Of a stretch of 64,000 nt of DNA, positions 1-64,000 are shown in pieces. Origin of the DNA: Achromobacter aloeverae (GTDB lineage: Bacteria > Pseudomonadota > Gammaproteobacteria > Burkholderiales > Burkholderiaceae_B); the NCBI RefSeq assembly GCF_004121055.1, contig NZ_PYAL01000001.1, forward strand, positions 558,001 to 622,000, in the 5' to 3' direction. The position numbers and the translations under genes are program-made. The stretch's first letter is position 1, and each line of letters starts with the position of its first letter. The notes beneath the pieces are model-generated. The model had not been told where the DNA came from. It made no database searches and saw only the letters and a program-made list of their open reading frames with translations.

Positions 1-344
1 CGCCCACGGTGCTGACCGGGGTCACCCAGGCCATGCGCGTGGCCCAGGAGGAGACCTTCGGCCCGATGGCGCCGCTGTTCCGCTTCGAGACCGAGGAAGA
101 GGCGGTGGCCCTGGCCAACGATACCGAGTTCGGCCTGGCCGCCTACATCTTCACCGAAGACCGCCGGCGCATCTGGCGCGTCTCCGAAGGCCTCGAAACG
201 GGCATGGTGGGCGTCAACACCGGGCTGATCTCCAACGAGGTCGCGCCCTTCGGCGGCGTCAAGCAATCCGGCCTCGGCCGCGAGGGCTCGCGCCATGGGA
301 TCGAGGAGTATCTCGAACCCAAGTACGTCTGCATGCAGGACTGA
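1..344 (+). CDS. gabD: NAD(P)-dependent succinate-semialdehyde dehydrogenase, C-terminal fragment
   Basis: The reading frame is open from the window edge (first full codon at base 3), so only the last roughly 114 residues are present and the real start lies outside. The visible part matches the C-terminal end of aldehyde dehydrogenases of the GabD class: EETFGP, the [10 protein letters not shown] segment, [19 protein letters not shown] and the terminal [15 protein letters not shown] block, which is characteristic of succinate-semialdehyde dehydrogenase. The family oxidises succinate semialdehyde to succinate in GABA or related amine catabolism, in the cytoplasm. The catalytic Cys and Glu lie upstream of the window and cannot be checked. 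A 10-bp hairpin follows at 386-412. The neighbouring AraC gene is convergent. Confidence 0.88.
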
Positions 345-385
345 CCCGGCGGGCGCCCTGCCCGACGCCATAAGCGCACCAGACA

Positions 386-412
386 GGGAATGGCCAGGCC
401 ATGGCCATTCCC
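386..412. terminator. Hairpin between convergent gabD and araC-type gene
   Basis: A perfect 10-bp stem (gggaatggcc / ggccattccc) with a 7-nt loop sits between the convergent 3' ends. There is no long T-run on either side, so it is a terminator-like hairpin rather than a textbook intrinsic terminator. Confidence 0.5.
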
Positions 413-445
413 CCGCTCCCCCATGCCGGTCCGCGCAGGCCCGCG

Positions 446-1222
446 TCAGTGCTGCTGGCGGTCGGGTCCGTAGGCCGACGGCGGCTGCCCCAGGCGCTTG
501 CGGAACATCGTCGAGAACGCCGCGGGGCTGTCGTAGCCCAGCTCCAGCGCGACCGACGTCACCGGCTGCCCTTCCGCCAGGCGCGACAACGCGGCCAGCA
601 GGCAGGCTTGCTGGCGCCATTGCCCGAACGCCATGCCGGTCTCCTGGCGAAACAGGCGGCTGAAGCTGCGCTCGCTCTTGTGCAGGCGGCGCGCCCAATC
701 GGCGGGCAGGTCGCGTATGCCTGGCTGGCGCAGGAAGGCGACGCATAATGCCGCCAGGGCCGGATGCCGCGGCAGCGGCGCGAAGAACGGCAAGGACGTG
801 GCGCGGGCGACCTCGTGCAGGACCAGCCGCATCAAGGCCCCATCGCGACCCTTCGCGTCATAGTCCGCCGGCACGTCGCCGCTCGCGAGCAGCAGCTGCC
901 GCAACAGCGGCGAGACTTTCAAGACCTCGCACTGGTCGCCCTTGCGGGCCGCCGCGGCGGGTTCGATGTAGAGGCTGCACGTGCTGACGCCGACCATCCT
1001 GACCCGGTGCGGCTTGCCGGCGGGTATCCACACGCCGCTGTCCGGCGGCACCACCCAGGCGCCATCGTCGGTGCCCACCTCCATCAGCCCGGTCGCGCCG
1101 TAAAGAAACTGCGCACGGCGGTGCGTATGGGTATCGAGCAGCAGGCCTTGCGGATAGTCCGTGCTGATCGCCAGGACCGGCCGCGCCACGGCATCGACGG
1201 AATCCAGGGGAATGTTGCGCAT
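446..1222 (-). CDS. AraC family transcriptional regulator with cupin sensor domain
   Basis: A 258-aa protein with an N-terminal cupin-like sensor (roughly residues 20-110, with the VGTDDGAWVVPPDSGVWIPAGKPH segment split across strands of the barrel) and a C-terminal AraC double helix-turn-helix (roughly 155-255). The second helix-turn-helix carries LGYDSPAAFSTMFRKRLGQPPSAYG, the usual AraC signature. This architecture is typical of one-component regulators that bind a small ligand in the cupin domain. It is divergent from the TauE-type exporter gene at 1464, with about 240 bp between them, so it may control that gene; this is inference. The ribosome binding site before the chosen ATG is weak, and the true start could be slightly different. 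Confidence 0.87.
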   Translation of the reverse strand: MRNIPLDSVDAVARPVLAISTDYPQGLLLDTHTHRRAQFLYGATGLMEVGTDDGAWVVPPDSGVWIPAGKPHRVRMVGVSTCSLYIEPAAAARKGDQCEVLKVSPLLRQLLLASGDVPADYDAKGRDGALMRLVLHEVARATSLPFFAPLPRHPALAALCVAFLRQPGIRDLPADWARRLHKSERSFSRLFRQETGMAFGQWRQQACLLAALSRLAEGQPVTSVALELGYDSPAAFSTMFRKRLGQPPSAYGPDRQQH

Positions 1223-1463
1223 TCGATGCAGGGTGCGATGGATGAAAGTCGAGCATTATCGGCGGACCGGGGCCAAGGCGCCAAATCGCCCGCGACGGCT
1301 TTCCCGGCGGTCCGCCATGGGGGGCGCGGGCGACGGACATGCCCCGAAGGGACGCGATGGCGGAAACGGCGGTATTCGCAGCATCGATGGCTGAAATTCG
1401 AATATGTACGGCGGACCCTAGCAAGCCGTCCGCTCCGTGCGCCTGTAGGCTGTCCGGGTCTTC

Positions 1464-2300
1464 ATGCCATATCCGTTCCAGTCATACATGTCGCTCTATC
1501 TACTCCTGGCCATCTTCGGCTGCCTGGCCGGCGTCACCACGGTCCTGTTCGGTTTCGGCGGCGGCTTCGTCGTCGTGCCGCTTCTTTACAAGCTGCTGAC
1601 ACTGACGCATCCGCCGGGCAGCCCGGCGGCGACGGCGGCGATGCAGATCGCGGTCGCCACGTCCACCTGCGTCATGATCTTCGGCGCCGCCATGGCGACG
1701 CGGCGGCATCAGCGGGCGGGGAACATCGAATGGCCGCGCGTGCGGCCCTTGCTGGCGCCCATCGCCATCGGGGCGGCCTGCGGCGCGGCGGCCGCGACCT
1801 GGGTGGACGGCGGCAGCCTGCGCTGGGCCTTTGCCGGCTACCTGGCCCTGACCATCCTGGATTGCGTGCTGCGGCCGGGCTTCCTGGCGCGGCCGGCCAC
1901 AGCCGCCAGGCGAGCGGGGGCGGCCGCGAACACGCCTGTCGGCCTGGTCATCGGGGTGATCGCCGCCTTCCTGGGCGTCGGCGGCAGCGTCATGACCGTG
2001 CCCCTGATGCGCCGGCGCGGCGCCGACATGACCCGCGCCACGGCCATGGCCAATCCCCTGTCCCTCCCCGTCGCCCTTGCCGGCGCCGGCGCCTACGTCG
2101 TGCTTGCGTGGCGCGCGCCGGCGCTGGGCGACTGGCATATCGGCTATGTCGACCTGCGCGCCCTGTTGATCCTGGTCGCCGGCTCCTGGATAGGCATCCG
2201 GCTGACCACGCCTTTCATCGGCAAGGTGCCGGATCGCATCCACGCGCGGGTCTACATCGCCTTGCTGGTTGTCGTGCTGGTGGCGATGCTGGCCCGTTGA
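1464..2300 (+). CDS. TauE/SafE family membrane transporter
   Basis: A 278-aa integral membrane protein with about eight hydrophobic segments and the family hallmarks FGFGGGFVVVPLL near the N-terminus and a repeated counterpart, FLGVGGSVMTVPLMRRRG, in the second half. This internal duplication is typical of TauE/SafE (DUF81) transporters, which are proposed to export sulfite, sulfoacetate or other organic anions across the inner membrane. The substrate cannot be read from the sequence. An internal ATG at 1488 (MSLYLLLAI) would give a shorter protein starting directly at the first membrane segment; neither start has a strong ribosome binding site. The divergent AraC regulator is the obvious candidate controller. 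Confidence 0.85.
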   Translation: MPYPFQSYMSLYLLLAIFGCLAGVTTVLFGFGGGFVVVPLLYKLLTLTHPPGSPAATAAMQIAVATSTCVMIFGAAMATRRHQRAGNIEWPRVRPLLAPIAIGAACGAAAATWVDGGSLRWAFAGYLALTILDCVLRPGFLARPATAARRAGAAANTPVGLVIGVIAAFLGVGGSVMTVPLMRRRGADMTRATAMANPLSLPVALAGAGAYVVLAWRAPALGDWHIGYVDLRALLILVAGSWIGIRLTTPFIGKVPDRIHARVYIALLVVVLVAMLAR

Positions 2301-2452
2301 TATACCCAGCTGCCTGTCGGCGTCGCCCTTGCCTCGCCCGTGTTTTTTCGACGCGCCTGGTATGGATCGCTTGCCCGTTAAAGGACACTGACTCGATCCG
2401 TACGCTGTGATCCATTCCGGAGGGCGCGTACGGGGCAGCGTGGGGGGCGTAT

Positions 2453-2878
2453 ATGGCAAGCGATGGCCATGAATTCATGGACGGAACGGACGAGACCGCA
2501 CTGCCGGGAGTCTTGTTGCGTCTTGGTCACTTGGAAAATCGCGTCGATGCCATAGAGATCCGTCTCGGGCGCATCGAAGAGGACGTTGCCGTGCTCAAGA
2601 CGGATGTGGCAACGCTGAAGACCGATGTGGCAACGCTGAAGACGGATATGTCGGCGCTAAGAACCGATGTTTCTTCCTTGAAAGTTGCGATGGCCGCCCT
2701 CGATGCAAAACTGGATATTTCCAAGCTGCGCCAGGATATCGAGAAATCGCACACGGATATCTACAAGTGGGTAGCCACGATCGTCATCATGGTCGTCAGC
2801 GTCTACTTCAGTCTGCAAAAAGCGAATTCGCAGATTGCCGCCCCGGCGCAGCGCGCCAGCCAGCAGGTTGGCCATTGA
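2453..2878 (+). CDS. Small coiled-coil protein with C-terminal membrane anchor
   Basis: A 141-aa protein of unknown function. Residues about 20-95 form a continuous heptad-patterned coiled coil in which the 7-residue unit TDVATLK is repeated; at DNA level 21-bp units at 2599-2619 and 2620-2640 are almost identical, with a diverged third copy at 2641-2661. Near residues 104-122 there is a single hydrophobic segment ([16 protein letters not shown]), followed by a short polar tail. The architecture resembles small tail-anchored coiled-coil proteins (DUF1640-like), which are common and mostly uncharacterised. No operon partner is evident: it stands alone between the exporter gene and xth. A second in-frame ATG at 2468 is possible. 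Confidence 0.7.
2599..2661 (+). repeat. 21-bp in-frame tandem repeat in coiled-coil gene
   Basis: Two nearly identical 21-bp units (one base differs) and a third degenerate unit encode successive heptads of the coiled coil. Copy number could vary between strains by slippage without breaking the frame. Confidence 0.75.
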
Positions 2879-3063
2879 CAGCCGGCCTGCGCGGCCAGTC
2901 CGCGAGTGGCACGCCGCGCCGGCGCACCGACCGGAGCGCGTTATCATCCTGCAATTCGTCCGGCGCCATGTCCGCCGCCCGCGGGCTGAATGCCCGGCCC
3001 GATAGCGTGCCTCGGCCGGTCGAATGCGCCCGAAGCCGCCCGGACACTGGACTCACGAAAAAC

Positions 3064-3843
3064 ATGAAACTCGCCACCTGGAACATCAACTCCCTCAACG
3101 TCCGCCTGCCGCAGGTCCTGGACTGGCTGCAAGCCAATCCGGTCGACGTCCTTTGCCTGCAGGAGCTGAAGCTGACCGACGACAAGTTCCCGATGGACGC
3201 GTTTACGCAGGCGGGCTACCACGCGGTGTGGGCGGGACAGAAGACCTATAACGGAGTGGCCATCCTGTCGCGCCAGCCGGGTACCGGGATGATACGCAAC
3301 ATCCCCGGCCTGGAAGATCCGCAGCAGCGCGTGCTGGCCTTGACGGTGCCGGCGCCGGGCGGAGATATCCGCGTCATCTGCGCCTATTGCCCCAACGGGC
3401 AGGCGGTCGGCACCGACAAGTACGAATACAAGCTGCACTGGTTCGCCGCCATGCGCGAGTGGCTCAAGGGCGAGCTGGACCTGCATCCGCGCCTGGCCGT
3501 GCTGGGCGACTACAACGTGGCGCCGGCCGATGCCGACGTGCACGATCCGGCCAAATGGGAAGGCCAGGTGCTCGTCTCCGGCCCGGAGCGCGAGGCCTTC
3601 TTCGCCCTGATCGACCTGGGCCTGGTCGATTCCTTCCGGCTGTTCGAGCAGCCGGAAAAGACCTTCTCGTGGTGGGATTACCGGATGATGGGTTTTCGCC
3701 GCAATGCGGGCCTGCGCATCGACCATATCCTGCTGTCCAACATCCTGGCCCAGGACTGCACGGCTTGCGTCGTGGACAAGGGGCCGCGCGGCAATCCCCA
3801 GCCGTCGGACCATGCCCCGGTCATCGCCACGCTGAAGGACTGA
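3064..3843 (+). CDS. xth: Exodeoxyribonuclease III
   Basis: A 259-aa protein of the exonuclease III/AP endonuclease (EEP) family. It begins [14 protein letters not shown], and carries LCLQELK (metal-binding Glu), [17 protein letters not shown] (catalytic Asp/Asn) and SDHAPVIA (catalytic Asp-His) in the correct order. It removes nucleotides from 3' ends and cleaves abasic sites in base-excision repair, in the cytoplasm. The open frame continues upstream of 3064, but homology begins exactly at this ATG, so I chose it although the ribosome binding site is poor. The downstream autotransporter gene is convergent and only about 30 bp away. Confidence 0.95.
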
Positions 3844-3875
3844 CCCCCTGCCCCGGCCCACGGCCGGATTCACAG

Positions 3876-6800
3876 TCAGAACCGATACGACACCCGCAAG
3901 CTCCCTTGCTGCGCCGACGCGCCGCCGGTATTGATCAGCGCGTCATAGTCCAGGCTGACATCGAGGTTCTTGCGCGGATGCAGGGTAAAGCTGGCACCCG
4001 CGGTGAGTGACCCGCGCGGCAGTTTCGCGCCCGTGGCCGTAAAGGGCGTGCCGTCCTGCGCGGTCACCCCGACGGCCCGTTTGGCATCGAGCGTTTCGTA
4101 GGCATAGCCCACCCTTACCTGGGCATTCATCGGTTTCGCATCGTCCCCGAACGCCTGGTCTAGCGCCAGTCCAGCGTACGGTTGCAGGCTATGGATATTG
4201 TCCGTGCCCACGTCCAGGTTCTGGCCGCCGGCGCCGCTTTCGCTGAAACTGTCGGCATGCAGGTAGGCGTAGCGCAAGCCCAGCTTGGGCGTCAGCAGTG
4301 TGCGGGCGGTCAATTGCAGGGGCAGGCCCGCTTGCAGGCCCAATGTCGCCTCCTGGCCCGTATGGTTACCCTCGGCCGTGCCGAGGGTATCGAAGGACCG
4401 CTTCTGCGACAGGAAATTCACCCCCACGCCCGCCGTGGCGCCCAGCACCACGGGACCCGCCGCGCGGCTGCCGTATACGCCCAGGCGCAATGTATCGATC
4501 TTGCCTGAGCTGTCCGTGCCGCGCTCCTGTATGTCGGCATGGTCATAACCAAAGGCCACGCCGAGTACGCCCGAACCCATCGGCCGGTCATGACCGGTCA
4601 GGAAACCATAGCGCTGGCTCTGGAAGCCGTGGGCGCCGCTGTTGCCATCCACCCGCGTATAGTTGCCCGTGAGCGTGGCCCATAGCGCCGAACCCGGCGC
4701 CATCGTGCCCGAATCCGAACCCAGGCCCGAATCCGCGCCCGATCGGGCATCCAGCCGCGCGCCCGCGCGATCCAGCAAGGCCTTGCTGGTCGACTGCGCG
4801 CCCAGCAGGGCCGTCGTGCCCAGCGCCGTGTAGATGCTGGTCTGCGTGGGCGCGACGACCACGGTCCCTGGGGTCGAGGTCACGGGCGTCGCCGGCTCCG
4901 CCAGCACCAGGTCCACCGTATTGGCGCCGACCGCCACCGTCTGCGCCAGCGTGCCCAGCGCCGCCGTCCCCGTGCTGCTGACCGTGCCGAACGTTCCGTT
5001 GACGCCGCCCGCCGCCGACACGATGGTGTACGAGCGCGCGGTATAGGTACCCGGGTCATAGACCAGCGCCAGCGTACCCGCCAGGCTGGCCGTGCCGCCG
5101 ACCTTCAACTGCGAAGCCTGCGTCGGGCTGACCTCGATTTGCAGCGTACCCGTGCTGGCCTGCGTGTAGTTGCCGCCCACCGTCAGCGTGCCGATGGAGC
5201 CGCCCGGCGCCACCGTGCCCGTGCTGCTCACATTGCCCAGGATGGTGCCGTGCCCGCGCAGGACGGCCGCATCGGAGACCGCCACGTTGCCGCCCAGCAC
5301 CGCCGAGGGCGTATCGATGTCGCCCACCTCCAGTTCGCCGCCCGCCACGGTGGTAAGCCCGGTGAAGACCGAACTGTTGCCATTCAGGATCAACAGACCC
5401 CCGCCCTGCTTGAGCAATCCGCCGCTGCCGCTGAACGTGCCGCTGTAGGTGGTGCTGGTGCCGTCGCCGCCGGTCGCCAGGGTACCGGTGCCGATCAGCA
5501 CCTTGCCCGCGCCGGCCAGCGAACCGATGGCCTGGTTGGTGTTGCCCACGTCCAGCGTGGCCGCGCTCTCTATCGTCACCGCGCTGTTGGCGCTGAAGGC
5601 GTTCGTGGCGCCGGCTTGCAGCACGCCGGCCCGCACGGTCGTCGGGCCCGAGTAATCGCTGCCGCCCGACATCGTAAGCGTGCCCGCGCCGTCCTTGATA
5701 ACCTGGCCCTGGCCTTTGATCGCCCCGGCGTAGCTGCCGCTGGTCGCCTGGTCCACCGTGAGCGTGCCGCCGCCCAGGGCCACGGTGCCGCCCGTCCCCG
5801 TCAGCGAGGACGCAAGCAGGTCATAGCCATGCAGGTCCAGCGTCCCGCCATTCACGATATAGGCGCCGTTCTGGACGAAAGCGTTGGCCGCGCCCTGCGC
5901 CAGCGTGCCGTCCAGGACCGCGGTCGGACCGGTGTAGTGGTTGGCGCCCGCCAGCGTCACGGTGCCCGCGCCCGCTTTCACCAGGGAGCCGCCCCCGCTG
6001 ATCTGGCCCGCATAGCTGCCGTCGCTGGCCTGGTTGATGATCAGCGCCGCATCGGTGGCGACGGCGATGTCGCCGCTCAGCGTGTCCGTGGTGGCCTGCA
6101 CGGCGCCGTCGCCGATGCTGGTGCCGCCGCCGTAGCCCTGCACGGCCGTGAAGACCAGCGTGCCGTTGCCGGTCTTGCGCACACCGCCCGCGCCCGAGAT
6201 CACGCCGGAGTAGCTGCCGTCCGCGTTCTGCGCGAAAGTGATGTAGGCCCCGCTATCCACCGTGGCGTCGCCCGGCAGGCTCGCGGCCGTCGCCACCAGT
6301 TCGCCGCCCAGCACCAGCGTGCCGCCTTCGTAGCTGTTGGCGCCGGTCAATGTCAGCGTGCCCGCGCCCTGCTTGGTCAGGCTGCCCGTGCCGCTGATGG
6401 CGCCGCCGTAGGTCTGCGCGCTGCCGTTGTCGAACACCAGGACCGCGTTGTCGACGATGTCGCCAGTAACGCTGCCGTTGCTGGTCCCGTCGCCCAGTCG
6501 CAACGTGCCCGCGCTGATGGTCGTGCCGCCGTCATAGGTGTTCGCGCCCGTCAGCGTCAGCATGCCGGCGCCCAGCTTGGTCAGGCTGCCGCCCGCGCTG
6601 GCCAGCCCGCTGGCGAAGGTAACGCTTTGCCCGTTGGTGTCGATACGGTATTGCTGGTTGGCGGCGGTGCTGAAATGCGCCGAGTAATCCTGGGTGTTGT
6701 TCGCCGAATACCGCAGCGCGCCCCCACCGAAGCTGATCTGTGCCAGCGGGTCCAGCGCGGTGGCGGCGGCAAGCGCCAGCGTTCCGCCGTTGATATTGGT

Positions 6801-8912
6801 CCCGCCGTCGTAGGTGTTGGTCCCGAACAGCGTCAGCGTCCCCTCGCCCAGCTTGGTCAGGCTGCCGCCCGGGCTGTCCAGCCCGCTGGCGAACGTGACG
6901 TCCTCCCCGTTCGTATCGATGCGGTATTGCTGGCCGGCAGCGCTGCTGAAACGCGATGAATAATCCGTGGCATTGGCTGCGGAATACTGCAAGGTGCCGC
7001 CGCCGAAGCTGATTGTGCCCAAGGTGCCCAGCGCGCCTGGCGCACCCAGCGACAGCGTGCCGGCAGCGAGGCTGGTTCCCCCGTTGTAGGTATTCGCGCC
7101 GGAAAGCCTGAGCGTGCCCGCGCCCTGCTTGGTCACGGTTCCCGTGCCGCTGATGGCGCCGTTGTAGGTCTGCGCGCCGACGTTGTTGAAGACCAGCGCA
7201 GCGTTATCGACGATGTCGCCCGTGACGCTGCCATTGCTGACGCCGTCGCCCAGCCGCAACGTGCCGGCGCTGATAGTCGTATCGCCGTCATAGGTATTCG
7301 CGCCGGTGAGCGTCAGCGCCCCCGCGCCCAGCTTGGTCAGGCTGCCGCCGGAACTGGCCAGTCCGGTGGCGAAGACGACGTTCTGCCCGTTGGTGTCGAT
7401 GCGGTATTGCTGACCGGCGGACCGGCCGAATTGACTTGAATAGTCCTGGCTGCCGGCCGAGGAATACTGCAGCGTGCCCCCGTTGAAGTTGATCGACCGC
7501 GTCCCGGCCAGTGCGAGGTGACCGCCGAGCGCCAGCGTGCCCGCATCGAGGTTCGTGTCGCCGGTATAGACGCTCGACCCGAGCAGGGTAAGCGTGCCCG
7601 CGCCGGTCTTGGTCACGCTGCCGGTCCCGGCGATGCCGCCAAGATAGATATCGTCCGCGGCGTTGTTGATGACCAAGGCGCCGTTGTCGGTGATATTGCC
7701 CGCATAACCGTACAAGGCGTTGACTTTCAGCGTGCCGCCATTGATGAAGATGTTGCCTATGAAACCGGGGGAAAGGCCATTCGACAACGTCAGCGTCCCA
7801 TTGCCGTCCTTGGTAAGGCTGTCCGCCGCCGGGTCCAGGAGAGCGGCGAAGGTAACGTCCTGGCCGTTGGTGTCGACGTGGTATTGCTGCCCGGCTGCCG
7901 TGCTGAAACGGGACGAGTAATCGGTGGTGTTGGATGACGAATACTGCAGCGTACCGCCGCCGAAGCTGATCGTGCCCGTCGTGCCCAGCGCGCCCGCGGA
8001 CCCCAGCGCCAGCGTGCCCGCATTGATGTTCGTGCCGCCGGAGTAGGTATTGGCGCCGCTAAGGGTGAGCGTGCCCGCCCCCGCCTTGGTCAGGCTGCCG
8101 GTCCCGCCCAACGGCGTAGCGACGGTGATGGTGTAGCCATTGCTGTCGATGACGCCACCGCCCGCGCCGAGCGTCACGTCGCCGGCACTGAAACCGGAAA
8201 GAAAAGCAGTGGAGTCCTGGGCTGCCTGCAGGACACCGCCGTTGCTGAAATTGATCGGCGCCGAGCCCTGGCCTTTGATGATGGAGCCGGTCAGCAACGT
8301 GCCGCCGGCAAGGGACAGGGTGCCGCTGCTGCCAATCTCATCCGAGAGCAGGACAGAAGTCGTGCTGATGAGCCCGCCGCTGCCAACAGTCACCGTGCCG
8401 CTGCCGGTAAGGCGACCGACAATAATCGTGCCACCCGCGAACGTTCCGCCGGTAGCGACGGTGAGCGTACCAGTCGTGGCCGCTGAGCCTACCCACACCC
8501 CATTCGCAGCGTTCCATGTGGCGCCAGCGCCGGTCACGGTGACGCTGCCGGGCACCGCTACGCCGATGATGCTGACGTTTCCTCCATCGCCGCTATCGTT
8601 GACCACCGCGCCAGCCTGGATGGCGAGCGAACCCGGAGTCGAGGTGCCTATGTACAAAGCGCCGGGCGTCCACGGGGACCCACTGCTTCCCGTGAAGGTT
8701 CCGCCACTGGGAGCGACCGTGTTGCCGGTCGTGTCGATATAGGTGACGGCCCGTGCCGGCAGGGCAGCGAAAACCGAGGCCAGCGCCATCGGCCACGCGG
8801 CGACGGTCATCCCCCTTCCCCGGCCTTTCCTGGCCCTACTCACCGCCATCGCCGTCACGGCCTGCCATAAACCCAGCGAACGGAGATACAAAGGCCGGTG
8901 ACCCAGAGACAT
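3876..8912 (-). CDS. Autotransporter with beta-strand repeat passenger and barrel domain
   Basis: A 1678-aa type Va secreted protein. The N-terminus has a charged extension followed by a hydrophobic stretch and a likely signal peptidase site after ALPARA (about residue 55). Residues about 60-1330 are autotransporter-associated beta-strand repeats, with many copies of motifs such as LTKxGAGTLTLxGANTYDGG and at least five longer modules containing QQYxxDTNGQ. Residues about 1405-1678 form the outer-membrane barrel, ending in a C-terminal Phe (RVSYRF), as the Bam machinery expects. The passenger should form a long beta-helix at the cell surface. I see no protease triad (GxSxP or similar), so an adhesin or structural role is more likely than an enzyme; this is inference. 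The near-identical repeats could recombine. It is transcribed alone. Confidence 0.92.
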   Translation of the reverse strand: MSLGHRPLYLRSLGLWQAVTAMAVSRARKGRGRGMTVAAWPMALASVFAALPARAVTYIDTTGNTVAPSGGTFTGSSGSPWTPGALYIGTSTPGSLAIQAGAVVNDSGDGGNVSIIGVAVPGSVTVTGAGATWNAANGVWVGSAATTGTLTVATGGTFAGGTIIVGRLTGSGTVTVGSGGLISTTSVLLSDEIGSSGTLSLAGGTLLTGSIIKGQGSAPINFSNGGVLQAAQDSTAFLSGFSAGDVTLGAGGGVIDSNGYTITVATPLGGTGSLTKAGAGTLTLSGANTYSGGTNINAGTLALGSAGALGTTGTISFGGGTLQYSSSNTTDYSSRFSTAAGQQYHVDTNGQDVTFAALLDPAADSLTKDGNGTLTLSNGLSPGFIGNIFINGGTLKVNALYGYAGNITDNGALVINNAADDIYLGGIAGTGSVTKTGAGTLTLLGSSVYTGDTNLDAGTLALGGHLALAGTRSINFNGGTLQYSSAGSQDYSSQFGRSAGQQYRIDTNGQNVVFATGLASSGGSLTKLGAGALTLTGANTYDGDTTISAGTLRLGDGVSNGSVTGDIVDNAALVFNNVGAQTYNGAISGTGTVTKQGAGTLRLSGANTYNGGTSLAAGTLSLGAPGALGTLGTISFGGGTLQYSAANATDYSSRFSSAAGQQYRIDTNGEDVTFASGLDSPGGSLTKLGEGTLTLFGTNTYDGGTNINGGTLALAAATALDPLAQISFGGGALRYSANNTQDYSAHFSTAANQQYRIDTNGQSVTFASGLASAGGSLTKLGAGMLTLTGANTYDGGTTISAGTLRLGDGTSNGSVTGDIVDNAVLVFDNGSAQTYGGAISGTGSLTKQGAGTLTLTGANSYEGGTLVLGGELVATAASLPGDATVDSGAYITFAQNADGSYSGVISGAGGVRKTGNGTLVFTAVQGYGGGTSIGDGAVQATTDTLSGDIAVATDAALIINQASDGSYAGQISGGGSLVKAGAGTVTLAGANHYTGPTAVLDGTLAQGAANAFVQNGAYIVNGGTLDLHGYDLLASSLTGTGGTVALGGGTLTVDQATSGSYAGAIKGQGQVIKDGAGTLTMSGGSDYSGPTTVRAGVLQAGATNAFSANSAVTIESAATLDVGNTNQAIGSLAGAGKVLIGTGTLATGGDGTSTTYSGTFSGSGGLLKQGGGLLILNGNSSVFTGLTTVAGGELEVGDIDTPSAVLGGNVAVSDAAVLRGHGTILGNVSSTGTVAPGGSIGTLTVGGNYTQASTGTLQIEVSPTQASQLKVGGTASLAGTLALVYDPGTYTARSYTIVSAAGGVNGTFGTVSSTGTAALGTLAQTVAVGANTVDLVLAEPATPVTSTPGTVVVAPTQTSIYTALGTTALLGAQSTSKALLDRAGARLDARSGADSGLGSDSGTMAPGSALWATLTGNYTRVDGNSGAHGFQSQRYGFLTGHDRPMGSGVLGVAFGYDHADIQERGTDSSGKIDTLRLGVYGSRAAGPVVLGATAGVGVNFLSQKRSFDTLGTAEGNHTGQEATLGLQAGLPLQLTARTLLTPKLGLRYAYLHADSFSESGAGGQNLDVGTDNIHSLQPYAGLALDQAFGDDAKPMNAQVRVGYAYETLDAKRAVGVTAQDGTPFTATGAKLPRGSLTAGASFTLHPRKNLDVSLDYDALINTGGASAQQGSLRVSYRF

Positions 8913-9218
8913 GCTTCGCTCTTTAAATGTAAGTTTTAATCGGGGCGCGCAGGGGCGTTATCGCAGGAGCATATTTCAAAACCACACAAAAATAGACTAA
9001 TAAGCGCGATTTTTCCACTGCAACGTGCAGATGTGTGCCCTCTTGTTACCACTCCACACGGATGTCGCGCGGTTTCCAAGAGCCCATGGAAAAACAGCCC
9101 ACGTTGAACCCAAATTTCAGAATTGCGCGACATAGGCGGAAGTCCCCTCTGCCGTCATTCGCGCTAGCGTGGACGATTAGTTACATTTTTTGATACAAAA
9201 CCGACATATTCGCCGAGT
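8913..9218. promoter_or_regulatory. Intergenic region upstream of the autotransporter gene
   Basis: This 306-bp stretch between the autotransporter start and the 3' end of the GntR gene is markedly more AT-rich than its neighbours and must hold the autotransporter promoter. A short AAAGAG box lies just before the ATG. I see no convincing -35/-10 pair or gene in it. Confidence 0.4.
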
Positions 9219-10028
9219 TCACCCCAATCCCAACATATCCGCCAGGCTGCGTCCCGCGGGTTCCTCGACCAGCTGGATGTGCGATTCCAGATCGCGCAGG
9301 TGCGCGTCCATTTCGGCGACGGCTTCCTTCACCTTGCCCCGTTCCAGGAAATCGACCACCCGCGCATGCTCATCGTGTTCGCATGCGGCGTTGCCGGGAG
9401 GCTGGAAGATGGCGACGACCAGCGCGCAACGCGAGATGACTTCCATCAGGTAGCGGGCAAGCAGCGGATTGCCCGATAGCTCGCCCAGCTTGAGATGGAA
9501 CGTGCTGGCCAGGCGTGCCCACTCGGTCTGCGGCGCGCTGTGCATGGCGTGATGCTCCTCCCGCAACTGGCGTCGCAGCATCGCGAAATCTGCCTTGGTG
9601 GCGGATTGCGCCACCAGCGGCAGGATGGCGCCCTCCAGCGCGCGCCTGGCCTCGAACAGCTTGACCACCTCCTCCCGCGTGGGCATGGCCACGACGGCGC
9701 CGCGGTTGGGGCGCAGTTCCACTACGTGATCGTGGGCCAGCCGCTGCAAGGCCTTCTGCACCACGCTGCGCCCCACGCCGAACAGTTCGCACAGCGCGGC
9801 CTCGGGCAGCTTGGTGCCCGGCAACAGGCGCTGTCCCATGACGCCGCCCAGCACCGACTGGTAGATGCGGGTCTCGGCGTCCCCGGCCGTGTCGGCCGCG
9901 ACCAGTGCGCTGGGACGCACCTTGGGCCGGCCCAAGGTCGTGGCGGTCTTGGTGGATGTCCTGGCGGCAGCTTGGCCACGGGATTCGGTCCGGCCCCCGG
10001 TGCGCCCCTTGTCCTTGGCCTGCTTCAT
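9219..10028 (-). CDS. GntR family (FCD/FadR-type) transcriptional regulator
   Basis: A 269-aa regulator. A basic, disordered N-terminal tail of about 45 residues precedes the GntR winged helix (about 50-115; LPEAALCELFGVGRSVVQKALQRLAHDHVV, split here as LPEAALCELFGVGRS and VVQKALQRLA), then an all-helical FCD ligand-binding domain (about 125-250; FHLKLGELSGN with the metal-ligand-type His, and CEHDEHARVV). The start overlaps the stop of the upstream amidase by 4 bp (ATGA), which fixes it and indicates translational coupling. It is the last gene of a deacetylase-amidase-regulator operon and probably controls it and the divergent ABC transporter in response to a substrate or breakdown product. 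Confidence 0.9.
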   Translation of the reverse strand: MKQAKDKGRTGGRTESRGQAAARTSTKTATTLGRPKVRPSALVAADTAGDAETRIYQSVLGGVMGQRLLPGTKLPEAALCELFGVGRSVVQKALQRLAHDHVVELRPNRGAVVAMPTREEVVKLFEARRALEGAILPLVAQSATKADFAMLRRQLREEHHAMHSAPQTEWARLASTFHLKLGELSGNPLLARYLMEVISRCALVVAIFQPPGNAACEHDEHARVVDFLERGKVKEAVAEMDAHLRDLESHIQLVEEPAGRSLADMLGLG

Positions 10029-11245
10029 GAATGAGCACCCAAGGCGGAAAGCGCCCGACCGACCGAGACGGCCAGCCGGATCAAGGCCGCATCGCTGCCT
10101 GCCGGCCCCAGCAAGGAGATGCCGGCCGGCAGGCCATCGCCGCCGATGAAGGGGATGTTGACCTGGGGCAGCCCCGCCAGGCCGGCGATCGAAGTAATAC
10201 GGAAAGTCTGGGTCCGGATCGCGTCCACGGCCGCCGGGTCCGCGTTGCGCGCGATCGCCGCGCTGGAGGCCGACGGCAACACCGCCACGCGGTCCGCGCC
10301 CAGCAGCTCCCTCACCTCGGCACGCAAGCGTGCCTGCACGGCCCCTGCCTCGGCCGCCTCGCCGGCGCGTATCGCGGCCGCGGCCCGCCAGCGCCCGGCG
10401 ATGGCGGGCGCGAACGCCGGCTGCTCGCGTGTGATCCAATCGCGGTGGGTCTGCCAGGCATCGTAGGCCGACACCGTCACGTAGGCGCGACGCCACGTTT
10501 CAAGGTCCGTGCAGGATGCGGGCGCGCGTGCCACGGGCAGGCCGGCCGACTGCAAGGCGCCCGCCACGGCGTCGACGAGCGGACCGAAGACAGGGTCGGC
10601 CTGCGCGCACGCGTCGGTCAGCACGATGGCCTCGCGCCAGGAGACCTCGCGCGGTGGCCCGAGCAATACGTCGCCCACGCGCGTAAACACCGCGTCGCGC
10701 GCGGCCAGCCAGGTCAAGGTGTCGAACAGGGGTGACAAGGGCACGACGTGCTGCGTGCTCAGCAGGCCGTGCGTGGTGCGCAGGCCCCACAAGCCGCAAT
10801 AGCTGGCCGGCACGCGCGTGGATCCTCCGGTATCGCTGCCCAGCGCGAAATCGACCAGCCCGCCCGCCACCGCCGCGGCCGACCCGCTGGACGACCCGCC
10901 GCATACGCGGTCGGGCGCGCGGGTGTTGCGCGGCGTGCCATAGTGCATGTTCTCGCCCTGGATGCTGTAGGCCAGTTCGTCCGTGATCACCTTGCCGTGC
11001 AGCGCGGCGCCCGCGTCCAGCAGGCCCGCGACCAGCGGGCTGGTCTGGGTCGCAGGCGGATGCGTGCGCAGCCAATCGGGATTGCCCGCGCCCGTGCGAT
11101 GCCCCGTCACGTCGTAGAGGTCCTTGGCGGCGAAGCCCAGGCCATCGAGCGGCCCGCTGCCGGTGGGGCCGACGCTGAAATGTCCATGCGGCACCCAGGC
11201 GCCCACGGTGTCGTCGAAAGGCAATGTCATATCGTCAAGCTCCAT
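10025..11245 (-). CDS. Amidase signature family hydrolase
   Basis: A 406-aa amidase. The Ser-cisSer-Lys catalytic elements are all visible: the Lys in FAAKDLYDVTG, the cis-Ser in the CGGSSSGSAAAVAGG signature, and the nucleophile Ser in GSDTGGSTRVPASYCG. The C-terminal block (LPQVNIPFIGGDGLPAGISLLGPAGSD, here in two parts LPQVNIPF and LPAGISLLGP) matches AtzE/GatA-like amidases. The family hydrolyses amide bonds of small molecules in the cytoplasm. It directly abuts the deacetylase-family gene (its start is at 11245, that gene ends at 11246) and overlaps the GntR gene. Together with the divergent ABC transporter this suggests uptake and stepwise hydrolysis of a nitrogen compound, substrate unknown. 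Confidence 0.9.
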   Translation of the reverse strand: MELDDMTLPFDDTVGAWVPHGHFSVGPTGSGPLDGLGFAAKDLYDVTGHRTGAGNPDWLRTHPPATQTSPLVAGLLDAGAALHGKVITDELAYSIQGENMHYGTPRNTRAPDRVCGGSSSGSAAAVAGGLVDFALGSDTGGSTRVPASYCGLWGLRTTHGLLSTQHVVPLSPLFDTLTWLAARDAVFTRVGDVLLGPPREVSWREAIVLTDACAQADPVFGPLVDAVAGALQSAGLPVARAPASCTDLETWRRAYVTVSAYDAWQTHRDWITREQPAFAPAIAGRWRAAAAIRAGEAAEAGAVQARLRAEVRELLGADRVAVLPSASSAAIARNADPAAVDAIRTQTFRITSIAGLAGLPQVNIPFIGGDGLPAGISLLGPAGSDAALIRLAVSVGRALSALGAHS

Positions 11246-12256
11246 TCAGGGCGCCGCCGCATTCAGGGTGGCTATATTGGACGCGGCTATATCCGGCGCG
11301 GCCATATTCGACGCGGCCTCCGTCGCCGGGGTCTCATCCGGCACGAGCCCGCCTCGCGCCGCCACATGTTCGCAGATCTCGCCCGGCGTCGTGAACCAGA
11401 TTTCGCCGCTGTCGCGCCGGGCCGCGATATGCGCCAAGGCGCGGCGCAGGTGGCGCAGCCGGTAAGGCTGTCCCACCAGGTAGGGATGCAAGGCTATCCC
11501 CATGACCAGCGGCTGCCGCCGCGACTGCTCCAGCATCTCGTCGAAATTGTCGATGATAAGCTGGGCGAAGTCCTTGCCGTCCATCTGGCGCGCCACGATC
11601 ATGGGAATGTCGTTGACCTCCTGCGGATAGGGCACGGCCCACAGCGGCGCGCCGCCGCGCGTGCGCATGAGCGTGGGCTGGTCGTCATGCGACCAGTTCA
11701 GCGTATAGCGGTAGCCCGTCTCCGCCAGCAGGTCGGGCGTAAGGCGCGACTCGGCGATCCAGGGCGACAGCCACCCCGCCGGCCGCTTGCCGCCTACGCG
11801 TTCCAGCGCCTGGGCGCAATGCGCGAGCAGCGCGCGCTCGGCAGCCTCGCTGTAGGCGCCCTGGTGCACCGCATTGGCATGTCCATGCGCGATCAGCTCG
11901 TCGCCGCGCGCCACGCAGGCCTCGACCAGTTCCGGGCAGTGATCCAGCAAGGCCGTATTCACGATGGCGCCGGCCGGCAGGCGCAAGGCATCGAACAGTT
12001 CCAGGCAGCGCCAGGCGCCCACCCGATTGCCATATTCGCGCCACGCGTAATTGAGAACGTCGGGTTCGCCCAGGTGTGGCCCCAGCCTGGCGCCCAGCCC
12101 CGCCCCGAAGGCGAAGTGCTCGATATTGAATCCCAGGTAGACCGCCAGGCGCGCGCCATTGGGCCAGGCATACGCGGGCCGCCGGTGTATGGGCATATAT
12201 CCGAAGCGGCCATGCGTGGCCAGCGGGCCGAAATCCGGCATGTCGGCGCCGCTCAT
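11246..12256 (-). CDS. Polysaccharide deacetylase family hydrolase (PuuE-like)
   Basis: A 336-aa NodB-fold protein, of the type that includes non-canonical members such as PuuE-type allantoinase and other amide hydrolases rather than cell-wall deacetylases. Visible features are YLGFNIEHFAF, NYAWREYGNRVG, the HGHANA motif (typical 'HGxxH/N' region), GWLSPWIAESRLTPDLLAETGY and a late HPYLVGQP motif. It has no signal peptide, in keeping with a cytoplasmic catabolic role. The C-terminus has a degenerate AAPDIAASNIA-type tail encoded by short repeats at 11255-11320. I chose the ATG at 12256 (MSGADMPDFG); an upstream ATG at 12337 would add 27 residues but its AGGA box is only one base away. First gene of the operon with the amidase and GntR genes. 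Confidence 0.82.
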   Translation of the reverse strand: MSGADMPDFGPLATHGRFGYMPIHRRPAYAWPNGARLAVYLGFNIEHFAFGAGLGARLGPHLGEPDVLNYAWREYGNRVGAWRCLELFDALRLPAGAIVNTALLDHCPELVEACVARGDELIAHGHANAVHQGAYSEAAERALLAHCAQALERVGGKRPAGWLSPWIAESRLTPDLLAETGYRYTLNWSHDDQPTLMRTRGGAPLWAVPYPQEVNDIPMIVARQMDGKDFAQLIIDNFDEMLEQSRRQPLVMGIALHPYLVGQPYRLRHLRRALAHIAARRDSGEIWFTTPGEICEHVAARGGLVPDETPATEAASNMAAPDIAASNIATLNAAAP

Positions 12257-12601
12257 GACGCCGCCAACCTTGCCCGGGTCGACGGCCGCTCGGCCCCGGC
12301 GTCCCGCAATGGTGCTTGATGCATCGTTTTCTCCCATATCCTGCGCCAACTTGGTGCGCCCGTTGCGCGGCGTCGATCTTGCGAGGCTTGCGGCCGCAAT
12401 GCCCCGCAGCGAATTTTCGCCGCCAGTAATCCGACAAATTGCCGTCAATAAATAGAGCGACTTGACGACAAAAACCCTCCCTTCACCAAGCAAAAGCCAT
12501 GCCAATATTGCAGGCAGAAATTCATTTTTGGCATGGGTTTTGCTTTGACTCCCGATGCAGCCGATCCGGCCTTCGCACAACGACATCATCGGGAGAACTC
12601 C
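12257..12601. promoter_or_regulatory. Divergent promoter region with large inverted repeat
   Basis: 345 bp between the divergent deacetylase-type gene and the ABC binding-protein gene. AT-rich from about 12420. It contains an inverted repeat with 18-bp arms at 12488-12505 and 12528-12545 (listed separately) and must hold promoters for both operons. Confidence 0.6.
12488..12545. repeat. Inverted repeat, 18-bp arms, probable operator
   Basis: Left arm AAGCAAAAGCCATGCCAA and right arm TTGGCATGGGTTTTGCTT are complementary at 17 of 18 positions and separated by 22 bp. An 8-bp palindrome CAATATTG (12503-12510) is nested at the inner edge. The location in the divergent promoter suggests binding by the dimeric GntR regulator encoded at 9219-10028. 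Confidence 0.6.
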
Positions 12602-13786
12602 ATGTCGCGCCTTTCTCGCCGTACCTTCGTCCGCACCTGCCTGGCCCTGGCCTGCGCCGGCCTCGGCCACGCCGCCCAAGCGGCCGAACCCATCAAGATC
12701 GGCCTTATCACGGCGCTGTCGGGCCAGTCCGCGCTGGCCGGCGAATCCATTACGCGCGGCATGCAGGTGGCCATCGACGAAATCAACGCCCAGGGCGGCC
12801 TGCTGGGTGGACGCAAGCTGGAGCTCGTGCGCCGCGACGACGAGGCCAACCCCGCCAAGGGCGTGACGGCCGCGCGCGAACTGATCTACAAGGAAAAGGT
12901 CGCCGTGATCTTCGGCGGGCTGGACACCCCGGTCTCCATGGCCATCGTGCCATTGGTCAACCAGGCCAAGATGCCCTTCATGGGGCCGTGGGCCGCGGGC
13001 ACGCCGATCACGAAGAACGGCGCCAATCCCAACTACGTGTTCCGGGTCTCGGCGGTCGACGAGCAGGTCGACGCCGGCATGGTCGACTATGCCCAGAAGA
13101 CGTTCAAGAGCGCCAGGTTCGGCCTGATCATGGTCAACAACCCCTGGGGTGAATCGAACCAGAAAGGCATCGTGGCCGCACTGGCCGCCAAGGGCATGCA
13201 GCCCGCGGGCGCCGAGAAGTTCGACGACACCGCGGTCGACGTGGTGCCGCAGCTCACCCGCCTGAAGGACGCGGGCGCGGACACCCTGCTGCTGGTCGGC
13301 AACGTGGGCCCTTCGGCGCAGGTGGTCAAATCGCTCGATCGCATGGGCTGGAAGGTGCCCGTGGTGTCGCACTGGGGTCCGGCGGGCGGTCGCTTCACGG
13401 AACTGGCCGGCCCCAATGCCAGGACGGTGCACTTCGTGCAGACCTACAGCTTCTTCGGCAAGCAGTCGCCGGTGGGCGACAAGGTCATCGCCTCCATGAA
13501 GGCCAAGTATCCCGACGTGAAGGGTCCGGAGAACATCACGCCGGCCGTGGGCGTGGCCAACGCCTACGACGCCATGCATCTCACCGCGCTGGCCATCGCC
13601 AAGGCCGGTTCAACCGACGGCGACGCCATCCGCCAGGGCTACGAACAGATCGACCGCTATGACGGGCTGATCAAGTCGTACCGGCATCCCTACACGCCCA
13701 CCCAGCACGATGCGCTGGGCGCGCAGGACTATATCTGGGCGCAGTTCATCGACAACCGCATCCTGCCCGTGGGCATGGTCAACTAA
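12602..13786 (+). CDS. Branched-chain-type ABC transporter substrate-binding protein
   Basis: A 394-aa periplasmic binding protein of the LivK/Peripla_BP_6 family. The N-terminus has a Tat-like motif SRRTFVR, a hydrophobic stretch and a cleavage site after HAAQA (about residue 27). The mature part begins EPIKIGLITALSGQSALAGES, typical of the family, with the GVTAARELIYKEKVAVIFGGLDT hinge strand region. The start at 12602 has a GGGAG box 7-8 bases upstream; the open frame continues further 5' but without homology. It is followed by two genes for the remaining transporter components. The ligand is unknown; the adjacent amidase and deacetylase-family enzymes hint at an amide or ureide rather than leucine. 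Confidence 0.93.
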   Translation: MSRLSRRTFVRTCLALACAGLGHAAQAAEPIKIGLITALSGQSALAGESITRGMQVAIDEINAQGGLLGGRKLELVRRDDEANPAKGVTAARELIYKEKVAVIFGGLDTPVSMAIVPLVNQAKMPFMGPWAAGTPITKNGANPNYVFRVSAVDEQVDAGMVDYAQKTFKSARFGLIMVNNPWGESNQKGIVAALAAKGMQPAGAEKFDDTAVDVVPQLTRLKDAGADTLLLVGNVGPSAQVVKSLDRMGWKVPVVSHWGPAGGRFTELAGPNARTVHFVQTYSFFGKQSPVGDKVIASMKAKYPDVKGPENITPAVGVANAYDAMHLTALAIAKAGSTDGDAIRQGYEQIDRYDGLIKSYRHPYTPTQHDALGAQDYIWAQFIDNRILPVGMVN

Positions 13787-13821
13787 CCAAGCAAGCACGT
13801 AACCAAGCGGCGGAACCCTCC

Positions 13822-14700
13822 ATGCAGTTGTTGGCAGCGCTCATCAGCGGCCTGGGCCTGGGCAGCATGTATGCCCTCACGGCCCTCGGCTTTCACGTCA
13901 CTCATGCCGTCTCGGGGACGGTCAATTTCGCCCAGGGCAGCTCGATGATGCTGGGCGCGGTGCTGTGCTTCACCTTCGCCCAGACCCTGGGCTGGGGCAT
14001 GGGGCCGGCCATCGTGCTGTCGTTGGCATGCTGCGCGCTGTATGGCCTGCTGGTGGAGTTCCTGGCGGTGCGGCCCTTCGCCTCGCGCGGGTCGAATGCC
14101 TGGCTCATGTCCACCGTGGCGCTGGGCATCGTGCTCGACAACGTGGTCATGCACACCTTCGGCAAGGAGCCGCGCAGCCTGCCTTCGCCGCTGGCGGTGG
14201 CGCCCATCGAGGTCGCCGGCCTGGGCCTGGGCGTCTATCCGCTGCAACTGCTGATCCCCCTGGTGGGATTCGCGCTGGCGGCGGCCCTGCACGTAACGGG
14301 GCGCCGCACGCGCTGGGGCACGGCGCTGCTGGCCGTCTCGCAGAACCGCGACGCCGCGCGCTTGATGGGCATACCCATCAGGCGCGCGGTGGCCGCGGCT
14401 TTCGCGCTGTCGACCTTGCTGGCCGGCGTCGCGGGCGTACTGATCGCGCCGCTGTTCAACGTCAATGCCGACATGGGCACGCTGTTCGGCCTGAAGGCCT
14501 ACGCGGTGGCCATCCTGGGCGGTATTTCCAGCGCGTGGGGCGTCATGTTCGCCGGCCTGATCTTCGGCGTGGCGGAGGCCGTGGTGACGGTCACGCTGGG
14601 CTCGGGCTATACCCAGATCATCACCTTTTTGCTGGTCATCGTGGTCCTCGCCGCGCGACCCAATGGCTTGTTCGGCCGCGCGGAGGTCAAGAAAGTATGA
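13822..14700 (+). CDS. Branched-chain-type ABC transporter permease (LivH family)
   Basis: A 292-aa inner-membrane permease with about eight hydrophobic segments. LivH hallmarks are GLGLGSMYALTALGFHVTHAV, split as LGSMYALTALG and the GTVNFAQG motif, and the later EAA-like loop DAARLMGIPIRRAVAAAFALST (in parts ARLMGIPI, AAFALSTLLAG). It forms half of the translocation pore with the LivM-like domain of the next protein, whose start codon overlaps this stop by 4 bp (ATGA at 14697-14700). A GGCGGAACC box lies upstream of the ATG. Confidence 0.93.
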   Translation: MQLLAALISGLGLGSMYALTALGFHVTHAVSGTVNFAQGSSMMLGAVLCFTFAQTLGWGMGPAIVLSLACCALYGLLVEFLAVRPFASRGSNAWLMSTVALGIVLDNVVMHTFGKEPRSLPSPLAVAPIEVAGLGLGVYPLQLLIPLVGFALAAALHVTGRRTRWGTALLAVSQNRDAARLMGIPIRRAVAAAFALSTLLAGVAGVLIAPLFNVNADMGTLFGLKAYAVAILGGISSAWGVMFAGLIFGVAEAVVTVTLGSGYTQIITFLLVIVVLAARPNGLFGRAEVKKV

Positions 14701-17243
14701 ACGCCAAGTCTCTCGTCCTCGGGCTGGCCGTGGCGGCCGCGGCCATCGTCCTGGCCTTCACGCTCAACAGCTATTACGTCTTCGTGCTGGCCCAGATCGC
14801 GCTACTGGCCATCGTCGGCATCGGCCTGAACGTGCTGCTGGGACTGACCGGCCAGGTCTCCTTCGGCCACGTGGGGTTCTATGCGATCGGCGCCTACACG
14901 GTGGCCATCCTCACCACCAAGGCCGGCTGGAGCTTCTGGCCCGCCTGGGCCGCGGGCACCTTGCTGGCGGCGGCATCGGGCGCCCTCCTGGCGCTGCCCG
15001 CCCTGCGCGTGAAAGGTCCCTACCTGGCAATGATCACGATCGCGTTCAGCTTCATCGTCCAGCATGCCGCCATCGAGATGGACAGCATCACCGGCGGGCA
15101 GAGCGGCATCATGGGCGTTCTGCCGCCGAGGCTGGCGCAAGGATGGGGCGCCGAACAGACGATCACCGTGCTGGCCGTGGCAGCCGCCGCGGTCGTGCTG
15201 GCGGCCTACTGGCGCCTTGCGCGCGGCGCCTGGGGCGCCGCCATGCGCGCCGTCAAGGATAGCGAGACGGCCGCGCAATCCATCGGCCTGAATCCCCTGG
15301 TCATCAAGACGGTGGCGTTCACCCTCTCGGCTGGCGTGGCCGGCCTGGCGGGAGGCCTCTTCAGCCCGCTCTCGGGCTTCGTTACGCCCGACACCTTCAA
15401 TTTCATGCAGTCCATCCTGTTCGTGCTGGCGGTCGTCATCGGTGGCGCCGGCACGGTGGCGGGGCCGGTCATCGGCGCGGTGATCGTGGGCGCGCTGCCC
15501 GAGGTGCTGGCGTCCTTCGAGGACTACCGGCTGCTTTTCTTTGGCGCCCTGTTGCTGCTGGTGCTATGGGTGGCGCCGGAGGGGCTGATGGGGCTGGGCC
15601 GCCAGATGCGCGCTCGCGCCTGCGGCCACGGCGCTGCCGCCGGTGGTGCCTCCGATGGTGCCGCTGAGCGTACCCCTGATGCCGCCGCCAATGCCGACAC
15701 GCACGCCGCCGGCGCGGCAGCGGCTGTCCACGATGTCGCCTTGCCCCGCCGCCCGCGCGCGACGCTGGCCGCGCGGGACCTGGGCATCACCTTCGGCGGC
15801 GTGCACGCCGTCAGCGGACTGTCCATGCAAGTGCCGGCCGGCGCGGTCACCAGCCTGATCGGTCCCAACGGCGCGGGCAAGACCACGGCCTTGAACATGC
15901 TCAGCGGCTTCTACCGACCCAGCGCCGGCGACGTCCTGCTGGGCCAGCGCCCGCTTGGCGGACGGCCGGCCTTCCGCATCGCGCGCAGCGGCGTGGCCCG
16001 CACCTACCAGACCTCGCAGTTGTTCGATACGCTCAGCGTCGAGGACAACGTCATCCTGGCGATGGGCCGCGGCCGCCTCGGCGGCCTGCTGGCGAACCGC
16101 GATGCGCGCGGCGGACAGGCACGCGGCATGGCGCGCGCGCTGCTGGCCTATTGCGGCTACCGTGGCGCGCCGTCGGCGGCGGCCGGCGACCTGGCGCACG
16201 TCGACCGCCGCCTGGTCGAAATCGCCCGCGCCCTGGCCACCGATCCCGACGTGCTGCTGCTGGACGAGCCGGCTGCCGGCCTCTCCCGGGAGGACAAGGG
16301 CATGCTCGCCGCGCTGTTGCGCCGCATCGCCGACGCAGGCATCGGCGTGGCCATCGTCGAACACGACATGACCCTGGTCATGTCGATTTCCGACCAGTTG
16401 GTGGTGCTCGATGCCGGCCGCCGCCTGGCCGTGGGAACACCCGCTGACATCCGCAACGATCCGGCGGTCAGGCAGGCCTACCTGGGCGAGTCGCTCGACG
16501 TCAGGGTGGACGCGGTCCGCGCCCCTCGGACGCCAGGCCCGGAACTGCTGGGCGTGGCCGACCTGGTGGCCGGCTATGGCGCCGAGCCGGTGCTGCATGG
16601 CATCGGCCTGCAAGTGCGCCAGGGCGAAATGGTGGCCCTGCTGGGCGCCAACGGCGCGGGCAAGTCCACGTTGATGCGGACGCTCGCGGGCCTGCACCCA
16701 AGCCAGTCGGGCGCCATGCATATCGACGGCAATACCATCGAAGGGCGCCCGGCCGAAGCCGTCGTCGGCCTGGGCCTGGTGCTGGTGCCCGAAGGCCGCC
16801 AGGTCTTTCCCGAACTGTCGGTGCTGGACAACCTGCGCCTGGGCGGTTTCCTGCACCAGGCGGGACGCGAGGCACGCGTGGAGGAAATGCTCGATCGCTT
16901 TCCGCGCCTGCGCGAACGCCTGCACCAGCGCGCCGGCCTGCTCTCCGGCGGCGAACAACAGATGCTGGCGGTGGCCCGTGGCCTCATGAGCCGCCCCCGC
17001 GTGCTGCTGCTGGACGAACCGTCGCTGGGCCTGGCGCCCAAGGTGATCGCCGAGCTGTTCGCCTCGCTCGACCGCCTGCGCGCCGAGGACATGACGATAT
17101 TGTTGGTGGATCAGATGGCCGGATTGGCGCTGGCCCTGGCCGATCGCGCCTACGTCCTCGAAAGCGGCCGCGTGGTGGCGCAGGGCACGTCGGCCGAGAT
17201 CGCCGCGGACGACGCGCTGGCCAATGCCTATCTACATGCCTGA
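14697..17243 (+). CDS. ABC transporter fusion: LivM permease, LivG ATPase and LivF ATPase
   Basis: An 848-aa single protein containing what are normally three subunits. Residues about 1-300 are a LivM permease (GLNVLLGLTGQVSFGHVGF motif, in parts LLGLTGQVSFGH and the later IGGAGTVAGPVIGA). An Ala/Asp-rich linker of about 45 residues (305-350) leads to a LivG-type ATPase (about 355-600; Walker A GPNGAGKTT, Walker B VLLLDEPAAGLS), then a LivF-type ATPase (about 610-848; Walker A GANGAGKST, signature LSGGEQQ, Walker B VLLLDEPSLGLAP). The signature of the first ATPase is degenerate: LAHVDRR where LivG normally has LAYGQQRR, so the Gly is a Val. There is no internal stop, and the start overlaps livH by 4 bp. 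Confidence 0.92.
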   Translation: MNAKSLVLGLAVAAAAIVLAFTLNSYYVFVLAQIALLAIVGIGLNVLLGLTGQVSFGHVGFYAIGAYTVAILTTKAGWSFWPAWAAGTLLAAASGALLALPALRVKGPYLAMITIAFSFIVQHAAIEMDSITGGQSGIMGVLPPRLAQGWGAEQTITVLAVAAAAVVLAAYWRLARGAWGAAMRAVKDSETAAQSIGLNPLVIKTVAFTLSAGVAGLAGGLFSPLSGFVTPDTFNFMQSILFVLAVVIGGAGTVAGPVIGAVIVGALPEVLASFEDYRLLFFGALLLLVLWVAPEGLMGLGRQMRARACGHGAAAGGASDGAAERTPDAAANADTHAAGAAAAVHDVALPRRPRATLAARDLGITFGGVHAVSGLSMQVPAGAVTSLIGPNGAGKTTALNMLSGFYRPSAGDVLLGQRPLGGRPAFRIARSGVARTYQTSQLFDTLSVEDNVILAMGRGRLGGLLANRDARGGQARGMARALLAYCGYRGAPSAAAGDLAHVDRRLVEIARALATDPDVLLLDEPAAGLSREDKGMLAALLRRIADAGIGVAIVEHDMTLVMSISDQLVVLDAGRRLAVGTPADIRNDPAVRQAYLGESLDVRVDAVRAPRTPGPELLGVADLVAGYGAEPVLHGIGLQVRQGEMVALLGANGAGKSTLMRTLAGLHPSQSGAMHIDGNTIEGRPAEAVVGLGLVLVPEGRQVFPELSVLDNLRLGGFLHQAGREARVEEMLDRFPRLRERLHQRAGLLSGGEQQMLAVARGLMSRPRVLLLDEPSLGLAPKVIAELFASLDRLRAEDMTILLVDQMAGLALALADRAYVLESGRVVAQGTSAEIAADDALANAYLHA

Positions 17244-17251
17244 GGCAGGGC

Positions 17252-17284
17252 CGGCATCCCGGGCCCGCACGGGCCGGGATGCCG
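17252..17284 (+). terminator. Strong GC-rich hairpin after the transporter operon
   Basis: cggcatcccgggcccg pairs with gggccgggatgccg (one bulged base) around a short loop, 8 bp after the transporter stop. It separates this operon from the convergent lapD gene; no T-run follows. Confidence 0.55.
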
Positions 17285-17286
17285 TG

Positions 17287-17329
17287 ACCGAAGCGGAAAC
17301 CGAAACGGAAACCGAAACACGGACCGAAG
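17287..17329. repeat. Short GAAACC/GAAACG hexamer repeats
   Basis: Four to five imperfect copies of a 6-bp unit (gaaaccgaaacggaaaccgaaa in the core) lie in the 113-bp gap between the transporter operon and lapD. No coding role is evident; it looks like a simple slippage repeat. Confidence 0.5.
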
Positions 17330-17356
17330 CCCCGGGCCGTGGCGTACGGTTCATGA

Positions 17357-19339
17357 TCACGCCACCACGCCGGCCGCGGGCGGCTGCTGCTGCAATCCCG
17401 GCCCGCTCATGATGTTGATGCCCAGGTTGGCCAGGATGTTCCGCGTCACCGCATCCGGCACGTCCTCGGCATAGACGGCGATATTCAAGGCGCGGGCGGT
17501 CTCCAGTACCGATACCGTCAACTGCTGGCTGCCGATGCTGTGGGCCATGCCGCCGACGAAGCCGCCGCCCAGCTTCACATAGGCCAGCTGCAGATTGTGC
17601 AGCTGGCTCAGGGCGTTGAACTGCTGCGCCAGGCGGCGCACGCCCACGCGCATTCCGGACTTTGCCGCCACCCGGCACAGCGCCGCCACTTCGGCATGCC
17701 GCTCGACCAGGGCATGCGCATCGATCTCGACCAGCAGGCGACTGGCCTGCGTGCGCTTCTCCGCCAGCATGCGCTCCAGTTGCAGCAGGAAGTTCTGGTG
17801 CCCCAGCGAAGGCATGGACAGGCGTATCGTCAATTCGCCCGGGTTCATCATCAGCCAGCTCAGCGCCAGGCGGACGGCCTGGATGTCGCAGTCGGCCGAC
17901 AGGTCCAGGCGGATCGCCGCCGGGATGAACAGCCGTGCGGGTATGGGCTCGGACGCATCCTCGCTATGCAGCATCAGCGTGGCCTCCTGCCGCACCACCT
18001 GCCCGTCCAGGAAGGACAGCGGCTGCAAGGACAGCGTGAAACGTTCGCGCTCGATGCCGGCCGTGATGACTTTGCGCCAGGAAGACTCGCTATTGGCCGA
18101 CAGCATCGGCTCGTCGTCCGAGGTCAGTTGCACGTGATCGTCGCCCGAACTTTCACCGCGCATCAGCGCATAGTCCAGGCGCCCAAGCAGGTCTCCCACC
18201 TGCGCCCCCGGTGCATAGTCCGCCAGGGCCTGCACCCATCGGCACAGGCCGCCCTCGCCCACCGGAATACGTGCCGCGCGCAGTTCCGCGCGCAGGCGCT
18301 CGGCCACCATGATGGCCTTGGGCGCCGAGCAGCGCGCCAGCAGCAAGGCAAAATCCGATCCGTTCAGCCGCGCCAGCACCGGCTCGCCCACCTGCATGTT
18401 GTCCAGCATGGCGCGCAGGCGATCGACCAGCGTGCGCAGCCACTGGTCGACGAATTCGCGCGGCATGTGGCGATTGATGGCGCCTAGATCGCGCTGGCGG
18501 AACACCAGGATATGGCCGCCCGGCGTACCGGCATCCGCACCCGCATCCGCCTGCGCGCGCGAGGGGTCCAGCTCGCGCAGGAATTCGTTGATGAAGTACT
18601 TGCGATTGGCCAACCCCGTCACCGGGTCCTGGTTGACCTCGATCTGCAGGGACTCGATCTTCGCGTTCTGCTCGTCCGAGGTTGCGCGCAGCTGTTCGCG
18701 CGTCTGGTTCAGCGCATCCGTGATGCCGCTGAATTCGCGCACGCGCGGAGCCAGGTGCTGGCCCCACTGGCCGCGCCCGATGGCACGCATCTGCTCGCCC
18801 ACCTCGGCCAGCAGGCGCTTCTCTATCCAGCGCACCAGCGCGAAGGCGAACAGCGCCCACAGCACGCCGGCGGCGACCACCAGCCCGATCATGCGCAGGC
18901 TGCTGCCCCACAGGGTCTCCCAGGCATAGACATCCGTGGCCGTCAGCGTGACCTCGCCCAGCTGGCGCCAGCCGTCGGTCACCACATGCGTCGCCGACTT
19001 GGCCGACAGGGGAACCAGGCGCTGGAACCAGCCCGGCACGGCGGCCGCCGCGTCCGAGCTGCGGGAAATCACGACCTTCCCCTGCGGGTCCATCAGCTTG
19101 ACCAGGGAAAAATGCCCGCCGTCGAACAAGGCGGACACCAGCAGCTCCTGCGTGATGCGGTCGCTGTTCGCGGGTTGCGACAGCGACAGCGCCAACGATA
19201 CCGCGGCGTCGTTGCTCTGCACCTGCAATTGTCCGGACAGGTAGTCGCGTGCCGCCGTCACGCTGAGGGCCAGCGTCCCCAGCAGGATGATGGCGATGGC
19301 CAGCGTGATGCTCAAAAGAAGTTGTCGGAGAATGGACAT
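17357..19339 (-). CDS. lapD: LapD-type c-di-GMP receptor, degenerate GGDEF-EAL
   Basis: A 660-aa inner-membrane protein with the LapD order: TM1 (about 7-27), a periplasmic LapD/MoxY N-terminal sensor domain (28-150), TM2 (about 151-172), HAMP (172-225), GGDEF (about 235-400) and EAL (about 410-650). The GGDEF active site reads NGSDF and the EAL motif reads EAT, so both enzymatic centres are degenerate, as in receptors rather than enzymes. In Pseudomonas and Bordetella, c-di-GMP binding to the EAL domain lets the periplasmic domain sequester the protease LapG, keeping the adhesin on the surface. It is last in the lap operon, directly after lapG with an 18-bp gap. Confidence 0.93.
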   Translation of the reverse strand: MSILRQLLLSITLAIAIILLGTLALSVTAARDYLSGQLQVQSNDAAVSLALSLSQPANSDRITQELLVSALFDGGHFSLVKLMDPQGKVVISRSSDAAAAVPGWFQRLVPLSAKSATHVVTDGWRQLGEVTLTATDVYAWETLWGSSLRMIGLVVAAGVLWALFAFALVRWIEKRLLAEVGEQMRAIGRGQWGQHLAPRVREFSGITDALNQTREQLRATSDEQNAKIESLQIEVNQDPVTGLANRKYFINEFLRELDPSRAQADAGADAGTPGGHILVFRQRDLGAINRHMPREFVDQWLRTLVDRLRAMLDNMQVGEPVLARLNGSDFALLLARCSAPKAIMVAERLRAELRAARIPVGEGGLCRWVQALADYAPGAQVGDLLGRLDYALMRGESSGDDHVQLTSDDEPMLSANSESSWRKVITAGIERERFTLSLQPLSFLDGQVVRQEATLMLHSEDASEPIPARLFIPAAIRLDLSADCDIQAVRLALSWLMMNPGELTIRLSMPSLGHQNFLLQLERMLAEKRTQASRLLVEIDAHALVERHAEVAALCRVAAKSGMRVGVRRLAQQFNALSQLHNLQLAYVKLGGGFVGGMAHSIGSQQLTVSVLETARALNIAVYAEDVPDAVTRNILANLGINIMSGPGLQQQPPAAGVVA

Positions 19340-19357
19340 AGTTCGCTTTCCGCGGGC

Positions 19358-20041
19358 TTACTGTCGGATGCCTTCGCGCTCCATGCGCTGCAGCAGGTTG
19401 CGCCAGCGGCCGATACGGTCGACCGGGGCGGCTTGCTTGCCGTCGACGTAAACGCCGTCGGCATTGAAACTGAAGACGGGAACCAGGTCGCGCCGCTGCG
19501 ACGCCGGCAGGATGCCGGACACCAGGCTGTCCAGCACCAGGGGCATGGCGTTGGGCGATGGATAGTAGCCCAGCACCATGTGCGCCACCTGCTCGGAACT
19601 TTCGGGGCCGCCGATACGCGCCCGCACGTAGACGAAGCGCAGCCGGCTGGTGGGCACGCCCAGCTTGATCAGGGAAAAATACTTGCCGATGACGTAGTCT
19701 TCACAGTCGCCGGCGCCCTTGCCCAAGGCTTCCATCGGCGTGGCCCAATAGTCGGGCACGCCCCACACGACCTGGTCCTCGGCCTGGGCGACATTCCGGT
19801 TCCAGAAGTCGTTGACGCTGGCCAGCTTGTCGGCTTCGGCCATGTCGCGGTCGTCCTGCAGCAATTGCAGCCACGCCGCCACCCGCTCGCCCCCGCGCGC
19901 GCCATAACGGCTGGCCGCCAGGCTTTGCAGCCGCTGGGTGTCCAGCTCCAGCGCAGCGCTCATCCCCCAGCCACAGACCAGGAAGATCAGGGCCGTCCAG
20001 CACAAGGCGAGGACGGCGCGCAGGCGCAGGTATCTAGGCAT
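19358..20041 (-). CDS. lapG: LapG-type periplasmic cysteine protease
   Basis: A 227-aa bacterial transglutaminase-like cysteine protease. After an N-terminal signal/anchor (about residues 8-30) it shows the catalytic triad Cys113 in GDCEDY, His154 in VAHMVL and Asp171 in VLDSL; the His-Asp spacing of 17 equals that of Pseudomonas LapG. The acidic DCED motif also forms the known calcium site. The enzyme cuts the adhesin's N-terminal retention module at a di-alanine when not held by LapD, releasing cells from biofilm. It lies between the adhesin and lapD genes on the same strand. A stable hairpin separates it from the adhesin gene and could set its expression level. Confidence 0.93.
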   Translation of the reverse strand: MPRYLRLRAVLALCWTALIFLVCGWGMSAALELDTQRLQSLAASRYGARGGERVAAWLQLLQDDRDMAEADKLASVNDFWNRNVAQAEDQVVWGVPDYWATPMEALGKGAGDCEDYVIGKYFSLIKLGVPTSRLRFVYVRARIGGPESSEQVAHMVLGYYPSPNAMPLVLDSLVSGILPASQRRDLVPVFSFNADGVYVDGKQAAPVDRIGRWRNLLQRMEREGIRQ

Positions 20042-20060
20042 CGTGAAACATAGTGTAACT

Positions 20061-20089
20061 CCGGGTACCCCCTAGCAGGGGGCACCCGG
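20061..20089 (-). terminator. Hairpin between adhesin gene and lapG
   Basis: Arms ccgggtaccccc and gggggcacccgg (one mismatch) with a 5-nt loop lie right after the adhesin stop. No T-run follows in the minus direction, so it may attenuate or process the transcript rather than end it. Confidence 0.5.
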
Positions 20090-20105
20090 ACCTACTTGCC
20101 TGCCA

Positions 20106-23100
20106 TCAGTCGTGGACGTGCAGCTTCTGCTTGGTAAGCAGGTCGTTGATGATGGCTTGGTCGGTTTGCGTACCGCCGTGCGTCAGGTCCACGTTCTCCA
20201 GCACGATCTTCTGGTCGAAGGTCTGGGCCGCCCCTGCCGCGAACTGCCCCGTCGTGCTCACCTGGATCACGGTGCTGCCGTTGGCGCCCTGGACGAAGTG
20301 CAGGTACTGGGTCAGCGAGCCCGCATCCGCGGTGGGGTTGTGCAAGAGGCCGGCCAGGTCAAGGACATCGCCGCCGTCCGCCGCCGCGGCCGTGGAGAAG
20401 TCCTTGATGGTGTCCACTGCCGGGCTCGACGTCGTTCCCTGATCGTTGAGCGCCCACTTGAAGGTATCGCTGCCGTCGCCGCCATACAGGGTATCGTTGC
20501 CCGCCCCGCCCACCAGGACATCGTTGCCCGCATCGCCGTACAGGGTGTCATTCCCGCCCTGGCCGTAGATGATGTCGTTACCGGCGCCGCCGTGGATGGT
20601 GTCATCCCCGCCGCGCGTATCCCCGCCCACATTCAGCGAATCGCTATGCTGACTGATGTAGTTGTAGATATCGGTGTCGGTGGCGTGACCCTGCGTATCG
20701 TTCAGGTAATCAACCAAGCCCTGCAAGCCCGCACCGTTATGGGTGCCAGCCGCATGGTTGGCGCTGTTCAGGGCGTCGGTGTTGATGGTGTCACCGAAGA
20801 TGATGTCGTGGCCATCGCCGCCGTTGATCACGTCGCTGCCGACGGGGGTCGGGTTCGTCGTGGTGCCGCCGTTATGCAGGACGGTGGTCAACTGGTCGGG
20901 TTGCAGGACGATATCGACCTCGCCCGTCGGCGCCGTGATGTCGCCATGGTCGGTCACCATGGTGATATCGCTGACCGTCACCGACAGCGCCTTGCTGGAC
21001 GTATTGTCGTCGACGCCGATTTCCAGGCGATAGGTTCCGCCATCCACCGCATCGGTCGTGATCGTATGGTTGCCGGAGTCGGTGACCATGCCGCTCTGGA
21101 CGGTAGTCCAGTAAGAGGTATGGGTGGCCGGATTCGTTACATACTCCTGCAGATACCACTTCACCGTATCGTTGCTTTGATAGTTGGACGCCTTCATGTT
21201 GAACGAGAACGTCGCGCTCTCGCCGTTCGCGACAATCAGGCTCGTCTTGCTGGCGTACACCGTTTCCGCGCCATTGCTGGTCGAATCCGAAACCGTGATC
21301 GAATGGGTGTTGGAGGAGCCGCTGATGCTGCCGCCGCCATTCTGGACCAAGGCCCAGCCGCTGGTCGAATCAAGGTTGTAGGTCGACGAAGTCGACAGGT
21401 TGACCGTGCTAGTGTCCGTCCCGATGACGCCCGTGCCGGTCACGTTGGTGTTGTCGAAGAACTTCAGGATGTCCTGGTTGACACCGCTGCCGATCCCGAT
21501 GCCATACACCGTGCTGACATCGCTCAGCGAGGCGAACGCATCGACCGAGTGCTGCATGACCGACGAGCTGCTTGTGCTGGAATCGCTGTTATAGGCGTTT
21601 GGATCGCCGTCGGTCAGGAAGAACGTCAGGTTCTGGTAGCCGTTGGCCGTCGTATACCCTTGGTTCGCCTGCGAACTGAACCACGTGGTCGCCGTATCGA
21701 AGGCGTCTTCGTAGTTGGTGCTATTTCCCGAAGCCGACAAACCGTTGATGGCCTTGATAAGCGCATCGGTGCTCTGGTCGACATCGCTAACCTTCAGGTC
21801 ATGGATGGTCAGCAGGTTCGTGGCCGTCGTGCCGAAACCGATCAGCGTCAGGTTGATCGTGCCATCGTGGCTGGCAAGCTGTCCGACGAAGCTCTTGAGC
21901 GCGTCGATCACCAGTTGCATCCGCGTCTCGCCGCCGATGTCCGAGCTCATGCTCTTCGATTCGTCGATCACCAACGCGACGTTGTAGCTTTGCCCCGGGG
22001 TTGTCGTGGTGACGATGCCGCCCTTGTCGCCCAGGATGATGTTGTCGCCCGCGCTGCCCGGCGTACCGATGGCGCTGCTGCTGTTGTCGCCCTGCACCAA
22101 TTGGTCCGTCACTGCCGAGAAGGTGTAGCTGCCCGATGTATCCTGGCCGCCGTGGGCCGTGCCGCCATTGTCCTGCACTTCGAAGGTAAACGTGCCGCCC
22201 GAACCCGACGCGCTGTTCTGGTACGAGAGGTGGCCAGCCGCGATATCGGCCGCCGAGATCGTGGCGCTGCCATTCTGGAAGGTCACCGCCACGCCGTTCA
22301 GCATCAAGGTACCGCTGGTAGGCTGGTGCACGATCACGTTCAGCAGCGCATCGTTCTCGCCATGCGTGGTGCCGTTGAAGCCGAAGTCGCTCGTCTGGAA
22401 GACGTGCACTTCTCCTGCGCCCAGGTGAGCCGAGAAACTTGCCGCCGCCGGGGCGTCGTTGACCGGGTTCACCGTGACATTCACCGTGGTGGTCGTCGTG
22501 CCGCCGTGGCCATCGCTGACCTGGACCTTGAAGCTGTCGCTACCGTTGTAGTCCGCCGTCGGGTTATACGTGAAGGTGCCGTCGCTGTTGACCGTCACCG
22601 TGCCGTGCTGTGGCCCGTTGGCCGCGCCCGCCGCCAGACTGTAGGTCAGCGTGTCGTGATCGGCGTCCGAGCCGGTGACCCTGGCGTTCAGGCCGGTCAG
22701 CGGCGTATCTTCGTTGGTCGTGAAGCTGAACGACGGGCTGGTCGTCGGCGCCTCGTTCGTCGTCGAGAACGTGTAGGTGCCCGACGTGTTCACGCCGCCG
22801 TTGGCCGTACCGCCGTTGTCGACCACTTCGAAGTTGAACGCGCCGGTCGCGCCCGACGCATCGCCCTTGTAGGACAGGTGGCCCGCGGCGATGTCGGCCG
22901 CCGAGATCGTGGCAAGGCCATGGCTGTCGAAAACCACCGCCGCATTGTTCAGCAACAGGGCGCCGGTCGTCGGCTGATGAACGATCACGCTTTGCAGCGC
23001 ATCGTTCTCGCCATGCGTCTTGCCGTTGAAGCCGAAGTCGCTGGTTGCGAAGACGTGCACCTCATTGGCGCCCACATGCGCCGTGAAGTTCGCCGCCTCG

Positions 23101-26100
23101 GGCGCGTCGTTGACCGGATTCACCGTGACGTTGACCGTGGTCGTCGTCGTACCGCCATGACCGTCGCTGATCAGCACCTTGAAGCTGTCCGAGCCGTTGT
23201 AGTCCGCCTTCGGCGTGTACGTGAACGTACCATCCGCATTGACCACGACAACGCCATGCTTGGGCAGCGTATAGGTATCGGGGTAGCTGATGTTGCCATT
23301 CTCATCGACGGTCGGGCTGCCGGAACTGGGCGCCAGCGCGTAGGTCAACGTGTCGTTGTCGGCATCCGACGCGACGATCTTGCCATTGGTCAGCGGCGTA
23401 TCTTCATTGGTCGTGAAGGCGAGGGTCGGATCTATCGTCGGCGCATGGTTCGTGCCCGTCACTTCGATCGTCAACGTGGTCGTGGAAACGCCGCCCTGGC
23501 CGTCGCTGACCTGGTACGTGACCGAAGTGCTTTGCTTCTCGCCCACCTGCAGGCCGGCGAAGGCGTTACCCGCGTCAAACGTGTAGGTACCGTTCGCATT
23601 GATGGTGAACGTGCCGCCGTGGTCGCCGGCGACGCTCGTGCCGACCAGGTCGCCGTGGCCGTTGACCTGGCTGACGTGCAGCGGGTCGCCGTCCGGGTCC
23701 GTGTCCTGCCCATGGCCGAGACCGTCACCGGTAATGACATTGCCCTGGGCGCCGCCGTCGGCGGCGGCCGTATTGCTGTCGGCAAGCGCGGTCGGCGCCG
23801 GATTGCTGACATCCCACGTGAACGTCTGCGAGACAGGCGCGTTGCTCGCGTCGGTGGCGGTCACCGTCACCTGGTACACGCCGTGATCACCGCCCTGCGA
23901 CGCCGAACGGTCGATCGTGCCGCTGATCACGCCCGTGTTGACGTCGATGGTCAGCCCATCGGGTAGCCCCGTGGCGCTGAACGTCAGCTTGTCGCCGGTG
24001 TCCACGTCGTGGAAGTACTGCGACATATCGACATTGACGTCGTGCTGGGCATCGACGCCGGTCAGGTCCGAAGCCTGGCCGACCAGCACCGGCGCGTCGT
24101 TGGTGCCCGTCACCGTGACGGTCAGCGTGGCCGTGGACGTGCCGCCTTCGCCATCGGAGACGGTATAGGTGATCGACGTCGTCGCGGTCTGGTTCACGCC
24201 CAGCGCGTCGAAGTCCTTGCCCGCATCGAACGTGTAGTGGCCATTGGCGTCGAGGATGAACGTGCCGCCGTGATCGCCGGCAACGCTCGTGCCAACCAGG
24301 TCGTCGTGGCCGTTGACCTGGCTCACGCGCAAGGCGTCGCCGTCCGGATCCGTGTCCTTACCCTGGCCCAGCGTATCGCCGGTGATCACATTGCCGTCGG
24401 CATTACCGCCCTGCTGCGTCCCGACGCTGTCGTTCGCCGCGGTCGGCGCGGGATTGGCGACATTCCAGTCGAAAGTCTGCGACACCGTACCGCCTTGGCC
24501 ATCATTGGCCGTGACGGTGATGTGGTACGGCCCGCCGACCGAAGCGGAGTGGTCGATGGTGCCGCTGATGATGCCCGTGTTCTTGTCGATCTGCAGGCCT
24601 TCGGGCAAGCCGGTAGCCGTGTAGGTCAGCTTGTCGCCATCCGCGTCATGGAAGTACTGCGACATATTCAGGTTGGCGATCGTCTGGGCGTCGGCGCCGC
24701 TCTGGTCGGGCGTGTGGCCCACCAGGATCGGCGACTCGTTGGCGCCGGTCAGCGTGATCGTCACGGTCTGGGTGTCGAAACCGCCATGGTGATCGCTCAC
24801 CAGCACCGTGAAGGTTTCCTTGACCGTCTGGCCGCCATGCAGGGCCTGGACCTTGGCGTCGTTGGCCAGGTAGGTCCACTGGCCGTTCTGGTCGATGGTC
24901 AGCACACCATACTTGCCTTGGTTGCCGCCCACGATGGCCCAGCTGTGCGTGTCCAGCGTATCGACGTCGTTGACCTGCAACTGGCCGCTGACCGACGGCG
25001 CCTGCCCTTCGGTCAGCGCACCCGTGGCGGTGCCGTAGATATGCGGCTGATCGTTGGTGCCGACGATGGTGATGGTGACGTTGGTCGTCGTGCCGTCGGC
25101 GGTCTTCACCGCATAGGTCTCGACCAGCTTCTGCCCCGCCGCCAGCGCCTGCACGTCCGCGTTGCCGTTGTTCAGCTGGAAGGACCAGAGCCCGTTCGCA
25201 GCGACGATGAACGTCCCGTGCGCCGCCACGATCTTGTCCGCCTGGAACGACGACTGGCCCGCGTCCGCATCCTGGATGTTCAGCTTGCCGGCCGTGTATT
25301 GAAGCAGGCCGCCGTCCTCCACCACCAGGCCGACGCCCGAACCCGTGATCACGGGCGCGTCGTTGACGCCGGTCAGCGTGATGGTCACGACTTGCGTGTC
25401 CGTGCCGCCATGATGGTCATCGACCAGGATGGTGAACGATTCCGTCACCTGCTGGCCGTTGGTCAGCGCCTGCACGGCCTTGGTGTTGACGTTGTAGGTC
25501 CACTTGCCGTCCGCGTCCACGCTGATGCTGCCGTACGCGCCCTTGTTGGTGCCCTGCACCGACCAGCTGTGCGTGTCGCTGGTGTCCAGGTCGGACACCG
25601 TCAACTGGCCCGACACGGACGTGGCGGCGTCCTCGGTCAGCGCGCCGGCATGCTCGCCGCTGATCACCGGCTGGTCGTTGGTGCCGTCGATGGTGATGAC
25701 GACCTGCGTTTCCGTGCCGTCCGCGGTGACGACCTTGAACGTTTCCGTCAGGTGTTCACCCACCGCCAGGTGCTGGACGGCCAGGTTGTCGTTGTCCAGC
25801 GTGTAGGCCCACTTGCCGTCGGACGTGATGGAGAACGACCCGTAGCTGCCGTCCGTATGGCCCTGGGGCTTGAAGGACGATTCGCCGGCGTCGGCATCCG
25901 TGATACCGATCGTGCCGTTGACCGACAGCTTGGTGTCTTCGACGACCGTACCCTGGTCGCCCGCCAAGGGGTTGGCGGGATCGACCGGGTTGCTGGGGGT
26001 GAGGACCGGCACGTCGTTGGCGCCCGTCAGGGTGATCGTCACGGTCTGTGCGTCGAAACCGCCGTGGTGATCGCTCACCAGCACCGTGAAGGTTTCCTTC

Positions 26101-29100
26101 ACCGTCTGGCCCTCGCGCAGCGCCTGGATCTTGGCGTCGTTGGCCTGGTACGTCCACTGGCCGCTCTGGTCGATGGTCAGCACGCCATACTTGCCCTGGT
26201 TGCCGCCCACGATGGACCAGCTGTGCGTATCCAGCGTATCCACGTCGCTGACCTGCAACTGGCCGCTGACCGACGGCGCCTGGTCTTCGGTCAGCGCGCC
26301 CGTGGCGGTGCCGTAGATATGCGGCTGGTCGTTGGTGCCGACAATGGTGATGGTGACGTTGGTCGTCGTGCCGTCGGCGGTCTTCACCGCATAGGTCTCG
26401 ACCAGCTTCTGCCCCGCAGCCAGCGCCTGCACGTCCGCGTTGCTGTTGTTCAGTTGGAAGGCCCACAGCCCGGTGGTGCCGATGACGAACGTCCCGTGCG
26501 CGGTGACGATCTTCTCCGCCTGGAACGAGGACTGGCCCGCATCCGCATCGCGGATGTTCAGGTTGCCGGCCGTGTATTGCAGCAGGCCGCCGTCTTCCAC
26601 CACCAGGCCGGCGCCCGAACCCGTGATCACGGGCACGTCGTTGACGCCGGTCAGCGTGATGGTCACGACCTGCGTGTCCGTGCCGCCATGATGGTCATCG
26701 ACCAGGATGGTGAACGATTCCGTCACCTGCTGGCCTTCGGCCAGCGCCTGCACCGCCTTGGTGTCGACGTTGTAGGTCCACTTGCCGTCGGCGTCCACGC
26801 TGATGCTGCCGTACGCGCCCTTGTTGGTGCCCTGCACCGACCAGCTGTGCGTGTCGTTGACGTCCACGTCGGAGACCGTCAACTGGCCCGACACGGACGT
26901 GGCGACGTCCTCGGTCAGCGCGCCGGCATGATCGCCGCTGATGACCGGCAAGTCATTGGTGCCATTGATCGTTATCGTGATCGTGCTGGTGGCCGAACCG
27001 TCGGCACTGGTCACGGTGTAGGTCTGGACGATGCTCTCGCCCTGGCCCAGCCCCTGCACGGCCGCGTTGCCGTTGTTCACCAGGAACGAGTACGAGCCGT
27101 CCGGCAGGAAGACCAGCGTGCCGACTTCCTTGCCGTTGCTGGCCGTGGTGCTGTCGAAATGCGCGCCCGGGCGGAAGAAGCTCTGGGCAAAATCGACGTC
27201 GCTGATCGTCAGGTGCCCGGTGGTGCCCAGGTAGCCGTGATTGACGTTGGTGTCTTCCGTCACCGAGCTTGCGCCGCTGCTCAGGACCGGCACGTCATTG
27301 GTGCCGTGGATGGTGATGGTAATGGTGCTGACGGCCGTACCGTCGGCGCTGGTCACCGTGTACAGCTGGACGATGCTCTGGCCGGCGCCCAGCGCCTGCA
27401 CCACAGGGTTGCTGTTGTCCACCGTGAACGTGTAGCTGCCGTCGGTGTTGAAGTCGAGGTGTCCGATCTCCTTGCCGGCCGACCCGATGACGAACTTGGC
27501 GCCGTCCTTGAAGCTGTTCTGGCCCGCATCCACGTCGGTGATGGTCAACTGGCCCGTGGAGGTCAGATGGCCCGCCTGGTCGACATTGACGTCCTCGGTT
27601 ACGGAACCCTTGCCGGAGCTCAGCGTGGGCACGTCGTTGGTGCCGTTGATCGTGATGGTGATCGTGCTGGTGGCCGAGCCGTCCAGGCTGGTCACCGTAT
27701 AGGTCTGGACGATGGACTGGCCGGCGCCCAGCGACTGCACCGCCGGGTTCTTGTTGTCGACCGTGAACGTGTAGCTGCCGTCGGCATTGAACACCAGTTG
27801 GCCCAGCTCCACGCCGCCGTTGCCGGTGCTGCTGTCGAAATGCGCACCCGGCTGGAAGCTGCTCTGGCCCGCGTCCACATCGCTGATGGTCAGGTGGCCC
27901 GAGGTCGTCAGGTTGCCGCCATGGACGTTCTTGTCTTCGGTCACCGCTCCCGCGCCGCTGCTCAGCGTCGGAATATCGTTGGTGCCGTTGATCGTGATCT
28001 CGATGGTGCTGGTAGCCGTGCCATCCAGGCTGGTGACGGTGTAGGTCTGGACGATGGACTGGCCGGCGCCCAGCGACTGCACCGCGGGATTCGTATTATC
28101 GACCGTGAAGGTGTAGGAGCCGTCGGCATTGAACACCAGGGTGCCCAGTTCCGTCCCGCCATTGCCCGTGCTGCCGTCGAAGTGCGCGCCGGGCTGGAAG
28201 CTGCTCTGGCCCGCATCGGCGTCCGTGATGGTCAGCTGGCCGGACGTGGCCAGTTGACCTTCATGCACCTCGGCGTCCTCGGTCACCGCCGCCGTGCCGC
28301 TGCTCAGCACGGGAATGTCATTGGTGCCGTTGATGGTGATTTCGATGGTGCTGGTCGCCGAGCCGTCGGCGCTGGTCACCGTGTAGGTCTGGACGATGGT
28401 CTGGCCTTCGCCCAGCGCCTGCACCGCGGGATCGGCGTTGTTCACCGTGAAGGTGTACGTGCCATCGGCATTGAACACCAGCGTGCCCACTTCCGCGCCG
28501 CCATTGCCGGTGCTGCCGTCGAAGTGCGCGCCAGGCTGGAAGTTGCTCTGGCCCGCGTCGACATCGGTGATCGACAACTGGCCCGACGTCGTCAGCACGC
28601 CGTCATGGACCTCGGCATCCTCGGTCACGACGCCCTTGCCGCTGCTCAGTTCCGGCACGTCGTTGGTGCCGTTGATCGTGATGGTGATGGTGCTGGTGGC
28701 CGAGCCGTCCGCGCTGGTGACCGTGTAGGTCTGCACGATGCTCTGGCCTTCGCCCAACGACTGCACCGCGGGATTGTCGTTATCGACCGTGAAGCTGTAG
28801 GACCCGTCGGTGTTGAACACCAGCGTGCCCAGTTCCGTGCCGCCATTGCCCGTGCTGTGGTCGAAATGGGCTCCCGCCTGGAAGGTGCTCTGGCCCGCGT
28901 CGACGTCGGTGATGGTCAGCTGACCGGACGTGACCAGCTTGCCCTCGGCGACTTCGACGTCCTCGGTCACCGCATTGACGCCGCTGCTGAGCTCGGGAAT
29001 ATCGTTGGTGCCGGTGACGGTCACCGTCAGGGTAGCGGTCGACGTGCCGCCTTCGCCGTCGGAAACCGTGTAGGTGATCGACGTCGTCGCGGTCTGGCCC

Positions 29101-30488
29101 TCGGCCAGCGCGTCGAAGTCCTTGCCGGCATTGAAGGTGTACGAACCGTCGGCATTCAGGGTGAACGAGCCGCCATGGTCGCCGGCCAGGGCCTTGCCTA
29201 CGTTATCGGCCTGGCCGTTGACCTGGCTGACGGACAGCCTGTCGCCGTCCGGATCCGTGTCGGCGCCCTTGCCCTGCGCGTCGCCGGCGATGACGTTGCC
29301 GGACGCGCTGCCGCTTTGCAGCGTGGCGGCGCTATCGTCGGCCGCGGTGGGGGCCGGGTTGCTGACGTTCCAGGTGAAGGTCTGCGAGGACGTCGCGCCG
29401 CTCGTGTCGGTGGCGGTCACGACTACCTGGTACTGCCCATGGTCGCCGCCCTGGGAGGCCGAATGATCGATATTGCCGGAAATCACGCCCGTGTTGGGAT
29501 CGATGGTCAGTCCGGGCGGCAGGCCGGTGGCGCTATAGGTCAGCTTGTCGCCGTTGTCCACGTCGGCGAAATGGCTGGCGGTGTCCAGGCTGATGCCCTT
29601 CTCGGCGTCCGTGCCGGTCACGTTGCCAAAGGCGGTCGACGTCGGCGCGTCGTTCACGCCGTTGACGGTGACGGTCAGGGTCGCGGTCGACGTGGCGCCG
29701 AACGGATCGGTCACGGTATACGAAACCGACGACGTGGCGCTCTGGCCGGCGCCCAGCTGATGGAAGGCGTCGCCCGGGTTGAAGACGTAGCTGCCGTCGG
29801 GGAAGACGGTGAAGGTGCCGCCGTTGTTGCCGGCCACGGTGACGCCGCCGGTCACCATGTTGGAAGTGCCCACCGACACGATGGCCAGGGCGTCGCCGTT
29901 GGGATCGGTGTCGTTGGTCAGGATGTTGCCGCTGACGGTGGATTTCTCGGTGGTGACCTGGGTATCGTTGCCGGCGTTGGGGGAATCGTTTGCAGCGGTC
30001 GCCGCGCTGCCGGCATCCGCCAGGCCGATATTCAAGCCTTGTGCGGCGGGCACGCCGTAGGACAGGTCCAGCGGGCTGGTCGTTTCGACGATGCGGGCCA
30101 GGCGCACGAAGCTGCTGCCGCCGCCGTCACCGCCACCGGAGATCAGGGCCGCCGTCGGTTCGAGGTTGTCGAACGGATCCTGGCCGGAGTTCAGGGCAGC
30201 CAGCAGGCGGTCGGAATCGGTGCCTTGCGGCGGCGCCACGCTGGCTTCCTTGGCGTCAACCGGCTGGCCGGCCATGTCGGCATTGAACGAGACGTCGCGG
30301 TTCTCGCCGATCACCAGGGGCAATCCATCGTTGACCTGCAGGGCGACGGTGCCCCCCGTGGCGGTCACGATATCGCTATCGGCGGGCACGCGGCTGCCGA
30401 CATGCAGTTCGGTCAAGGAACCATCGCTATTGCGGATCCAAGCGCGTCCGGTGACTTGGGTGACGACTGCGGGTTGGGTATTGGCCAT
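20106..30488 (-). CDS. brtA: Giant type I secreted RTX adhesin (LapA/BrtA-type)
   Basis: A 3460-aa adhesin. Residues 1-135 form the retention module, containing TAAL at 112-115, whose Ala113-Ala114 pair sits where Pseudomonas LapA is cut by LapG, followed by a Gly-rich stretch. Residues about 165-2760 are tandem VCBS/cadherin-like repeats of roughly 95-115 residues (motifs NGTNDVP, [12 protein letters not shown], [11 protein letters not shown]). A von Willebrand A domain follows (about 2825-3010) with MIDAS motif DESKS and TDGDPN. Near the C-terminus are RTX calcium repeats (about 3285-3345, GGAGNDxxYGGxGNDTL) and a type I secretion signal region. The GGAG box upstream supports the start. It is exported by LapB-LapC-LapE of the same locus and tethered in the outer-membrane pore until LapG cuts it. 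Confidence 0.95.
30144..30155 (-). other. Predicted LapG cleavage site (TAAL) in the adhesin
   Basis: These codons encode Thr-Ala-Ala-Leu at residues 112-115, just before a Gly-rich linker. The position within the retention module matches the Pseudomonas fluorescens TAAG site near residue 108. The final Leu instead of Gly is a difference. Confidence 0.65.
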
Positions 30489-30598
30489 TTGGATTGCTCC
30501 GGTTTTAGATGGAGTAATACTAAAGACGGCCCGTCAAGGACGGTATTGTCCTCAAGGACAGGTTTCGGAAATTTCTTGCAGCAGGTGGGGGCGCGCCG

Positions 30599-31228
30599 TC
30601 AGGCCCGCGAAATGCCATGCACGCGCAGGGCCAGTTGCAGGCGGTCGCTGACGCCCAGCTTCTCGAAGACGGCGGAAAGATGCGCCTTGACCGTGCGCTC
30701 GGTAATGCCCAGGGCGGCGGCGATTTCCTGGTTGCTGTCGCCTACCGCGGCCTGCCGGGCCACCATGCTCTCGCGCTCGGTCAGCAGGTCGTTGTGCCAG
30801 GTCTCCTGCTTGCCGGCACGGCTGTCGACCAGGCGCAACAGGCGCTGCACCAGCGACCGCCCCATCCAGATCTCCCCTGCCCCGACCACGCCCAGCACCT
30901 GCGCCAGCGCGGCGACGGGGGCATGGGTATGGCAGTAGCCCACCGCCCCGGCGGCCAGGGCCTTGGTGCCCTGTTCGTCATGCGGCCGCGGGCTGGCCAC
31001 CACCACTCTCAAGCCGGCGATGGCGTCATTCCACTGCTCGCTGCCCATGGTGGGCAGCCGCGGCACGTCCAGGTCTATCATCGCCAGGCCGCGGCGCTGT
31101 TCGCGCCAGCGGGCCAGGTCGGCCAGGGTGCGGCCGCGCGCGGGCAGCCAGCCCTGCGCATCCAGGCCAGACCAGTGTTTCCAGAGCAAATCATCGTGCG
31201 TGACGCACAGGACGGGTGTGACTTGCAT
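30599..31228 (-). CDS. LuxR-type response-regulator-like protein in the lap locus
   Basis: A 209-aa protein with a receiver-like N-terminal domain (about 1-125) and a LuxR helix-turn-helix (about 145-205: LTERESMVARQAAVGDSNQEIA, in parts LTERESMVAR and NQEIAAALGITERTVKAHLS). The Asp in MIDLDVP is where a phospho-acceptor would lie, but the acidic pocket near the N-terminus and the conserved Lys are not obvious, so phosphorylation is uncertain. It sits between lapC (34-bp gap) and the adhesin gene (110-bp gap) on the same strand. No sensor kinase is nearby. Its position suggests control of adhesin transcription; this is inference. Confidence 0.85.
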   Translation of the reverse strand: MQVTPVLCVTHDDLLWKHWSGLDAQGWLPARGRTLADLARWREQRRGLAMIDLDVPRLPTMGSEQWNDAIAGLRVVVASPRPHDEQGTKALAAGAVGYCHTHAPVAALAQVLGVVGAGEIWMGRSLVQRLLRLVDSRAGKQETWHNDLLTERESMVARQAAVGDSNQEIAAALGITERTVKAHLSAVFEKLGVSDRLQLALRVHGISRA

Positions 31229-31262
31229 CGCGAGCTGCCTCTCGGATCCTTGACTCGGACCC

Positions 31263-32684
31263 TTAACGTTCCGTGAATGCGTTGGACTTGGCGCGCAGGA
31301 TGGGCTTGAGCAGGTACTGCAGGACAGTGCGCTTGCCCGTCAGGATATGCACTTCGGCCACCATGCCGGGGATGATGGGCATGGTGCCGTTGCCCAGGCT
31401 GGATTTCTCCGTGCGCACGCGGATCACGTAGTAGGAATTGCCGCGTTCGTCCGTGATGGTATCGGCGCCGATGGTCTCCACCTGCCCTTCCAGCCCCCCA
31501 TAGATGGCGTAGTCATAGGCCGTGAACTTGACCTCGGCCTTTTGCTGGGCGTGCAGGAAGCCGATGTCGCGCGGATTGATGCGCACTTCCAGCAAAAGGG
31601 TGTCGTCCGTCGGCACGACTTCCAGGATGTCCTTGCCCGGCTGCACCACGCCGCCCACGGTGTTGTTCAACAGCGTCTTGACCGTGCCGCGCACGGGCGA
31701 CCGGATTTCCGACAGCTTGACCTTGTCGGCCAGCGCCAGTTGCCCTTCGCGCAGGGTCGCCAGCTTGGTATTGGTATCCGACAGATCACTGCGTGCCTGG
31801 TTGCGGATGTTCAACTCCGCCTCCTGGACCTTGCTTTGCGCCTCCTTGATCGAGGCCTGGATACGGTCGATCTGCGCTTCCGCCGCCTTGGCGTCGCCGC
31901 AGCTCTTGGTGACGTCGCGCTGCAGGCGCAGCAGGTCCACTTCCGACACGGCGCCGCTCTTGAGCAGGGGCTTGGTCACCGCCATTTCGCGCGAGGTCAG
32001 CGAGCAGGTCGTCGCCGCCTGGTCGCGCTTGGTCTCGGTTTCGCGCAATTCTTCCTGGCGCTGCTTGACCTGCTCCTTGGCGACGGCGACCGTGGCGTTC
32101 AGCTCGTTGGTGCGCTGGATCCAGGCGTTGCGTTCGCTTTCCGCGGCGGCGGGCAGCTTGGCCACCACCTCCGGCGGCGCCTGGAAGACCTCGCCGGTGG
32201 CCAGGGCGTGCAGACGCGCGGCCTTGGCCAGCAAGGACAGGTACTCGGCATTGTTCTCGCCCAGCGAAGAATTGAAGCGCGTCGGGTCGATACGCAACAG
32301 CACCTGGCCGGCCTCGACCTGCTGGCCAGGTTTCACCAGGATCTCCTTGACGCTGCCCCCGTCCAGGCTCTGCACCACCTGGACCTGGCGTGACGGCACC
32401 ACCTTGCCGTCGCCGCGCACCACTTCGTCGATGAAGCCGAAGTAGGCCCACGCCAGCAGGCCGGCCACCACCAGCAGGGACGTCCACAGCAGCACCCGCG
32501 CGCCGCGCGCCTCGGCCTGGTGGATGGCCCATTCGGCATTGCCGGCGTAGCCTGTGGTGACCTTGGGGTGCCCGCGCTCGCTGCCGTGGATCAACAGGTC
32601 GAACAGCCAGATGAAGGGCAGGAAAGGCAGGCGCAGCAGCGCCCCCAGGAAAGAGCGTTGCGGCTTGATGGCGTCGGTGTTCAT
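31263..32684 (-). CDS. lapC: Type I secretion periplasmic adaptor (HlyD/LapC family)
   Basis: A 473-aa membrane fusion protein. One transmembrane segment (about 65-88) follows a cytoplasmic N-terminal region; then a biotinyl-lipoyl half motif (VVQSLDGGSVKEILVKPGQ, in part GGSVKEILVKPGQ), long coiled-coil hairpins (about 140-320), the second lipoyl half (IRSPVRGTVK) and a C-terminal beta-barrel domain ending near KRTVLQYLLKPI. This is the usual order for HlyD/LapC. It bridges the LapB ATPase in the inner membrane to the LapE pore, and lies 2 bp from the lapB stop, so the two are surely co-translated. Confidence 0.94.
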   Translation of the reverse strand: MNTDAIKPQRSFLGALLRLPFLPFIWLFDLLIHGSERGHPKVTTGYAGNAEWAIHQAEARGARVLLWTSLLVVAGLLAWAYFGFIDEVVRGDGKVVPSRQVQVVQSLDGGSVKEILVKPGQQVEAGQVLLRIDPTRFNSSLGENNAEYLSLLAKAARLHALATGEVFQAPPEVVAKLPAAAESERNAWIQRTNELNATVAVAKEQVKQRQEELRETETKRDQAATTCSLTSREMAVTKPLLKSGAVSEVDLLRLQRDVTKSCGDAKAAEAQIDRIQASIKEAQSKVQEAELNIRNQARSDLSDTNTKLATLREGQLALADKVKLSEIRSPVRGTVKTLLNNTVGGVVQPGKDILEVVPTDDTLLLEVRINPRDIGFLHAQQKAEVKFTAYDYAIYGGLEGQVETIGADTITDERGNSYYVIRVRTEKSSLGNGTMPIIPGMVAEVHILTGKRTVLQYLLKPILRAKSNAFTER

Positions 32685-32686
32685 GT

Positions 32687-34867
32687 TCAGCTCCCCCGAC
32701 CCACGCGGCCCGCGCGCAAGGCCTCGACGACCTGGTCCTTGGGACCGTCGGCCACGATGCGGCCGTTGTCGATGACCAGCAGCCGGCCGACCAGGTCCAG
32801 CAGCGCCGTGCGGTGCGTCACCAGCAACAGCGTCTTGTTCGCGCTGGCGGAGGCCAATTGCGCGCGCAGCCGCGATTCGCTCTGGTGATCCATATTGCTG
32901 CTGGGTTCGTCCAGCAGCAGCACGGGGGGATCGTTGATCAGGGCCCGCGCCACCGCCACCGACTGGCGCTGGCCGCCGGACAACGACTCGCCGCGCTCGC
33001 CGATCAGCATATCGAAACCGTTGGGATGGACGTCGGCGAACTCATGCACGCCGGCGACCTGGGCGGCCGCCAGGATGCTGGCGTCGTCGGCGAAGGGAGC
33101 GCCCATCGCCAGGTTGTACTTGAGACTGCCGTAGAACAGCACCGGATCCTGCGGCACGTAGCCGACGGCCCGGCGCAGGTCCGCGGGGTCGATCTGGCGC
33201 ACGTCCACGCCATCGAGCAGGACGATGCCCTCCTGCGGCTGGTACAAGCCCAGTATCAGCTTCTCCAGCGTCGTCTTGCCCGAGCCGATGCGGCCGATGA
33301 CGCCGATGCGCTCCCCGGCCGCCAGCTTGAAGGAAACGTCGCGCAGCGCCGGTTGGGCGGCGCCCGGATAGGTGAAGGTGACGTTGCGGAATTCCAGCGT
33401 GCCCTTGAATACGGGGCGATGCAGGAACTCGGCCGACGCCGGCCGCTCCACCGGCAGCTGCATGTAGTTGTCGATGGAGCCCAGCGAGGTGCGTGCGTTC
33501 TGGTACTGCATCAGCAGCCCGGCCACCTGGCCCAGCGGCACCAGGCAGCGGCCGCTGATCATGGACGCGGCGATGATGCCGCCCATGGAGATGTCCGAGT
33601 CGTGCGCCAGGTATACGCCGATCACGACCACGGAGATCGAGACCAGCTGCTGCAAGGCGGAGACGAAGCCCACGGTGGTGGAGGAAATCAGCTTCAGCTT
33701 GCCACTGGCCTGGGCGATGAATTCGGTGGACCGCTCCCAGTTGCGCTGCATGGCGCCCTGGGCATTGAGCGTCTTGACGGTCTCGAAGCCGGACAACGCC
33801 TCGACCAGCGTCGCATTGCGCTGCGACGACGCCTGGTAGGTCGACATCGTCAGGGCTTCCATGCGTGCCTGCGCGGCCAGCGAGACCAGCAGGATCAGCA
33901 CGATCGCGACCAGCGGCGGCAGGATCATCCACGGCGAGATCCAGGACAGCACCAGCAGGAACAGCACGATGAACGGCAGGTCGACCAGCGTGGTGATGCT
34001 GGCCGAGGCGATGAAATCGCGCACCGATTCGAAGGATCGCAGGTTGGCCGCGAAGGAGCCGACCGACACCGGCTTGCCTTCCATGCGCAGGTCCAGTACC
34101 CGCTCCATGATCTGCGACGACAGCCGCACGTCCACCCGCTTGCTGGCGCTGTCGACGACGTGGGCCCGCGCGGTCGTCAGGACGGTGTTGAAAACCACCA
34201 CCAGCGAGATCCCCACCACCAGCACCCACAGCGTTTCGATGGCGTTGTTCGGCACCACGCGGTCGTACACGTTCATCGTGAACAAGGGCATGGCCATGGC
34301 GAACACGTTGATCAGCAGGGCCGCCAGCAGCGCATCGCGATACAGCCGCCGGTTCTCCAGTATCGCCGCCCAGAACCAGTGCTTGCTGCGCACCTTGCCG
34401 ACCTCGGGCGAGCGCGCATCGAAGCGGAACTGGGGCCGCACGAAACACGCCAGGCCGATGTAGTCCTGCGCCAGCTGCGCGGCATCGACTTCCACCGCGC
34501 CGGCGCCCAGCTCCGGATGGCTGATCAGGTACTTGCCGTCGCGTACCTCCAGCAACAGGCAAGCGCGATCGCCCCTGAGGAACAGGATGGCCGGCAGCAG
34601 ATCCGCCGGGATATCCCGCAGCGTCCGCTTCACCACGCGCGCCGACAGTTGCGCGCGGGCCGCGGCGCGCGGCAACAGGGCCGGCGTCAGGCGCTGGTCC
34701 ACCAGCGGCAGCCCGGCCGACAGCGCCTGCGCCGTCGACGGGACGCCATGCACACGGGTCAGCTCGACCAGGCAGTCCAGCAGGGGATCGTCGTGCGTAC
34801 TGCGGGGGTCGACACGCCAGGAAGCATCCAACGCGGGATCAAATAACTTGTCCGTCTTCATCGCCAA
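32687..34867 (-). CDS. lapB: Type I secretion ABC exporter ATPase (LapB family)
   Basis: A 726-aa ABC exporter. Residues about 20-150 form a C39-like domain, which in adhesin exporters binds substrate rather than cutting it; no Q-C-G catalytic motif is seen. Six transmembrane helices follow (about 165-450), then the nucleotide-binding domain (about 480-720) with Walker A GRIGSGKTT, signature LSGGQRQ and Walker B VLLLDEPSSNMD. It energises export of the giant adhesin. The start overlaps the 3' end of the small upstream gene by 29 bp. An in-frame ATG two codons downstream (MKTDKLF) is an alternative start. Confidence 0.94.
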   Translation of the reverse strand: MAMKTDKLFDPALDASWRVDPRSTHDDPLLDCLVELTRVHGVPSTAQALSAGLPLVDQRLTPALLPRAAARAQLSARVVKRTLRDIPADLLPAILFLRGDRACLLLEVRDGKYLISHPELGAGAVEVDAAQLAQDYIGLACFVRPQFRFDARSPEVGKVRSKHWFWAAILENRRLYRDALLAALLINVFAMAMPLFTMNVYDRVVPNNAIETLWVLVVGISLVVVFNTVLTTARAHVVDSASKRVDVRLSSQIMERVLDLRMEGKPVSVGSFAANLRSFESVRDFIASASITTLVDLPFIVLFLLVLSWISPWMILPPLVAIVLILLVSLAAQARMEALTMSTYQASSQRNATLVEALSGFETVKTLNAQGAMQRNWERSTEFIAQASGKLKLISSTTVGFVSALQQLVSISVVVIGVYLAHDSDISMGGIIAASMISGRCLVPLGQVAGLLMQYQNARTSLGSIDNYMQLPVERPASAEFLHRPVFKGTLEFRNVTFTYPGAAQPALRDVSFKLAAGERIGVIGRIGSGKTTLEKLILGLYQPQEGIVLLDGVDVRQIDPADLRRAVGYVPQDPVLFYGSLKYNLAMGAPFADDASILAAAQVAGVHEFADVHPNGFDMLIGERGESLSGGQRQSVAVARALINDPPVLLLDEPSSNMDHQSESRLRAQLASASANKTLLLVTHRTALLDLVGRLLVIDNGRIVADGPKDQVVEALRAGRVGRGS

Positions 34868-35057
34868 GCAAATCCAGATGTTCGGATAAGCGCGCCCGCT
34901 GCTGTTTGCGTCGCGTCAACTTCTGCTGCGCCTGGACCGGAAGATCCGTCAGGCGCAGCGTCCCGTTGGCAATCAGGACGTCGATAAGGTCTTCCAGGAC
35001 GCGGACAAAATCCGCGTCCAACCTCGAAAAATCATCCTCGCCGTCTTCGATCGCCAC
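34839..35057 (-). CDS. Small conserved protein of the lap locus
   Basis: A 72-aa acidic-then-basic protein. Its core, RVLEDLIDVLIANGTLRLTDLP followed by AQQKLTRRK (given here as RVLEDLIDVLIANGTLRLTD), resembles a small family often annotated misleadingly as 'tryptophan synthase subunit beta-like'. Those proteins share a leucine-rich helix, 'LRFTDLP' and a basic tail. It has no signal peptide or membrane segment, so it is cytoplasmic. It lies 6 bp after the lapE stop and its 3' end overlaps lapB by 29 bp, suggesting translational coupling. Its role in secretion or control is unknown. Confidence 0.75.
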   Translation of the reverse strand: MAIEDGEDDFSRLDADFVRVLEDLIDVLIANGTLRLTDLPVQAQQKLTRRKQQRARLSEHLDLLGDEDGQVI

Positions 35058-35063
35058 GATGGA

Positions 35064-36797
35064 TCACCACTTCCCGCCAGCCGGCGCGTCAGCCTTGGCC
35101 GGCACGAATTCCGGCGGCGTGCTGCCCTTGCCATACTCGACCTTGATCGGCTGCAGGCGCGCGTCGTCCGGCACCGTCGAATTGCAGGTCTTGATGATGT
35201 CGTCGGTCATGGCCAGCTTGCCGTTCTCTTCCGGCGTTTCGTCCTTGGCGGCCCGGATGCCCAGGGCCGGCAGCAGCTTGTGCGACAGCGCCAGCCACTT
35301 GAATTGCGCGGCTTGCAGGTCGTACAGCGCGTTGGTCAACGACCGGCGCGATTCGAACAATTCGTTTTCCGTATCCAGCAGGTCCAGCAGCGTGCGCTGG
35401 CCGATCTGGAATTGCTGGCGATAGGCGTCGCGCACCTTGGTGGTGGCCACTTCATGGTCGCGCAGGAAAGGCAGCGACTGGCGCAGGTGGTTGATGTTGT
35501 TCCAGGCCACGGCCAGGTCCTGCTGCACGTTGCGGCAGGTGTAGTCGCGCACGTCGCGCGCGGCGTAGCCCTGCTCCGCGGTCTGGCGCAGGCGGGCGGA
35601 GTCGCCGCCGCCGCGGTACAGGTTGTAGGACATCACGACCTGCACGTTGGAGCTGCGCACATTGCGGTAGTCGCTGCCCGGCTGCGAGGTGTCCGTGCCC
35701 GACGACGCGACAAACTCGAACTTGGGCGAGAACGCGCCCTTGGCCGACTGTTGGCCGGCCTGGGCCGCCTGCAACAGCGCCTGCTTGGACAGCACGCTGG
35801 GGTTGCTGCGCAGCGAATCATCGAAATTCGACGGTTTGGTGGGCAGCTTGTCTTCCACCTTGGGCGTAGCGGCCAGCGTCGTGGGCGCGCTCATGCCGGT
35901 CACGCGGCGAAAGCGCGACGTCACGTCGTTCAGGTTCGCGCTTTCCGTCATCAGGTTGGTCTGCGCCAGCGACAGGCGGCCACCGGCCTGCTCCATGTCC
36001 ACCCGGCGGCCCACGCCCGAGTCCGCGCGCTCGCGGATCTGCTTCAGCGTGTCCTCGTGCAGGCGGTAGTTGGTGCGGGCCAGCAGTTCCAGGTCGCGAT
36101 AGCGCTGCAGGTCGATATAGGCCTGCACGGCGTTCAGGGCCATGTCGTCGCTGGTGGCCAGCAGGTCATAGAAGCGGGACAGCTTTTCGAAGCCGGCCTG
36201 CTTGACGTCGCTGCTGGTCTTGAAGCCGTCGAACAGCAATTGGCGCAGTTCGACGTTGTAGCCGGGACGGTTCCAGTTCTGCGACGACTGGTCACCGGGC
36301 AAATGGTTCTGCCACTCGTGGCCGTAATAGCCTTGGGCATTGACCTGAGGCAGGAAGCCGGCGCGCGCCACGTTCTGGCCCTCAAGGCTGGCGCGGAAAT
36401 CGTGGTAGCGGGCCTGGATTTCAGGGTTGCTGAGCAGGGTCTGTTCGACGACCTGGTAGATCGTCGAACCGCCGCCGGGCGTGGCGTCCGATGCGGCGGC
36501 CACCGGGGGCTTGGCCGGCGCCGGTGCAGGCGCGGCTGTCCTCGCCGGGGTCGCGACGGGCGCGCTGGACTTGGCGGGCGCCGCGGCCGGGGTGGCGGTG
36601 GTGGCCGGCGCGGCTACAGGCGCGGCCGTGGGGGTCGATGTGGACGTGGGCGAAGTCGACTTGCCGAAGTTCTGCCAGGTTGCCGGCTTCGCGGCGCCGG
36701 GTTGACCGGACGGGATCGGTGCTTTCTGCGCGACGGCGGCGCCGGACAGCGCCAGGACCACGAGAGCCACCGAGGATTTCAGACGAAAAGGAGACAT
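35064..36797 (-). CDS. lapE: Type I secretion outer-membrane channel (TolC/LapE family)
   Basis: A 577-aa TolC-like protein. A signal peptide (about 1-24, cleavage after AAVAQ) is followed by an unusual Ala/Pro/Thr-rich linker (about 45-115) before the duplicated outer-membrane efflux domains (about 120-510), with the typical LDTENELFESRRSLTNALYDLQ (in part LLDTENELFESRRSL) near the second repeat. It forms the outer-membrane pore of the adhesin exporter and is where the retention module is thought to be held. I chose the ATG at 36797, which has an AGGGA box; a longer open frame to 36824 lacks one. It is the first gene of the lap operon. Confidence 0.92.
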   Translation of the reverse strand: MSPFRLKSSVALVVLALSGAAVAQKAPIPSGQPGAAKPATWQNFGKSTSPTSTSTPTAAPVAAPATTATPAAAPAKSSAPVATPARTAAPAPAPAKPPVAAASDATPGGGSTIYQVVEQTLLSNPEIQARYHDFRASLEGQNVARAGFLPQVNAQGYYGHEWQNHLPGDQSSQNWNRPGYNVELRQLLFDGFKTSSDVKQAGFEKLSRFYDLLATSDDMALNAVQAYIDLQRYRDLELLARTNYRLHEDTLKQIRERADSGVGRRVDMEQAGGRLSLAQTNLMTESANLNDVTSRFRRVTGMSAPTTLAATPKVEDKLPTKPSNFDDSLRSNPSVLSKQALLQAAQAGQQSAKGAFSPKFEFVASSGTDTSQPGSDYRNVRSSNVQVVMSYNLYRGGGDSARLRQTAEQGYAARDVRDYTCRNVQQDLAVAWNNINHLRQSLPFLRDHEVATTKVRDAYRQQFQIGQRTLLDLLDTENELFESRRSLTNALYDLQAAQFKWLALSHKLLPALGIRAAKDETPEENGKLAMTDDIIKTCNSTVPDDARLQPIKVEYGKGSTPPEFVPAKADAPAGGKW

Positions 36798-37573
36798 GAC
36801 ATTCCCTGAATAGCCAAAAAACAAAACGTGTCTTATGTAACGACTGAATTCCCCATGGCAACATCCAGACGATGGTCCTGACCGGATGAACCGGTAATTT
36901 TTGTTAGTCCATACGAACGACGGGAACCCGGGCGAGCAGTGGGGCGGGATTTTGCGACCAGAGAGGGGGACGCATCAACTGCGAAGAAACGCGTTTTATT
37001 GCGCTCTTTTTCTCCACATTTATGTATATGCCTGCTGCACTTTTTCTTTATGTGGAATGATTCTTGCGGTGGGCTGAATCGGAATTTTGCGCACTTCTGG
37101 CGACATTTGGGGCCTTCTTTCTTTTATTTGCACGAATTTTGTGAGTTATCGCACGGAAGTCAGATTTTTCCCTGAATAAATACACATTATTTCGTTCACA
37201 ATTACGTTCATTTACATTCATCGCCAATTGCAAAATATTCCTTAGTGCTGCTATCTGGTCGACTGTATGGCGCGGTTACCTATGGCGACCCGAATTGAAT
37301 CGCCATCCTCCTGGTGGATGAGCGTGTAACACTGCCCGACCGTTACAAATTAGTGACCTGGAAACACGGATGGCGTGACCTAATCCGCGAAATAAAACAC
37401 GGACGCCGCCACTACGTGCTCCCGAAAAACCACAGTGGCGTACCGGGGCTGGACCGCCGTGCACCCGCCGCGCCCCCGCCCCCTGGAGGCCCTCCGCAAC
37501 CTGCCTAAAATTAGTGTGCGTAAAAGCGGGACGGCTCAAGGATTTCTGGTATAGTTGCGGTCTTGCTTGATGT
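36798..37573. promoter_or_regulatory. Long AT-rich intergenic region upstream of the lap operon
   Basis: 776 bp lie between lapE and tRNA-Ala with no credible gene. About 37000-37260 is strikingly AT-rich compared with the rest of the window, fitting a promoter and a regulatory region for lap. A short inverted repeat with 7-bp arms (atggcga / tcgccat) lies at 37282-37306. A candidate tRNA promoter -10 box, TATAGT, is at 37550-37555. I cannot place the lap promoter with confidence. Confidence 0.5.
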
Positions 37574-37649
<76 letters not shown>

Positions 37650-37664
37650 GAATTCCCTGTAAGA

Positions 37665-37706
37665 ACAACGCACTACGGTTGCTACTGTAGTGCGTTGTTT
37701 TGCTTT
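37665..37706 (+). terminator. Intrinsic terminator of tRNA-Ala
   Basis: A perfect 12-bp stem (acaacgcactac / gtagtgcgttgt) with a 10-nt loop is followed by TTTGCTTT. It is among the clearest intrinsic terminators in the window. Confidence 0.9.
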
Positions 37707-37816
37707 AGGCGGTATGCTTTCGCGCTCTGGGCGCGGCAGATTTGTGGCAAGCCACGACTTATGATGTGAGCCTTGCAGGCTTGGGGTGCATGCTATCCAA
37801 ACACTGCTGAACAGGA

Positions 37817-38008
37817 ATGCACGACCAAACCACCGAGGCCGAAGACAGCAGCATTTTGGAGCAAGCCCCCAGGCCCGAGGGCGGCTTGAAGCTCGGTTTG
37901 CTGCTGGCCTTCATCGCCCGTGAGGCCGGCGGCCTCACCGACGCCGAAGCCGAGACTATCAACGAGCTCCGCGGCAAGACGCCGGCAGAACCCATGAGCT
38001 TTGAATGA
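37817..38008 (+). CDS. Orphan VapB-like antitoxin
   Basis: A 63-aa acidic protein whose C-terminal half (EAGGLTDAEAETINELRGKTPAEPMSFE, key part KTPAEPMSFE) resembles the C-terminal toxin-binding segment of antitoxins that precede VapC/PIN toxins. There is no visible N-terminal DNA-binding motif. The stop overlaps the ATG of a broken vapC by the usual ATGA arrangement, which supports the call. As the toxin is destroyed, the antitoxin would be an orphan. I see no good ribosome binding site before its ATG. Confidence 0.6.
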   Translation: MHDQTTEAEDSSILEQAPRPEGGLKLGLLLAFIAREAGGLTDAEAETINELRGKTPAEPMSFE

Positions 38009-38146
38009 TCGCTCTCGATACCAACGTCATTTCCGAGCTGCGGAAGGAAGATCGCACCCGCGCCGAATGTCCAGACCTGGATCGATGCGCAGATGATCGA
38101 AACGCTGTCCCGGTCGGCCATCACCGTGACCGAACTGCGCTTCTGA
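38005..38146 (+). pseudogene. Broken vapC-type PIN-domain toxin
   Basis: The first codons encode MIALDTNVISELRK, the N-terminus of a PIN-domain ribonuclease with its first metal-binding Asp. The frame then shifts near 38065: a different frame continues with VQTWIDAQ and SAITVTELRF, the next conserved VapC segments, and stops at 38144-38146. A normal VapC is about 130-140 residues, so the toxin is both frameshifted and truncated and should be inactive. Confidence 0.65.
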
Positions 38147-38313
38147 AGCGATACCGTAAGCCAGTGCCGTAGCTCTTCGATGAATTCTTGCCGTTAATTT
38201 TTGACCGAACATAGGAACAGCCTCGGGACACACCGTGTCTCCAAGGCTCTTTCGTTCCCACAAGAATGGCACTGTGGTGCCGCAAGAACGATCCCGCTCA
38301 ACCCCTGCCTCGA

Positions 38314-39312
38314 CTAGTGCAGCGGGGCCGCGATTTTCCATTTCTCGATCAGCGTGCCCCAACGCTCCGACTCTTGCGCCATCAGTTGCCCAAAAGACGC
38401 GGCGGTGTTCGGCAGGGACGGTGGAGCAAAACCACGAAGCTGCAATGCCTCTTGAAGAGACGGCATGCTCAAGACCGTGTTAAGGGACTTGTTCAGCCTC
38501 TCGATCACCTCTGGCGGCGTTCCCTCGGGCGCTACCAGTCCCTGCCACGAGTCGACATGGAGGTCCGAGGGCAGGCCCAGCTCCTCCACCGTGGGGATAT
38601 CCGGTGCCATCGCCGAACGCTCAGGAGAGAAGACAGCAAGCGCACGGACCGATCCCGCCTCTAAATAAGGAGTGGCGACCGCGAGAGACATGAATAACGT
38701 GTCGACCCTGCCTCCAATCAAATCCGCGAACGCAGGGTCCGGACTTCTATAGGGAACTTGTAGAAGCGATACGTTCGACTTCATCTGGAACAACTGATAA
38801 AGCAGATGGCCGGTCGTCCCCGGAGCGGGGGTCGCGCATTTTATGGCGCCGGGATCTTCGCGTGCCCGCCTGACGAGCTCATCGACGGACTTCAGCTCAG
38901 TGTGGCGGCCAGTGAGCAAGACCATGGGTACACGCGCGACCAAGCCGATAGGCCGGAAGTCCTCGCGCATGTCATACCGGAAACTGCCATAAACCGCCCG
39001 ATGGATGAGGTTGGGCCTGCTTGCCAAAAACAGCGTATAGCCATCTCCCTTGCTCCGCGATGCCTCCCTGGCCGCAATACTGCCACCCGACCCACTGCGA
39101 TTTTCCACGATTACCGCCTGGCCCAGGTCCTTGGCCATCTCTTTCCCGACCAGGCGCGTCAGTATGTCCGAGCCACTGCCGGCCGCGAATCCCACCACGA
39201 TCTTTACCGGCTGCTCCGGGTACGCCGCAATGGCGTCCTGCCAGGAACCGCACATCGGGACCGCACTGCCAGCCGCCAGAACGGCGCACAGGCCACGCTT
39301 GCTCAACGTCAT
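38314..39312 (-). CDS. Bug family (TctC-type) periplasmic binding protein
   Basis: A 332-aa tripartite tricarboxylate-type receptor. A signal peptide (about residues 1-30) precedes PVKIVVGFAAGSGSDILTRL, the family's ligand-binding loop, then VIVENRSGSGGSIAA and GYTLFLAS. The C-terminal APEGTPPEVIERLNKSL motif is also typical. Such proteins are greatly expanded in Bordetella and bind carboxylates and related compounds. The chosen ATG has an excellent AAGGAG box. No transporter or enzyme gene lies next to it: upstream is a possible gene remnant and then chrA, so it is an orphan receptor and its ligand cannot be inferred. Confidence 0.92.
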   Translation of the reverse strand: MTLSKRGLCAVLAAGSAVPMCGSWQDAIAAYPEQPVKIVVGFAAGSGSDILTRLVGKEMAKDLGQAVIVENRSGSGGSIAAREASRSKGDGYTLFLASRPNLIHRAVYGSFRYDMREDFRPIGLVARVPMVLLTGRHTELKSVDELVRRAREDPGAIKCATPAPGTTGHLLYQLFQMKSNVSLLQVPYRSPDPAFADLIGGRVDTLFMSLAVATPYLEAGSVRALAVFSPERSAMAPDIPTVEELGLPSDLHVDSWQGLVAPEGTPPEVIERLNKSLNTVLSMPSLQEALQLRGFAPPSLPNTAASFGQLMAQESERWGTLIEKWKIAAPLH

Positions 39313-39383
39313 CGTCGTCTCCTTCGTTTGTGAGTTTTCCCCTCCGCTTTTTTTGAGATGTTCGAGTAAGTGCGAGGCACCCA

Positions 39384-39530
39384 ATGATGGTTCCGTCCTA
39401 CGTCGTCTCCCATTCCCGCACTCTCGGCGCGCGCCCCGTAGGCGCACTGATCACTGCCCTTATCGCTGCGCGGTACGGGATGTCGATGTGCATTCTTGCT
39501 GCGTTCAACGGGTTCGGCGTCCAGCGCGCG
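39384..39530 (+). pseudogene. Possible remnant of an MFS transporter
   Basis: In the gap between the Bug gene and chrA one frame encodes RPVGALITALIAARYGMS followed by a hydrophobic stretch, resembling the last membrane helices of major facilitator exporters (typically PLGALLAGxLAERFG). It has no proper beginning, and after about 50 residues it runs into sequence overlapping chrA. I regard it as a possible decayed fragment, with low confidence. Confidence 0.25.
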
Positions 39531-39564
39531 GGCCGACCGGAGCCCGCCATTGCCCACACCGCCC

Positions 39565-40764
39565 TTAGTTCAGCAGCGGGAAAACCGCCAGGCCTATCAC
39601 CGCCGCGCCGAGAACGACCATCGGCTCGGACAGTTTCTTGAACCGCAGCAGCAACAGCACCGTGGCGACCGCCAACAGCAATGTCGGCACATCGACGATG
39701 GTGCGCCGGGCGATCACGATGACCGCGCCCGCGATGGCGCCGACCGCCGCGGCGGTCACGCCGTCAACGAAGGCAAGAATACCGGGCAGCTTGCCGTACT
39801 TCTTGAAGTACGGCGCCGGGATGATGGTGAACAGGTAGCACGGCAGGAAGGTAGCCAAGGCCGCCACGCAGGCACCCGGCAGGCCCGCGACCAGGTAACC
39901 GATGAAGCCGACGGTGATGACCACGGGACCTGGCGTTATCATCGCCACGGCTACGGCATCGACGAATTGCTTATCGTCGAGCCAGTGAAAGTCGGTCACC
40001 ACGCCGCCATAGAGAAATGGCACGATGGCCAAGCCCGAACCGAAGACGAAAGCCCCGGCCTTGGCGAAGAACAAGCCGATCCGCGAGAGCAGCGGCCAGT
40101 CCAGCGTGCCGAGCGTAACCCCCGTCGGCACGGATACCGCGACGAGCGCCGAAAGATGACCTGACTTCAGCCACCTGGGCGGCGCGCGCCTGAACCAGGC
40201 TAGCAGGCCCGCGGCGAGAAACAGCCAGGCAATCTCGGATTCGGTGATGACGGTGACGGCGGCCAGCACCAGATAAATGGCCCACAGCAGTTTGTCCTTG
40301 CCCACGCTCTTGACGGTGAGCTTGTAGCCGCTGATGGCAATAATGCCGATCACGGCGGCGCTCACGCCGTAGAACACGGCCTGCATCCAGGTCAGTCCGC
40401 CAAAATGCACATAGGCCCAACCCAGCACCACGACCATGAAGAAGGACGGCAGCACGAAAGCGATGCCCACCAGCGTGGCGCCAAGGATGCGGTAATGCAC
40501 GTAGCCGAGGTAGATGGCAAGCTGCGCGGCCAGGGGCCCCGGCGCGAGCTGGGCCAGCGCCAGCCCTTCCTTGTAGTCGCCGTCGGTGATCCAGGCCCGC
40601 CCTTCCACCAGGTCGCGGCGCATATAGCCGGCCAAGGCAACCGGGCCGCCAAAGCCCAGCGCCCCCAGCCTGATGAAATACAGGACGAGCTGCCAGAGGG
40701 TATAGGCGGGTGGCGACACTGGCGGCGCCGCGCCATCGCGGGTGGATTCTTGGGAAGGAGTCAT
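39565..40764 (-). CDS. chrA: Chromate transporter
   Basis: A 399-aa long-chain ChrA (CHR family) with two homologous halves, each with several membrane helices. The first half has LGALGFGGPVALAGYM and LALAQLAPGPLAAQLAIYLG; the second has the counterparts AFVFGSGLAIVPFL and AVAMITPGPVVITVGFIGY (in part MITPGPVVITVGFIG). It exports chromate from the cytoplasm by proton-driven antiport. It follows chrB by 23 bp on the same strand, the usual chrBA resistance operon. AGGGGC precedes the ATG. Confidence 0.95.
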   Translation of the reverse strand: MTPSQESTRDGAAPPVSPPAYTLWQLVLYFIRLGALGFGGPVALAGYMRRDLVEGRAWITDGDYKEGLALAQLAPGPLAAQLAIYLGYVHYRILGATLVGIAFVLPSFFMVVVLGWAYVHFGGLTWMQAVFYGVSAAVIGIIAISGYKLTVKSVGKDKLLWAIYLVLAAVTVITESEIAWLFLAAGLLAWFRRAPPRWLKSGHLSALVAVSVPTGVTLGTLDWPLLSRIGLFFAKAGAFVFGSGLAIVPFLYGGVVTDFHWLDDKQFVDAVAVAMITPGPVVITVGFIGYLVAGLPGACVAALATFLPCYLFTIIPAPYFKKYGKLPGILAFVDGVTAAAVGAIAGAVIVIARRTIVDVPTLLLAVATVLLLLRFKKLSEPMVVLGAAVIGLAVFPLLN

Positions 40765-40787
40765 GATGTGCCCCTGAACGGGAGGAC

Positions 40788-41774
40788 TCAGGTCTTGTGG
40801 CGGCCACTGGAAAAATGGGCATACAGGGAATCCAGCACGGCGCCGGTTTCGGCCAGCAAGGCATCGTCGTCGGGCAGGCGTTTGCGAGCGCCGGCCAGCA
40901 TGGCCTCAAAGCCGGCCGCTTCGGGCACCGCCACGCCACCCACGTCCAGCGCATGCACCAGGGCCCCCAGTTGTGCAAGGCCGCGATTGTCGTCGAGGCC
41001 GAAGCTGGCAAGCAGGACCTCGAACGACACCCGTTCGCCCACATGCGTGAACGCGGCGCCGTCGAAATCAAAGCCCAGGGCGTCGGCCGGGCAGTCCGCG
41101 GGGCTTTCCAGCCACAGGAATCGGGCGGCAGGATCGATGAAGCGTTGAATCAACCAGGCGCAGGCAATGCGATCGACCCAAAGATGGCGCCGCGTCGCCC
41201 AGCGGCGGCCTTGGTAGTGGACGGGATCGCGGCGGACGATACCGCCTTCCGCCATGTGAGGTTCGCCGGGCGACAGGATCGCCTCGATGGCATTGGAGAA
41301 ATCCTGCCACTGCGCCTGCGCGCGCAGCGACGTTTCGTTGGGGAAGAAATCGATCCGGCGCAGCGCCTGGTAAGTGCGCTGGTGCCGGCGCAGCAACCGG
41401 TTCAGCTCGGCCGCGCTCAGCGTAGCCAGGTTCTGGCGCGCCTCGAACAGGTCGGCCAGCCAGTCGTCATAGTCAGCCGTGCGATCGAACAAGGCCTGAA
41501 GTGCCGCCGACTCCTCGGCATTCCGGGCCTGGACGCGCAGCAACCACGACTGCCCGCCCTCCTCGCTGGTCTCGGCGGCCAGGTCGCCCAGCTGGGCCGC
41601 TTGCTCTGCATGCGATGGCAACAGATACGCGCCGTCGCGCAAGGCAATGCAGCCCTGCGCCTTGAGCGCACGCCAGATGCGCATGCGCGCCGTGGCGCCG
41701 CCGGTCGGCAGGCTGACGATGAGCAGAAGCCAGGGAGAAGCGGACGGGGTTTCCATGGCAGGTAAGATAGCCAT
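40788..41774 (-). CDS. chrB: Chromate resistance regulator ChrB
   Basis: A 328-aa protein with the ChrB N-terminal regulatory part (LPTGGATARMRIWRALKAQGC, in part ARMRIWRALKAQG, and LRDGAYLLP) and the C-terminal ChrB domain (RRHLWVDRIACAWLIQRFIDP, in part VDRIACAWLI, and FDFDGAAFTHVGERVSFE). In related operons ChrB is a chromate-sensing activator/repressor of chrA. The ATG used is at 41774; another ATG at 41756 (METPSAS) is equally plausible, since neither has a ribosome binding site. A TACAAT -10-like box about 20 bp upstream suggests a nearly leaderless transcript. Confidence 0.93.
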   Translation of the reverse strand: MAILPAMETPSASPWLLLIVSLPTGGATARMRIWRALKAQGCIALRDGAYLLPSHAEQAAQLGDLAAETSEEGGQSWLLRVQARNAEESAALQALFDRTADYDDWLADLFEARQNLATLSAAELNRLLRRHQRTYQALRRIDFFPNETSLRAQAQWQDFSNAIEAILSPGEPHMAEGGIVRRDPVHYQGRRWATRRHLWVDRIACAWLIQRFIDPAARFLWLESPADCPADALGFDFDGAAFTHVGERVSFEVLLASFGLDDNRGLAQLGALVHALDVGGVAVPEAAGFEAMLAGARKRLPDDDALLAETGAVLDSLYAHFSSGRHKT

Positions 41775-41793
41775 GTAGTTCTATCTCTGCAAG

Positions 41794-41811
41794 ATTGTAG
41801 AGGTCGCTACA
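41794..41811 (-). promoter_or_regulatory. chrBA promoter region with short palindrome
   Basis: On the minus strand a TACAAT -10-like hexamer (41794-41799) overlaps an inverted repeat TGTAG-6 bp-CTACA (41796-41811). Its place just before chrB suits an operator bound by ChrB, but the assignment is inference. Confidence 0.45.
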
Positions 41812-41882
41812 CAACCTACCCGTAGCCGGGATGGTCGAAAACCCGGCCGACACTGGGTCTGTCCCGCCCCCGGAACGACAAG

Positions 41883-41916
41883 ACGCCCCGCCGCCTCGAA
41901 AGAGACGGCGGGGCGT
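41883..41916 (-). terminator. Hairpin terminator of the phospholipase gene
   Basis: An 11-bp GC-rich stem (acgccccgccg / cggcggggcgt) plus three inner pairs lies between the convergent-free end of the phospholipase gene and the chrB promoter. On the minus strand it is followed by TCTTGTCGTT. Confidence 0.65.
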
Positions 41917-41938
41917 TCATGGGATGCCGGCCTCCCGC

Positions 41939-44224
41939 CTACGCCTGGGTGGCGCCCGTCCCCATCGCCGGATCGGACACGGAGTCCTTGCCGATTTCAA
42001 CGCGGCCCGCGTAGCGGCGCTTGAACGACGCCGCTCCCGTGCAGGTCACGACGAAGTCGTACCAGTTGCCGCTATCGCCCAGGGACCAGCTCAATTCGCC
42101 GACCTGACCCGCTTGCACGGTGGCCGTCCAGGGACCGTCGTTGCGATAGGCCTTGGCCGTCGCGGTGAAGACGCAGGCCGCGTTGCCATTGTTATGGAGC
42201 TTCACCACTACCTGGGCCGGATCGCAGACTTCGTAGCAGACCTGGATTTCCGGCCCTCCCGACGCCTGCTGTTCGTTGAGATTGCCGACGAATTCCCGGT
42301 GATAGCCATTGGGCCCCAGCACCCACAGGTCATAGGCGCCGCCGTCAGTCACCGGCACCGTCCATACCCCGTCCAGCGTCTTGCCCGCCTCGACCACATA
42401 GCGGCGCGGCGCCAGGTCCAGGTGATGCTTGTCGTAGACATGGAACACCGCGCCCGCGCTGCCATTGTTGGCAAACGTCAGCGTAACGGTACTGGCCCCG
42501 GCGGCGACGTGCGCGGTGGTGTGCAACTCATAGGGCAGCGCGCGCGACGGACGGGTTCCGGTCGCTTGCGCCGGCAGGACCGAAGCGGTCGTCGCGGCCG
42601 GAATCGTCACCGCGGACAACGCGGCCTGCGCCGCCGCCAGGCTGTCGGCCGTGGCCTTGTCGGTTCGCCCGGAAAGCGTCTCCAGGGCATCGACGTTGGG
42701 GCTCACGAAGTTGAAGCAGGACGTCAGGTCGCCGCATATCGCGCGGCGGTAATTGCTGATCTGCGGCTCCTTCACGCCAAAGCGCTTCTCCAGGAACATC
42801 AGCGTAGAGGTGTGATCGAATACCTGCGAGTTCACGTAGCCGCCGCGGCTCCATGGCGATACCACCCACATCGGCACGCGCGGGCCGGGACCGAACGGGC
42901 GTCCGTCCACCGTCGGCTGCGTGGCGTCGATGGGCGTGTAGTTGTGATACTCCACCGCCATGTCCGGGTCGGACAGCGTCGAACCGCCCGCCACGCTGCC
43001 GTCGGCGAAATGCGAGGGCGCCGTCGGCGGCGGCAGGTGATCGAAGAAGCCGTCGTTCTCGTCATAGTTGATCAACAGGACCGTCTTGCTCCAGACCTCG
43101 GGGTTGGACGTGAGCGCGTCCAGCACTTCCTGCACGTACCAGGCGCCCTGCGTGGGGCTCGAAGGGCCCGGATGCTCGCTGTAGATCGACGGCGGAATGA
43201 TCCACGAAACCGACGGCAGCTTGCCATTGGCGATGTCGTCGCGGAAGCTTTCAAGGAAGCCGTAGGGCATGGTGTTGCCGAAACCCTTGGCCAGCGGGCT
43301 GAGGGCGTCGTCGATGGCCGGATCGTAGAACGCGCCGGCCGCGCTGGGCGCATTGTTCTTGATGTCGGTCGCCGCCACGTACACCGGGCGGCGCGCGACG
43401 GGCATGTCCTCGATGGCCTTGCGCCAATGACGGAAACCCATCATCTCGTTGCAGCCGTAGTTGTCGACCAGGCTCTGGTAGACCTTCCACTTCACGCCGG
43501 CCTTTTCCAGCCGGTCCGCATAGGTGGTCCACGTCCAGCCGGCGGTCGATGCGCCGATGTCGTTACCGCCGTTGAATTCATTGTTCAGGCCGGCGGTAGG
43601 CGTATACGTGCCGCCATTGGGATCCGTGCCGTTCGGACCGTTGGTGCCGGTCCAGTAGAACAGGCGGTTGGCGATGGTGCCGGTGTGGATCCCGCAGTGA
43701 TAGTGGTCGCACAGCGTGAAGGCCTCCGCCAGCGAGCGCTGGAAGGGGACTTCCGCCGTCTCGTAGTAGCCCATGGCCAGCGGCTTCTTGGCATCCGGCC
43801 AGTTGGCCATGCGGCCGTTGTCCCAGGCTTTCTGGGAGTCGACCCAGGTGTGGGGCGTGCTGCCGGCGCGGATGGCATTGCCCGCGGCCTCGTCCAGGTG
43901 GTAAGGGATCAGCGTGCCGGCCCCCGGCGACGCGGTGCCGGTATAGGCCTGGTAGAAAACGTTGGGCGTGGCGGGCGTGGGAATGGGAAAGCGGTCGCCA
44001 TAGCCGCGCACGCCCTTGTAGGTGCCGAAGTAGCTGTCGAAGGAGCGGTTCTCCAACATCAGCATCACCACGTACTCGACGTCGTTGATGGTGCCCGTGA
44101 CGTTGTTGGCCTCGATGGCCAATGCGCGGCGGATGGCCGGCGGAAAGGCGGTCAGCGCGACGGCCGCGGCGCCCGTGCCGAGCGAATTTTGCAGGAACCT
44201 GCGTTTCGATGAATTGAAGCTCAT
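41939..44224 (-). CDS. plcC: Phosphocholine-specific phospholipase C, Tat-exported
   Basis: A 761-aa phospholipase C of the phosphoesterase family. The N-terminus has a twin-arginine signal (SSKRRFLQNS followed by a hydrophobic stretch). Catalytic-family motifs are MLENRSFDSYFG near residue 55 and NYDENDGFFDHLPPP near 380. Two C-terminal DUF756 beta domains (about 560-650 and 660-750) complete the usual architecture. It should be folded in the cytoplasm, exported by Tat, and hydrolyse phosphatidylcholine or sphingomyelin outside the inner membrane. A small lipoprotein gene lies 67 bp upstream on the same strand. Such enzymes serve phosphate or choline scavenging, or damage to host membranes. 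Confidence 0.94.
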   Translation of the reverse strand: MSFNSSKRRFLQNSLGTGAAAVALTAFPPAIRRALAIEANNVTGTINDVEYVVMLMLENRSFDSYFGTYKGVRGYGDRFPIPTPATPNVFYQAYTGTASPGAGTLIPYHLDEAAGNAIRAGSTPHTWVDSQKAWDNGRMANWPDAKKPLAMGYYETAEVPFQRSLAEAFTLCDHYHCGIHTGTIANRLFYWTGTNGPNGTDPNGGTYTPTAGLNNEFNGGNDIGASTAGWTWTTYADRLEKAGVKWKVYQSLVDNYGCNEMMGFRHWRKAIEDMPVARRPVYVAATDIKNNAPSAAGAFYDPAIDDALSPLAKGFGNTMPYGFLESFRDDIANGKLPSVSWIIPPSIYSEHPGPSSPTQGAWYVQEVLDALTSNPEVWSKTVLLINYDENDGFFDHLPPPTAPSHFADGSVAGGSTLSDPDMAVEYHNYTPIDATQPTVDGRPFGPGPRVPMWVVSPWSRGGYVNSQVFDHTSTLMFLEKRFGVKEPQISNYRRAICGDLTSCFNFVSPNVDALETLSGRTDKATADSLAAAQAALSAVTIPAATTASVLPAQATGTRPSRALPYELHTTAHVAAGASTVTLTFANNGSAGAVFHVYDKHHLDLAPRRYVVEAGKTLDGVWTVPVTDGGAYDLWVLGPNGYHREFVGNLNEQQASGGPEIQVCYEVCDPAQVVVKLHNNGNAACVFTATAKAYRNDGPWTATVQAGQVGELSWSLGDSGNWYDFVVTCTGAASFKRRYAGRVEIGKDSVSDPAMGTGATQA

Positions 44225-44291
44225 GCTGTGTCGTGTCGCTTGAATCTTGCGTTGCCGCCTGGACAGGCGGAAAAGGAATCGGAAGTTCCGG

Positions 44292-44483
44292 TCAGGGCGC
44301 CGGCGCGCAATGCATCGTGGTGCACTGTGCCGGCGTCGAGGTATCCGGCGGCGTACTGTCCGACGGGTTGGAAGGCGTCGGCGTCGTCGCAGGATCCGGG
44401 TCGGAATCGTGCGAGCTGCCGTCGAAGCAGCCGCCCAGCGTAACGATCAACGCGAACCCGCACACGAGCCGCACTACGGTCAT
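44292..44483 (-). CDS. Small lipoprotein upstream of plcC
   Basis: A 63-aa protein with a lipoprotein signal peptide (lipobox VTLGGC, acylated Cys19) followed by a Ser/Thr/Pro/Asp-rich disordered tail with three further Cys residues near the end (QCTTMHCAPAP has two). I chose the ATG at 44483; a TTG at 44492 would add three residues. It is co-oriented with plcC and 67 bp away. Function unknown; it may aid or accompany the exported phospholipase. Confidence 0.7.
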   Translation of the reverse strand: MTVVRLVCGFALIVTLGGCFDGSSHDSDPDPATTPTPSNPSDSTPPDTSTPAQCTTMHCAPAP

Positions 44484-44721
44484 AGGTTTCAATTTGCACC
44501 CCAGTCATATGGCAACCCGGCGGCATGGTTCCACCGGGCATGCGCATTGTGGACACGCGGCAAGACGCGGGAATGTCATCTCGGCCAAGCTTGCCTATAG
44601 GGCCATCAGCCGTTTGCGGGGTCAGTTCCAAACGGCAACAAGCGTGACGCGACATTACACATTTCCGTGCATGTGCGCCAGGGAATAGGTAAATAAAAAA
44701 AGCGCGGAAGTCGCGGAAAAA

Positions 44722-45600
44722 CTAGTGGATCGAAGCGCCGGGCAGGCTGGCGATGAAGGCCTCCGCCAGGGGCATGGACGCGCGCTCCCGCATGCAGTAG
44801 AGATACACGCGCAGCAGCGGTGGATCGGGCTCGATGGCGACCGTTCGCAGGTTGTCGTCCCGGGGCACGTCCCGCACGGGCATCAGCGTGCAGCCCAGGT
44901 TGTGCTGGACGGCTCGGCAAATCATCTCCCGGCTGCCCATTTCCAGCACGGCGCGGGGCCTGACGGCCTGCGCGTTCATGGCCTCTTCCATGAGGCTGCG
45001 GGTCCACGAGCCCTGCTCGCGCAGCAACAGCGTGTGCGCGGCCAGGTCGCGCAATGCGATCCGGCCCCGCCCGGCCAGGGGGTGGGCGCGATGCGCGACC
45101 AGCACCAGCGGGTCGGTCGCGATCTCGCAGCGCAGCAGGCGCGCGTCGTTGAGCGGCTCGGAGGCCACCGCCAGGTCGACGCGCGCGTCGAACAAGGCTT
45201 CCAGCACGGAGCGCGAATTGCCGACCTCGATGCCTATCCGCGCATCCGGATACTGGTCGCGGAATCCGCAGATGATGGATGCGATGTAGTTGGGACCCGT
45301 GGTCCCGATATGCAGCGCCCCCGACAAGAGCTGCCTGCCGTTGCGCAGCTTGAAATCGATGTCGTGCTGGATCTGCATCATCTGCCGGGCCAGCGGCATC
45401 AGTTCCGTGCCCGTGCGCGTGAGCGCCAGGCGGCCGCCGCGCCGGTGGAACAACTCCACGCCGTAGTCGGACTCCAGCTGCTGGATGCGCGCCGTCACCG
45501 TGGGTTGGCTGACCTGCAGCTGCCTGGCCGCGGCGGTCATGCTGCCCTGTCGCGCGGTTTCATAGAACGCAGCCAATAGAAAGGGAAGCATGGAATGCAC
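44722..45600 (-). CDS. LysR family transcriptional regulator
   Basis: A 292-aa LysR regulator: winged helix at the N-terminus (about 5-65; ARQGSMTAAARQLQVSQPTVTARIQQLE, in parts GSMTAAARQLQVSQPTVT) and a periplasmic-binding-like effector domain (about 90-290). LRNGRQLLSGALHIGTTGPNYI precedes the first effector strand. It is not adjacent to an obvious divergent target: upstream is a repeat-containing gap and an unknown gene on the same strand. The effector domain resembles that of CbbR/CysB-type activators only in general. Targets unknown. A second in-frame Met three codons in (MLPFLL) is possible. Confidence 0.9.
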   Translation of the reverse strand: MHSMLPFLLAAFYETARQGSMTAAARQLQVSQPTVTARIQQLESDYGVELFHRRGGRLALTRTGTELMPLARQMMQIQHDIDFKLRNGRQLLSGALHIGTTGPNYIASIICGFRDQYPDARIGIEVGNSRSVLEALFDARVDLAVASEPLNDARLLRCEIATDPLVLVAHRAHPLAGRGRIALRDLAAHTLLLREQGSWTRSLMEEAMNAQAVRPRAVLEMGSREMICRAVQHNLGCTLMPVRDVPRDDNLRTVAIEPDPPLLRVYLYCMRERASMPLAEAFIASLPGASIH

Positions 45601-45734
45601 GGCGCGCGGCGCCGCGGGCAGGGCCGCGGCAGGAGACGGAAGGATATCGAGTTATACGGCCTGAGCTTGACACTGGGATGAAAGCCCGCTGTCTGTTTCC
45701 TGACTACCCCGTCCTGAAACCCGTCCCGCCACCC

Positions 45735-45776
45735 CGTCCTCCTCGCGCCGTCCTCCTCGCGCCGTCCTCCTCGCCC
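45735..45776. repeat. Three tandem copies of a 14-bp unit
   Basis: CGTCCTCCTCGCGC occurs twice exactly and once with a 1-2 base change, in the gap between the LysR gene and the unknown gene at 45812. It looks like a minisatellite in the LysR upstream region, where copy number could influence promoter spacing. Confidence 0.7.
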
Positions 45777-45811
45777 CGCCCTCCTCCCCCGGCCAGACTG
45801 CCCCGGCCTGA

Positions 45812-46534
45812 TTACCTCGCCGGCGCGGCCACGGGCGCAGTGGCGGCCGCCTGGGGTACGGACATGGGCGTGGCAGCAGCCGTCTCCGGCGCGGCATCGG
45901 CCTCGTTGACTATCATCCGCGGCTCGGTGTCGGGAGTAGTGACTACCGGCTCCGGCACGGTGGCGGGCGTGCCATAGACGCACACGGTCACGCCGAAGGT
46001 CGAATGCCCGTCGTCCCTGCCCGCCACCCGGACCTTTACGGCCTCTTGGCCCAGCTTCACCAGATAGCCCTTGGCCATGTCGGCGACCACGCCCGACAGG
46101 CGCCGGCTACCCATGACGTGCCCCTGGATCAGGATCTGGTGCACCTGCAACTTCTCCAGGTCGGGGCGCAGCTCGTCCAGCCATCGGTGCAGCGTGGGCC
46201 GCAATTTTTCCAGCCGCTCGCGCACCTCGGCGCCATACCGTTCCACGTGCTTCGCCGGGGACATGCTGACCACGGAACTGCCGCGCATGGCGTAGCGCCG
46301 CGTCAGCCTGGGTCTTTCCTGCGAGGCATCCATCGATACGGTGCACGCCGCCTGCGACTCCGCGGTACCCCCCAGCGCAAGCCGCGTCAGCGCGGCTTCG
46401 TCGGGTTGACCCGCCGGCCCCGCCGCCACGGCCAGGATGTCCCCGGCGCCGCCATCCACGCTCAACCCGTGGGCATACGAACTGAAGCTCAGATGGCCGG
46501 GATCAGAGAGGAAATTCAGGCGGTCAAGGGACAT
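45812..46534 (-). CDS. Protein of unknown function
   Basis: A 240-aa protein I do not recognise. It starts MSLDRLNFLSDP with a GGAG box 7-8 bases upstream, so a longer frame to 46582 is less likely. The centre (about 90-170) is charged, with helices such as HVERYGAEVRERLEKLRP and a hydrophobic strand VHQILIQGHVMG, then a predicted alpha/beta part to about 185. The last 55 residues are Ala/Pro/Thr-rich and disordered. There is no signal peptide or membrane segment. It is divergent from the acyl-ACP operon at 46878 with a 343-bp shared promoter region, so joint regulation is possible. Confidence 0.6.
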   Translation of the reverse strand: MSLDRLNFLSDPGHLSFSSYAHGLSVDGGAGDILAVAAGPAGQPDEAALTRLALGGTAESQAACTVSMDASQERPRLTRRYAMRGSSVVSMSPAKHVERYGAEVRERLEKLRPTLHRWLDELRPDLEKLQVHQILIQGHVMGSRRLSGVVADMAKGYLVKLGQEAVKVRVAGRDDGHSTFGVTVCVYGTPATVPEPVVTTPDTEPRMIVNEADAAPETAAATPMSVPQAAATAPVAAPAR

Positions 46535-46877
46535 AGGGACGCTCCATGCGGGTTGTAGTGGACGCTCTGCGGCAAGACGCACGAACCGGGCACGAACCCG
46601 TCAGAAGGGGACCGGTATGCGCGCATACATGCGAGAGGTGCCAGTCAGTTACTTAACCTACTTGATTGTTCCGCAGTGTCTCCTTTTATTTACCCCTGCC
46701 TCGGCGTGGCGCAAGTCGGTCCGGCCCATCCGGAACCAGAAATATCGTTCTTCTACTCAAGAAAAATTCCAGGCCCGGCCACCAGCGCGGGCACTCCATC
46801 GACCTCGTCTGCGTCGTGCGCGCCGCGGCAATACGCCCGCGGACCCATGGCGGCCAGACACCTTCTTGAACGGGACC
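46535..46877. promoter_or_regulatory. Divergent promoter region of the acyl-ACP operon
   Basis: 343 bp between the unknown gene (minus) and the acyl carrier protein gene (plus). A more AT-rich patch at about 46640-46700 (ttacttaacctacttgattgttcc) is the best promoter candidate. I see no clear palindrome or lux-type box, and short open frames here lack coding character. Confidence 0.45.
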
Positions 46878-47147
46878 ATGATGATCAGTATCGAGCCTGC
46901 CGATATAAAGGAAATAGTCGAATTCGCCCTGGACCGGGAGATCGGTGCGTTCTCCATGAGCGCCGACCTTTACGACGACTACGACTTGGACTCCCTCGGC
47001 TCGGTAGCCCTGGTCGTGGAAGTGGAAAAGCGCTACGACCTGCGCATTCCCGACGAACGCATGCCCGACGTGCGCACCGGCGAGCTGCTCAAGACGGAAA
47101 TAGAAAGATTGCTGGCCGAACGCGCATCCGGGGAGGCCCGGCAATGA
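46878..47147 (+). CDS. Acyl carrier protein
   Basis: An 89-aa acyl carrier protein with the four-helix pattern and the phosphopantetheine Ser39 in the DLDSLGS motif (canonical DSL). It is acidic, as usual. A second ATG at 46881 is equally possible. It is distinct from the housekeeping AcpP by its divergent helix III region (IPDERMPDVRTGELL) and its context: the stop overlaps the start of the dehydratase gene by 4 bp, the first of a chain of overlaps in this operon. It most likely carries the growing acyl chain for the downstream synthases and presents it to the acyltransferase and RpfF-like enzyme. Confidence 0.9.
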   Translation: MMISIEPADIKEIVEFALDREIGAFSMSADLYDDYDLDSLGSVALVVEVEKRYDLRIPDERMPDVRTGELLKTEIERLLAERASGEARQ

Positions 47148-47713
47148 CGGCGGATGGCGGCGACATCCGCTATCCGCAGCAAATGGACTATCACCAGATC
47201 CTGCGCCTGGTGCCCTACCGGTCGCCCTGGCTGCTGCTCGACCGCATGCTTGCCTGGCACGGCCACGGCATCACGGTGCAGAAATCCATATCCGGTGCGG
47301 ATCCCCTGATGGCGGCGCATCTCGCCGGTGGCCCGTCCATCATGCCCGGCGTCCTGTACATCGAACTGGTCGGCCAGGCCACCCTGCTGCACGGCGTGGT
47401 CAGCGGCAGCAGGACCGAGCGGGACGGCGCCGCCGTGCTCGGACGATGCAAGGGCGAGTTCCTCTCTCCCGCGTTCATCGGAGAAACCATCACCGCCGAG
47501 GTCACCGTCAACGAAAAGATCGCCGGAAAGACTGTATATGAAGGCGTGGTGCGGGCGGGTGACCGCCTGGTCTGCCGCGTTTCCGGAATGGGCGCGGTGA
47601 TCGATGCGCCCTCTTCCCTGTCCTCTCCCCTGTCCTCTCCCCTGTCCTCTTCACAGTCCCCGTCCCAATCCACTCCCCTCCCCCTCTCCCTGCCAGGCGG
47701 CCCAAGACCATGA
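47144..47713 (+). CDS. FabZ-like 3-hydroxyacyl-ACP dehydratase with Ser/Pro tail
   Basis: A 189-aa hotdog-fold protein. Residues about 15-150 align with FabZ: catalytic His59 in AAHLAGGPSIMPGVLYIELVGQ (in parts HLAGGPSIMPGV and IELVGQ) and Glu74, separated by 15 residues instead of the usual 14, i.e. one residue inserted in the loop. The core ends near GMGAVID. A tail of about 35 residues rich in Ser, Pro and Leu, encoded by 12-bp DNA repeats, follows and has no counterpart in FabZ. It should dehydrate 3-hydroxyacyl-ACP to the trans-2-enoyl form. The start overlaps the ACP stop and the stop overlaps the ketosynthase start, both by 4 bp. Confidence 0.85.
   Translation: MTADGGDIRYPQQMDYHQILRLVPYRSPWLLLDRMLAWHGHGITVQKSISGADPLMAAHLAGGPSIMPGVLYIELVGQATLLHGVVSGSRTERDGAAVLGRCKGEFLSPAFIGETITAEVTVNEKIAGKTVYEGVVRAGDRLVCRVSGMGAVIDAPSSLSSPLSSPLSSSQSPSQSTPLPLSLPGGPRP
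47616..47651 (+). repeat. 12-bp tandem repeat in the dehydratase tail
   Basis: Three copies of CCCTGTCCTCTC encode the repeated Ser-Ser-Pro-Leu of the tail. As the unit is a multiple of three, copy changes keep the frame. Confidence 0.75.
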
Positions 47714-48927
47714 TGACCTCCTATCCGCAATCCATCGCGGTCTCGCGGCAGTGCTGCGCCATCGCGAATATCGGAAGCTCCTGGGACGAATGCTGGAACC
47801 AGTTGCTGGCCGGACGGCGCGCATTCTCGCGTGGCGCCGACCTGATCGCCGGCTGGCCGGACAGCCCACCCCTGGCCGCAATCACCACGTTTCCGGGGCA
47901 GGCAGGCCCGCCACCGTATGCGCGACGCACGGACTGGCTCGCACGCCTCGTCGGCGAGCAGATGCGCGCGCCGGTCGACGACCTTGCGCACGCGCACCCC
48001 GCCGCCACGCTGTCCTTGATCGTGGCCACGTCCCATGGCAATCCGGGACCGCTGTCGGCCATCGCCGATGCCGAGCACGCGCGTGTCGACCGCTCCAAGA
48101 TAACGCAAGCGCTCTGGGAAGGCCTGGTCGTCGACAAGCTGGTAAGGGAAGTGAATGCCGGCCTGGGGCGCGAGTTGCCCGGCGTCACGATATCCGGCGC
48201 CTGCGCGTCGTCGCTGGTGGCGATATCCTATGCAGCCGACCGCATCGGCGCCGGCCTGTCCGACGCCGTCCTGGTGGTCGCCATCGACACGCTTTCCCGT
48301 GTAGCGTCGGTCGGCTTCGACAACATCGGTGCCATGTCGCGGCTGGGCTGCCGTCCTTACGACAAGCGGCGCGACGGCACCACGGTGGGCGAAGGCGCCG
48401 CCGCGGTGCTGATGGCCAGGCCCGAACTGCTGCCGCGGGAAGACCGGTGGGGCGCGGTTGCCGGCACCGCGGTCCATTGCGACGCCGGCCATATGGTCGA
48501 ACCGAGTCCGGCCGGGATGTCCAGGGTCATGCAAGGCGCCCTGCAACAGGCCCGCCTCCTGCCCGTGGACGTGCAAGGCGTCTTCTGGCATGGCACGGGA
48601 ACGCGCCAGAATGACAAGACCGAAGCCGAGGCCTCCCGCATGGTCTTTGGCGAGCGCTCCCCGCCATGCACCTCGACCAAGGGATCCCTGGGACACACGA
48701 TGGGCGCGTCCGGCATGTTCAATGTGCTTGCGGCATGCGAGGCGCTGAGCCGCGGGGTGCTCCCGCACATCGCGGGGACCGACGATCCCGAGTACGGGAA
48801 CCTCGACCTCGTGCTGCACCAGCCCCGGCCGGTCGCGTCCGGTCCCATGCTGGTCACCGCCCTGGGATTCGGCGGCATCAACGCAGCCGTCACCCTCCTG
48901 CCCCAGGAGACCTCGGCATGGGCATGA
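47710..48927 (+). CDS. Beta-ketoacyl-ACP synthase
   Basis: A 405-aa condensing enzyme of the KAS I/II type. The full catalytic triad is visible: Cys165 in ISGACASSLVAIS, His in WHGTGTRQNDKTEAE (about residue 296) and the Lys-His pair in STKGSLGHTMGASG (about 325-332). The end FGGINAAVTLLP is typical. It should elongate acyl-ACP with malonyl-ACP. It is divergent from housekeeping FabF/FabB, and its start (ATGATG) overlaps the dehydratase stop by 4 bp. The next gene encodes a second, Cys-less ketosynthase-like protein, suggesting the two form a heterodimer like ketosynthase and chain-length factor. Confidence 0.9.
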   Translation: MMTSYPQSIAVSRQCCAIANIGSSWDECWNQLLAGRRAFSRGADLIAGWPDSPPLAAITTFPGQAGPPPYARRTDWLARLVGEQMRAPVDDLAHAHPAATLSLIVATSHGNPGPLSAIADAEHARVDRSKITQALWEGLVVDKLVREVNAGLGRELPGVTISGACASSLVAISYAADRIGAGLSDAVLVVAIDTLSRVASVGFDNIGAMSRLGCRPYDKRRDGTTVGEGAAAVLMARPELLPREDRWGAVAGTAVHCDAGHMVEPSPAGMSRVMQGALQQARLLPVDVQGVFWHGTGTRQNDKTEAEASRMVFGERSPPCTSTKGSLGHTMGASGMFNVLAACEALSRGVLPHIAGTDDPEYGNLDLVLHQPRPVASGPMLVTALGFGGINAAVTLLPQETSAWA

Positions 48928-49901
48928 CGATACTTCGGGACGGCCCCTATCTCCGCGCAATCGGCTGGCTGTGCGGGCAAGATCACGCCGCGCGGGTCGC
49001 AACGACGCGGACATGGGACCAATTGGCCAACCCTGTCGACTTCACGGACGATGGCGGCTATCGCCTGCGGGCGGACACGGAGGCCGGTGTTCCAGCAAGC
49101 CCCTGCGCCGCCGTCATGCAGGGCAGCGGCGTCGCGCGCGCGCGCTCCGCGGCCAAGTCCACGGTATACGCGGCGTTGCTGGGCAGGCGGCTGTTGGACA
49201 CGGTCGCGCCGCGCGACGGCTATCACGGCGACCACGTAGGCGTCGCGGTCGCATCCGGCTCGACGATCACGCCCATCGCCTGGGACTTCGAAACAACGGG
49301 ATTGCGCAAGGGGTGGCGCAAGACCGACACCCTCCTGCTACCCAGCTCCATCCCCAGCGCCATCGCCACCCAGGTGTCGGCCGCGCTGGACACGCACGCG
49401 GCGGCGCTTGCCTTCCAGGACGGCGCCCTGGGCGTGTGCGCCGCGTTCGAATATGCGCATCTGGCATTCGCGCACCGGCGGGCGGACTATTTCCTGGTCA
49501 TGGGCGCGGACGAGGTCTCCCAAATCCAGGGCGATGCGCTTGCCGCCCTGGGGGATACGCGGCCCGTGCTCAATGGCGCCAGTGGCCTGGTCCTCGGCCG
49601 CACGCCCCATGGAGACCAGGATTGGCAGTTGCGCCTGTGCGCCCATGTGGACCGGAACGCAGGGGACGTAGGAGTCGCAGGGGACGTAGGCGCCATGCTG
49701 CCAGGCGACTGGCCGCTGGCCGTCTCGCGCGACATCGGCATCAAGGACAATCCGACGCTTTTTACCGCGCCGCTGCTTGCCTACGCGCTACACGACTTGC
49801 TGCGCCATGCGGGGCGCAAGGCGGTGCTGACCTGCCGCCTGCCCGGCAGGGGCGCCTACGTCCTGGGCTTTTCCCGGCGCAAGAGCAATGACGATGACTG
49901 A
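48918..49901 (+). CDS. Ketosynthase-like protein lacking the active-site Cys
   Basis: A 327-aa thiolase-fold protein. The nucleophile region aligns as AFQDGALGVCAAFEYA where an active ketosynthase has D-T-A-C-S-S, so Ala replaces Cys, and no HGTGT or KxxxGH motif is found later. The following LVMGADE strand and the GFSRR end fit a KS fold. It thus resembles chain-length factor or priming-type partners. An ATG at 48918 has AGGAG 8 bp upstream; a second at 48924 overlaps the ketosynthase stop (ATGA). It likely pairs with the preceding ketosynthase. The 3' end overlaps the acyltransferase gene by 14 bp. Confidence 0.75.
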   Translation: MGMTILRDGPYLRAIGWLCGQDHAARVATTRTWDQLANPVDFTDDGGYRLRADTEAGVPASPCAAVMQGSGVARARSAAKSTVYAALLGRRLLDTVAPRDGYHGDHVGVAVASGSTITPIAWDFETTGLRKGWRKTDTLLLPSSIPSAIATQVSAALDTHAAALAFQDGALGVCAAFEYAHLAFAHRRADYFLVMGADEVSQIQGDALAALGDTRPVLNGASGLVLGRTPHGDQDWQLRLCAHVDRNAGDVGVAGDVGAMLPGDWPLAVSRDIGIKDNPTLFTAPLLAYALHDLLRHAGRKAVLTCRLPGRGAYVLGFSRRKSNDDD

Positions 49902-51180
49902 CCCGTGCGTGCAAGCGGACGACAGGAAGCGGCTGTTCCCCGTCTGTTTCATGTTCCTCTGCTTCGGCAACCTGATCCTGAGCCTGGCCGCCACCTTGTT
50001 CATCCCGCCGGCGTCGGCGTACGCGCTCTGCACTGCCTTGTACGCCGCGCTGGTCGTCATCGAACTGCGCTGCGGCATCCGGTCCCCGATCTCCATTACG
50101 CTACTGCTCCTGTATGCCGGCCTGCTCGTCCTTGCGTTCAACGGCTACCCCGTCAGGGACTACGCCGGCGTCCTCATCTTCTCCTGGCTGACGCTGCTCA
50201 CCGGCGTGCTGCTGCTCCGGAAAAAGCCCTTCACGATCTTCTATTCGAAAGCCAGGGGCATGAAGCCGCTGCATTACACCGTCTCCACCTTGTGGTGCAC
50301 GGTCTACGCCTGCTGCCTGCTCTGCCACGCCTTGCGCTTTCCGCGCGCGTACTTCCTGGTGGTGCCGTACCTGCTGTGCATCGCCTGCGCCTTGTGCACG
50401 ATATTCCTGCACCTGTGCTGGTTCGGCCGACGCCATGCGTTGCAATCGTCCTTTGCCATCGGCGCCTACCGGTTTCGCCGCGTGCATGTCGATGCCGACG
50501 GTTTCGACCGGTTCTGCCGTTTCTACGCACGGCAAATCGTCCCCCCGGACGACAATCGGAAGGCCGACGACCTCGCCCGCGCCATCGCCGCCATGGAGCG
50601 GGAGCTGGGCCGGGACGCCTGCATCTTCATCGCGGAACGCGGGCAGGAAATCGTGGGCTGCATACGCTGCATCCTGGACCGGAAGCAGCGTCCCTTCCCG
50701 ATGGAAACGGACATGCGGCTTTGCTTCGCCCCCCTGCGCCGCAGCGGCCGGCTCCTGTACATAGGACGCCTGGCAGTGGATGCCGCCTACCGGGACCGGC
50801 CCGATGTGCTGAATGGCCTGTTCAAGTGCTTCGTGGACCTGGCGCTCAGCAGGGATATTTCCTTCGTGGTCGCCGAGGGGCTCGCCAGCCGGCTGCCCGC
50901 CTATCGGAAACTGGGCTTCGAACCCATGTTCGCCAGCACCGACCCACGTCATTCGATCAGGATGTCGCTGGGGTATGACTGCCACCCGATATACCTCAAT
51001 TTCGCCAGGCTGGTCTTTCTGCAAGGAAGCGCGGCGCCTGACAGGTATGGATTCGCCGGCTTCGTCAACCGCTACCTGGCCGAGCGCTGGTTCAAGCGCA
51101 AGGCATTGGCGAACATCCTCCGGCCGTCCGGCCGCTGGCCCTGGCGTTTCGACCTGAAGCAGATCCACGCGGCACGCTAA
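49888..51180 (+). CDS. Membrane protein fused to a GNAT/FeeM-like N-acyltransferase
   Basis: A 430-aa protein. Residues about 15-180 hold roughly six hydrophobic helices (for example TLLTGVLLL, ISITLLLLYAGLLVLAF). Residues about 195-395 form a GNAT-fold domain resembling N-acyl amino acid synthases (FeeM) and autoinducer synthases: a GQEIVGCIR strand, LYIGRLAVDAAYRDRPDV (acyl-donor-binding region), then AEGLASRLPAYRKLGFEPM, the typical 'xxxxLYxxLGF' end. In related enzymes the donor is acyl-ACP, which fits the ACP gene in this operon. The start overlaps the preceding gene; ATG at 49894 is an alternative. It probably transfers the acyl chain to an amine at the membrane; the acceptor is unknown. 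Confidence 0.7.
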   Translation: MTMTDPCVQADDRKRLFPVCFMFLCFGNLILSLAATLFIPPASAYALCTALYAALVVIELRCGIRSPISITLLLLYAGLLVLAFNGYPVRDYAGVLIFSWLTLLTGVLLLRKKPFTIFYSKARGMKPLHYTVSTLWCTVYACCLLCHALRFPRAYFLVVPYLLCIACALCTIFLHLCWFGRRHALQSSFAIGAYRFRRVHVDADGFDRFCRFYARQIVPPDDNRKADDLARAIAAMERELGRDACIFIAERGQEIVGCIRCILDRKQRPFPMETDMRLCFAPLRRSGRLLYIGRLAVDAAYRDRPDVLNGLFKCFVDLALSRDISFVVAEGLASRLPAYRKLGFEPMFASTDPRHSIRMSLGYDCHPIYLNFARLVFLQGSAAPDRYGFAGFVNRYLAERWFKRKALANILRPSGRWPWRFDLKQIHAAR

Positions 51181-51190
51181 GGACCCGACG

Positions 51191-52054
51191 ATGATGCATA
51201 CCCCGCCCCCGGGCCGCGCGGAAGTAGCGGGACCCACGGTTGAGTCGGAACGATATACGTTGGATTTCGATGAGCGCCATGGCGTGCTTTCCCTGAACTG
51301 GAAGCGGGGTTGCCCGCCCTATTTCAGTCCGGCCCTGCTCGCCGACATGACGCGCGAACTGTCGGTCATCGAATCGAGCGACGCCGACGGCCCCAGCCCG
51401 CTGCGTTATTTCGTCCTGCAATCCGGTCACGAGAACATCTTCAGCCTGGGCGGCGATCTGGCGTTCTTCCAGAGGATGATCCTGTCCAGGGACCGCCCGG
51501 GCCTGCTCGCCTACGCCACCCAGTGCGCCCACCTGATGCATGCATTGCACAGCGGCTTCCGCAATCGCGTAACCACCATCGCCCTGGTGCAGGGCAAGTG
51601 CATCGGCGGCGGCTTCGAAGCGGCCGTCGCGTGCGACTGCATCGTCGCGGAACGCCATGCCCGGTTCTGCTTCCCTGAAATCCAGCTGGGCATCTTTCCC
51701 GGCATGGGGGCGCTGCCCCTCCTCGCGCGACGCCTGGACAGGCGCGACTACGAGGAGATCTGCCATTCGGGCCACACCTTTACCGCCGACGACCTGGCGG
51801 ACAAGGGGCTGGTCGACATCGTCGCCGATACGGGACAAGGCAAGCGCGCGACCGACGCCTGGATACGCAAGCGCCACCACGCCTTCCAGGCGCACCGCGA
51901 AATCGCCGCCATGCGGCGCTCGGCCGCGGCCCTGACCCGGGCGGATTTCGAAACCTCGCTCACGCGCTGGGTGGACCTGGTCATGTCCCTGGACCAGCGG
52001 CGCCTGGCGATGTTGTCGCTGGCGATCCAGAAACAGCAGTCGGAATCGCGGTGA
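51191..52054 (+). CDS. rpfF: RpfF-like DSF synthase (crotonase family)
   Basis: A 287-aa crotonase most like RpfF, which makes cis-2-unsaturated fatty acid (DSF) signals from 3-hydroxyacyl-ACP. The diagnostic features are NIFSLGGDLAFF (RpfF: NLGGDLALF), ALVQGKCIGGGFEAA with Glu143, and FPEIQLGIFPGMGA with Glu163; the 20-residue spacing equals Glu141/Glu161 of Xanthomonas RpfF. The C-terminal helical part with WVDLVMSLDQRRL also matches. AAGGA precedes the start by 8 bp. It is 10 bp after the acyltransferase gene and ends the operon. No rpfC, rpfG or rpfR partner lies in the window. Confidence 0.8.
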   Translation: MMHTPPPGRAEVAGPTVESERYTLDFDERHGVLSLNWKRGCPPYFSPALLADMTRELSVIESSDADGPSPLRYFVLQSGHENIFSLGGDLAFFQRMILSRDRPGLLAYATQCAHLMHALHSGFRNRVTTIALVQGKCIGGGFEAAVACDCIVAERHARFCFPEIQLGIFPGMGALPLLARRLDRRDYEEICHSGHTFTADDLADKGLVDIVADTGQGKRATDAWIRKRHHAFQAHREIAAMRRSAAALTRADFETSLTRWVDLVMSLDQRRLAMLSLAIQKQQSESR

Positions 52055-52104
52055 CGGCGACGGCTGCGCCAAGGCCCAGCCATCGCTATCCCTGCGCAGC
52101 GGCG

Positions 52105-53530
52105 TCAGGCCGGCTGGGCAATGCGATGCGCCCAGGGCTGCACCCGCTCCAGTTGCGCCGACAGTTGCAGCACCAGGTCCTCGCGGCCAAAGCGGCCGAC
52201 CAGTTGCACGCCAACCGGCAAGCCGGCGTCCGTCCACAATCCCGGCAAACTGGCGGCGGGCTGGCCCGTGGCGTTGAAGATGGCCGAGAACGTGCCGTAC
52301 CGGCCCACCTTGCGGCGAAGCTCCATGAAGGTGCCTTGCTGCATGGTGAGATAACCCAGCTTGGGCGGCAGCTGCGTGAGCGACGGCGTCAGGATGATGT
52401 CGTAATCCTGCATATAGTTCTCCAGCGTCCGGCCCACCGCATGGAAACGGTTGATGCAGCCGATGTACTGCGCGCCCGTAAGGGTCTTGCCGTACTCGTA
52501 GCCATCACGCATGGCGGGTTCCAGGTCGTCGTCGGCCAAGGCCTTGCCGGTCAGGCCCAGGCGCGTATCGACGCTGACCACGATGTTGGACGCCAGCACG
52601 TTGGCGTGCGCCTGCACCAGCGCGTCATAGTCGATGTCCGGCGGCGCGCTGTCGATCACCTCATGGCCGGCGGCGCGCAACAAGGCCGCCGTCCGGTCCA
52701 CCGCGGCCACGCATTCCGGCGCCACGGGGATGTCGTTCCAGGCCTGGCGCCAGACGGCGATACGCAGGCGTCCGGGCGCGCGCTTGATCACGTCGAGGTA
52801 GGAATCCGGCGCGGGGGGCGCGGCATAAGGCGCACCCGTCTCGTAGCCACCGATCGCGTCCAACGCCGCCGCGGTGTCGCGCACCGTGCGGGACAGCACG
52901 CCGTCGGTCGCCAGGCTGCCCCAGCCCTCGCCGCGAAAGGGTCCCATCGGCACGCGGCCGCGCGAGGTCTTCAAGCCATAGACGCCGCAGGCGGCGGCGG
53001 GAATGCGGATCGAACCGCCGCCGTCGCTGCCATGCGCCACCGGCACGATGCCGCAGGCGACCGCCGCCGCCGCGCCGCCACTGGACCCGCCCGACGACCG
53101 GGTCCGGTCCCAGGGGTTGAGTGTCGGCCCGCCATTGCGCGCGGCCTCGGTGGTCGGCGCCATGCAGAACTCGGGCACCGTACTGCGGGCGAACGCAATC
53201 AGGCCGGCGCTTTCGAAGCGTTCGGGCAGCGTGGCATTGCGCGCATAGGTCGTGTCGTTGAGCAGGCGCGAACCCAGGCTGGACGGGAACCGCACGTGCG
53301 CCACGCCCGAATCCTTGAGCAGGAAGGGGATGCCGCCGAAGGCGCCGCGCGGCGTCCAGTCGCGCGCGACGGCCAGCGACTCCTCGTACCGTTCGTAGCA
53401 CAAGGCATTCAAGGCCGCGCCCCGGGTTTTCGCCAGCTCGATGGCGCACGCCATCAATTCCTCGGAAGTCACTTCCTTACGCGCCAGCAGGTCGGCCAGC
53501 TCCAGTCCATCCCGCGACTGGTATTCCACA

Positions 53531-53538
<8 letters not shown>
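52105..53538 (-). CDS. Amidase signature family hydrolase
   Basis: A 477-aa amidase. The catalytic Lys lies in [12 protein letters not shown], the cis-Ser in [14 protein letters not shown] and the nucleophile Ser in [16 protein letters not shown]. The C-terminal [29 protein letters not shown] (in part [10 protein letters not shown] and [10 protein letters not shown]) is the classic amidase end. It acts on small amides in the cytoplasm. It overlaps the upstream double-ATPase gene by 8 bp, so it belongs to the peptide-type ABC transporter operon and probably hydrolyses the imported compound. It is convergent with the RpfF operon. Compared with the amidase at 10025 it is longer and clearly a different subfamily. 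Confidence 0.93.
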
Positions 53539-55161
<1,623 letters not shown>

Positions 55162-55165
<4 letters not shown>

Positions 55166-56001
55166 GCGGTCCTCCGGCGGGCCAGCTTGGGATTGAGGGC
55201 GTCGTTCAAGGCCTCGCCGATCAGGTTCAGCGACAGCACCGTGAGCAGGATGGCGATGCCGGGGAAAACGCTCATCCACCAGGCGTCGCGCAACACGCTG
55301 CGCGACGCGCCGATGATGTAGCCCCAGGTCATGGCGTTGGGATCGCCCAATCCCAGGAAGCTCAGCGCGGACTCCAGCAGGATGGCGCTGGCCACCATCA
55401 GCGAGCCAGACACGATGACCGGCGACAGGCTGTTGGGAAGGATCTGCGTGAAGATGATGCGTGCGTTGGACTGTCCCGACAGCATGGCGGCCTGCACGAA
55501 TTCCCGATTGCGCAGGCTCATGAATTCCGCCCGCACCAGCCGCGCCAGCGGCGGCCATGACACCACGGAAATCGCCAGCACCACGGTCTGCGTGGTCGGG
55601 GTGAGGATGGCCACCAGCACCACCGCCAGGAAGAAGCTGGGTATGGTCTGGAAGAGTTCGATGATGCCCACGATCGCCTGGTCGACGCGGCCGCCGTAGA
55701 AGCCGGCCAGCGCGCCCATGGCGATGCCCAGTACGATCGATACCGCCGTCGCCACGGCGGCCAGCATCAGCGTGATGCGGGCGCCATAGGCGATGCCGGT
55801 GGCGATGTCGCGGCCCAGCGTATCGGTGCCCAGCAAGGCGCCGTCGGACAAGGGCGGCTGGAACGGCGCATTGGCGATGTCCCACGGGCTGTCGGGGAAG
55901 AACCAGCTGGCTGTCAGCGCCAGCGCGGCCACGGCGAGCAGCACGACCAGGCCGGCCACTCCGCCCTTGTTGCGGCAGAATGCGTGCAGGAAGTCTTTCA
56001 T
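55162..56001 (-). CDS. Oligopeptide-type ABC transporter permease (DppC family)
   Basis: A 279-aa permease with a cytoplasmic N-terminus and six membrane helices. Family motifs are APFQPPLSDGALLGTDTLGRD (in part LLGTDTLGRDI) and the EAA loop FVQAAMLSGQSNARIIFTQILPNSL (in part IFTQILPNSLSPVIV). The ATG at 56001 overlaps the stop of the preceding permease; a longer open frame upstream is spurious. It forms the pore together with the DppB-type partner. Confidence 0.93.
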
Positions 56002-56975
56002 TTGAGTTCTATCCGGGGATCGGCGACGGTGTAGAGGATGTCGGTGATGATGTTGATCACGACCACGATCACGGAGGCGACGAAGAACACCCCCAGCAGG
56101 ACGCTGTAGTCGCGCTGGATCAGGGCGTCGAAGGCCAGCCGGCCGATGCCGGGCCACGCGAACACGGTCTCGACCAGCAAGGAACCGCCGATCAGGCCGC
56201 CGGCCTGGATCCCCGCGTAGGTGATCACCGGCAGCAAGGCGTTGCGCAGCACGTGGCGCCGCATCACGGTGTTCTCCTTCAAGCCCTTGGCGCGCGCGGT
56301 CTTCACGAAGTCCAGCTGGCTCACTTCCAGGATGGACGCACGGGTCAGGCGGGCATACACCGCCATGTGGAACAGGCCCAGGGTGATGGCCGGCAGGATC
56401 AGGTGCCGGGCCACGTCCAGCGCGTGGGCCAGGCCGGTCAGGTTGGCGCCGACGGTTTCATAGCCGAATGCCGGCAGCCAGTCGAGCCGCACCGAAAAAA
56501 GCAGCACCAGCATCAGGCCCACCCAGAACAGCGGCGTCGCGTAGGCCAGCATGGAGAAAGTGGTGATCAGCGTGTCGCCCCATCGGCCGACGCGCGCCGC
56601 AGCCTGAGCGCCCAGGCTGATGCCGACCGCCAGCGCGAAGGCGAACGCCGTCAGCGTCAGCAGCAGCGTGGCCGGCAGGTGTTCGAGAATCAGGCTGCCC
56701 ACCGGCGCCTGCTGCCGGACCGAATAGCCCAGGTTGAAGGTGGCCACGTCCTTGAGGTACGTGGCCAACTGCACCGACATCGGCTGGTCCAGGCCGAAGT
56801 CATGGCGCAGCTTCGCCAACGATTCCGCGTCCACGGCGCCGGACTGGCCGGCCAGGATGACCGCCGGATCGCCAGGAGCGGCTCGCACCAGGAAAAAGTT
56901 GAACAGCGCGATTACCAGGAGCACCAGCACGCCCTTGAGCAGCCGGCTTCCCAGGAAGGGAGCGAATTTTTTCAT
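55998..56975 (-). CDS. Oligopeptide-type ABC transporter permease (DppB family)
   Basis: A 325-aa permease with six membrane helices. It begins LGSRLLKGVLVLLVIALFNFFLVRAAPGDPA (in part FFLVRAAPGDPA), the standard DppB start, and has the EAA loop DFVKTARAKGLKENTVMRRHVLRNALLPV (in part TARAKGLKENTV). First gene of the permease-permease-ATPase-amidase operon. Its promoter region contains the palindromic operator at 56995-57034 shared with the divergent IclR regulator gene. Confidence 0.93.
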   Translation of the reverse strand: MKKFAPFLGSRLLKGVLVLLVIALFNFFLVRAAPGDPAVILAGQSGAVDAESLAKLRHDFGLDQPMSVQLATYLKDVATFNLGYSVRQQAPVGSLILEHLPATLLLTLTAFAFALAVGISLGAQAAARVGRWGDTLITTFSMLAYATPLFWVGLMLVLLFSVRLDWLPAFGYETVGANLTGLAHALDVARHLILPAITLGLFHMAVYARLTRASILEVSQLDFVKTARAKGLKENTVMRRHVLRNALLPVITYAGIQAGGLIGGSLLVETVFAWPGIGRLAFDALIQRDYSVLLGVFFVASVIVVVINIITDILYTVADPRIELK

Positions 56976-56994
56976 GACACCTTCATGGCTATAT

Positions 56995-57034
56995 AAGTAT
57001 CAATTATTGATACTTAAATATCGATTAATGATAT
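56995..57034. promoter_or_regulatory. Operator pair between dppB-type and iclR-type genes
   Basis: A perfect palindrome with arms AAGTATCAA and TTGATACTT (3-bp centre, 56995-57015) is followed immediately by a degenerate second copy, ATATCgATtaATgATAT (57018-57034). The same core recurs at 58011-58041. The location and form fit a dimeric IclR-family binding site. Confidence 0.7.
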
Positions 57035-57121
57035 GATAGATTCCATCAAAGCCGCGCATCAAGCTGCGGGAGCTGGGGGATTACCCTAGGCTCGCCCCAC
57101 ATCACTCTGGAGTACATGGCG

Positions 57122-57895
57122 ATGGCCACCTCGGAAACCCGCTACAACCAATCCCTGGCCAAGGGGTTTGGCATACTCGAAGCGTTCTCCGGCCACCCCG
57201 GCCCGCTCAGCCTGAACGAACTGATGGAGTTGTCGGGCCTGGACCGCAGCTCCACCCAGCGCATGCTGCACACCCTCGTCGCCCTGGGGTACCTGGAAAG
57301 GGGCAACAACCAGCGCGGCTACGTGCTGGGCAAGAAGATCCTCGACCGCACGTTCGATTTCCTGCGCGGCCATCCCCTGCTGGAACGCGCCACGCCCATC
57401 ATCGAGCAGTTGCAGCAGGAAACCGGCGAGCGGGTGGACCTCAGCCTGTTCGATGACCTGACCCTGGTCTATGCGCTGCGCCGCCAGACCAAGCGCCAGA
57501 CCTTCTTCGCCACCTTGGTAGGCCGCCGCATGCCGACTTTCAGCTCCTCCGGCGGGCGCGCGATGATGTCGCAGCTCAGCGACGAGGAGGTCGACGACAT
57601 CCTGGCGCGCAGCACCCTGAAGCCCTTGACGCCCAAGACCATCATCGATCCGGACGTGATCCGGGCGCGCGTGCGCCAGGCCCGCGAACAGGGCTACGCG
57701 CTGAGCCTGGAGGAAAGCATGGTCGGCGAGATCGTGCTGTCCAGCGCGGTGGTGGACCACGAGGGCAGGCCCATTGCCGCCATCCACATCTCCGGCCTGC
57801 TGGCCGAATGGACGCCGGAGCCTTTCGTACAGCGCTTCAGTTCGCTGGCCGTGGCGGCCGCGCGTTCGCTGAGCGGCCGCCCCAGCCGGGTCTGA
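57122..57895 (+). CDS. IclR family transcriptional regulator
   Basis: A 257-aa IclR regulator: N-terminal winged helix (about 10-75; LSLNELMELSGLDRSSTQRMLHTLVALGYL, in part SGLDRSSTQRML) and C-terminal effector domain (about 85-255). I chose ATG 57122, which has GGAG 9 bases upstream; ATG at 57116, only 3 bases from the box, would add two residues. It is divergent from the permease operon and upstream of the binding-protein gene. The matching palindromes in both promoters strongly suggest it controls the whole uptake-amidase system. Confidence 0.92.
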   Translation: MATSETRYNQSLAKGFGILEAFSGHPGPLSLNELMELSGLDRSSTQRMLHTLVALGYLERGNNQRGYVLGKKILDRTFDFLRGHPLLERATPIIEQLQQETGERVDLSLFDDLTLVYALRRQTKRQTFFATLVGRRMPTFSSSGGRAMMSQLSDEEVDDILARSTLKPLTPKTIIDPDVIRARVRQAREQGYALSLEESMVGEIVLSSAVVDHEGRPIAAIHISGLLAEWTPEPFVQRFSSLAVAAARSLSGRPSRV

Positions 57896-58010
57896 AACCC
57901 CGCTTCTTGCGCCGACTCAACGCGTGCGGGACCTGTCCATCAGGACGGGAAAACCCCGACGCCCCGCGCTTGCGCGACGTCCGGCCATGCTTCACCATAT
58001 TGCTGATGGA

Positions 58011-58041
58011 AACTTAAGTATCAATATTTGATACTTAAGTT
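58011..58041. promoter_or_regulatory. Perfect 31-bp palindromic operator before the binding-protein gene
   Basis: Arms AACTTAAGTATCAA and TTGATACTTAAGTT are perfectly complementary around a 3-bp centre. The inner part is identical to the palindrome at 56995-57015. It lies about 60 bp upstream of the binding-protein start. Confidence 0.75.
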
Positions 58042-58097
58042 CTTTTTCATGATAGGCCGCCCCGACCGGGGCTGGCCGGCCCAGCAAGGAGAAAGCC

Positions 58098-59723
58098 TTG
58101 AAGTACGATCCCGCCCGCCGCGCCCTCATGCAGGCAATGATGGCCGCCACCGTTACCGCCGGCCTGCCCGCGTTCGCCTATGCCGCCGAGGCCGCCAGCA
58201 CCGACGCCGGGGCGCCCCAATACGGCGGCGTGCTGACGGGCATCATCAATCCGGAACCGCCCAACCTGAACATCGCGATCCAGCAGGTGGCCAACTCCCA
58301 AATGGTGGGCGGCAAGATCTTCGAAAGCCTGCTCACCTATTCCTTCGATCTGAAGCCCTTGCCCAGCCTGGCGCAATCCTGGGACGTGTCCGACGACCAG
58401 CTGGCCTACACCTTCCACCTGCGGCCCAATGCGCAGTGGCATGACGGCAAGCCGTTCACGTCGGACGACGTGATCTTCTCGTACAAGAAAGTGCTGGCGA
58501 ACACGCCGCGCACCCGCACCCTGATGGGATATGTGAAGGACATCACCGCGCCCGACGCCCACACGGTGGTCTTCACGCTGAAGGAGCGCTATTCCGCCTT
58601 CCTCTATGCCTTCGATATCGGCGGCGGCGTGATCCTGCCCAAGCACCTGTACGACGTCGATACCCCCATCGCCCAGAACCCCAACAACAACGCGCCCATC
58701 GGCACCGGCCCGTTCAAGTTCAAGCGCTGGGAGCGCGGGTCCTTCATCGAGCTGGTCAGGAACGAGCACTACTGGAAGACCGGCCGTCCCTACCTGGACG
58801 GCATCATCTACCGCGTGATTCCCGACTCGGCGTCGCGCCGCCTGGCCCTGGAACAACGCACGGTGCAGCAGGCCTGGCTGCAGGACATCGAGCCTTTCGA
58901 CATCCCGCGCGTCAGCAAGCTGCCGCACCTGAACGCCGTGCAAAAGGGCTACGAGTACTGGTCCACGCTGCACTGGATCGAGCTGAACGGCTCGCGCAAG
59001 CCGATGGACGACAAGCGCTTCCGCCAGGCGGTGATGTACGCCATCGACCGCGACTTCATCGCCAAGCGCATCATGTTCGGCCTGGGCACCGTGGCCACGG
59101 GCCCCATCCACCACAACACCCGCTTCTACGACGGCAACGTCAAGAAGTATCCCTTCGATCCCAAGAAGGCCATCGCGTTGCTCGATGAAATGGGCCTGAA
59201 ACCGGACGCCAACGGCGTGCGCGTGAAGCTGGGCTTCATCCCCATCCCCTACGGCGAGATGATGCGGCGCGTCGCCGAGTACATCAAGCAGTGCCTGGGC
59301 AAGGTCGGCATCGCCATCGAGATCGAGAACGTCGACGTGGGCGGCTGGACCACGCGCATGGGTAACTGGGACTTCGACATGGCCTACAACGGCGTGTTCC
59401 AGTATGGCGATCCGGCCATAGGCGTGTCGCGCACCTACGTCAGTTCCAATATCAAGAAGGGACTGCCGTTCACGAACACCTCGCAGTATCGCAATCCCAA
59501 GGTGGACGAACTGTTCGACCAGGCGGCGACGGCGACCACGGACGCCGAGCGCCAGAAGCTGTATACGGAAGTGCAGCGGATCCTGGTCGAGGACGTGCCG
59601 GTGGCGTGGATCGACGACACGAACTACATCACCTTCCTGGACAAGCGCGTGCACAACGCGATCACTACCGGCCTGGGCGCGATCGACTCCTACGCCGATG
59701 CCTGGATGGAACCGGCGAAATAA
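58098..59723 (+). CDS. Oligopeptide-type ABC substrate-binding protein
   Basis: A 541-aa periplasmic protein of the SBP_bac_5 (DppA/OppA) family. A signal peptide (about 1-32, cleavage after AYAAEA) precedes YGGVLTGIINPEPPNLNIAI (in part GGVLTGIINPEPPNLN); later are the family motifs SDDVIFSYKKV, PIGTGPFKFKRW and KRFRQAVMYAIDR. The start codon is TTG, with AAGGAG 6 bases upstream. It is separated from the permease operon by the divergent IclR gene but shares the operator, so it is the likely binding protein of that transporter. The ligand is presumably an amide-containing compound handled by the amidase. Confidence 0.93.
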   Translation: MKYDPARRALMQAMMAATVTAGLPAFAYAAEAASTDAGAPQYGGVLTGIINPEPPNLNIAIQQVANSQMVGGKIFESLLTYSFDLKPLPSLAQSWDVSDDQLAYTFHLRPNAQWHDGKPFTSDDVIFSYKKVLANTPRTRTLMGYVKDITAPDAHTVVFTLKERYSAFLYAFDIGGGVILPKHLYDVDTPIAQNPNNNAPIGTGPFKFKRWERGSFIELVRNEHYWKTGRPYLDGIIYRVIPDSASRRLALEQRTVQQAWLQDIEPFDIPRVSKLPHLNAVQKGYEYWSTLHWIELNGSRKPMDDKRFRQAVMYAIDRDFIAKRIMFGLGTVATGPIHHNTRFYDGNVKKYPFDPKKAIALLDEMGLKPDANGVRVKLGFIPIPYGEMMRRVAEYIKQCLGKVGIAIEIENVDVGGWTTRMGNWDFDMAYNGVFQYGDPAIGVSRTYVSSNIKKGLPFTNTSQYRNPKVDELFDQAATATTDAERQKLYTEVQRILVEDVPVAWIDDTNYITFLDKRVHNAITTGLGAIDSYADAWMEPAK

Positions 59724-60024
59724 GCGCCGGCGCCGCGCGGCGGACGCCGTTCGCCGCGCCGGGCGTCCCGCCCGGAACGGGCCTGAAAAAGCAGGTCTTA
59801 TTGTTGCAGGGTGTTTGCATTGCAATGACAGGACGATGGCGACGCGCCGGCACTCCTCTTGCGTGCCGGTTTGGTCGCACGGCCGTGGTGGGCATCTGCT
59901 ATGGTTGCGGGGAAGCGCCAGCCTGGGTTTTTCCGCGATGTCCTTTCATCGCTTTCCCATCGCGCTTTTTCCACCGCGCTTTACCCACCGCGCTTTTCCC
60001 ACCGCATTACGCAAGAGGTGCCCC
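59724..60024. other. Intergenic region with tandem repeats
   Basis: About 300 bp between the binding-protein gene and the small acidic protein gene. It holds the 14-bp repeats listed next; otherwise no gene, tRNA or clear terminator is visible. Confidence 0.4.
59959..60000 (+). repeat. Three tandem 14-bp units upstream of the acidic protein gene
   Basis: Units atcgcgctttttcc, accgcgctttaccc and accgcgcttttccc follow one another directly, with partial copies on both sides (from 59948 and to about 60008). They end 16-25 bp before the start codon at 60025, so they lie in the leader or promoter region. Confidence 0.7.
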
Positions 60025-60336
60025 ATGCAACGCGATTTTGATCTGGTAGTAACCATCCTCGGCTCGTTCCGCGACGCCGACGCGGCAACGCTCACCGGCC
60101 AGGAGGTCACCCAGGCCGTCCAGGAACTGGCCGAAGGCGACCTGCCGGCGGCGGTGGTCGAACATCACCTGGAAATCCTGGCCGACGCGGGCCTGGCCAA
60201 GAAGCTGACCGAAGGCACCACCGGCCAGGATGCCGTCTGGCGCATCACCTGGAAGGGCTACGACGCCCTGGAACAGGACGAGGAAGACGAAGAGGAAGAA
60301 GAGGACGAGGACGATCTCGACTACGACGAGGAATAA
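60025..60336 (+). CDS. Small DUF2513-like protein with acidic C-terminal tail
   Basis: A 103-aa protein. Residues about 1-75 have the pattern of DUF2513 winged-helix-like proteins: MQRDFDLVVTIL at the start, VVEHHLEILADAGLAKKL in the recognition-helix region, and VWRITWKGYDALE at the end. The last 25 residues are almost entirely Asp and Glu. An AGAGGTG box precedes the ATG. DUF2513 proteins often occur in phages or accessory regions, but no phage genes are nearby. The function is unknown; the acidic tail could mimic DNA or engage a basic partner. Confidence 0.65.
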   Translation: MQRDFDLVVTILGSFRDADAATLTGQEVTQAVQELAEGDLPAAVVEHHLEILADAGLAKKLTEGTTGQDAVWRITWKGYDALEQDEEDEEEEEDEDDLDYDEE

Positions 60337-60480
60337 GCCGCGGCGGGCGCCTGTCCCGCGCGACGGTTCTCCCGTATCCTCGGCCGGCCATGCATGGGCC
60401 GGCTTTTTCATGGGCGGGCCTTTTTCCTTGTTGAGACATCCACGCCACGGTGCGTCGGCGGCGGTCTTGCCGCCAGCGGC

Positions 60481-61542
60481 TTACTTCTTCGCGTCGGGCT
60501 TCAGGATGTCATGCCACTTCCGCGTCTGGTCGGCGATGAAGGTCTTGAAGTCCGCCGGGCTGTTGCCGCCGGCATCCGCGCCTATGGTTTCCAGCACCTT
60601 CTTCATCTGCGGATCCTGAAGGATCTCCTTGACATCCTGGTACAGCGTCTTCTGCACGTCGGTGGGCGTGCCGGCCGGGACCATCAGGCCGTACCACGTG
60701 GCGAAGGTATAGCCCGGAAGGCCGGACTCGTCGATGGCGGGTATGCCCGGGAAAAAGCTGCTGGGCTTCTCGCTGCTCACGCCCAGCGCCCGCACCGTAC
60801 CGGCACGGATCTGCGCGATGGCGGATCCGCTGGTTTCCACCGCCATCTGGATCTGGCCCGAGATCAGGTCGGCCATCATCGGCGCGCCGCCCTTGTAGGG
60901 TACGTGCGAGATATCGATCTTGGCCATGGAACGGAATAGTTCGCCCGCCAGGTGCTCGGTGCTGCCGATGCCGGCCGAACCGTAGTTGAGCTTGCCCGGG
61001 TTCTGCTTCGCGTACTCGATCAACTCGGGCACGGTCTTCACCGGCAGCTTGTTGTTCACGATCAGCAGGTTGGGCGAGGACGCCACGATGGTGATCGGCG
61101 CGAAGTCCTTCTGGAAATCGTAGGTCAGCTTGTCGTAGGTCGACGGCGCGATGGTGTGCGCGATGGTCGCCAGGAACAAGGTATAGCCGTCCGGCTGCGA
61201 ACGCGCGACATACGCGGCCCCTATGGTGCCGCCCGCGCCGGCGCGGTTGTCCACGATGACCGGCTGCTTGAGCTTTTCGCTGAGCAGTTGCGCCAGCGGA
61301 CGGCCCACCATGTCCGTGGTGCCGCCGGGCGGGAAAGGAATGACCAGGGTAATGGGCTTGTCGGGCCAGGCGGCCTGGGCGCCCGCCGCGGCGGCGCAAA
61401 GCAGGCCGCCGGCCAGCAGCTTCGCCAGGGGCGAAATGCCGGGGATTTTTATGCGCCGACGGGCCGTCCCAAGGCGGGAAGCATTTTCCTGGGAAGCGGC
61501 AAGCGGCATCGCCGCGTGATGTGTGGGCATTTGTGTGGGCAT
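60481..61542 (-). CDS. Bug family (TctC-type) periplasmic binding protein
   Basis: A 353-aa tripartite tricarboxylate-type receptor with an unusually long N-terminal extension (about 45 residues) before the hydrophobic signal segment LAKLLAGGLLCAAAAGAQA. Mature-part motifs are WPDKPITLVIPFPPGGTTDMVGR (in part IPFPPGGTTDMV), VIVDNRAGAGGTIGA and GYTLFLAT. I chose the ATG at 61542 because of its GAGGAG box 8 bp upstream; a longer frame to 61680 has none. It is an orphan receptor. The neighbouring pckG is on the same strand upstream but is separated by a terminator. Confidence 0.92.
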   Translation of the reverse strand: MPTQMPTHHAAMPLAASQENASRLGTARRRIKIPGISPLAKLLAGGLLCAAAAGAQAAWPDKPITLVIPFPPGGTTDMVGRPLAQLLSEKLKQPVIVDNRAGAGGTIGAAYVARSQPDGYTLFLATIAHTIAPSTYDKLTYDFQKDFAPITIVASSPNLLIVNNKLPVKTVPELIEYAKQNPGKLNYGSAGIGSTEHLAGELFRSMAKIDISHVPYKGGAPMMADLISGQIQMAVETSGSAIAQIRAGTVRALGVSSEKPSSFFPGIPAIDESGLPGYTFATWYGLMVPAGTPTDVQKTLYQDVKEILQDPQMKKVLETIGADAGGNSPADFKTFIADQTRKWHDILKPDAKK

Positions 61543-61692
61543 TTCTTGACTCCTCTGCGGGGTACGCGATTGTCCGATCGTTATTGGAATTTCCGATGGC
61601 TGTGCCGCCATTTGGGAAATCATGTAGGGCGCGAACCTGCCGGCGGATTGTATACCTTGGTGTGCGATCCCGGGATGCAAGTGCAGGCGCCG

Positions 61693-61724
61693 AAAACGAC
61701 ACGGGCCGCATGCGCGGCCCGTGT
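61693..61724 (-). terminator. Intrinsic terminator of pckG
   Basis: A perfect 11-bp stem (acacgggccgc / gcggcccgtgt) with a 4-nt loop; on the minus strand it is followed by CGTTTTC. It lies 50 bp after the pckG stop. Confidence 0.8.
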
Positions 61725-61773
61725 TGCTTGCGTCGGCCGCGGCGCTGGCGCCGCGGCGGGATCACCCGTCAGC

Positions 61774-63630
61774 TCACGCCGACAGTCTCTCCTCGATCGC
61801 CTTCTTCGTGCGCGGCAGGGCCGCGGGCAGGCCTTGCTTCAGTTGCTCGAAGAGGTCGGCATGCAGCTCCAGCTCTTTCTGCCAGGCCTGTTTTTCCACC
61901 GAGCTGACCAGGTCGAACTTCTCGCGGCTGAAATCCAGGCCCTGCCAATCCAGGTCCTCATAGCGCGGCGAGACGCCGAACACGTGCTCCTGGCCCTGCG
62001 CCTTGCCCTCGATCCGTCCCAGCATCCACTTCAGCACGCGCATGTTTTCGCCGAAGCCCGGCCACACGAACTTGCCGTCCGGACCCTTGCGGAACCAGTT
62101 CACGCAGTAGAAGCGCGGCAGCGTGGCGCCCTTCTGCGCCAGCTTCTCGCCCAGCGCCAGCCAATGCTGGAAGTAGTCGCTCATGTTGTAGCCGCAGAAC
62201 GGCAACATGGCGAAAGGATCGCGGCGCACCACGCCCTGCTGGCCAGCGGCGGCGGCGGTGGTCTCGGAGCCCATGGTGGCGGCCATGTAGACGCCTTCTT
62301 CCCAGTTGCGCGCCTCGGTCACCAGCGGCACGGTGGTGGAACGGCGTCCACCGAAGATGAAGGCATCGATGACCACGCCTTCCGGGTTTTCCCATTCGCT
62401 GTCGATGGAGGGGCACTGCGATGCCGGCGCGGTGAAGCGCGCGTTCGGGTGCGCGGCCTTGCGGCCCGTTTCCTTGGCGATCTCCGGGGTCCAGTCCTGG
62501 CCCTGCCAGTCGATCAGGTGCGCGGGAACCTGCTCGGTCATGCCTTCCCACCACACGTCGCCGTCATCGGTCAACGCGACGTTGGTGAAGATGCAGTTGG
62601 CGTGCAGGGTGGCCATGGCATTGGGGTTGGTCTTCTCCCCCGTGCCCGGCGCCACGCCGAAATAGCCGGCTTCCGGATTGATGGCGTGCAGGCGGCCGTC
62701 GGCACCCGGCTTGATCCAGGCGATATCGTCGCCGATGGTGGTGACCTTCCAGCCGTTCAGGCCTTGCGGCGGGATCAGCATGGCGAAGTTGGTCTTGCCG
62801 CAGGCCGACGGGAACGCCGCCGCGACATGATGCTTGCGCCCTTCGGGCGTGGTCACGCCAAGGATCAGCATGTGCTCGGCCAGCCAGCCTTCGTCGCGGC
62901 CCATGGTCGACGCGATGCGCAGCGCGAAGCACTTCTTGCCCAGCAGCGCGTTGCCGCCGTAGCCCGAGCCGTAGCTCCAGATCTCGCGCGTGGCGGGGTA
63001 ATGAACGATGTACTTGGTGGGGTTGCACGGCCAGGCCACGTCAGCCTCGCCGGCGGCCAGGGGCTTGCCGACCGTGTGCACGCACGGCACGAATTCGCCG
63101 TCGGTGCCCAGCACGTCGTAGACCTTCTTGCCCATGCGCGTCATGATGCGCATGCTGACCACCACGTAGGGACTGTCGGTCAGCTCGACGCCGATATGGG
63201 CGATGGACGAACCCAGCGGACCCATCGAGAACGGCACGACGTACAGCGTGCGGCCGCGCATGCAGCCGTCGAACAGGCCGTTCAGCGTCTTGCGCATTTC
63301 CGCGGGCGCTGCCCAGTTGTTGGTGGGACCGGCGTCCTCGGCCTTGTCGGTGCAGATGAAGGTGCGGTCCTCGACACGCGCCACATCGCCCGGATCGGAC
63401 AGGGCCAGGTAGGAATTGGGACGCTTCTGTTCGTTCAGCTTGCGCAGCGTGCCCGCCTGGACCATCTGCGCACACAAGCGGTCGTTCTCTTCCTGGGAAC
63501 CATCGCACCACACTACGCTGTCCGGCTTGGCGAGCGCCACGAACTCCGCCACCCAATCGACCAGGCGCCGGTGCTGTACGAAAGTCGGCACGTTGAGCGC
63601 GGCCTGCGGGCCATCAAAGGGTCGGTTCAT
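61774..63630 (-). CDS. pckG: Phosphoenolpyruvate carboxykinase (GTP)
   Basis: A 618-aa GTP-dependent PEP carboxykinase, of the length usual for the family. It contains the P-loop with the hyper-reactive Cys ([14 protein letters not shown]), the Mn-binding region ([11 protein letters not shown] further on), [12 protein letters not shown] and [11 protein letters not shown]. It converts oxaloacetate and GTP to PEP and CO2, the first step of gluconeogenesis from organic acids, fitting a carboxylate-using organism. The ATG at 63630 has GGAG 9 bp upstream; alternative starts at 63639 and a TTG at 63645 are too close to that box. It is followed by an intrinsic terminator. Confidence 0.96.
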
Positions 63631-64000
63631 AGGTCTCATCTCCAAAGTGATTTATATGAGGCTGAATAAGGGACAGGCTCTGGCCTGAAATGAAAAATTG
63701 GGACCACAGCGGGGCCATCCGGGGCCGGCTCGACATTTCGCCATGTGGGTTAGACAGCCATCATACCCGGCTGGCGCGCCCGGCCGTCAACCCATCCTCA
63801 TGGGGGAAACAGGGGAAACCCTAGCGCGCGAGGCGGGTATCGGCGGGTTGCCGGCGCGGCGTGCCCCGCGACGATAGCCGCGATCGGCCGGCATCTGGTG
63901 TCAATTTTGGGCAACTCGTCACGAAATTGTCATTTGACCCGGCTATTGGTGTCGCCGTTGACTGCCACGCCGTTGGCCGCCCTTCCCCCGACGAATTTTT
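63631..64000. promoter_or_regulatory. Region upstream of pckG
   Basis: 370 bp to the window end with no credible gene. Two direct GGGGAAAC copies lie near 63803-63820. The stretch 63895-63960 is AT-richer (ttttgggcaactcgtcacga) and may contain a promoter for pckG or for a gene beyond the window. Confidence 0.35.

Follow-up and report, generated by a model that had tools for sequence, protein, structure and literature searches.

Type II KS-CLF polyene synthases, FeeM-type N-acyltransferases and RpfF crotonases are usually studied apart. Aryl polyene (APE) clusters combine an ACP, a beta-ketoacyl-ACP synthase (KS) with a Cys-less partner that corresponds to the N-terminal half of a KS only, a ketoreductase and a dehydratase (DH), together with a carrier to the outer membrane that resembles LolA (PMC8253772); ApeC is described as one thiolase domain (PMC8358021). 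In the granadaene (cyl) operons of Gram-positive bacteria, as described in PMC6985545, ACP, KS, ketoreductase and DH make a polyene, an acyltransferase joins it to ornithine and an ABC transporter exports it. The coronafacate (cfa1-4) and cispentacin (amcB, E, F, G) cassettes hold an ACP, a hot-dog DH, a KS and a motif-less KS partner. With 3-hydroxyacyl-ACP as substrate, RpfF works both as a dehydratase and as a thioesterase (PMC4542539).

The 64 kb stretch of DNA analysed here (the window) carries at 46878-52054 six intact, tightly packed ORFs, all on the + strand in our reading of the window (Table 1). The first-pass annotation had described six genes head to tail, the first five overlapping and the last following after 10 bp, and all ORFs and overlaps were confirmed. 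ACP/DH, DH/KS and KS/KS2 overlap by 4 bp each (KS/KS2 by 10 bp if the earlier ATG is used), KS2/GNAT by 14 bp (8 bp if the later ATG is used), and 10 bp separate the GNAT and crotonase genes. As a unit the six genes are real and intact; they form, however, a reduced version of a 12-13-gene cluster, and the ACP may start at the second of its two candidate codons. Pfam gathering scores were reached for the ACP, FabA-like DH, KS, FeeM and ECH_1 families. The best NCBIfam match of DH is FabZ (51.8 bits, below the cut-off of 113). DH retains His59/Glu74 and KS the motifs GACASS (Cys), WHGTGT and LGHTMG (both His), which, with Ser38 of ACP and Glu143/Glu163 of the crotonase, we take to be the catalytic positions.

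Table 1. The six genes of the operon (window coordinates; all scores in bits).
Gene product	Coordinates	Strand	Remarks
ACP	46878..47147	+	88-89 aa, start 46878 or 46881; Ser38 in DSL motif; PF00550 29.6 (cut-off 20.8)
FabZ/FabA-like 3-hydroxyacyl-ACP dehydratase (DH)	47144..47713	+	189 aa; PF07977 25.6 (cut-off 23)
beta-ketoacyl-ACP synthase (KS)	47710..48927	+	405 aa; PF02801 and PF00109; Cys and both His motifs
Cys-less ketosynthase-like partner (KS2)	48924..49901	+	325 aa; alternative start 48918; from profile comparison and alignment of six members
membrane protein fused to FeeM-type GNAT domain (GNAT)	49888..51180	+	430 aa; PF21926 43.6 (cut-off 27)
RpfF-superfamily crotonase	51191..52054	+	287 aa; Glu143 and Glu163; NF006452 242.8 (above cut-off 177)

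The same order was found in five further clusters, on an E. coli plasmid, in two Herbaspirillum, in a Lysobacter bin and in Brenneria salicis, and these were compared with the window (n = 6). Such recurrence takes the grouping far beyond chance. ACP, DH, KS, KS2 and GNAT are present in all six clusters, the crotonase in three (window, Lysobacter, E. coli). Identities between the window and its five relatives are 41-62% for ACP and 53-67% for KS, and the six cluster KSs group together in the KS tree (support 100/100). The fuller clusters add a ketoreductase (intact in 4/6), a PfkB-type kinase of unexplained role (3/6), a TPR protein, an ABC transporter resembling LolCE, a LolA-like carrier and a putative outer-membrane barrel; a Lol-type envelope export set is present in 5/6. 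The carrier reaches the LolA_like cut-off; the permease matches lolCE best, at 96.5 bits (cut-off 362.45); the outer-membrane protein, without a Pfam, NCBIfam or credible PDB match, is a likely barrel as judged by eye. An enoyl reductase was found in none of the six clusters. The window copy lacks these additions, the ketoreductase among them, and no export genes lie anywhere in the 64 kb; relative to the fuller clusters it is short of six or seven genes. The GNAT, KS2 and permease trees share a deep split between E. coli + Brenneria and Lysobacter + Herbaspirillum (+ the window where present), and the crotonase tree separates E. coli from window + Lysobacter in the same way, which fits the crotonase as an old member lost in some clusters. 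The family is rare, mobile and horizontally spread, and the window operon is a reduced member of it.

The window KS scores best among KS models against NF006618 (PRK09185; 191.7 bits, cut-off 407), a model that we take to cover ApeO. Its family profile finds 9s5h as the best solved match, with FabF enzymes scoring in the same range; the nearest structures include 6QSP, the ApeO-ApeC KS-CLF (PMC8358021), and 6KXD, a KS-CLF complex (PMC10698177). None of the six KS2 members has a Pfam family, two have weak FabF-type NCBIfam matches (best E 0.0052), and the KS2 profile gave no PDB match, no relation to the partner KS profile (0.26% probability) and at most 4.9% against single reference sequences. 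Against a profile of five reference KSs it reached 90% probability (E 1.6e-6, 140 columns), compared with at most 1.9% in 20 controls (six other families, 12 column shuffles and two reversals); adding ApeC to the reference profile lowered the value to 76%, and adding the six cluster KSs to 64%. The match of KS2 is confined to the N-terminal half of KS profiles, and the position of the FabF Cys is Ala in four members and Ile in two. The KS2 family has the motif TDT-x-LLPSSIPS. The earlier description of a Cys-less ketosynthase partner thus stands: homology of KS2 to KSs is shown, at the level of sequence profiles, and the active Cys is replaced. A half-size Cys-less partner is an APE-like trait, although homology to ApeC itself was undetected. 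In contrast to APE clusters, no aryl starter activation gene or ligase is found among the genes mapped in the six clusters (in the DNA fetched), and no RND pump or glycosyl/lysophospholipid acyltransferases were seen; the family has instead a FeeM-type GNAT, a LolCE-like ABC pump, an RpfF-like crotonase and PfkB. The likeness to granadaene operons is one of logic (ACP, KS, ketoreductase, DH, amine joining, ABC export); the clusters differ in having a Gram-negative envelope route and a FeeM-type GNAT, and neither aminomethyltransferase nor glycosyltransferase was seen.

The PF21926 (FeeM) cut-off is reached by both the window and the E. coli GNAT, in agreement with the first-pass assignment. 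The GNAT family profile found no PDB match at E 1, which leaves a single Pfam family as the basis for the amide step. An ACP gene lies four genes upstream, and the acyl supply looks dedicated to the operon, as had been proposed. The cluster GNAT differs from FeeM N-acyl amino acid synthases in its N-terminal membrane domain (about six hydrophobic segments by hydropathy), and may also differ in the dedicated elongation enzymes that adjoin it.

The crotonase had been called RpfF-like, with phylogeny as the proposed check. In a tree of 14 sequences (one Herbaspirillum hydratase, L012, was left out of 15), ten RpfF-superfamily members separate from four Herbaspirillum enoyl-CoA hydratases with 100/100 support, which rules out an ordinary beta-oxidation hydratase and places the protein with the RpfF superfamily. 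The three cluster crotonases form their own branch within it. The window crotonase shares both Glu positions with RpfF DSF synthases. The cluster crotonases differ from these in lying within a synthase cluster and, in one Lysobacter genome, in co-occurring with a separate RpfF. None of nine proteins scanned reached the cut-off of the RpfF equivalog model NF053515 (550 bits; highest 374.2, window crotonase 155.2). The highest-scoring of these is itself the Lysobacter protein taken for canonical RpfF.

We consider it an even proposition that the mobile cluster family makes an unsaturated-chain N-acyl (amide) lipid and that the operon is one of its reduced versions. From the protein families, ACP would carry the growing chain, while KS and KS2 would act as a KS-CLF-like pair in elongation and length setting. 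The 3-keto group would be reduced by a ketoreductase, cluster-borne in the relatives and presumably FabG acting in trans for the window, and the FabZ-like enzyme would then dehydrate the chain, whose double bonds should stay because no cluster has an enoyl reductase. The membrane-anchored GNAT is predicted to take the chain off ACP and join it to an amine, a putative amide step. By analogy with RpfF biochemistry, the crotonase may dehydrate 3-hydroxyacyl-ACP to give a cis-2 double bond, or it may hydrolyse acyl-ACP. In the fuller clusters the LolCE-like pump, the LolA-like carrier and the likely outer-membrane protein would carry the lipid outward. Since the export genes are absent from the window, its product may stay inside, leave by another route or diffuse; without these genes and the ketoreductase, this copy may also do something else. 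More tentatively, we speculate that the clusters make an undescribed, plasmid- and island-borne class of envelope amide lipids, in which KS and KS2 build the chain and an RpfF-family cis-dehydratase sets the double-bond geometry, the DSF-synthase fold acting as a chain editor. The literature search turned up neither a description of the cluster family nor any known cluster to which a product is assigned, in keeping with the earlier statement that no characterised pathway has this combination.

A DSF-type signal had been suggested as the product. Such an operon would feed 3-hydroxyacyl-ACP, the substrate on which RpfF is described to act (PMC4542539), to the crotonase, freeing a cis-2-enoic acid, with the GNAT making a side product. 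RpfF superfamily membership and the two Glu residues fit this, as does a window copy that lost the export genes and kept the crotonase, the only RpfF-like protein found in its genome (the next match, E 2.4e-15, is in the ordinary range). The distribution argues otherwise: the crotonase, on its own branch and below the equivalog cut-off (as is the presumed canonical RpfF of Lysobacter), is absent from half of the clusters and the GNAT from none, and the export set in five of six points to a cell-envelope lipid. No receptor gene (RpfC or RpfR) adjoins the crotonase, the operon's neighbours being a LysR gene, an amidase and ABC transporter genes, without signal-receptor families; a Burkholderia RpfR-like protein has 27 matches in the genome, all of which leave its first 102 residues uncovered, and this speaks weakly against RpfR. 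A free DSF-type signal is possible, less likely than an amide lipid, and we regard a dedicated signal operon as unlikely.

The dedicated chain could instead end up on a hydroxyl, a glycolipid or a protein, the GNAT being a modifying N-acyltransferase. The APE polyene is described as going onto an envelope lipid through other acyltransferases (PMC8253772), and such an acceptor might leave room for the unexplained PfkB-type kinase; we nevertheless doubt this reading, as no acyltransferase-like gene other than the GNAT is shared by all six clusters. That the window copy is a remnant, left with no dedicated product once its export and reductase genes had gone, would suit the number of missing genes and its occurrence in only one of six genomes of the genus set. 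It is improbable for an operon whose six ORFs are intact, with motifs and overlaps kept, whose dN/dS against Lysobacter is 0.24-0.39 for the six genes (purifying selection) and whose base composition (66.5%) is like that of the host (65.9%). A ring-forming cassette of the coronafacate/cispentacin kind, with ACP-DH-KS-KS2 equivalent to Cfa1-4 or AmcB-E-F-G and KS2 a cyclization factor, is very improbable: the protein types follow the order of the listed cfa genes and AmcG, also motif-less, pairs with its KS (PMC10698177), but the matches to AmcB, AmcE and AmcF (27.3, 30.2 and 156.7 bits) fall below the cut-offs (80, 140 and 325), DH and KS fit FabZ and PRK09185 better, four clusters have an intact ketoreductase, and the AMP-forming loader (AmcH/Cfa5), described in almost all amcG clusters (PMC10698177), did not appear among the genes mapped in the six clusters. 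KS2 had no AmcG match in the NCBIfam scan, the library of which may not hold an AmcG model.

If the amide lipid reading is true, one mobile cluster joins the three enzyme families named at the outset and ties a dedicated Lol-type export route to them. One such cluster sits on a mobilizable plasmid of a human-gut E. coli. RpfF-family proteins would also gain a second function; this is of consequence, since an RpfF homologue is commonly read as evidence for DSF signalling. As some clusters naturally have the crotonase and others do not, its role can be tested directly.

The genome scans are far from complete, as a first scan with GNAT alone as query retrieved none of the relatives that exist; no relative of KS2 or GNAT was found in viral contigs. 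A Halioglobus locus (L010; 27% identity) was dropped from the cluster list, its ORFs looking like an ordinary FabD-FabG-ACP-FabF set, and kept solely as a FabF reference. No syntenic empty site could be demonstrated, since the amidase search met only paralogues (66-67%, in three of the five other genus-set genomes). A second amidase copy is present in the window's own genome. A recent low-G+C import into this genome is unsupported by composition; the two Herbaspirillum clusters, by contrast, have a lower G+C content than the DNA flanking them (47.9 vs 55.2 and 46.9 vs 64.3). In the alignment, DH of the window differs from its five relatives by a C-terminal low-complexity tail that they lack, and repeats lie within the DH gene at 47610-47659.

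Genes for an acyl carrier protein (ACP), a FabZ/FabA-like dehydratase (DH), a β-ketoacyl-ACP synthase (KS), its Cys-less ketosynthase-like partner (KS2) and a membrane protein fused to a FeeM-type GNAT domain (GNAT) occur in this order in all six distinct clusters (the window, an E. coli plasmid, two Herbaspirillum loci, a Lysobacter bin and Brenneria salicis), so gene order is conserved in relatives, one of the checks set by the first-pass annotation. The six window genes, in a source genome of 6.49 Mb (13 contigs), share one strand and overlap or almost abut. Their products reach the Pfam cut-offs for ACP, FabA-like, both ketoacyl-synthase halves, FeeM and ECH_1; the Pfam scan assigned KS2 to no family. 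KS, DH, ACP and the crotonase retain motif residues in the window sequences, presumably with their usual roles. DH carries a low-complexity, Ser/Pro/Leu-rich C-terminal tail, encoded by a 12-bp tandem repeat array and missing from 5/5 relatives in the alignment.

Coordinates of features in the window and in related clusters
Feature	Location	Coordinates	Strand
ACP (ORF)	window	46881(46878)-47147	+
DH (ORF)	window	47144-47713	+
12-bp repeat array	window	47610-47659	
KS (ORF)	window	47710-48927	+
KS2 (ORF)	window	48924-49901	+
GNAT (ORF)	window	49888-51180	+
Crotonase (ORF)	window	51191-52054	+
Autotransporter	window	3876-8912	-
3460-residue protein, adjoining genes	window	20106-30488, 31263-36824	-
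PfkB-type kinase	E. coli plasmid (L003)	10580-11425	
PfkB-type kinase	Herbaspirillum (L006)	12122-13036	
PfkB-type kinase	Herbaspirillum (L007)	12122-13039	
PfkB remnant	Brenneria (L009)	4732-4908	
IS21-type transposase genes	Herbaspirillum (L006)	6387-9218	
tRNA-Asp	Brenneria (L009)	11111-11187	

The accessory genes vary. A ketoreductase is intact in four of the six clusters, truncated in L006, where IS21-type transposase genes adjoin it, and missing from the window. A TPR protein, an ABC ATPase, a LolCE-like permease, a LolA-like carrier and a barrel-like protein of 377-410 residues, taken by eye for a putative outer-membrane barrel, are present in five clusters, not in the window. Within the 64 kb of the window, ketoreductase, PfkB, permease, LolA and barrel queries gave nothing better than E 0.25, the TPR query had no match at E 1 and the ABC ATPase query matched only genes of other ABC transporters. 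Across the whole source genome the LolA search gave nothing, and the sole barrel match (79 residues, E 0.006) contains an internal stop. A PfkB-type kinase is encoded in three clusters (E. coli, both Herbaspirillum) and survives in Brenneria as a 44-residue remnant between KS2 and GNAT; it lies outside the scheme proposed below, and its substrate might be a sugar or a head group.

KS groups by sequence with FabF-like and type II enzymes. Its best NCBIfam model is PRK09185 (191.7 bits, cut-off 407), also ranked first in three relatives, followed by PRK05952 and cispentacin AmcF; among solved structures, the KS profile is best matched by 9s5h, 6KXD, several FabF enzymes and 6QSP. Against a profile built from five KS sequences, KS2 reached 90% probability across the N-terminal half, in which another residue stands in place of the Cys (20 controls, all ≤1.9%); weaker tests of this relationship had no success. 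There are known examples of half-size or motif-poor KS partners: ApeC, a single thiolase domain (extract of PMC8358021), and AmcG, described as without motifs and as the partner of AmcF (extract of PMC10698177).

Dedicated elongation, ketoreduction and dehydration would build the acyl chain and, because an enoyl reductase was found in none of the six clusters, these steps suggest an unsaturated product. The FeeM-type GNAT is the one acyltransferase found in all six, so an amide would be the likeliest linkage. From the LolCE-like permease, LolA-like carrier and barrel-like protein in five of the six clusters, the product would be expected to go to the outer membrane. We infer these steps, from product to export. 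Granadaene offers a parallel, in which a polyene is made, passed to ornithine and exported by an ABC transporter (extract of PMC6985545); APE lipids reach the outer membrane via RND and Lol-like proteins (extract of PMC8253772). Since RpfF is a dehydratase and thioesterase acting on 3-hydroxyacyl-ACP (extract of PMC4542539), the crotonase may introduce a cis-2 bond or free wrong chains.

The RpfF-like character given to the crotonase in the first-pass annotation stood up to phylogeny. In a 14-protein tree, ten RpfF-superfamily rows separate from four Herbaspirillum hydratases (100/100), and the three cluster crotonases (window, E. coli, Lysobacter) form a single branch; the deeper RpfF branch order is unresolved in this tree. 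RpfF references were chosen by gene neighbourhood: an annotated EAL-domain protein (Methylobacterium, Sphingomonas), an RpfR-like GGDEF-EAL protein (Burkholderia arboris) or an RpfC-like hybrid kinase (Lysobacter); the RpfR-like and RpfC-like proteins were identified by eye. With NF006452 (cut-off 177) the cluster crotonases reach 220-247 bits, five of six comparison proteins 342-412 and the sixth, from Bosea, 262; the RpfF equivalog cut-off is reached by none of these nine. Tree and scores together place the cluster crotonases in a divergent branch of the RpfF superfamily. The Lysobacter genome encodes both a cluster-type crotonase and a separate RpfF. MT836970.1 (L026, 'Bacteriophage sp.') encodes an RpfF near-identical to that of a Sphingomonas plasmid (L022) and is therefore probably bacterial DNA.

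That the operon makes a DSF-type signal, one of the two outcomes first proposed, is possible though less likely, and most plausible for the window copy, which has kept the crotonase and has no export genes. Across the family, however, the crotonase is dispensable (three of six clusters) and GNAT is universal, and no receptor genes lie among the neighbours. The source genome encodes many GGDEF-EAL proteins; none of 27 matches to a Burkholderia RpfR-like query covers its first 102 residues. Searches of the open-access literature brought up no paper on this gene combination.

In the GNAT and KS2 trees E. coli pairs with Brenneria (100/100 in both); the window joins Herbaspirillum (89/89 and 88/89), with Lysobacter next to them. 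The permease tree, in which the window is not represented, shows this deep split too. In the crotonase tree the window pairs with Lysobacter (98/97), and E. coli, a long branch, lies outside the pair (95/99). These trees fit an old cluster that already held the crotonase, later lost in Brenneria and Herbaspirillum, with reductase and export genes lost in the window lineage. Repeated gains are a possible alternative. Searches of both Herbaspirillum genomes and the Brenneria genome found no cluster-type crotonase, and their three loci no remnant. dN/dS is 0.24-0.39 between window and Lysobacter (six genes) and 0.03-0.10 between E. coli and Brenneria (seven genes with unsaturated dS). Signs of mobility are the plasmid location in E. 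coli, the IS at one Herbaspirillum copy, the G+C content of both Herbaspirillum clusters, which is below that of their flanks, and a tRNA-Asp adjoining the Brenneria cluster. Genes judged by eye to be dnaQ- and rnhA-like follow this tRNA-Asp, which likely marks a genomic-island site.

Relatives are rare in the sets searched. Among 72,556 plasmid records, tblastn matched GNAT and KS2 in the same two, those carried by E. coli G8 and G6/7 (which we take to be strains of a probiotic mixture) with identical cluster sequences; the cluster is present in 2/5426 complete E. coli genomes. The E. coli plasmid record (99,817 bp, mobilizable, IncK2/Z) comes from a healthy person's faeces. A KS-alignment scan of 84,980 species genomes returned five loci: L006 and L007 (Herbaspirillum), L008 (Lysobacter), L009 (Brenneria) and L010, the last rejected as an ordinary FabF locus. 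An earlier GNAT-only genome scan gave no relatives although they exist; these genome scans therefore miss some. The query genome alone was matched in the family-level set (GNAT query, 1/151 genomes) and the genus-level set (1/6). With up to five candidates scored in each genome, it was also alone in the phylum-level (at least 1/398) and order-level (at least 1/399) sets, as was Brenneria in its own order (at least 1/394).

Elsewhere, the window encodes a 3460-residue protein with cadherin, Big, VWA and RTX repeats, adjoining HlyD-like, ABC and outer-membrane efflux genes and likely a type I secreted giant surface protein, and a 1678-residue autotransporter with PATR repeats.
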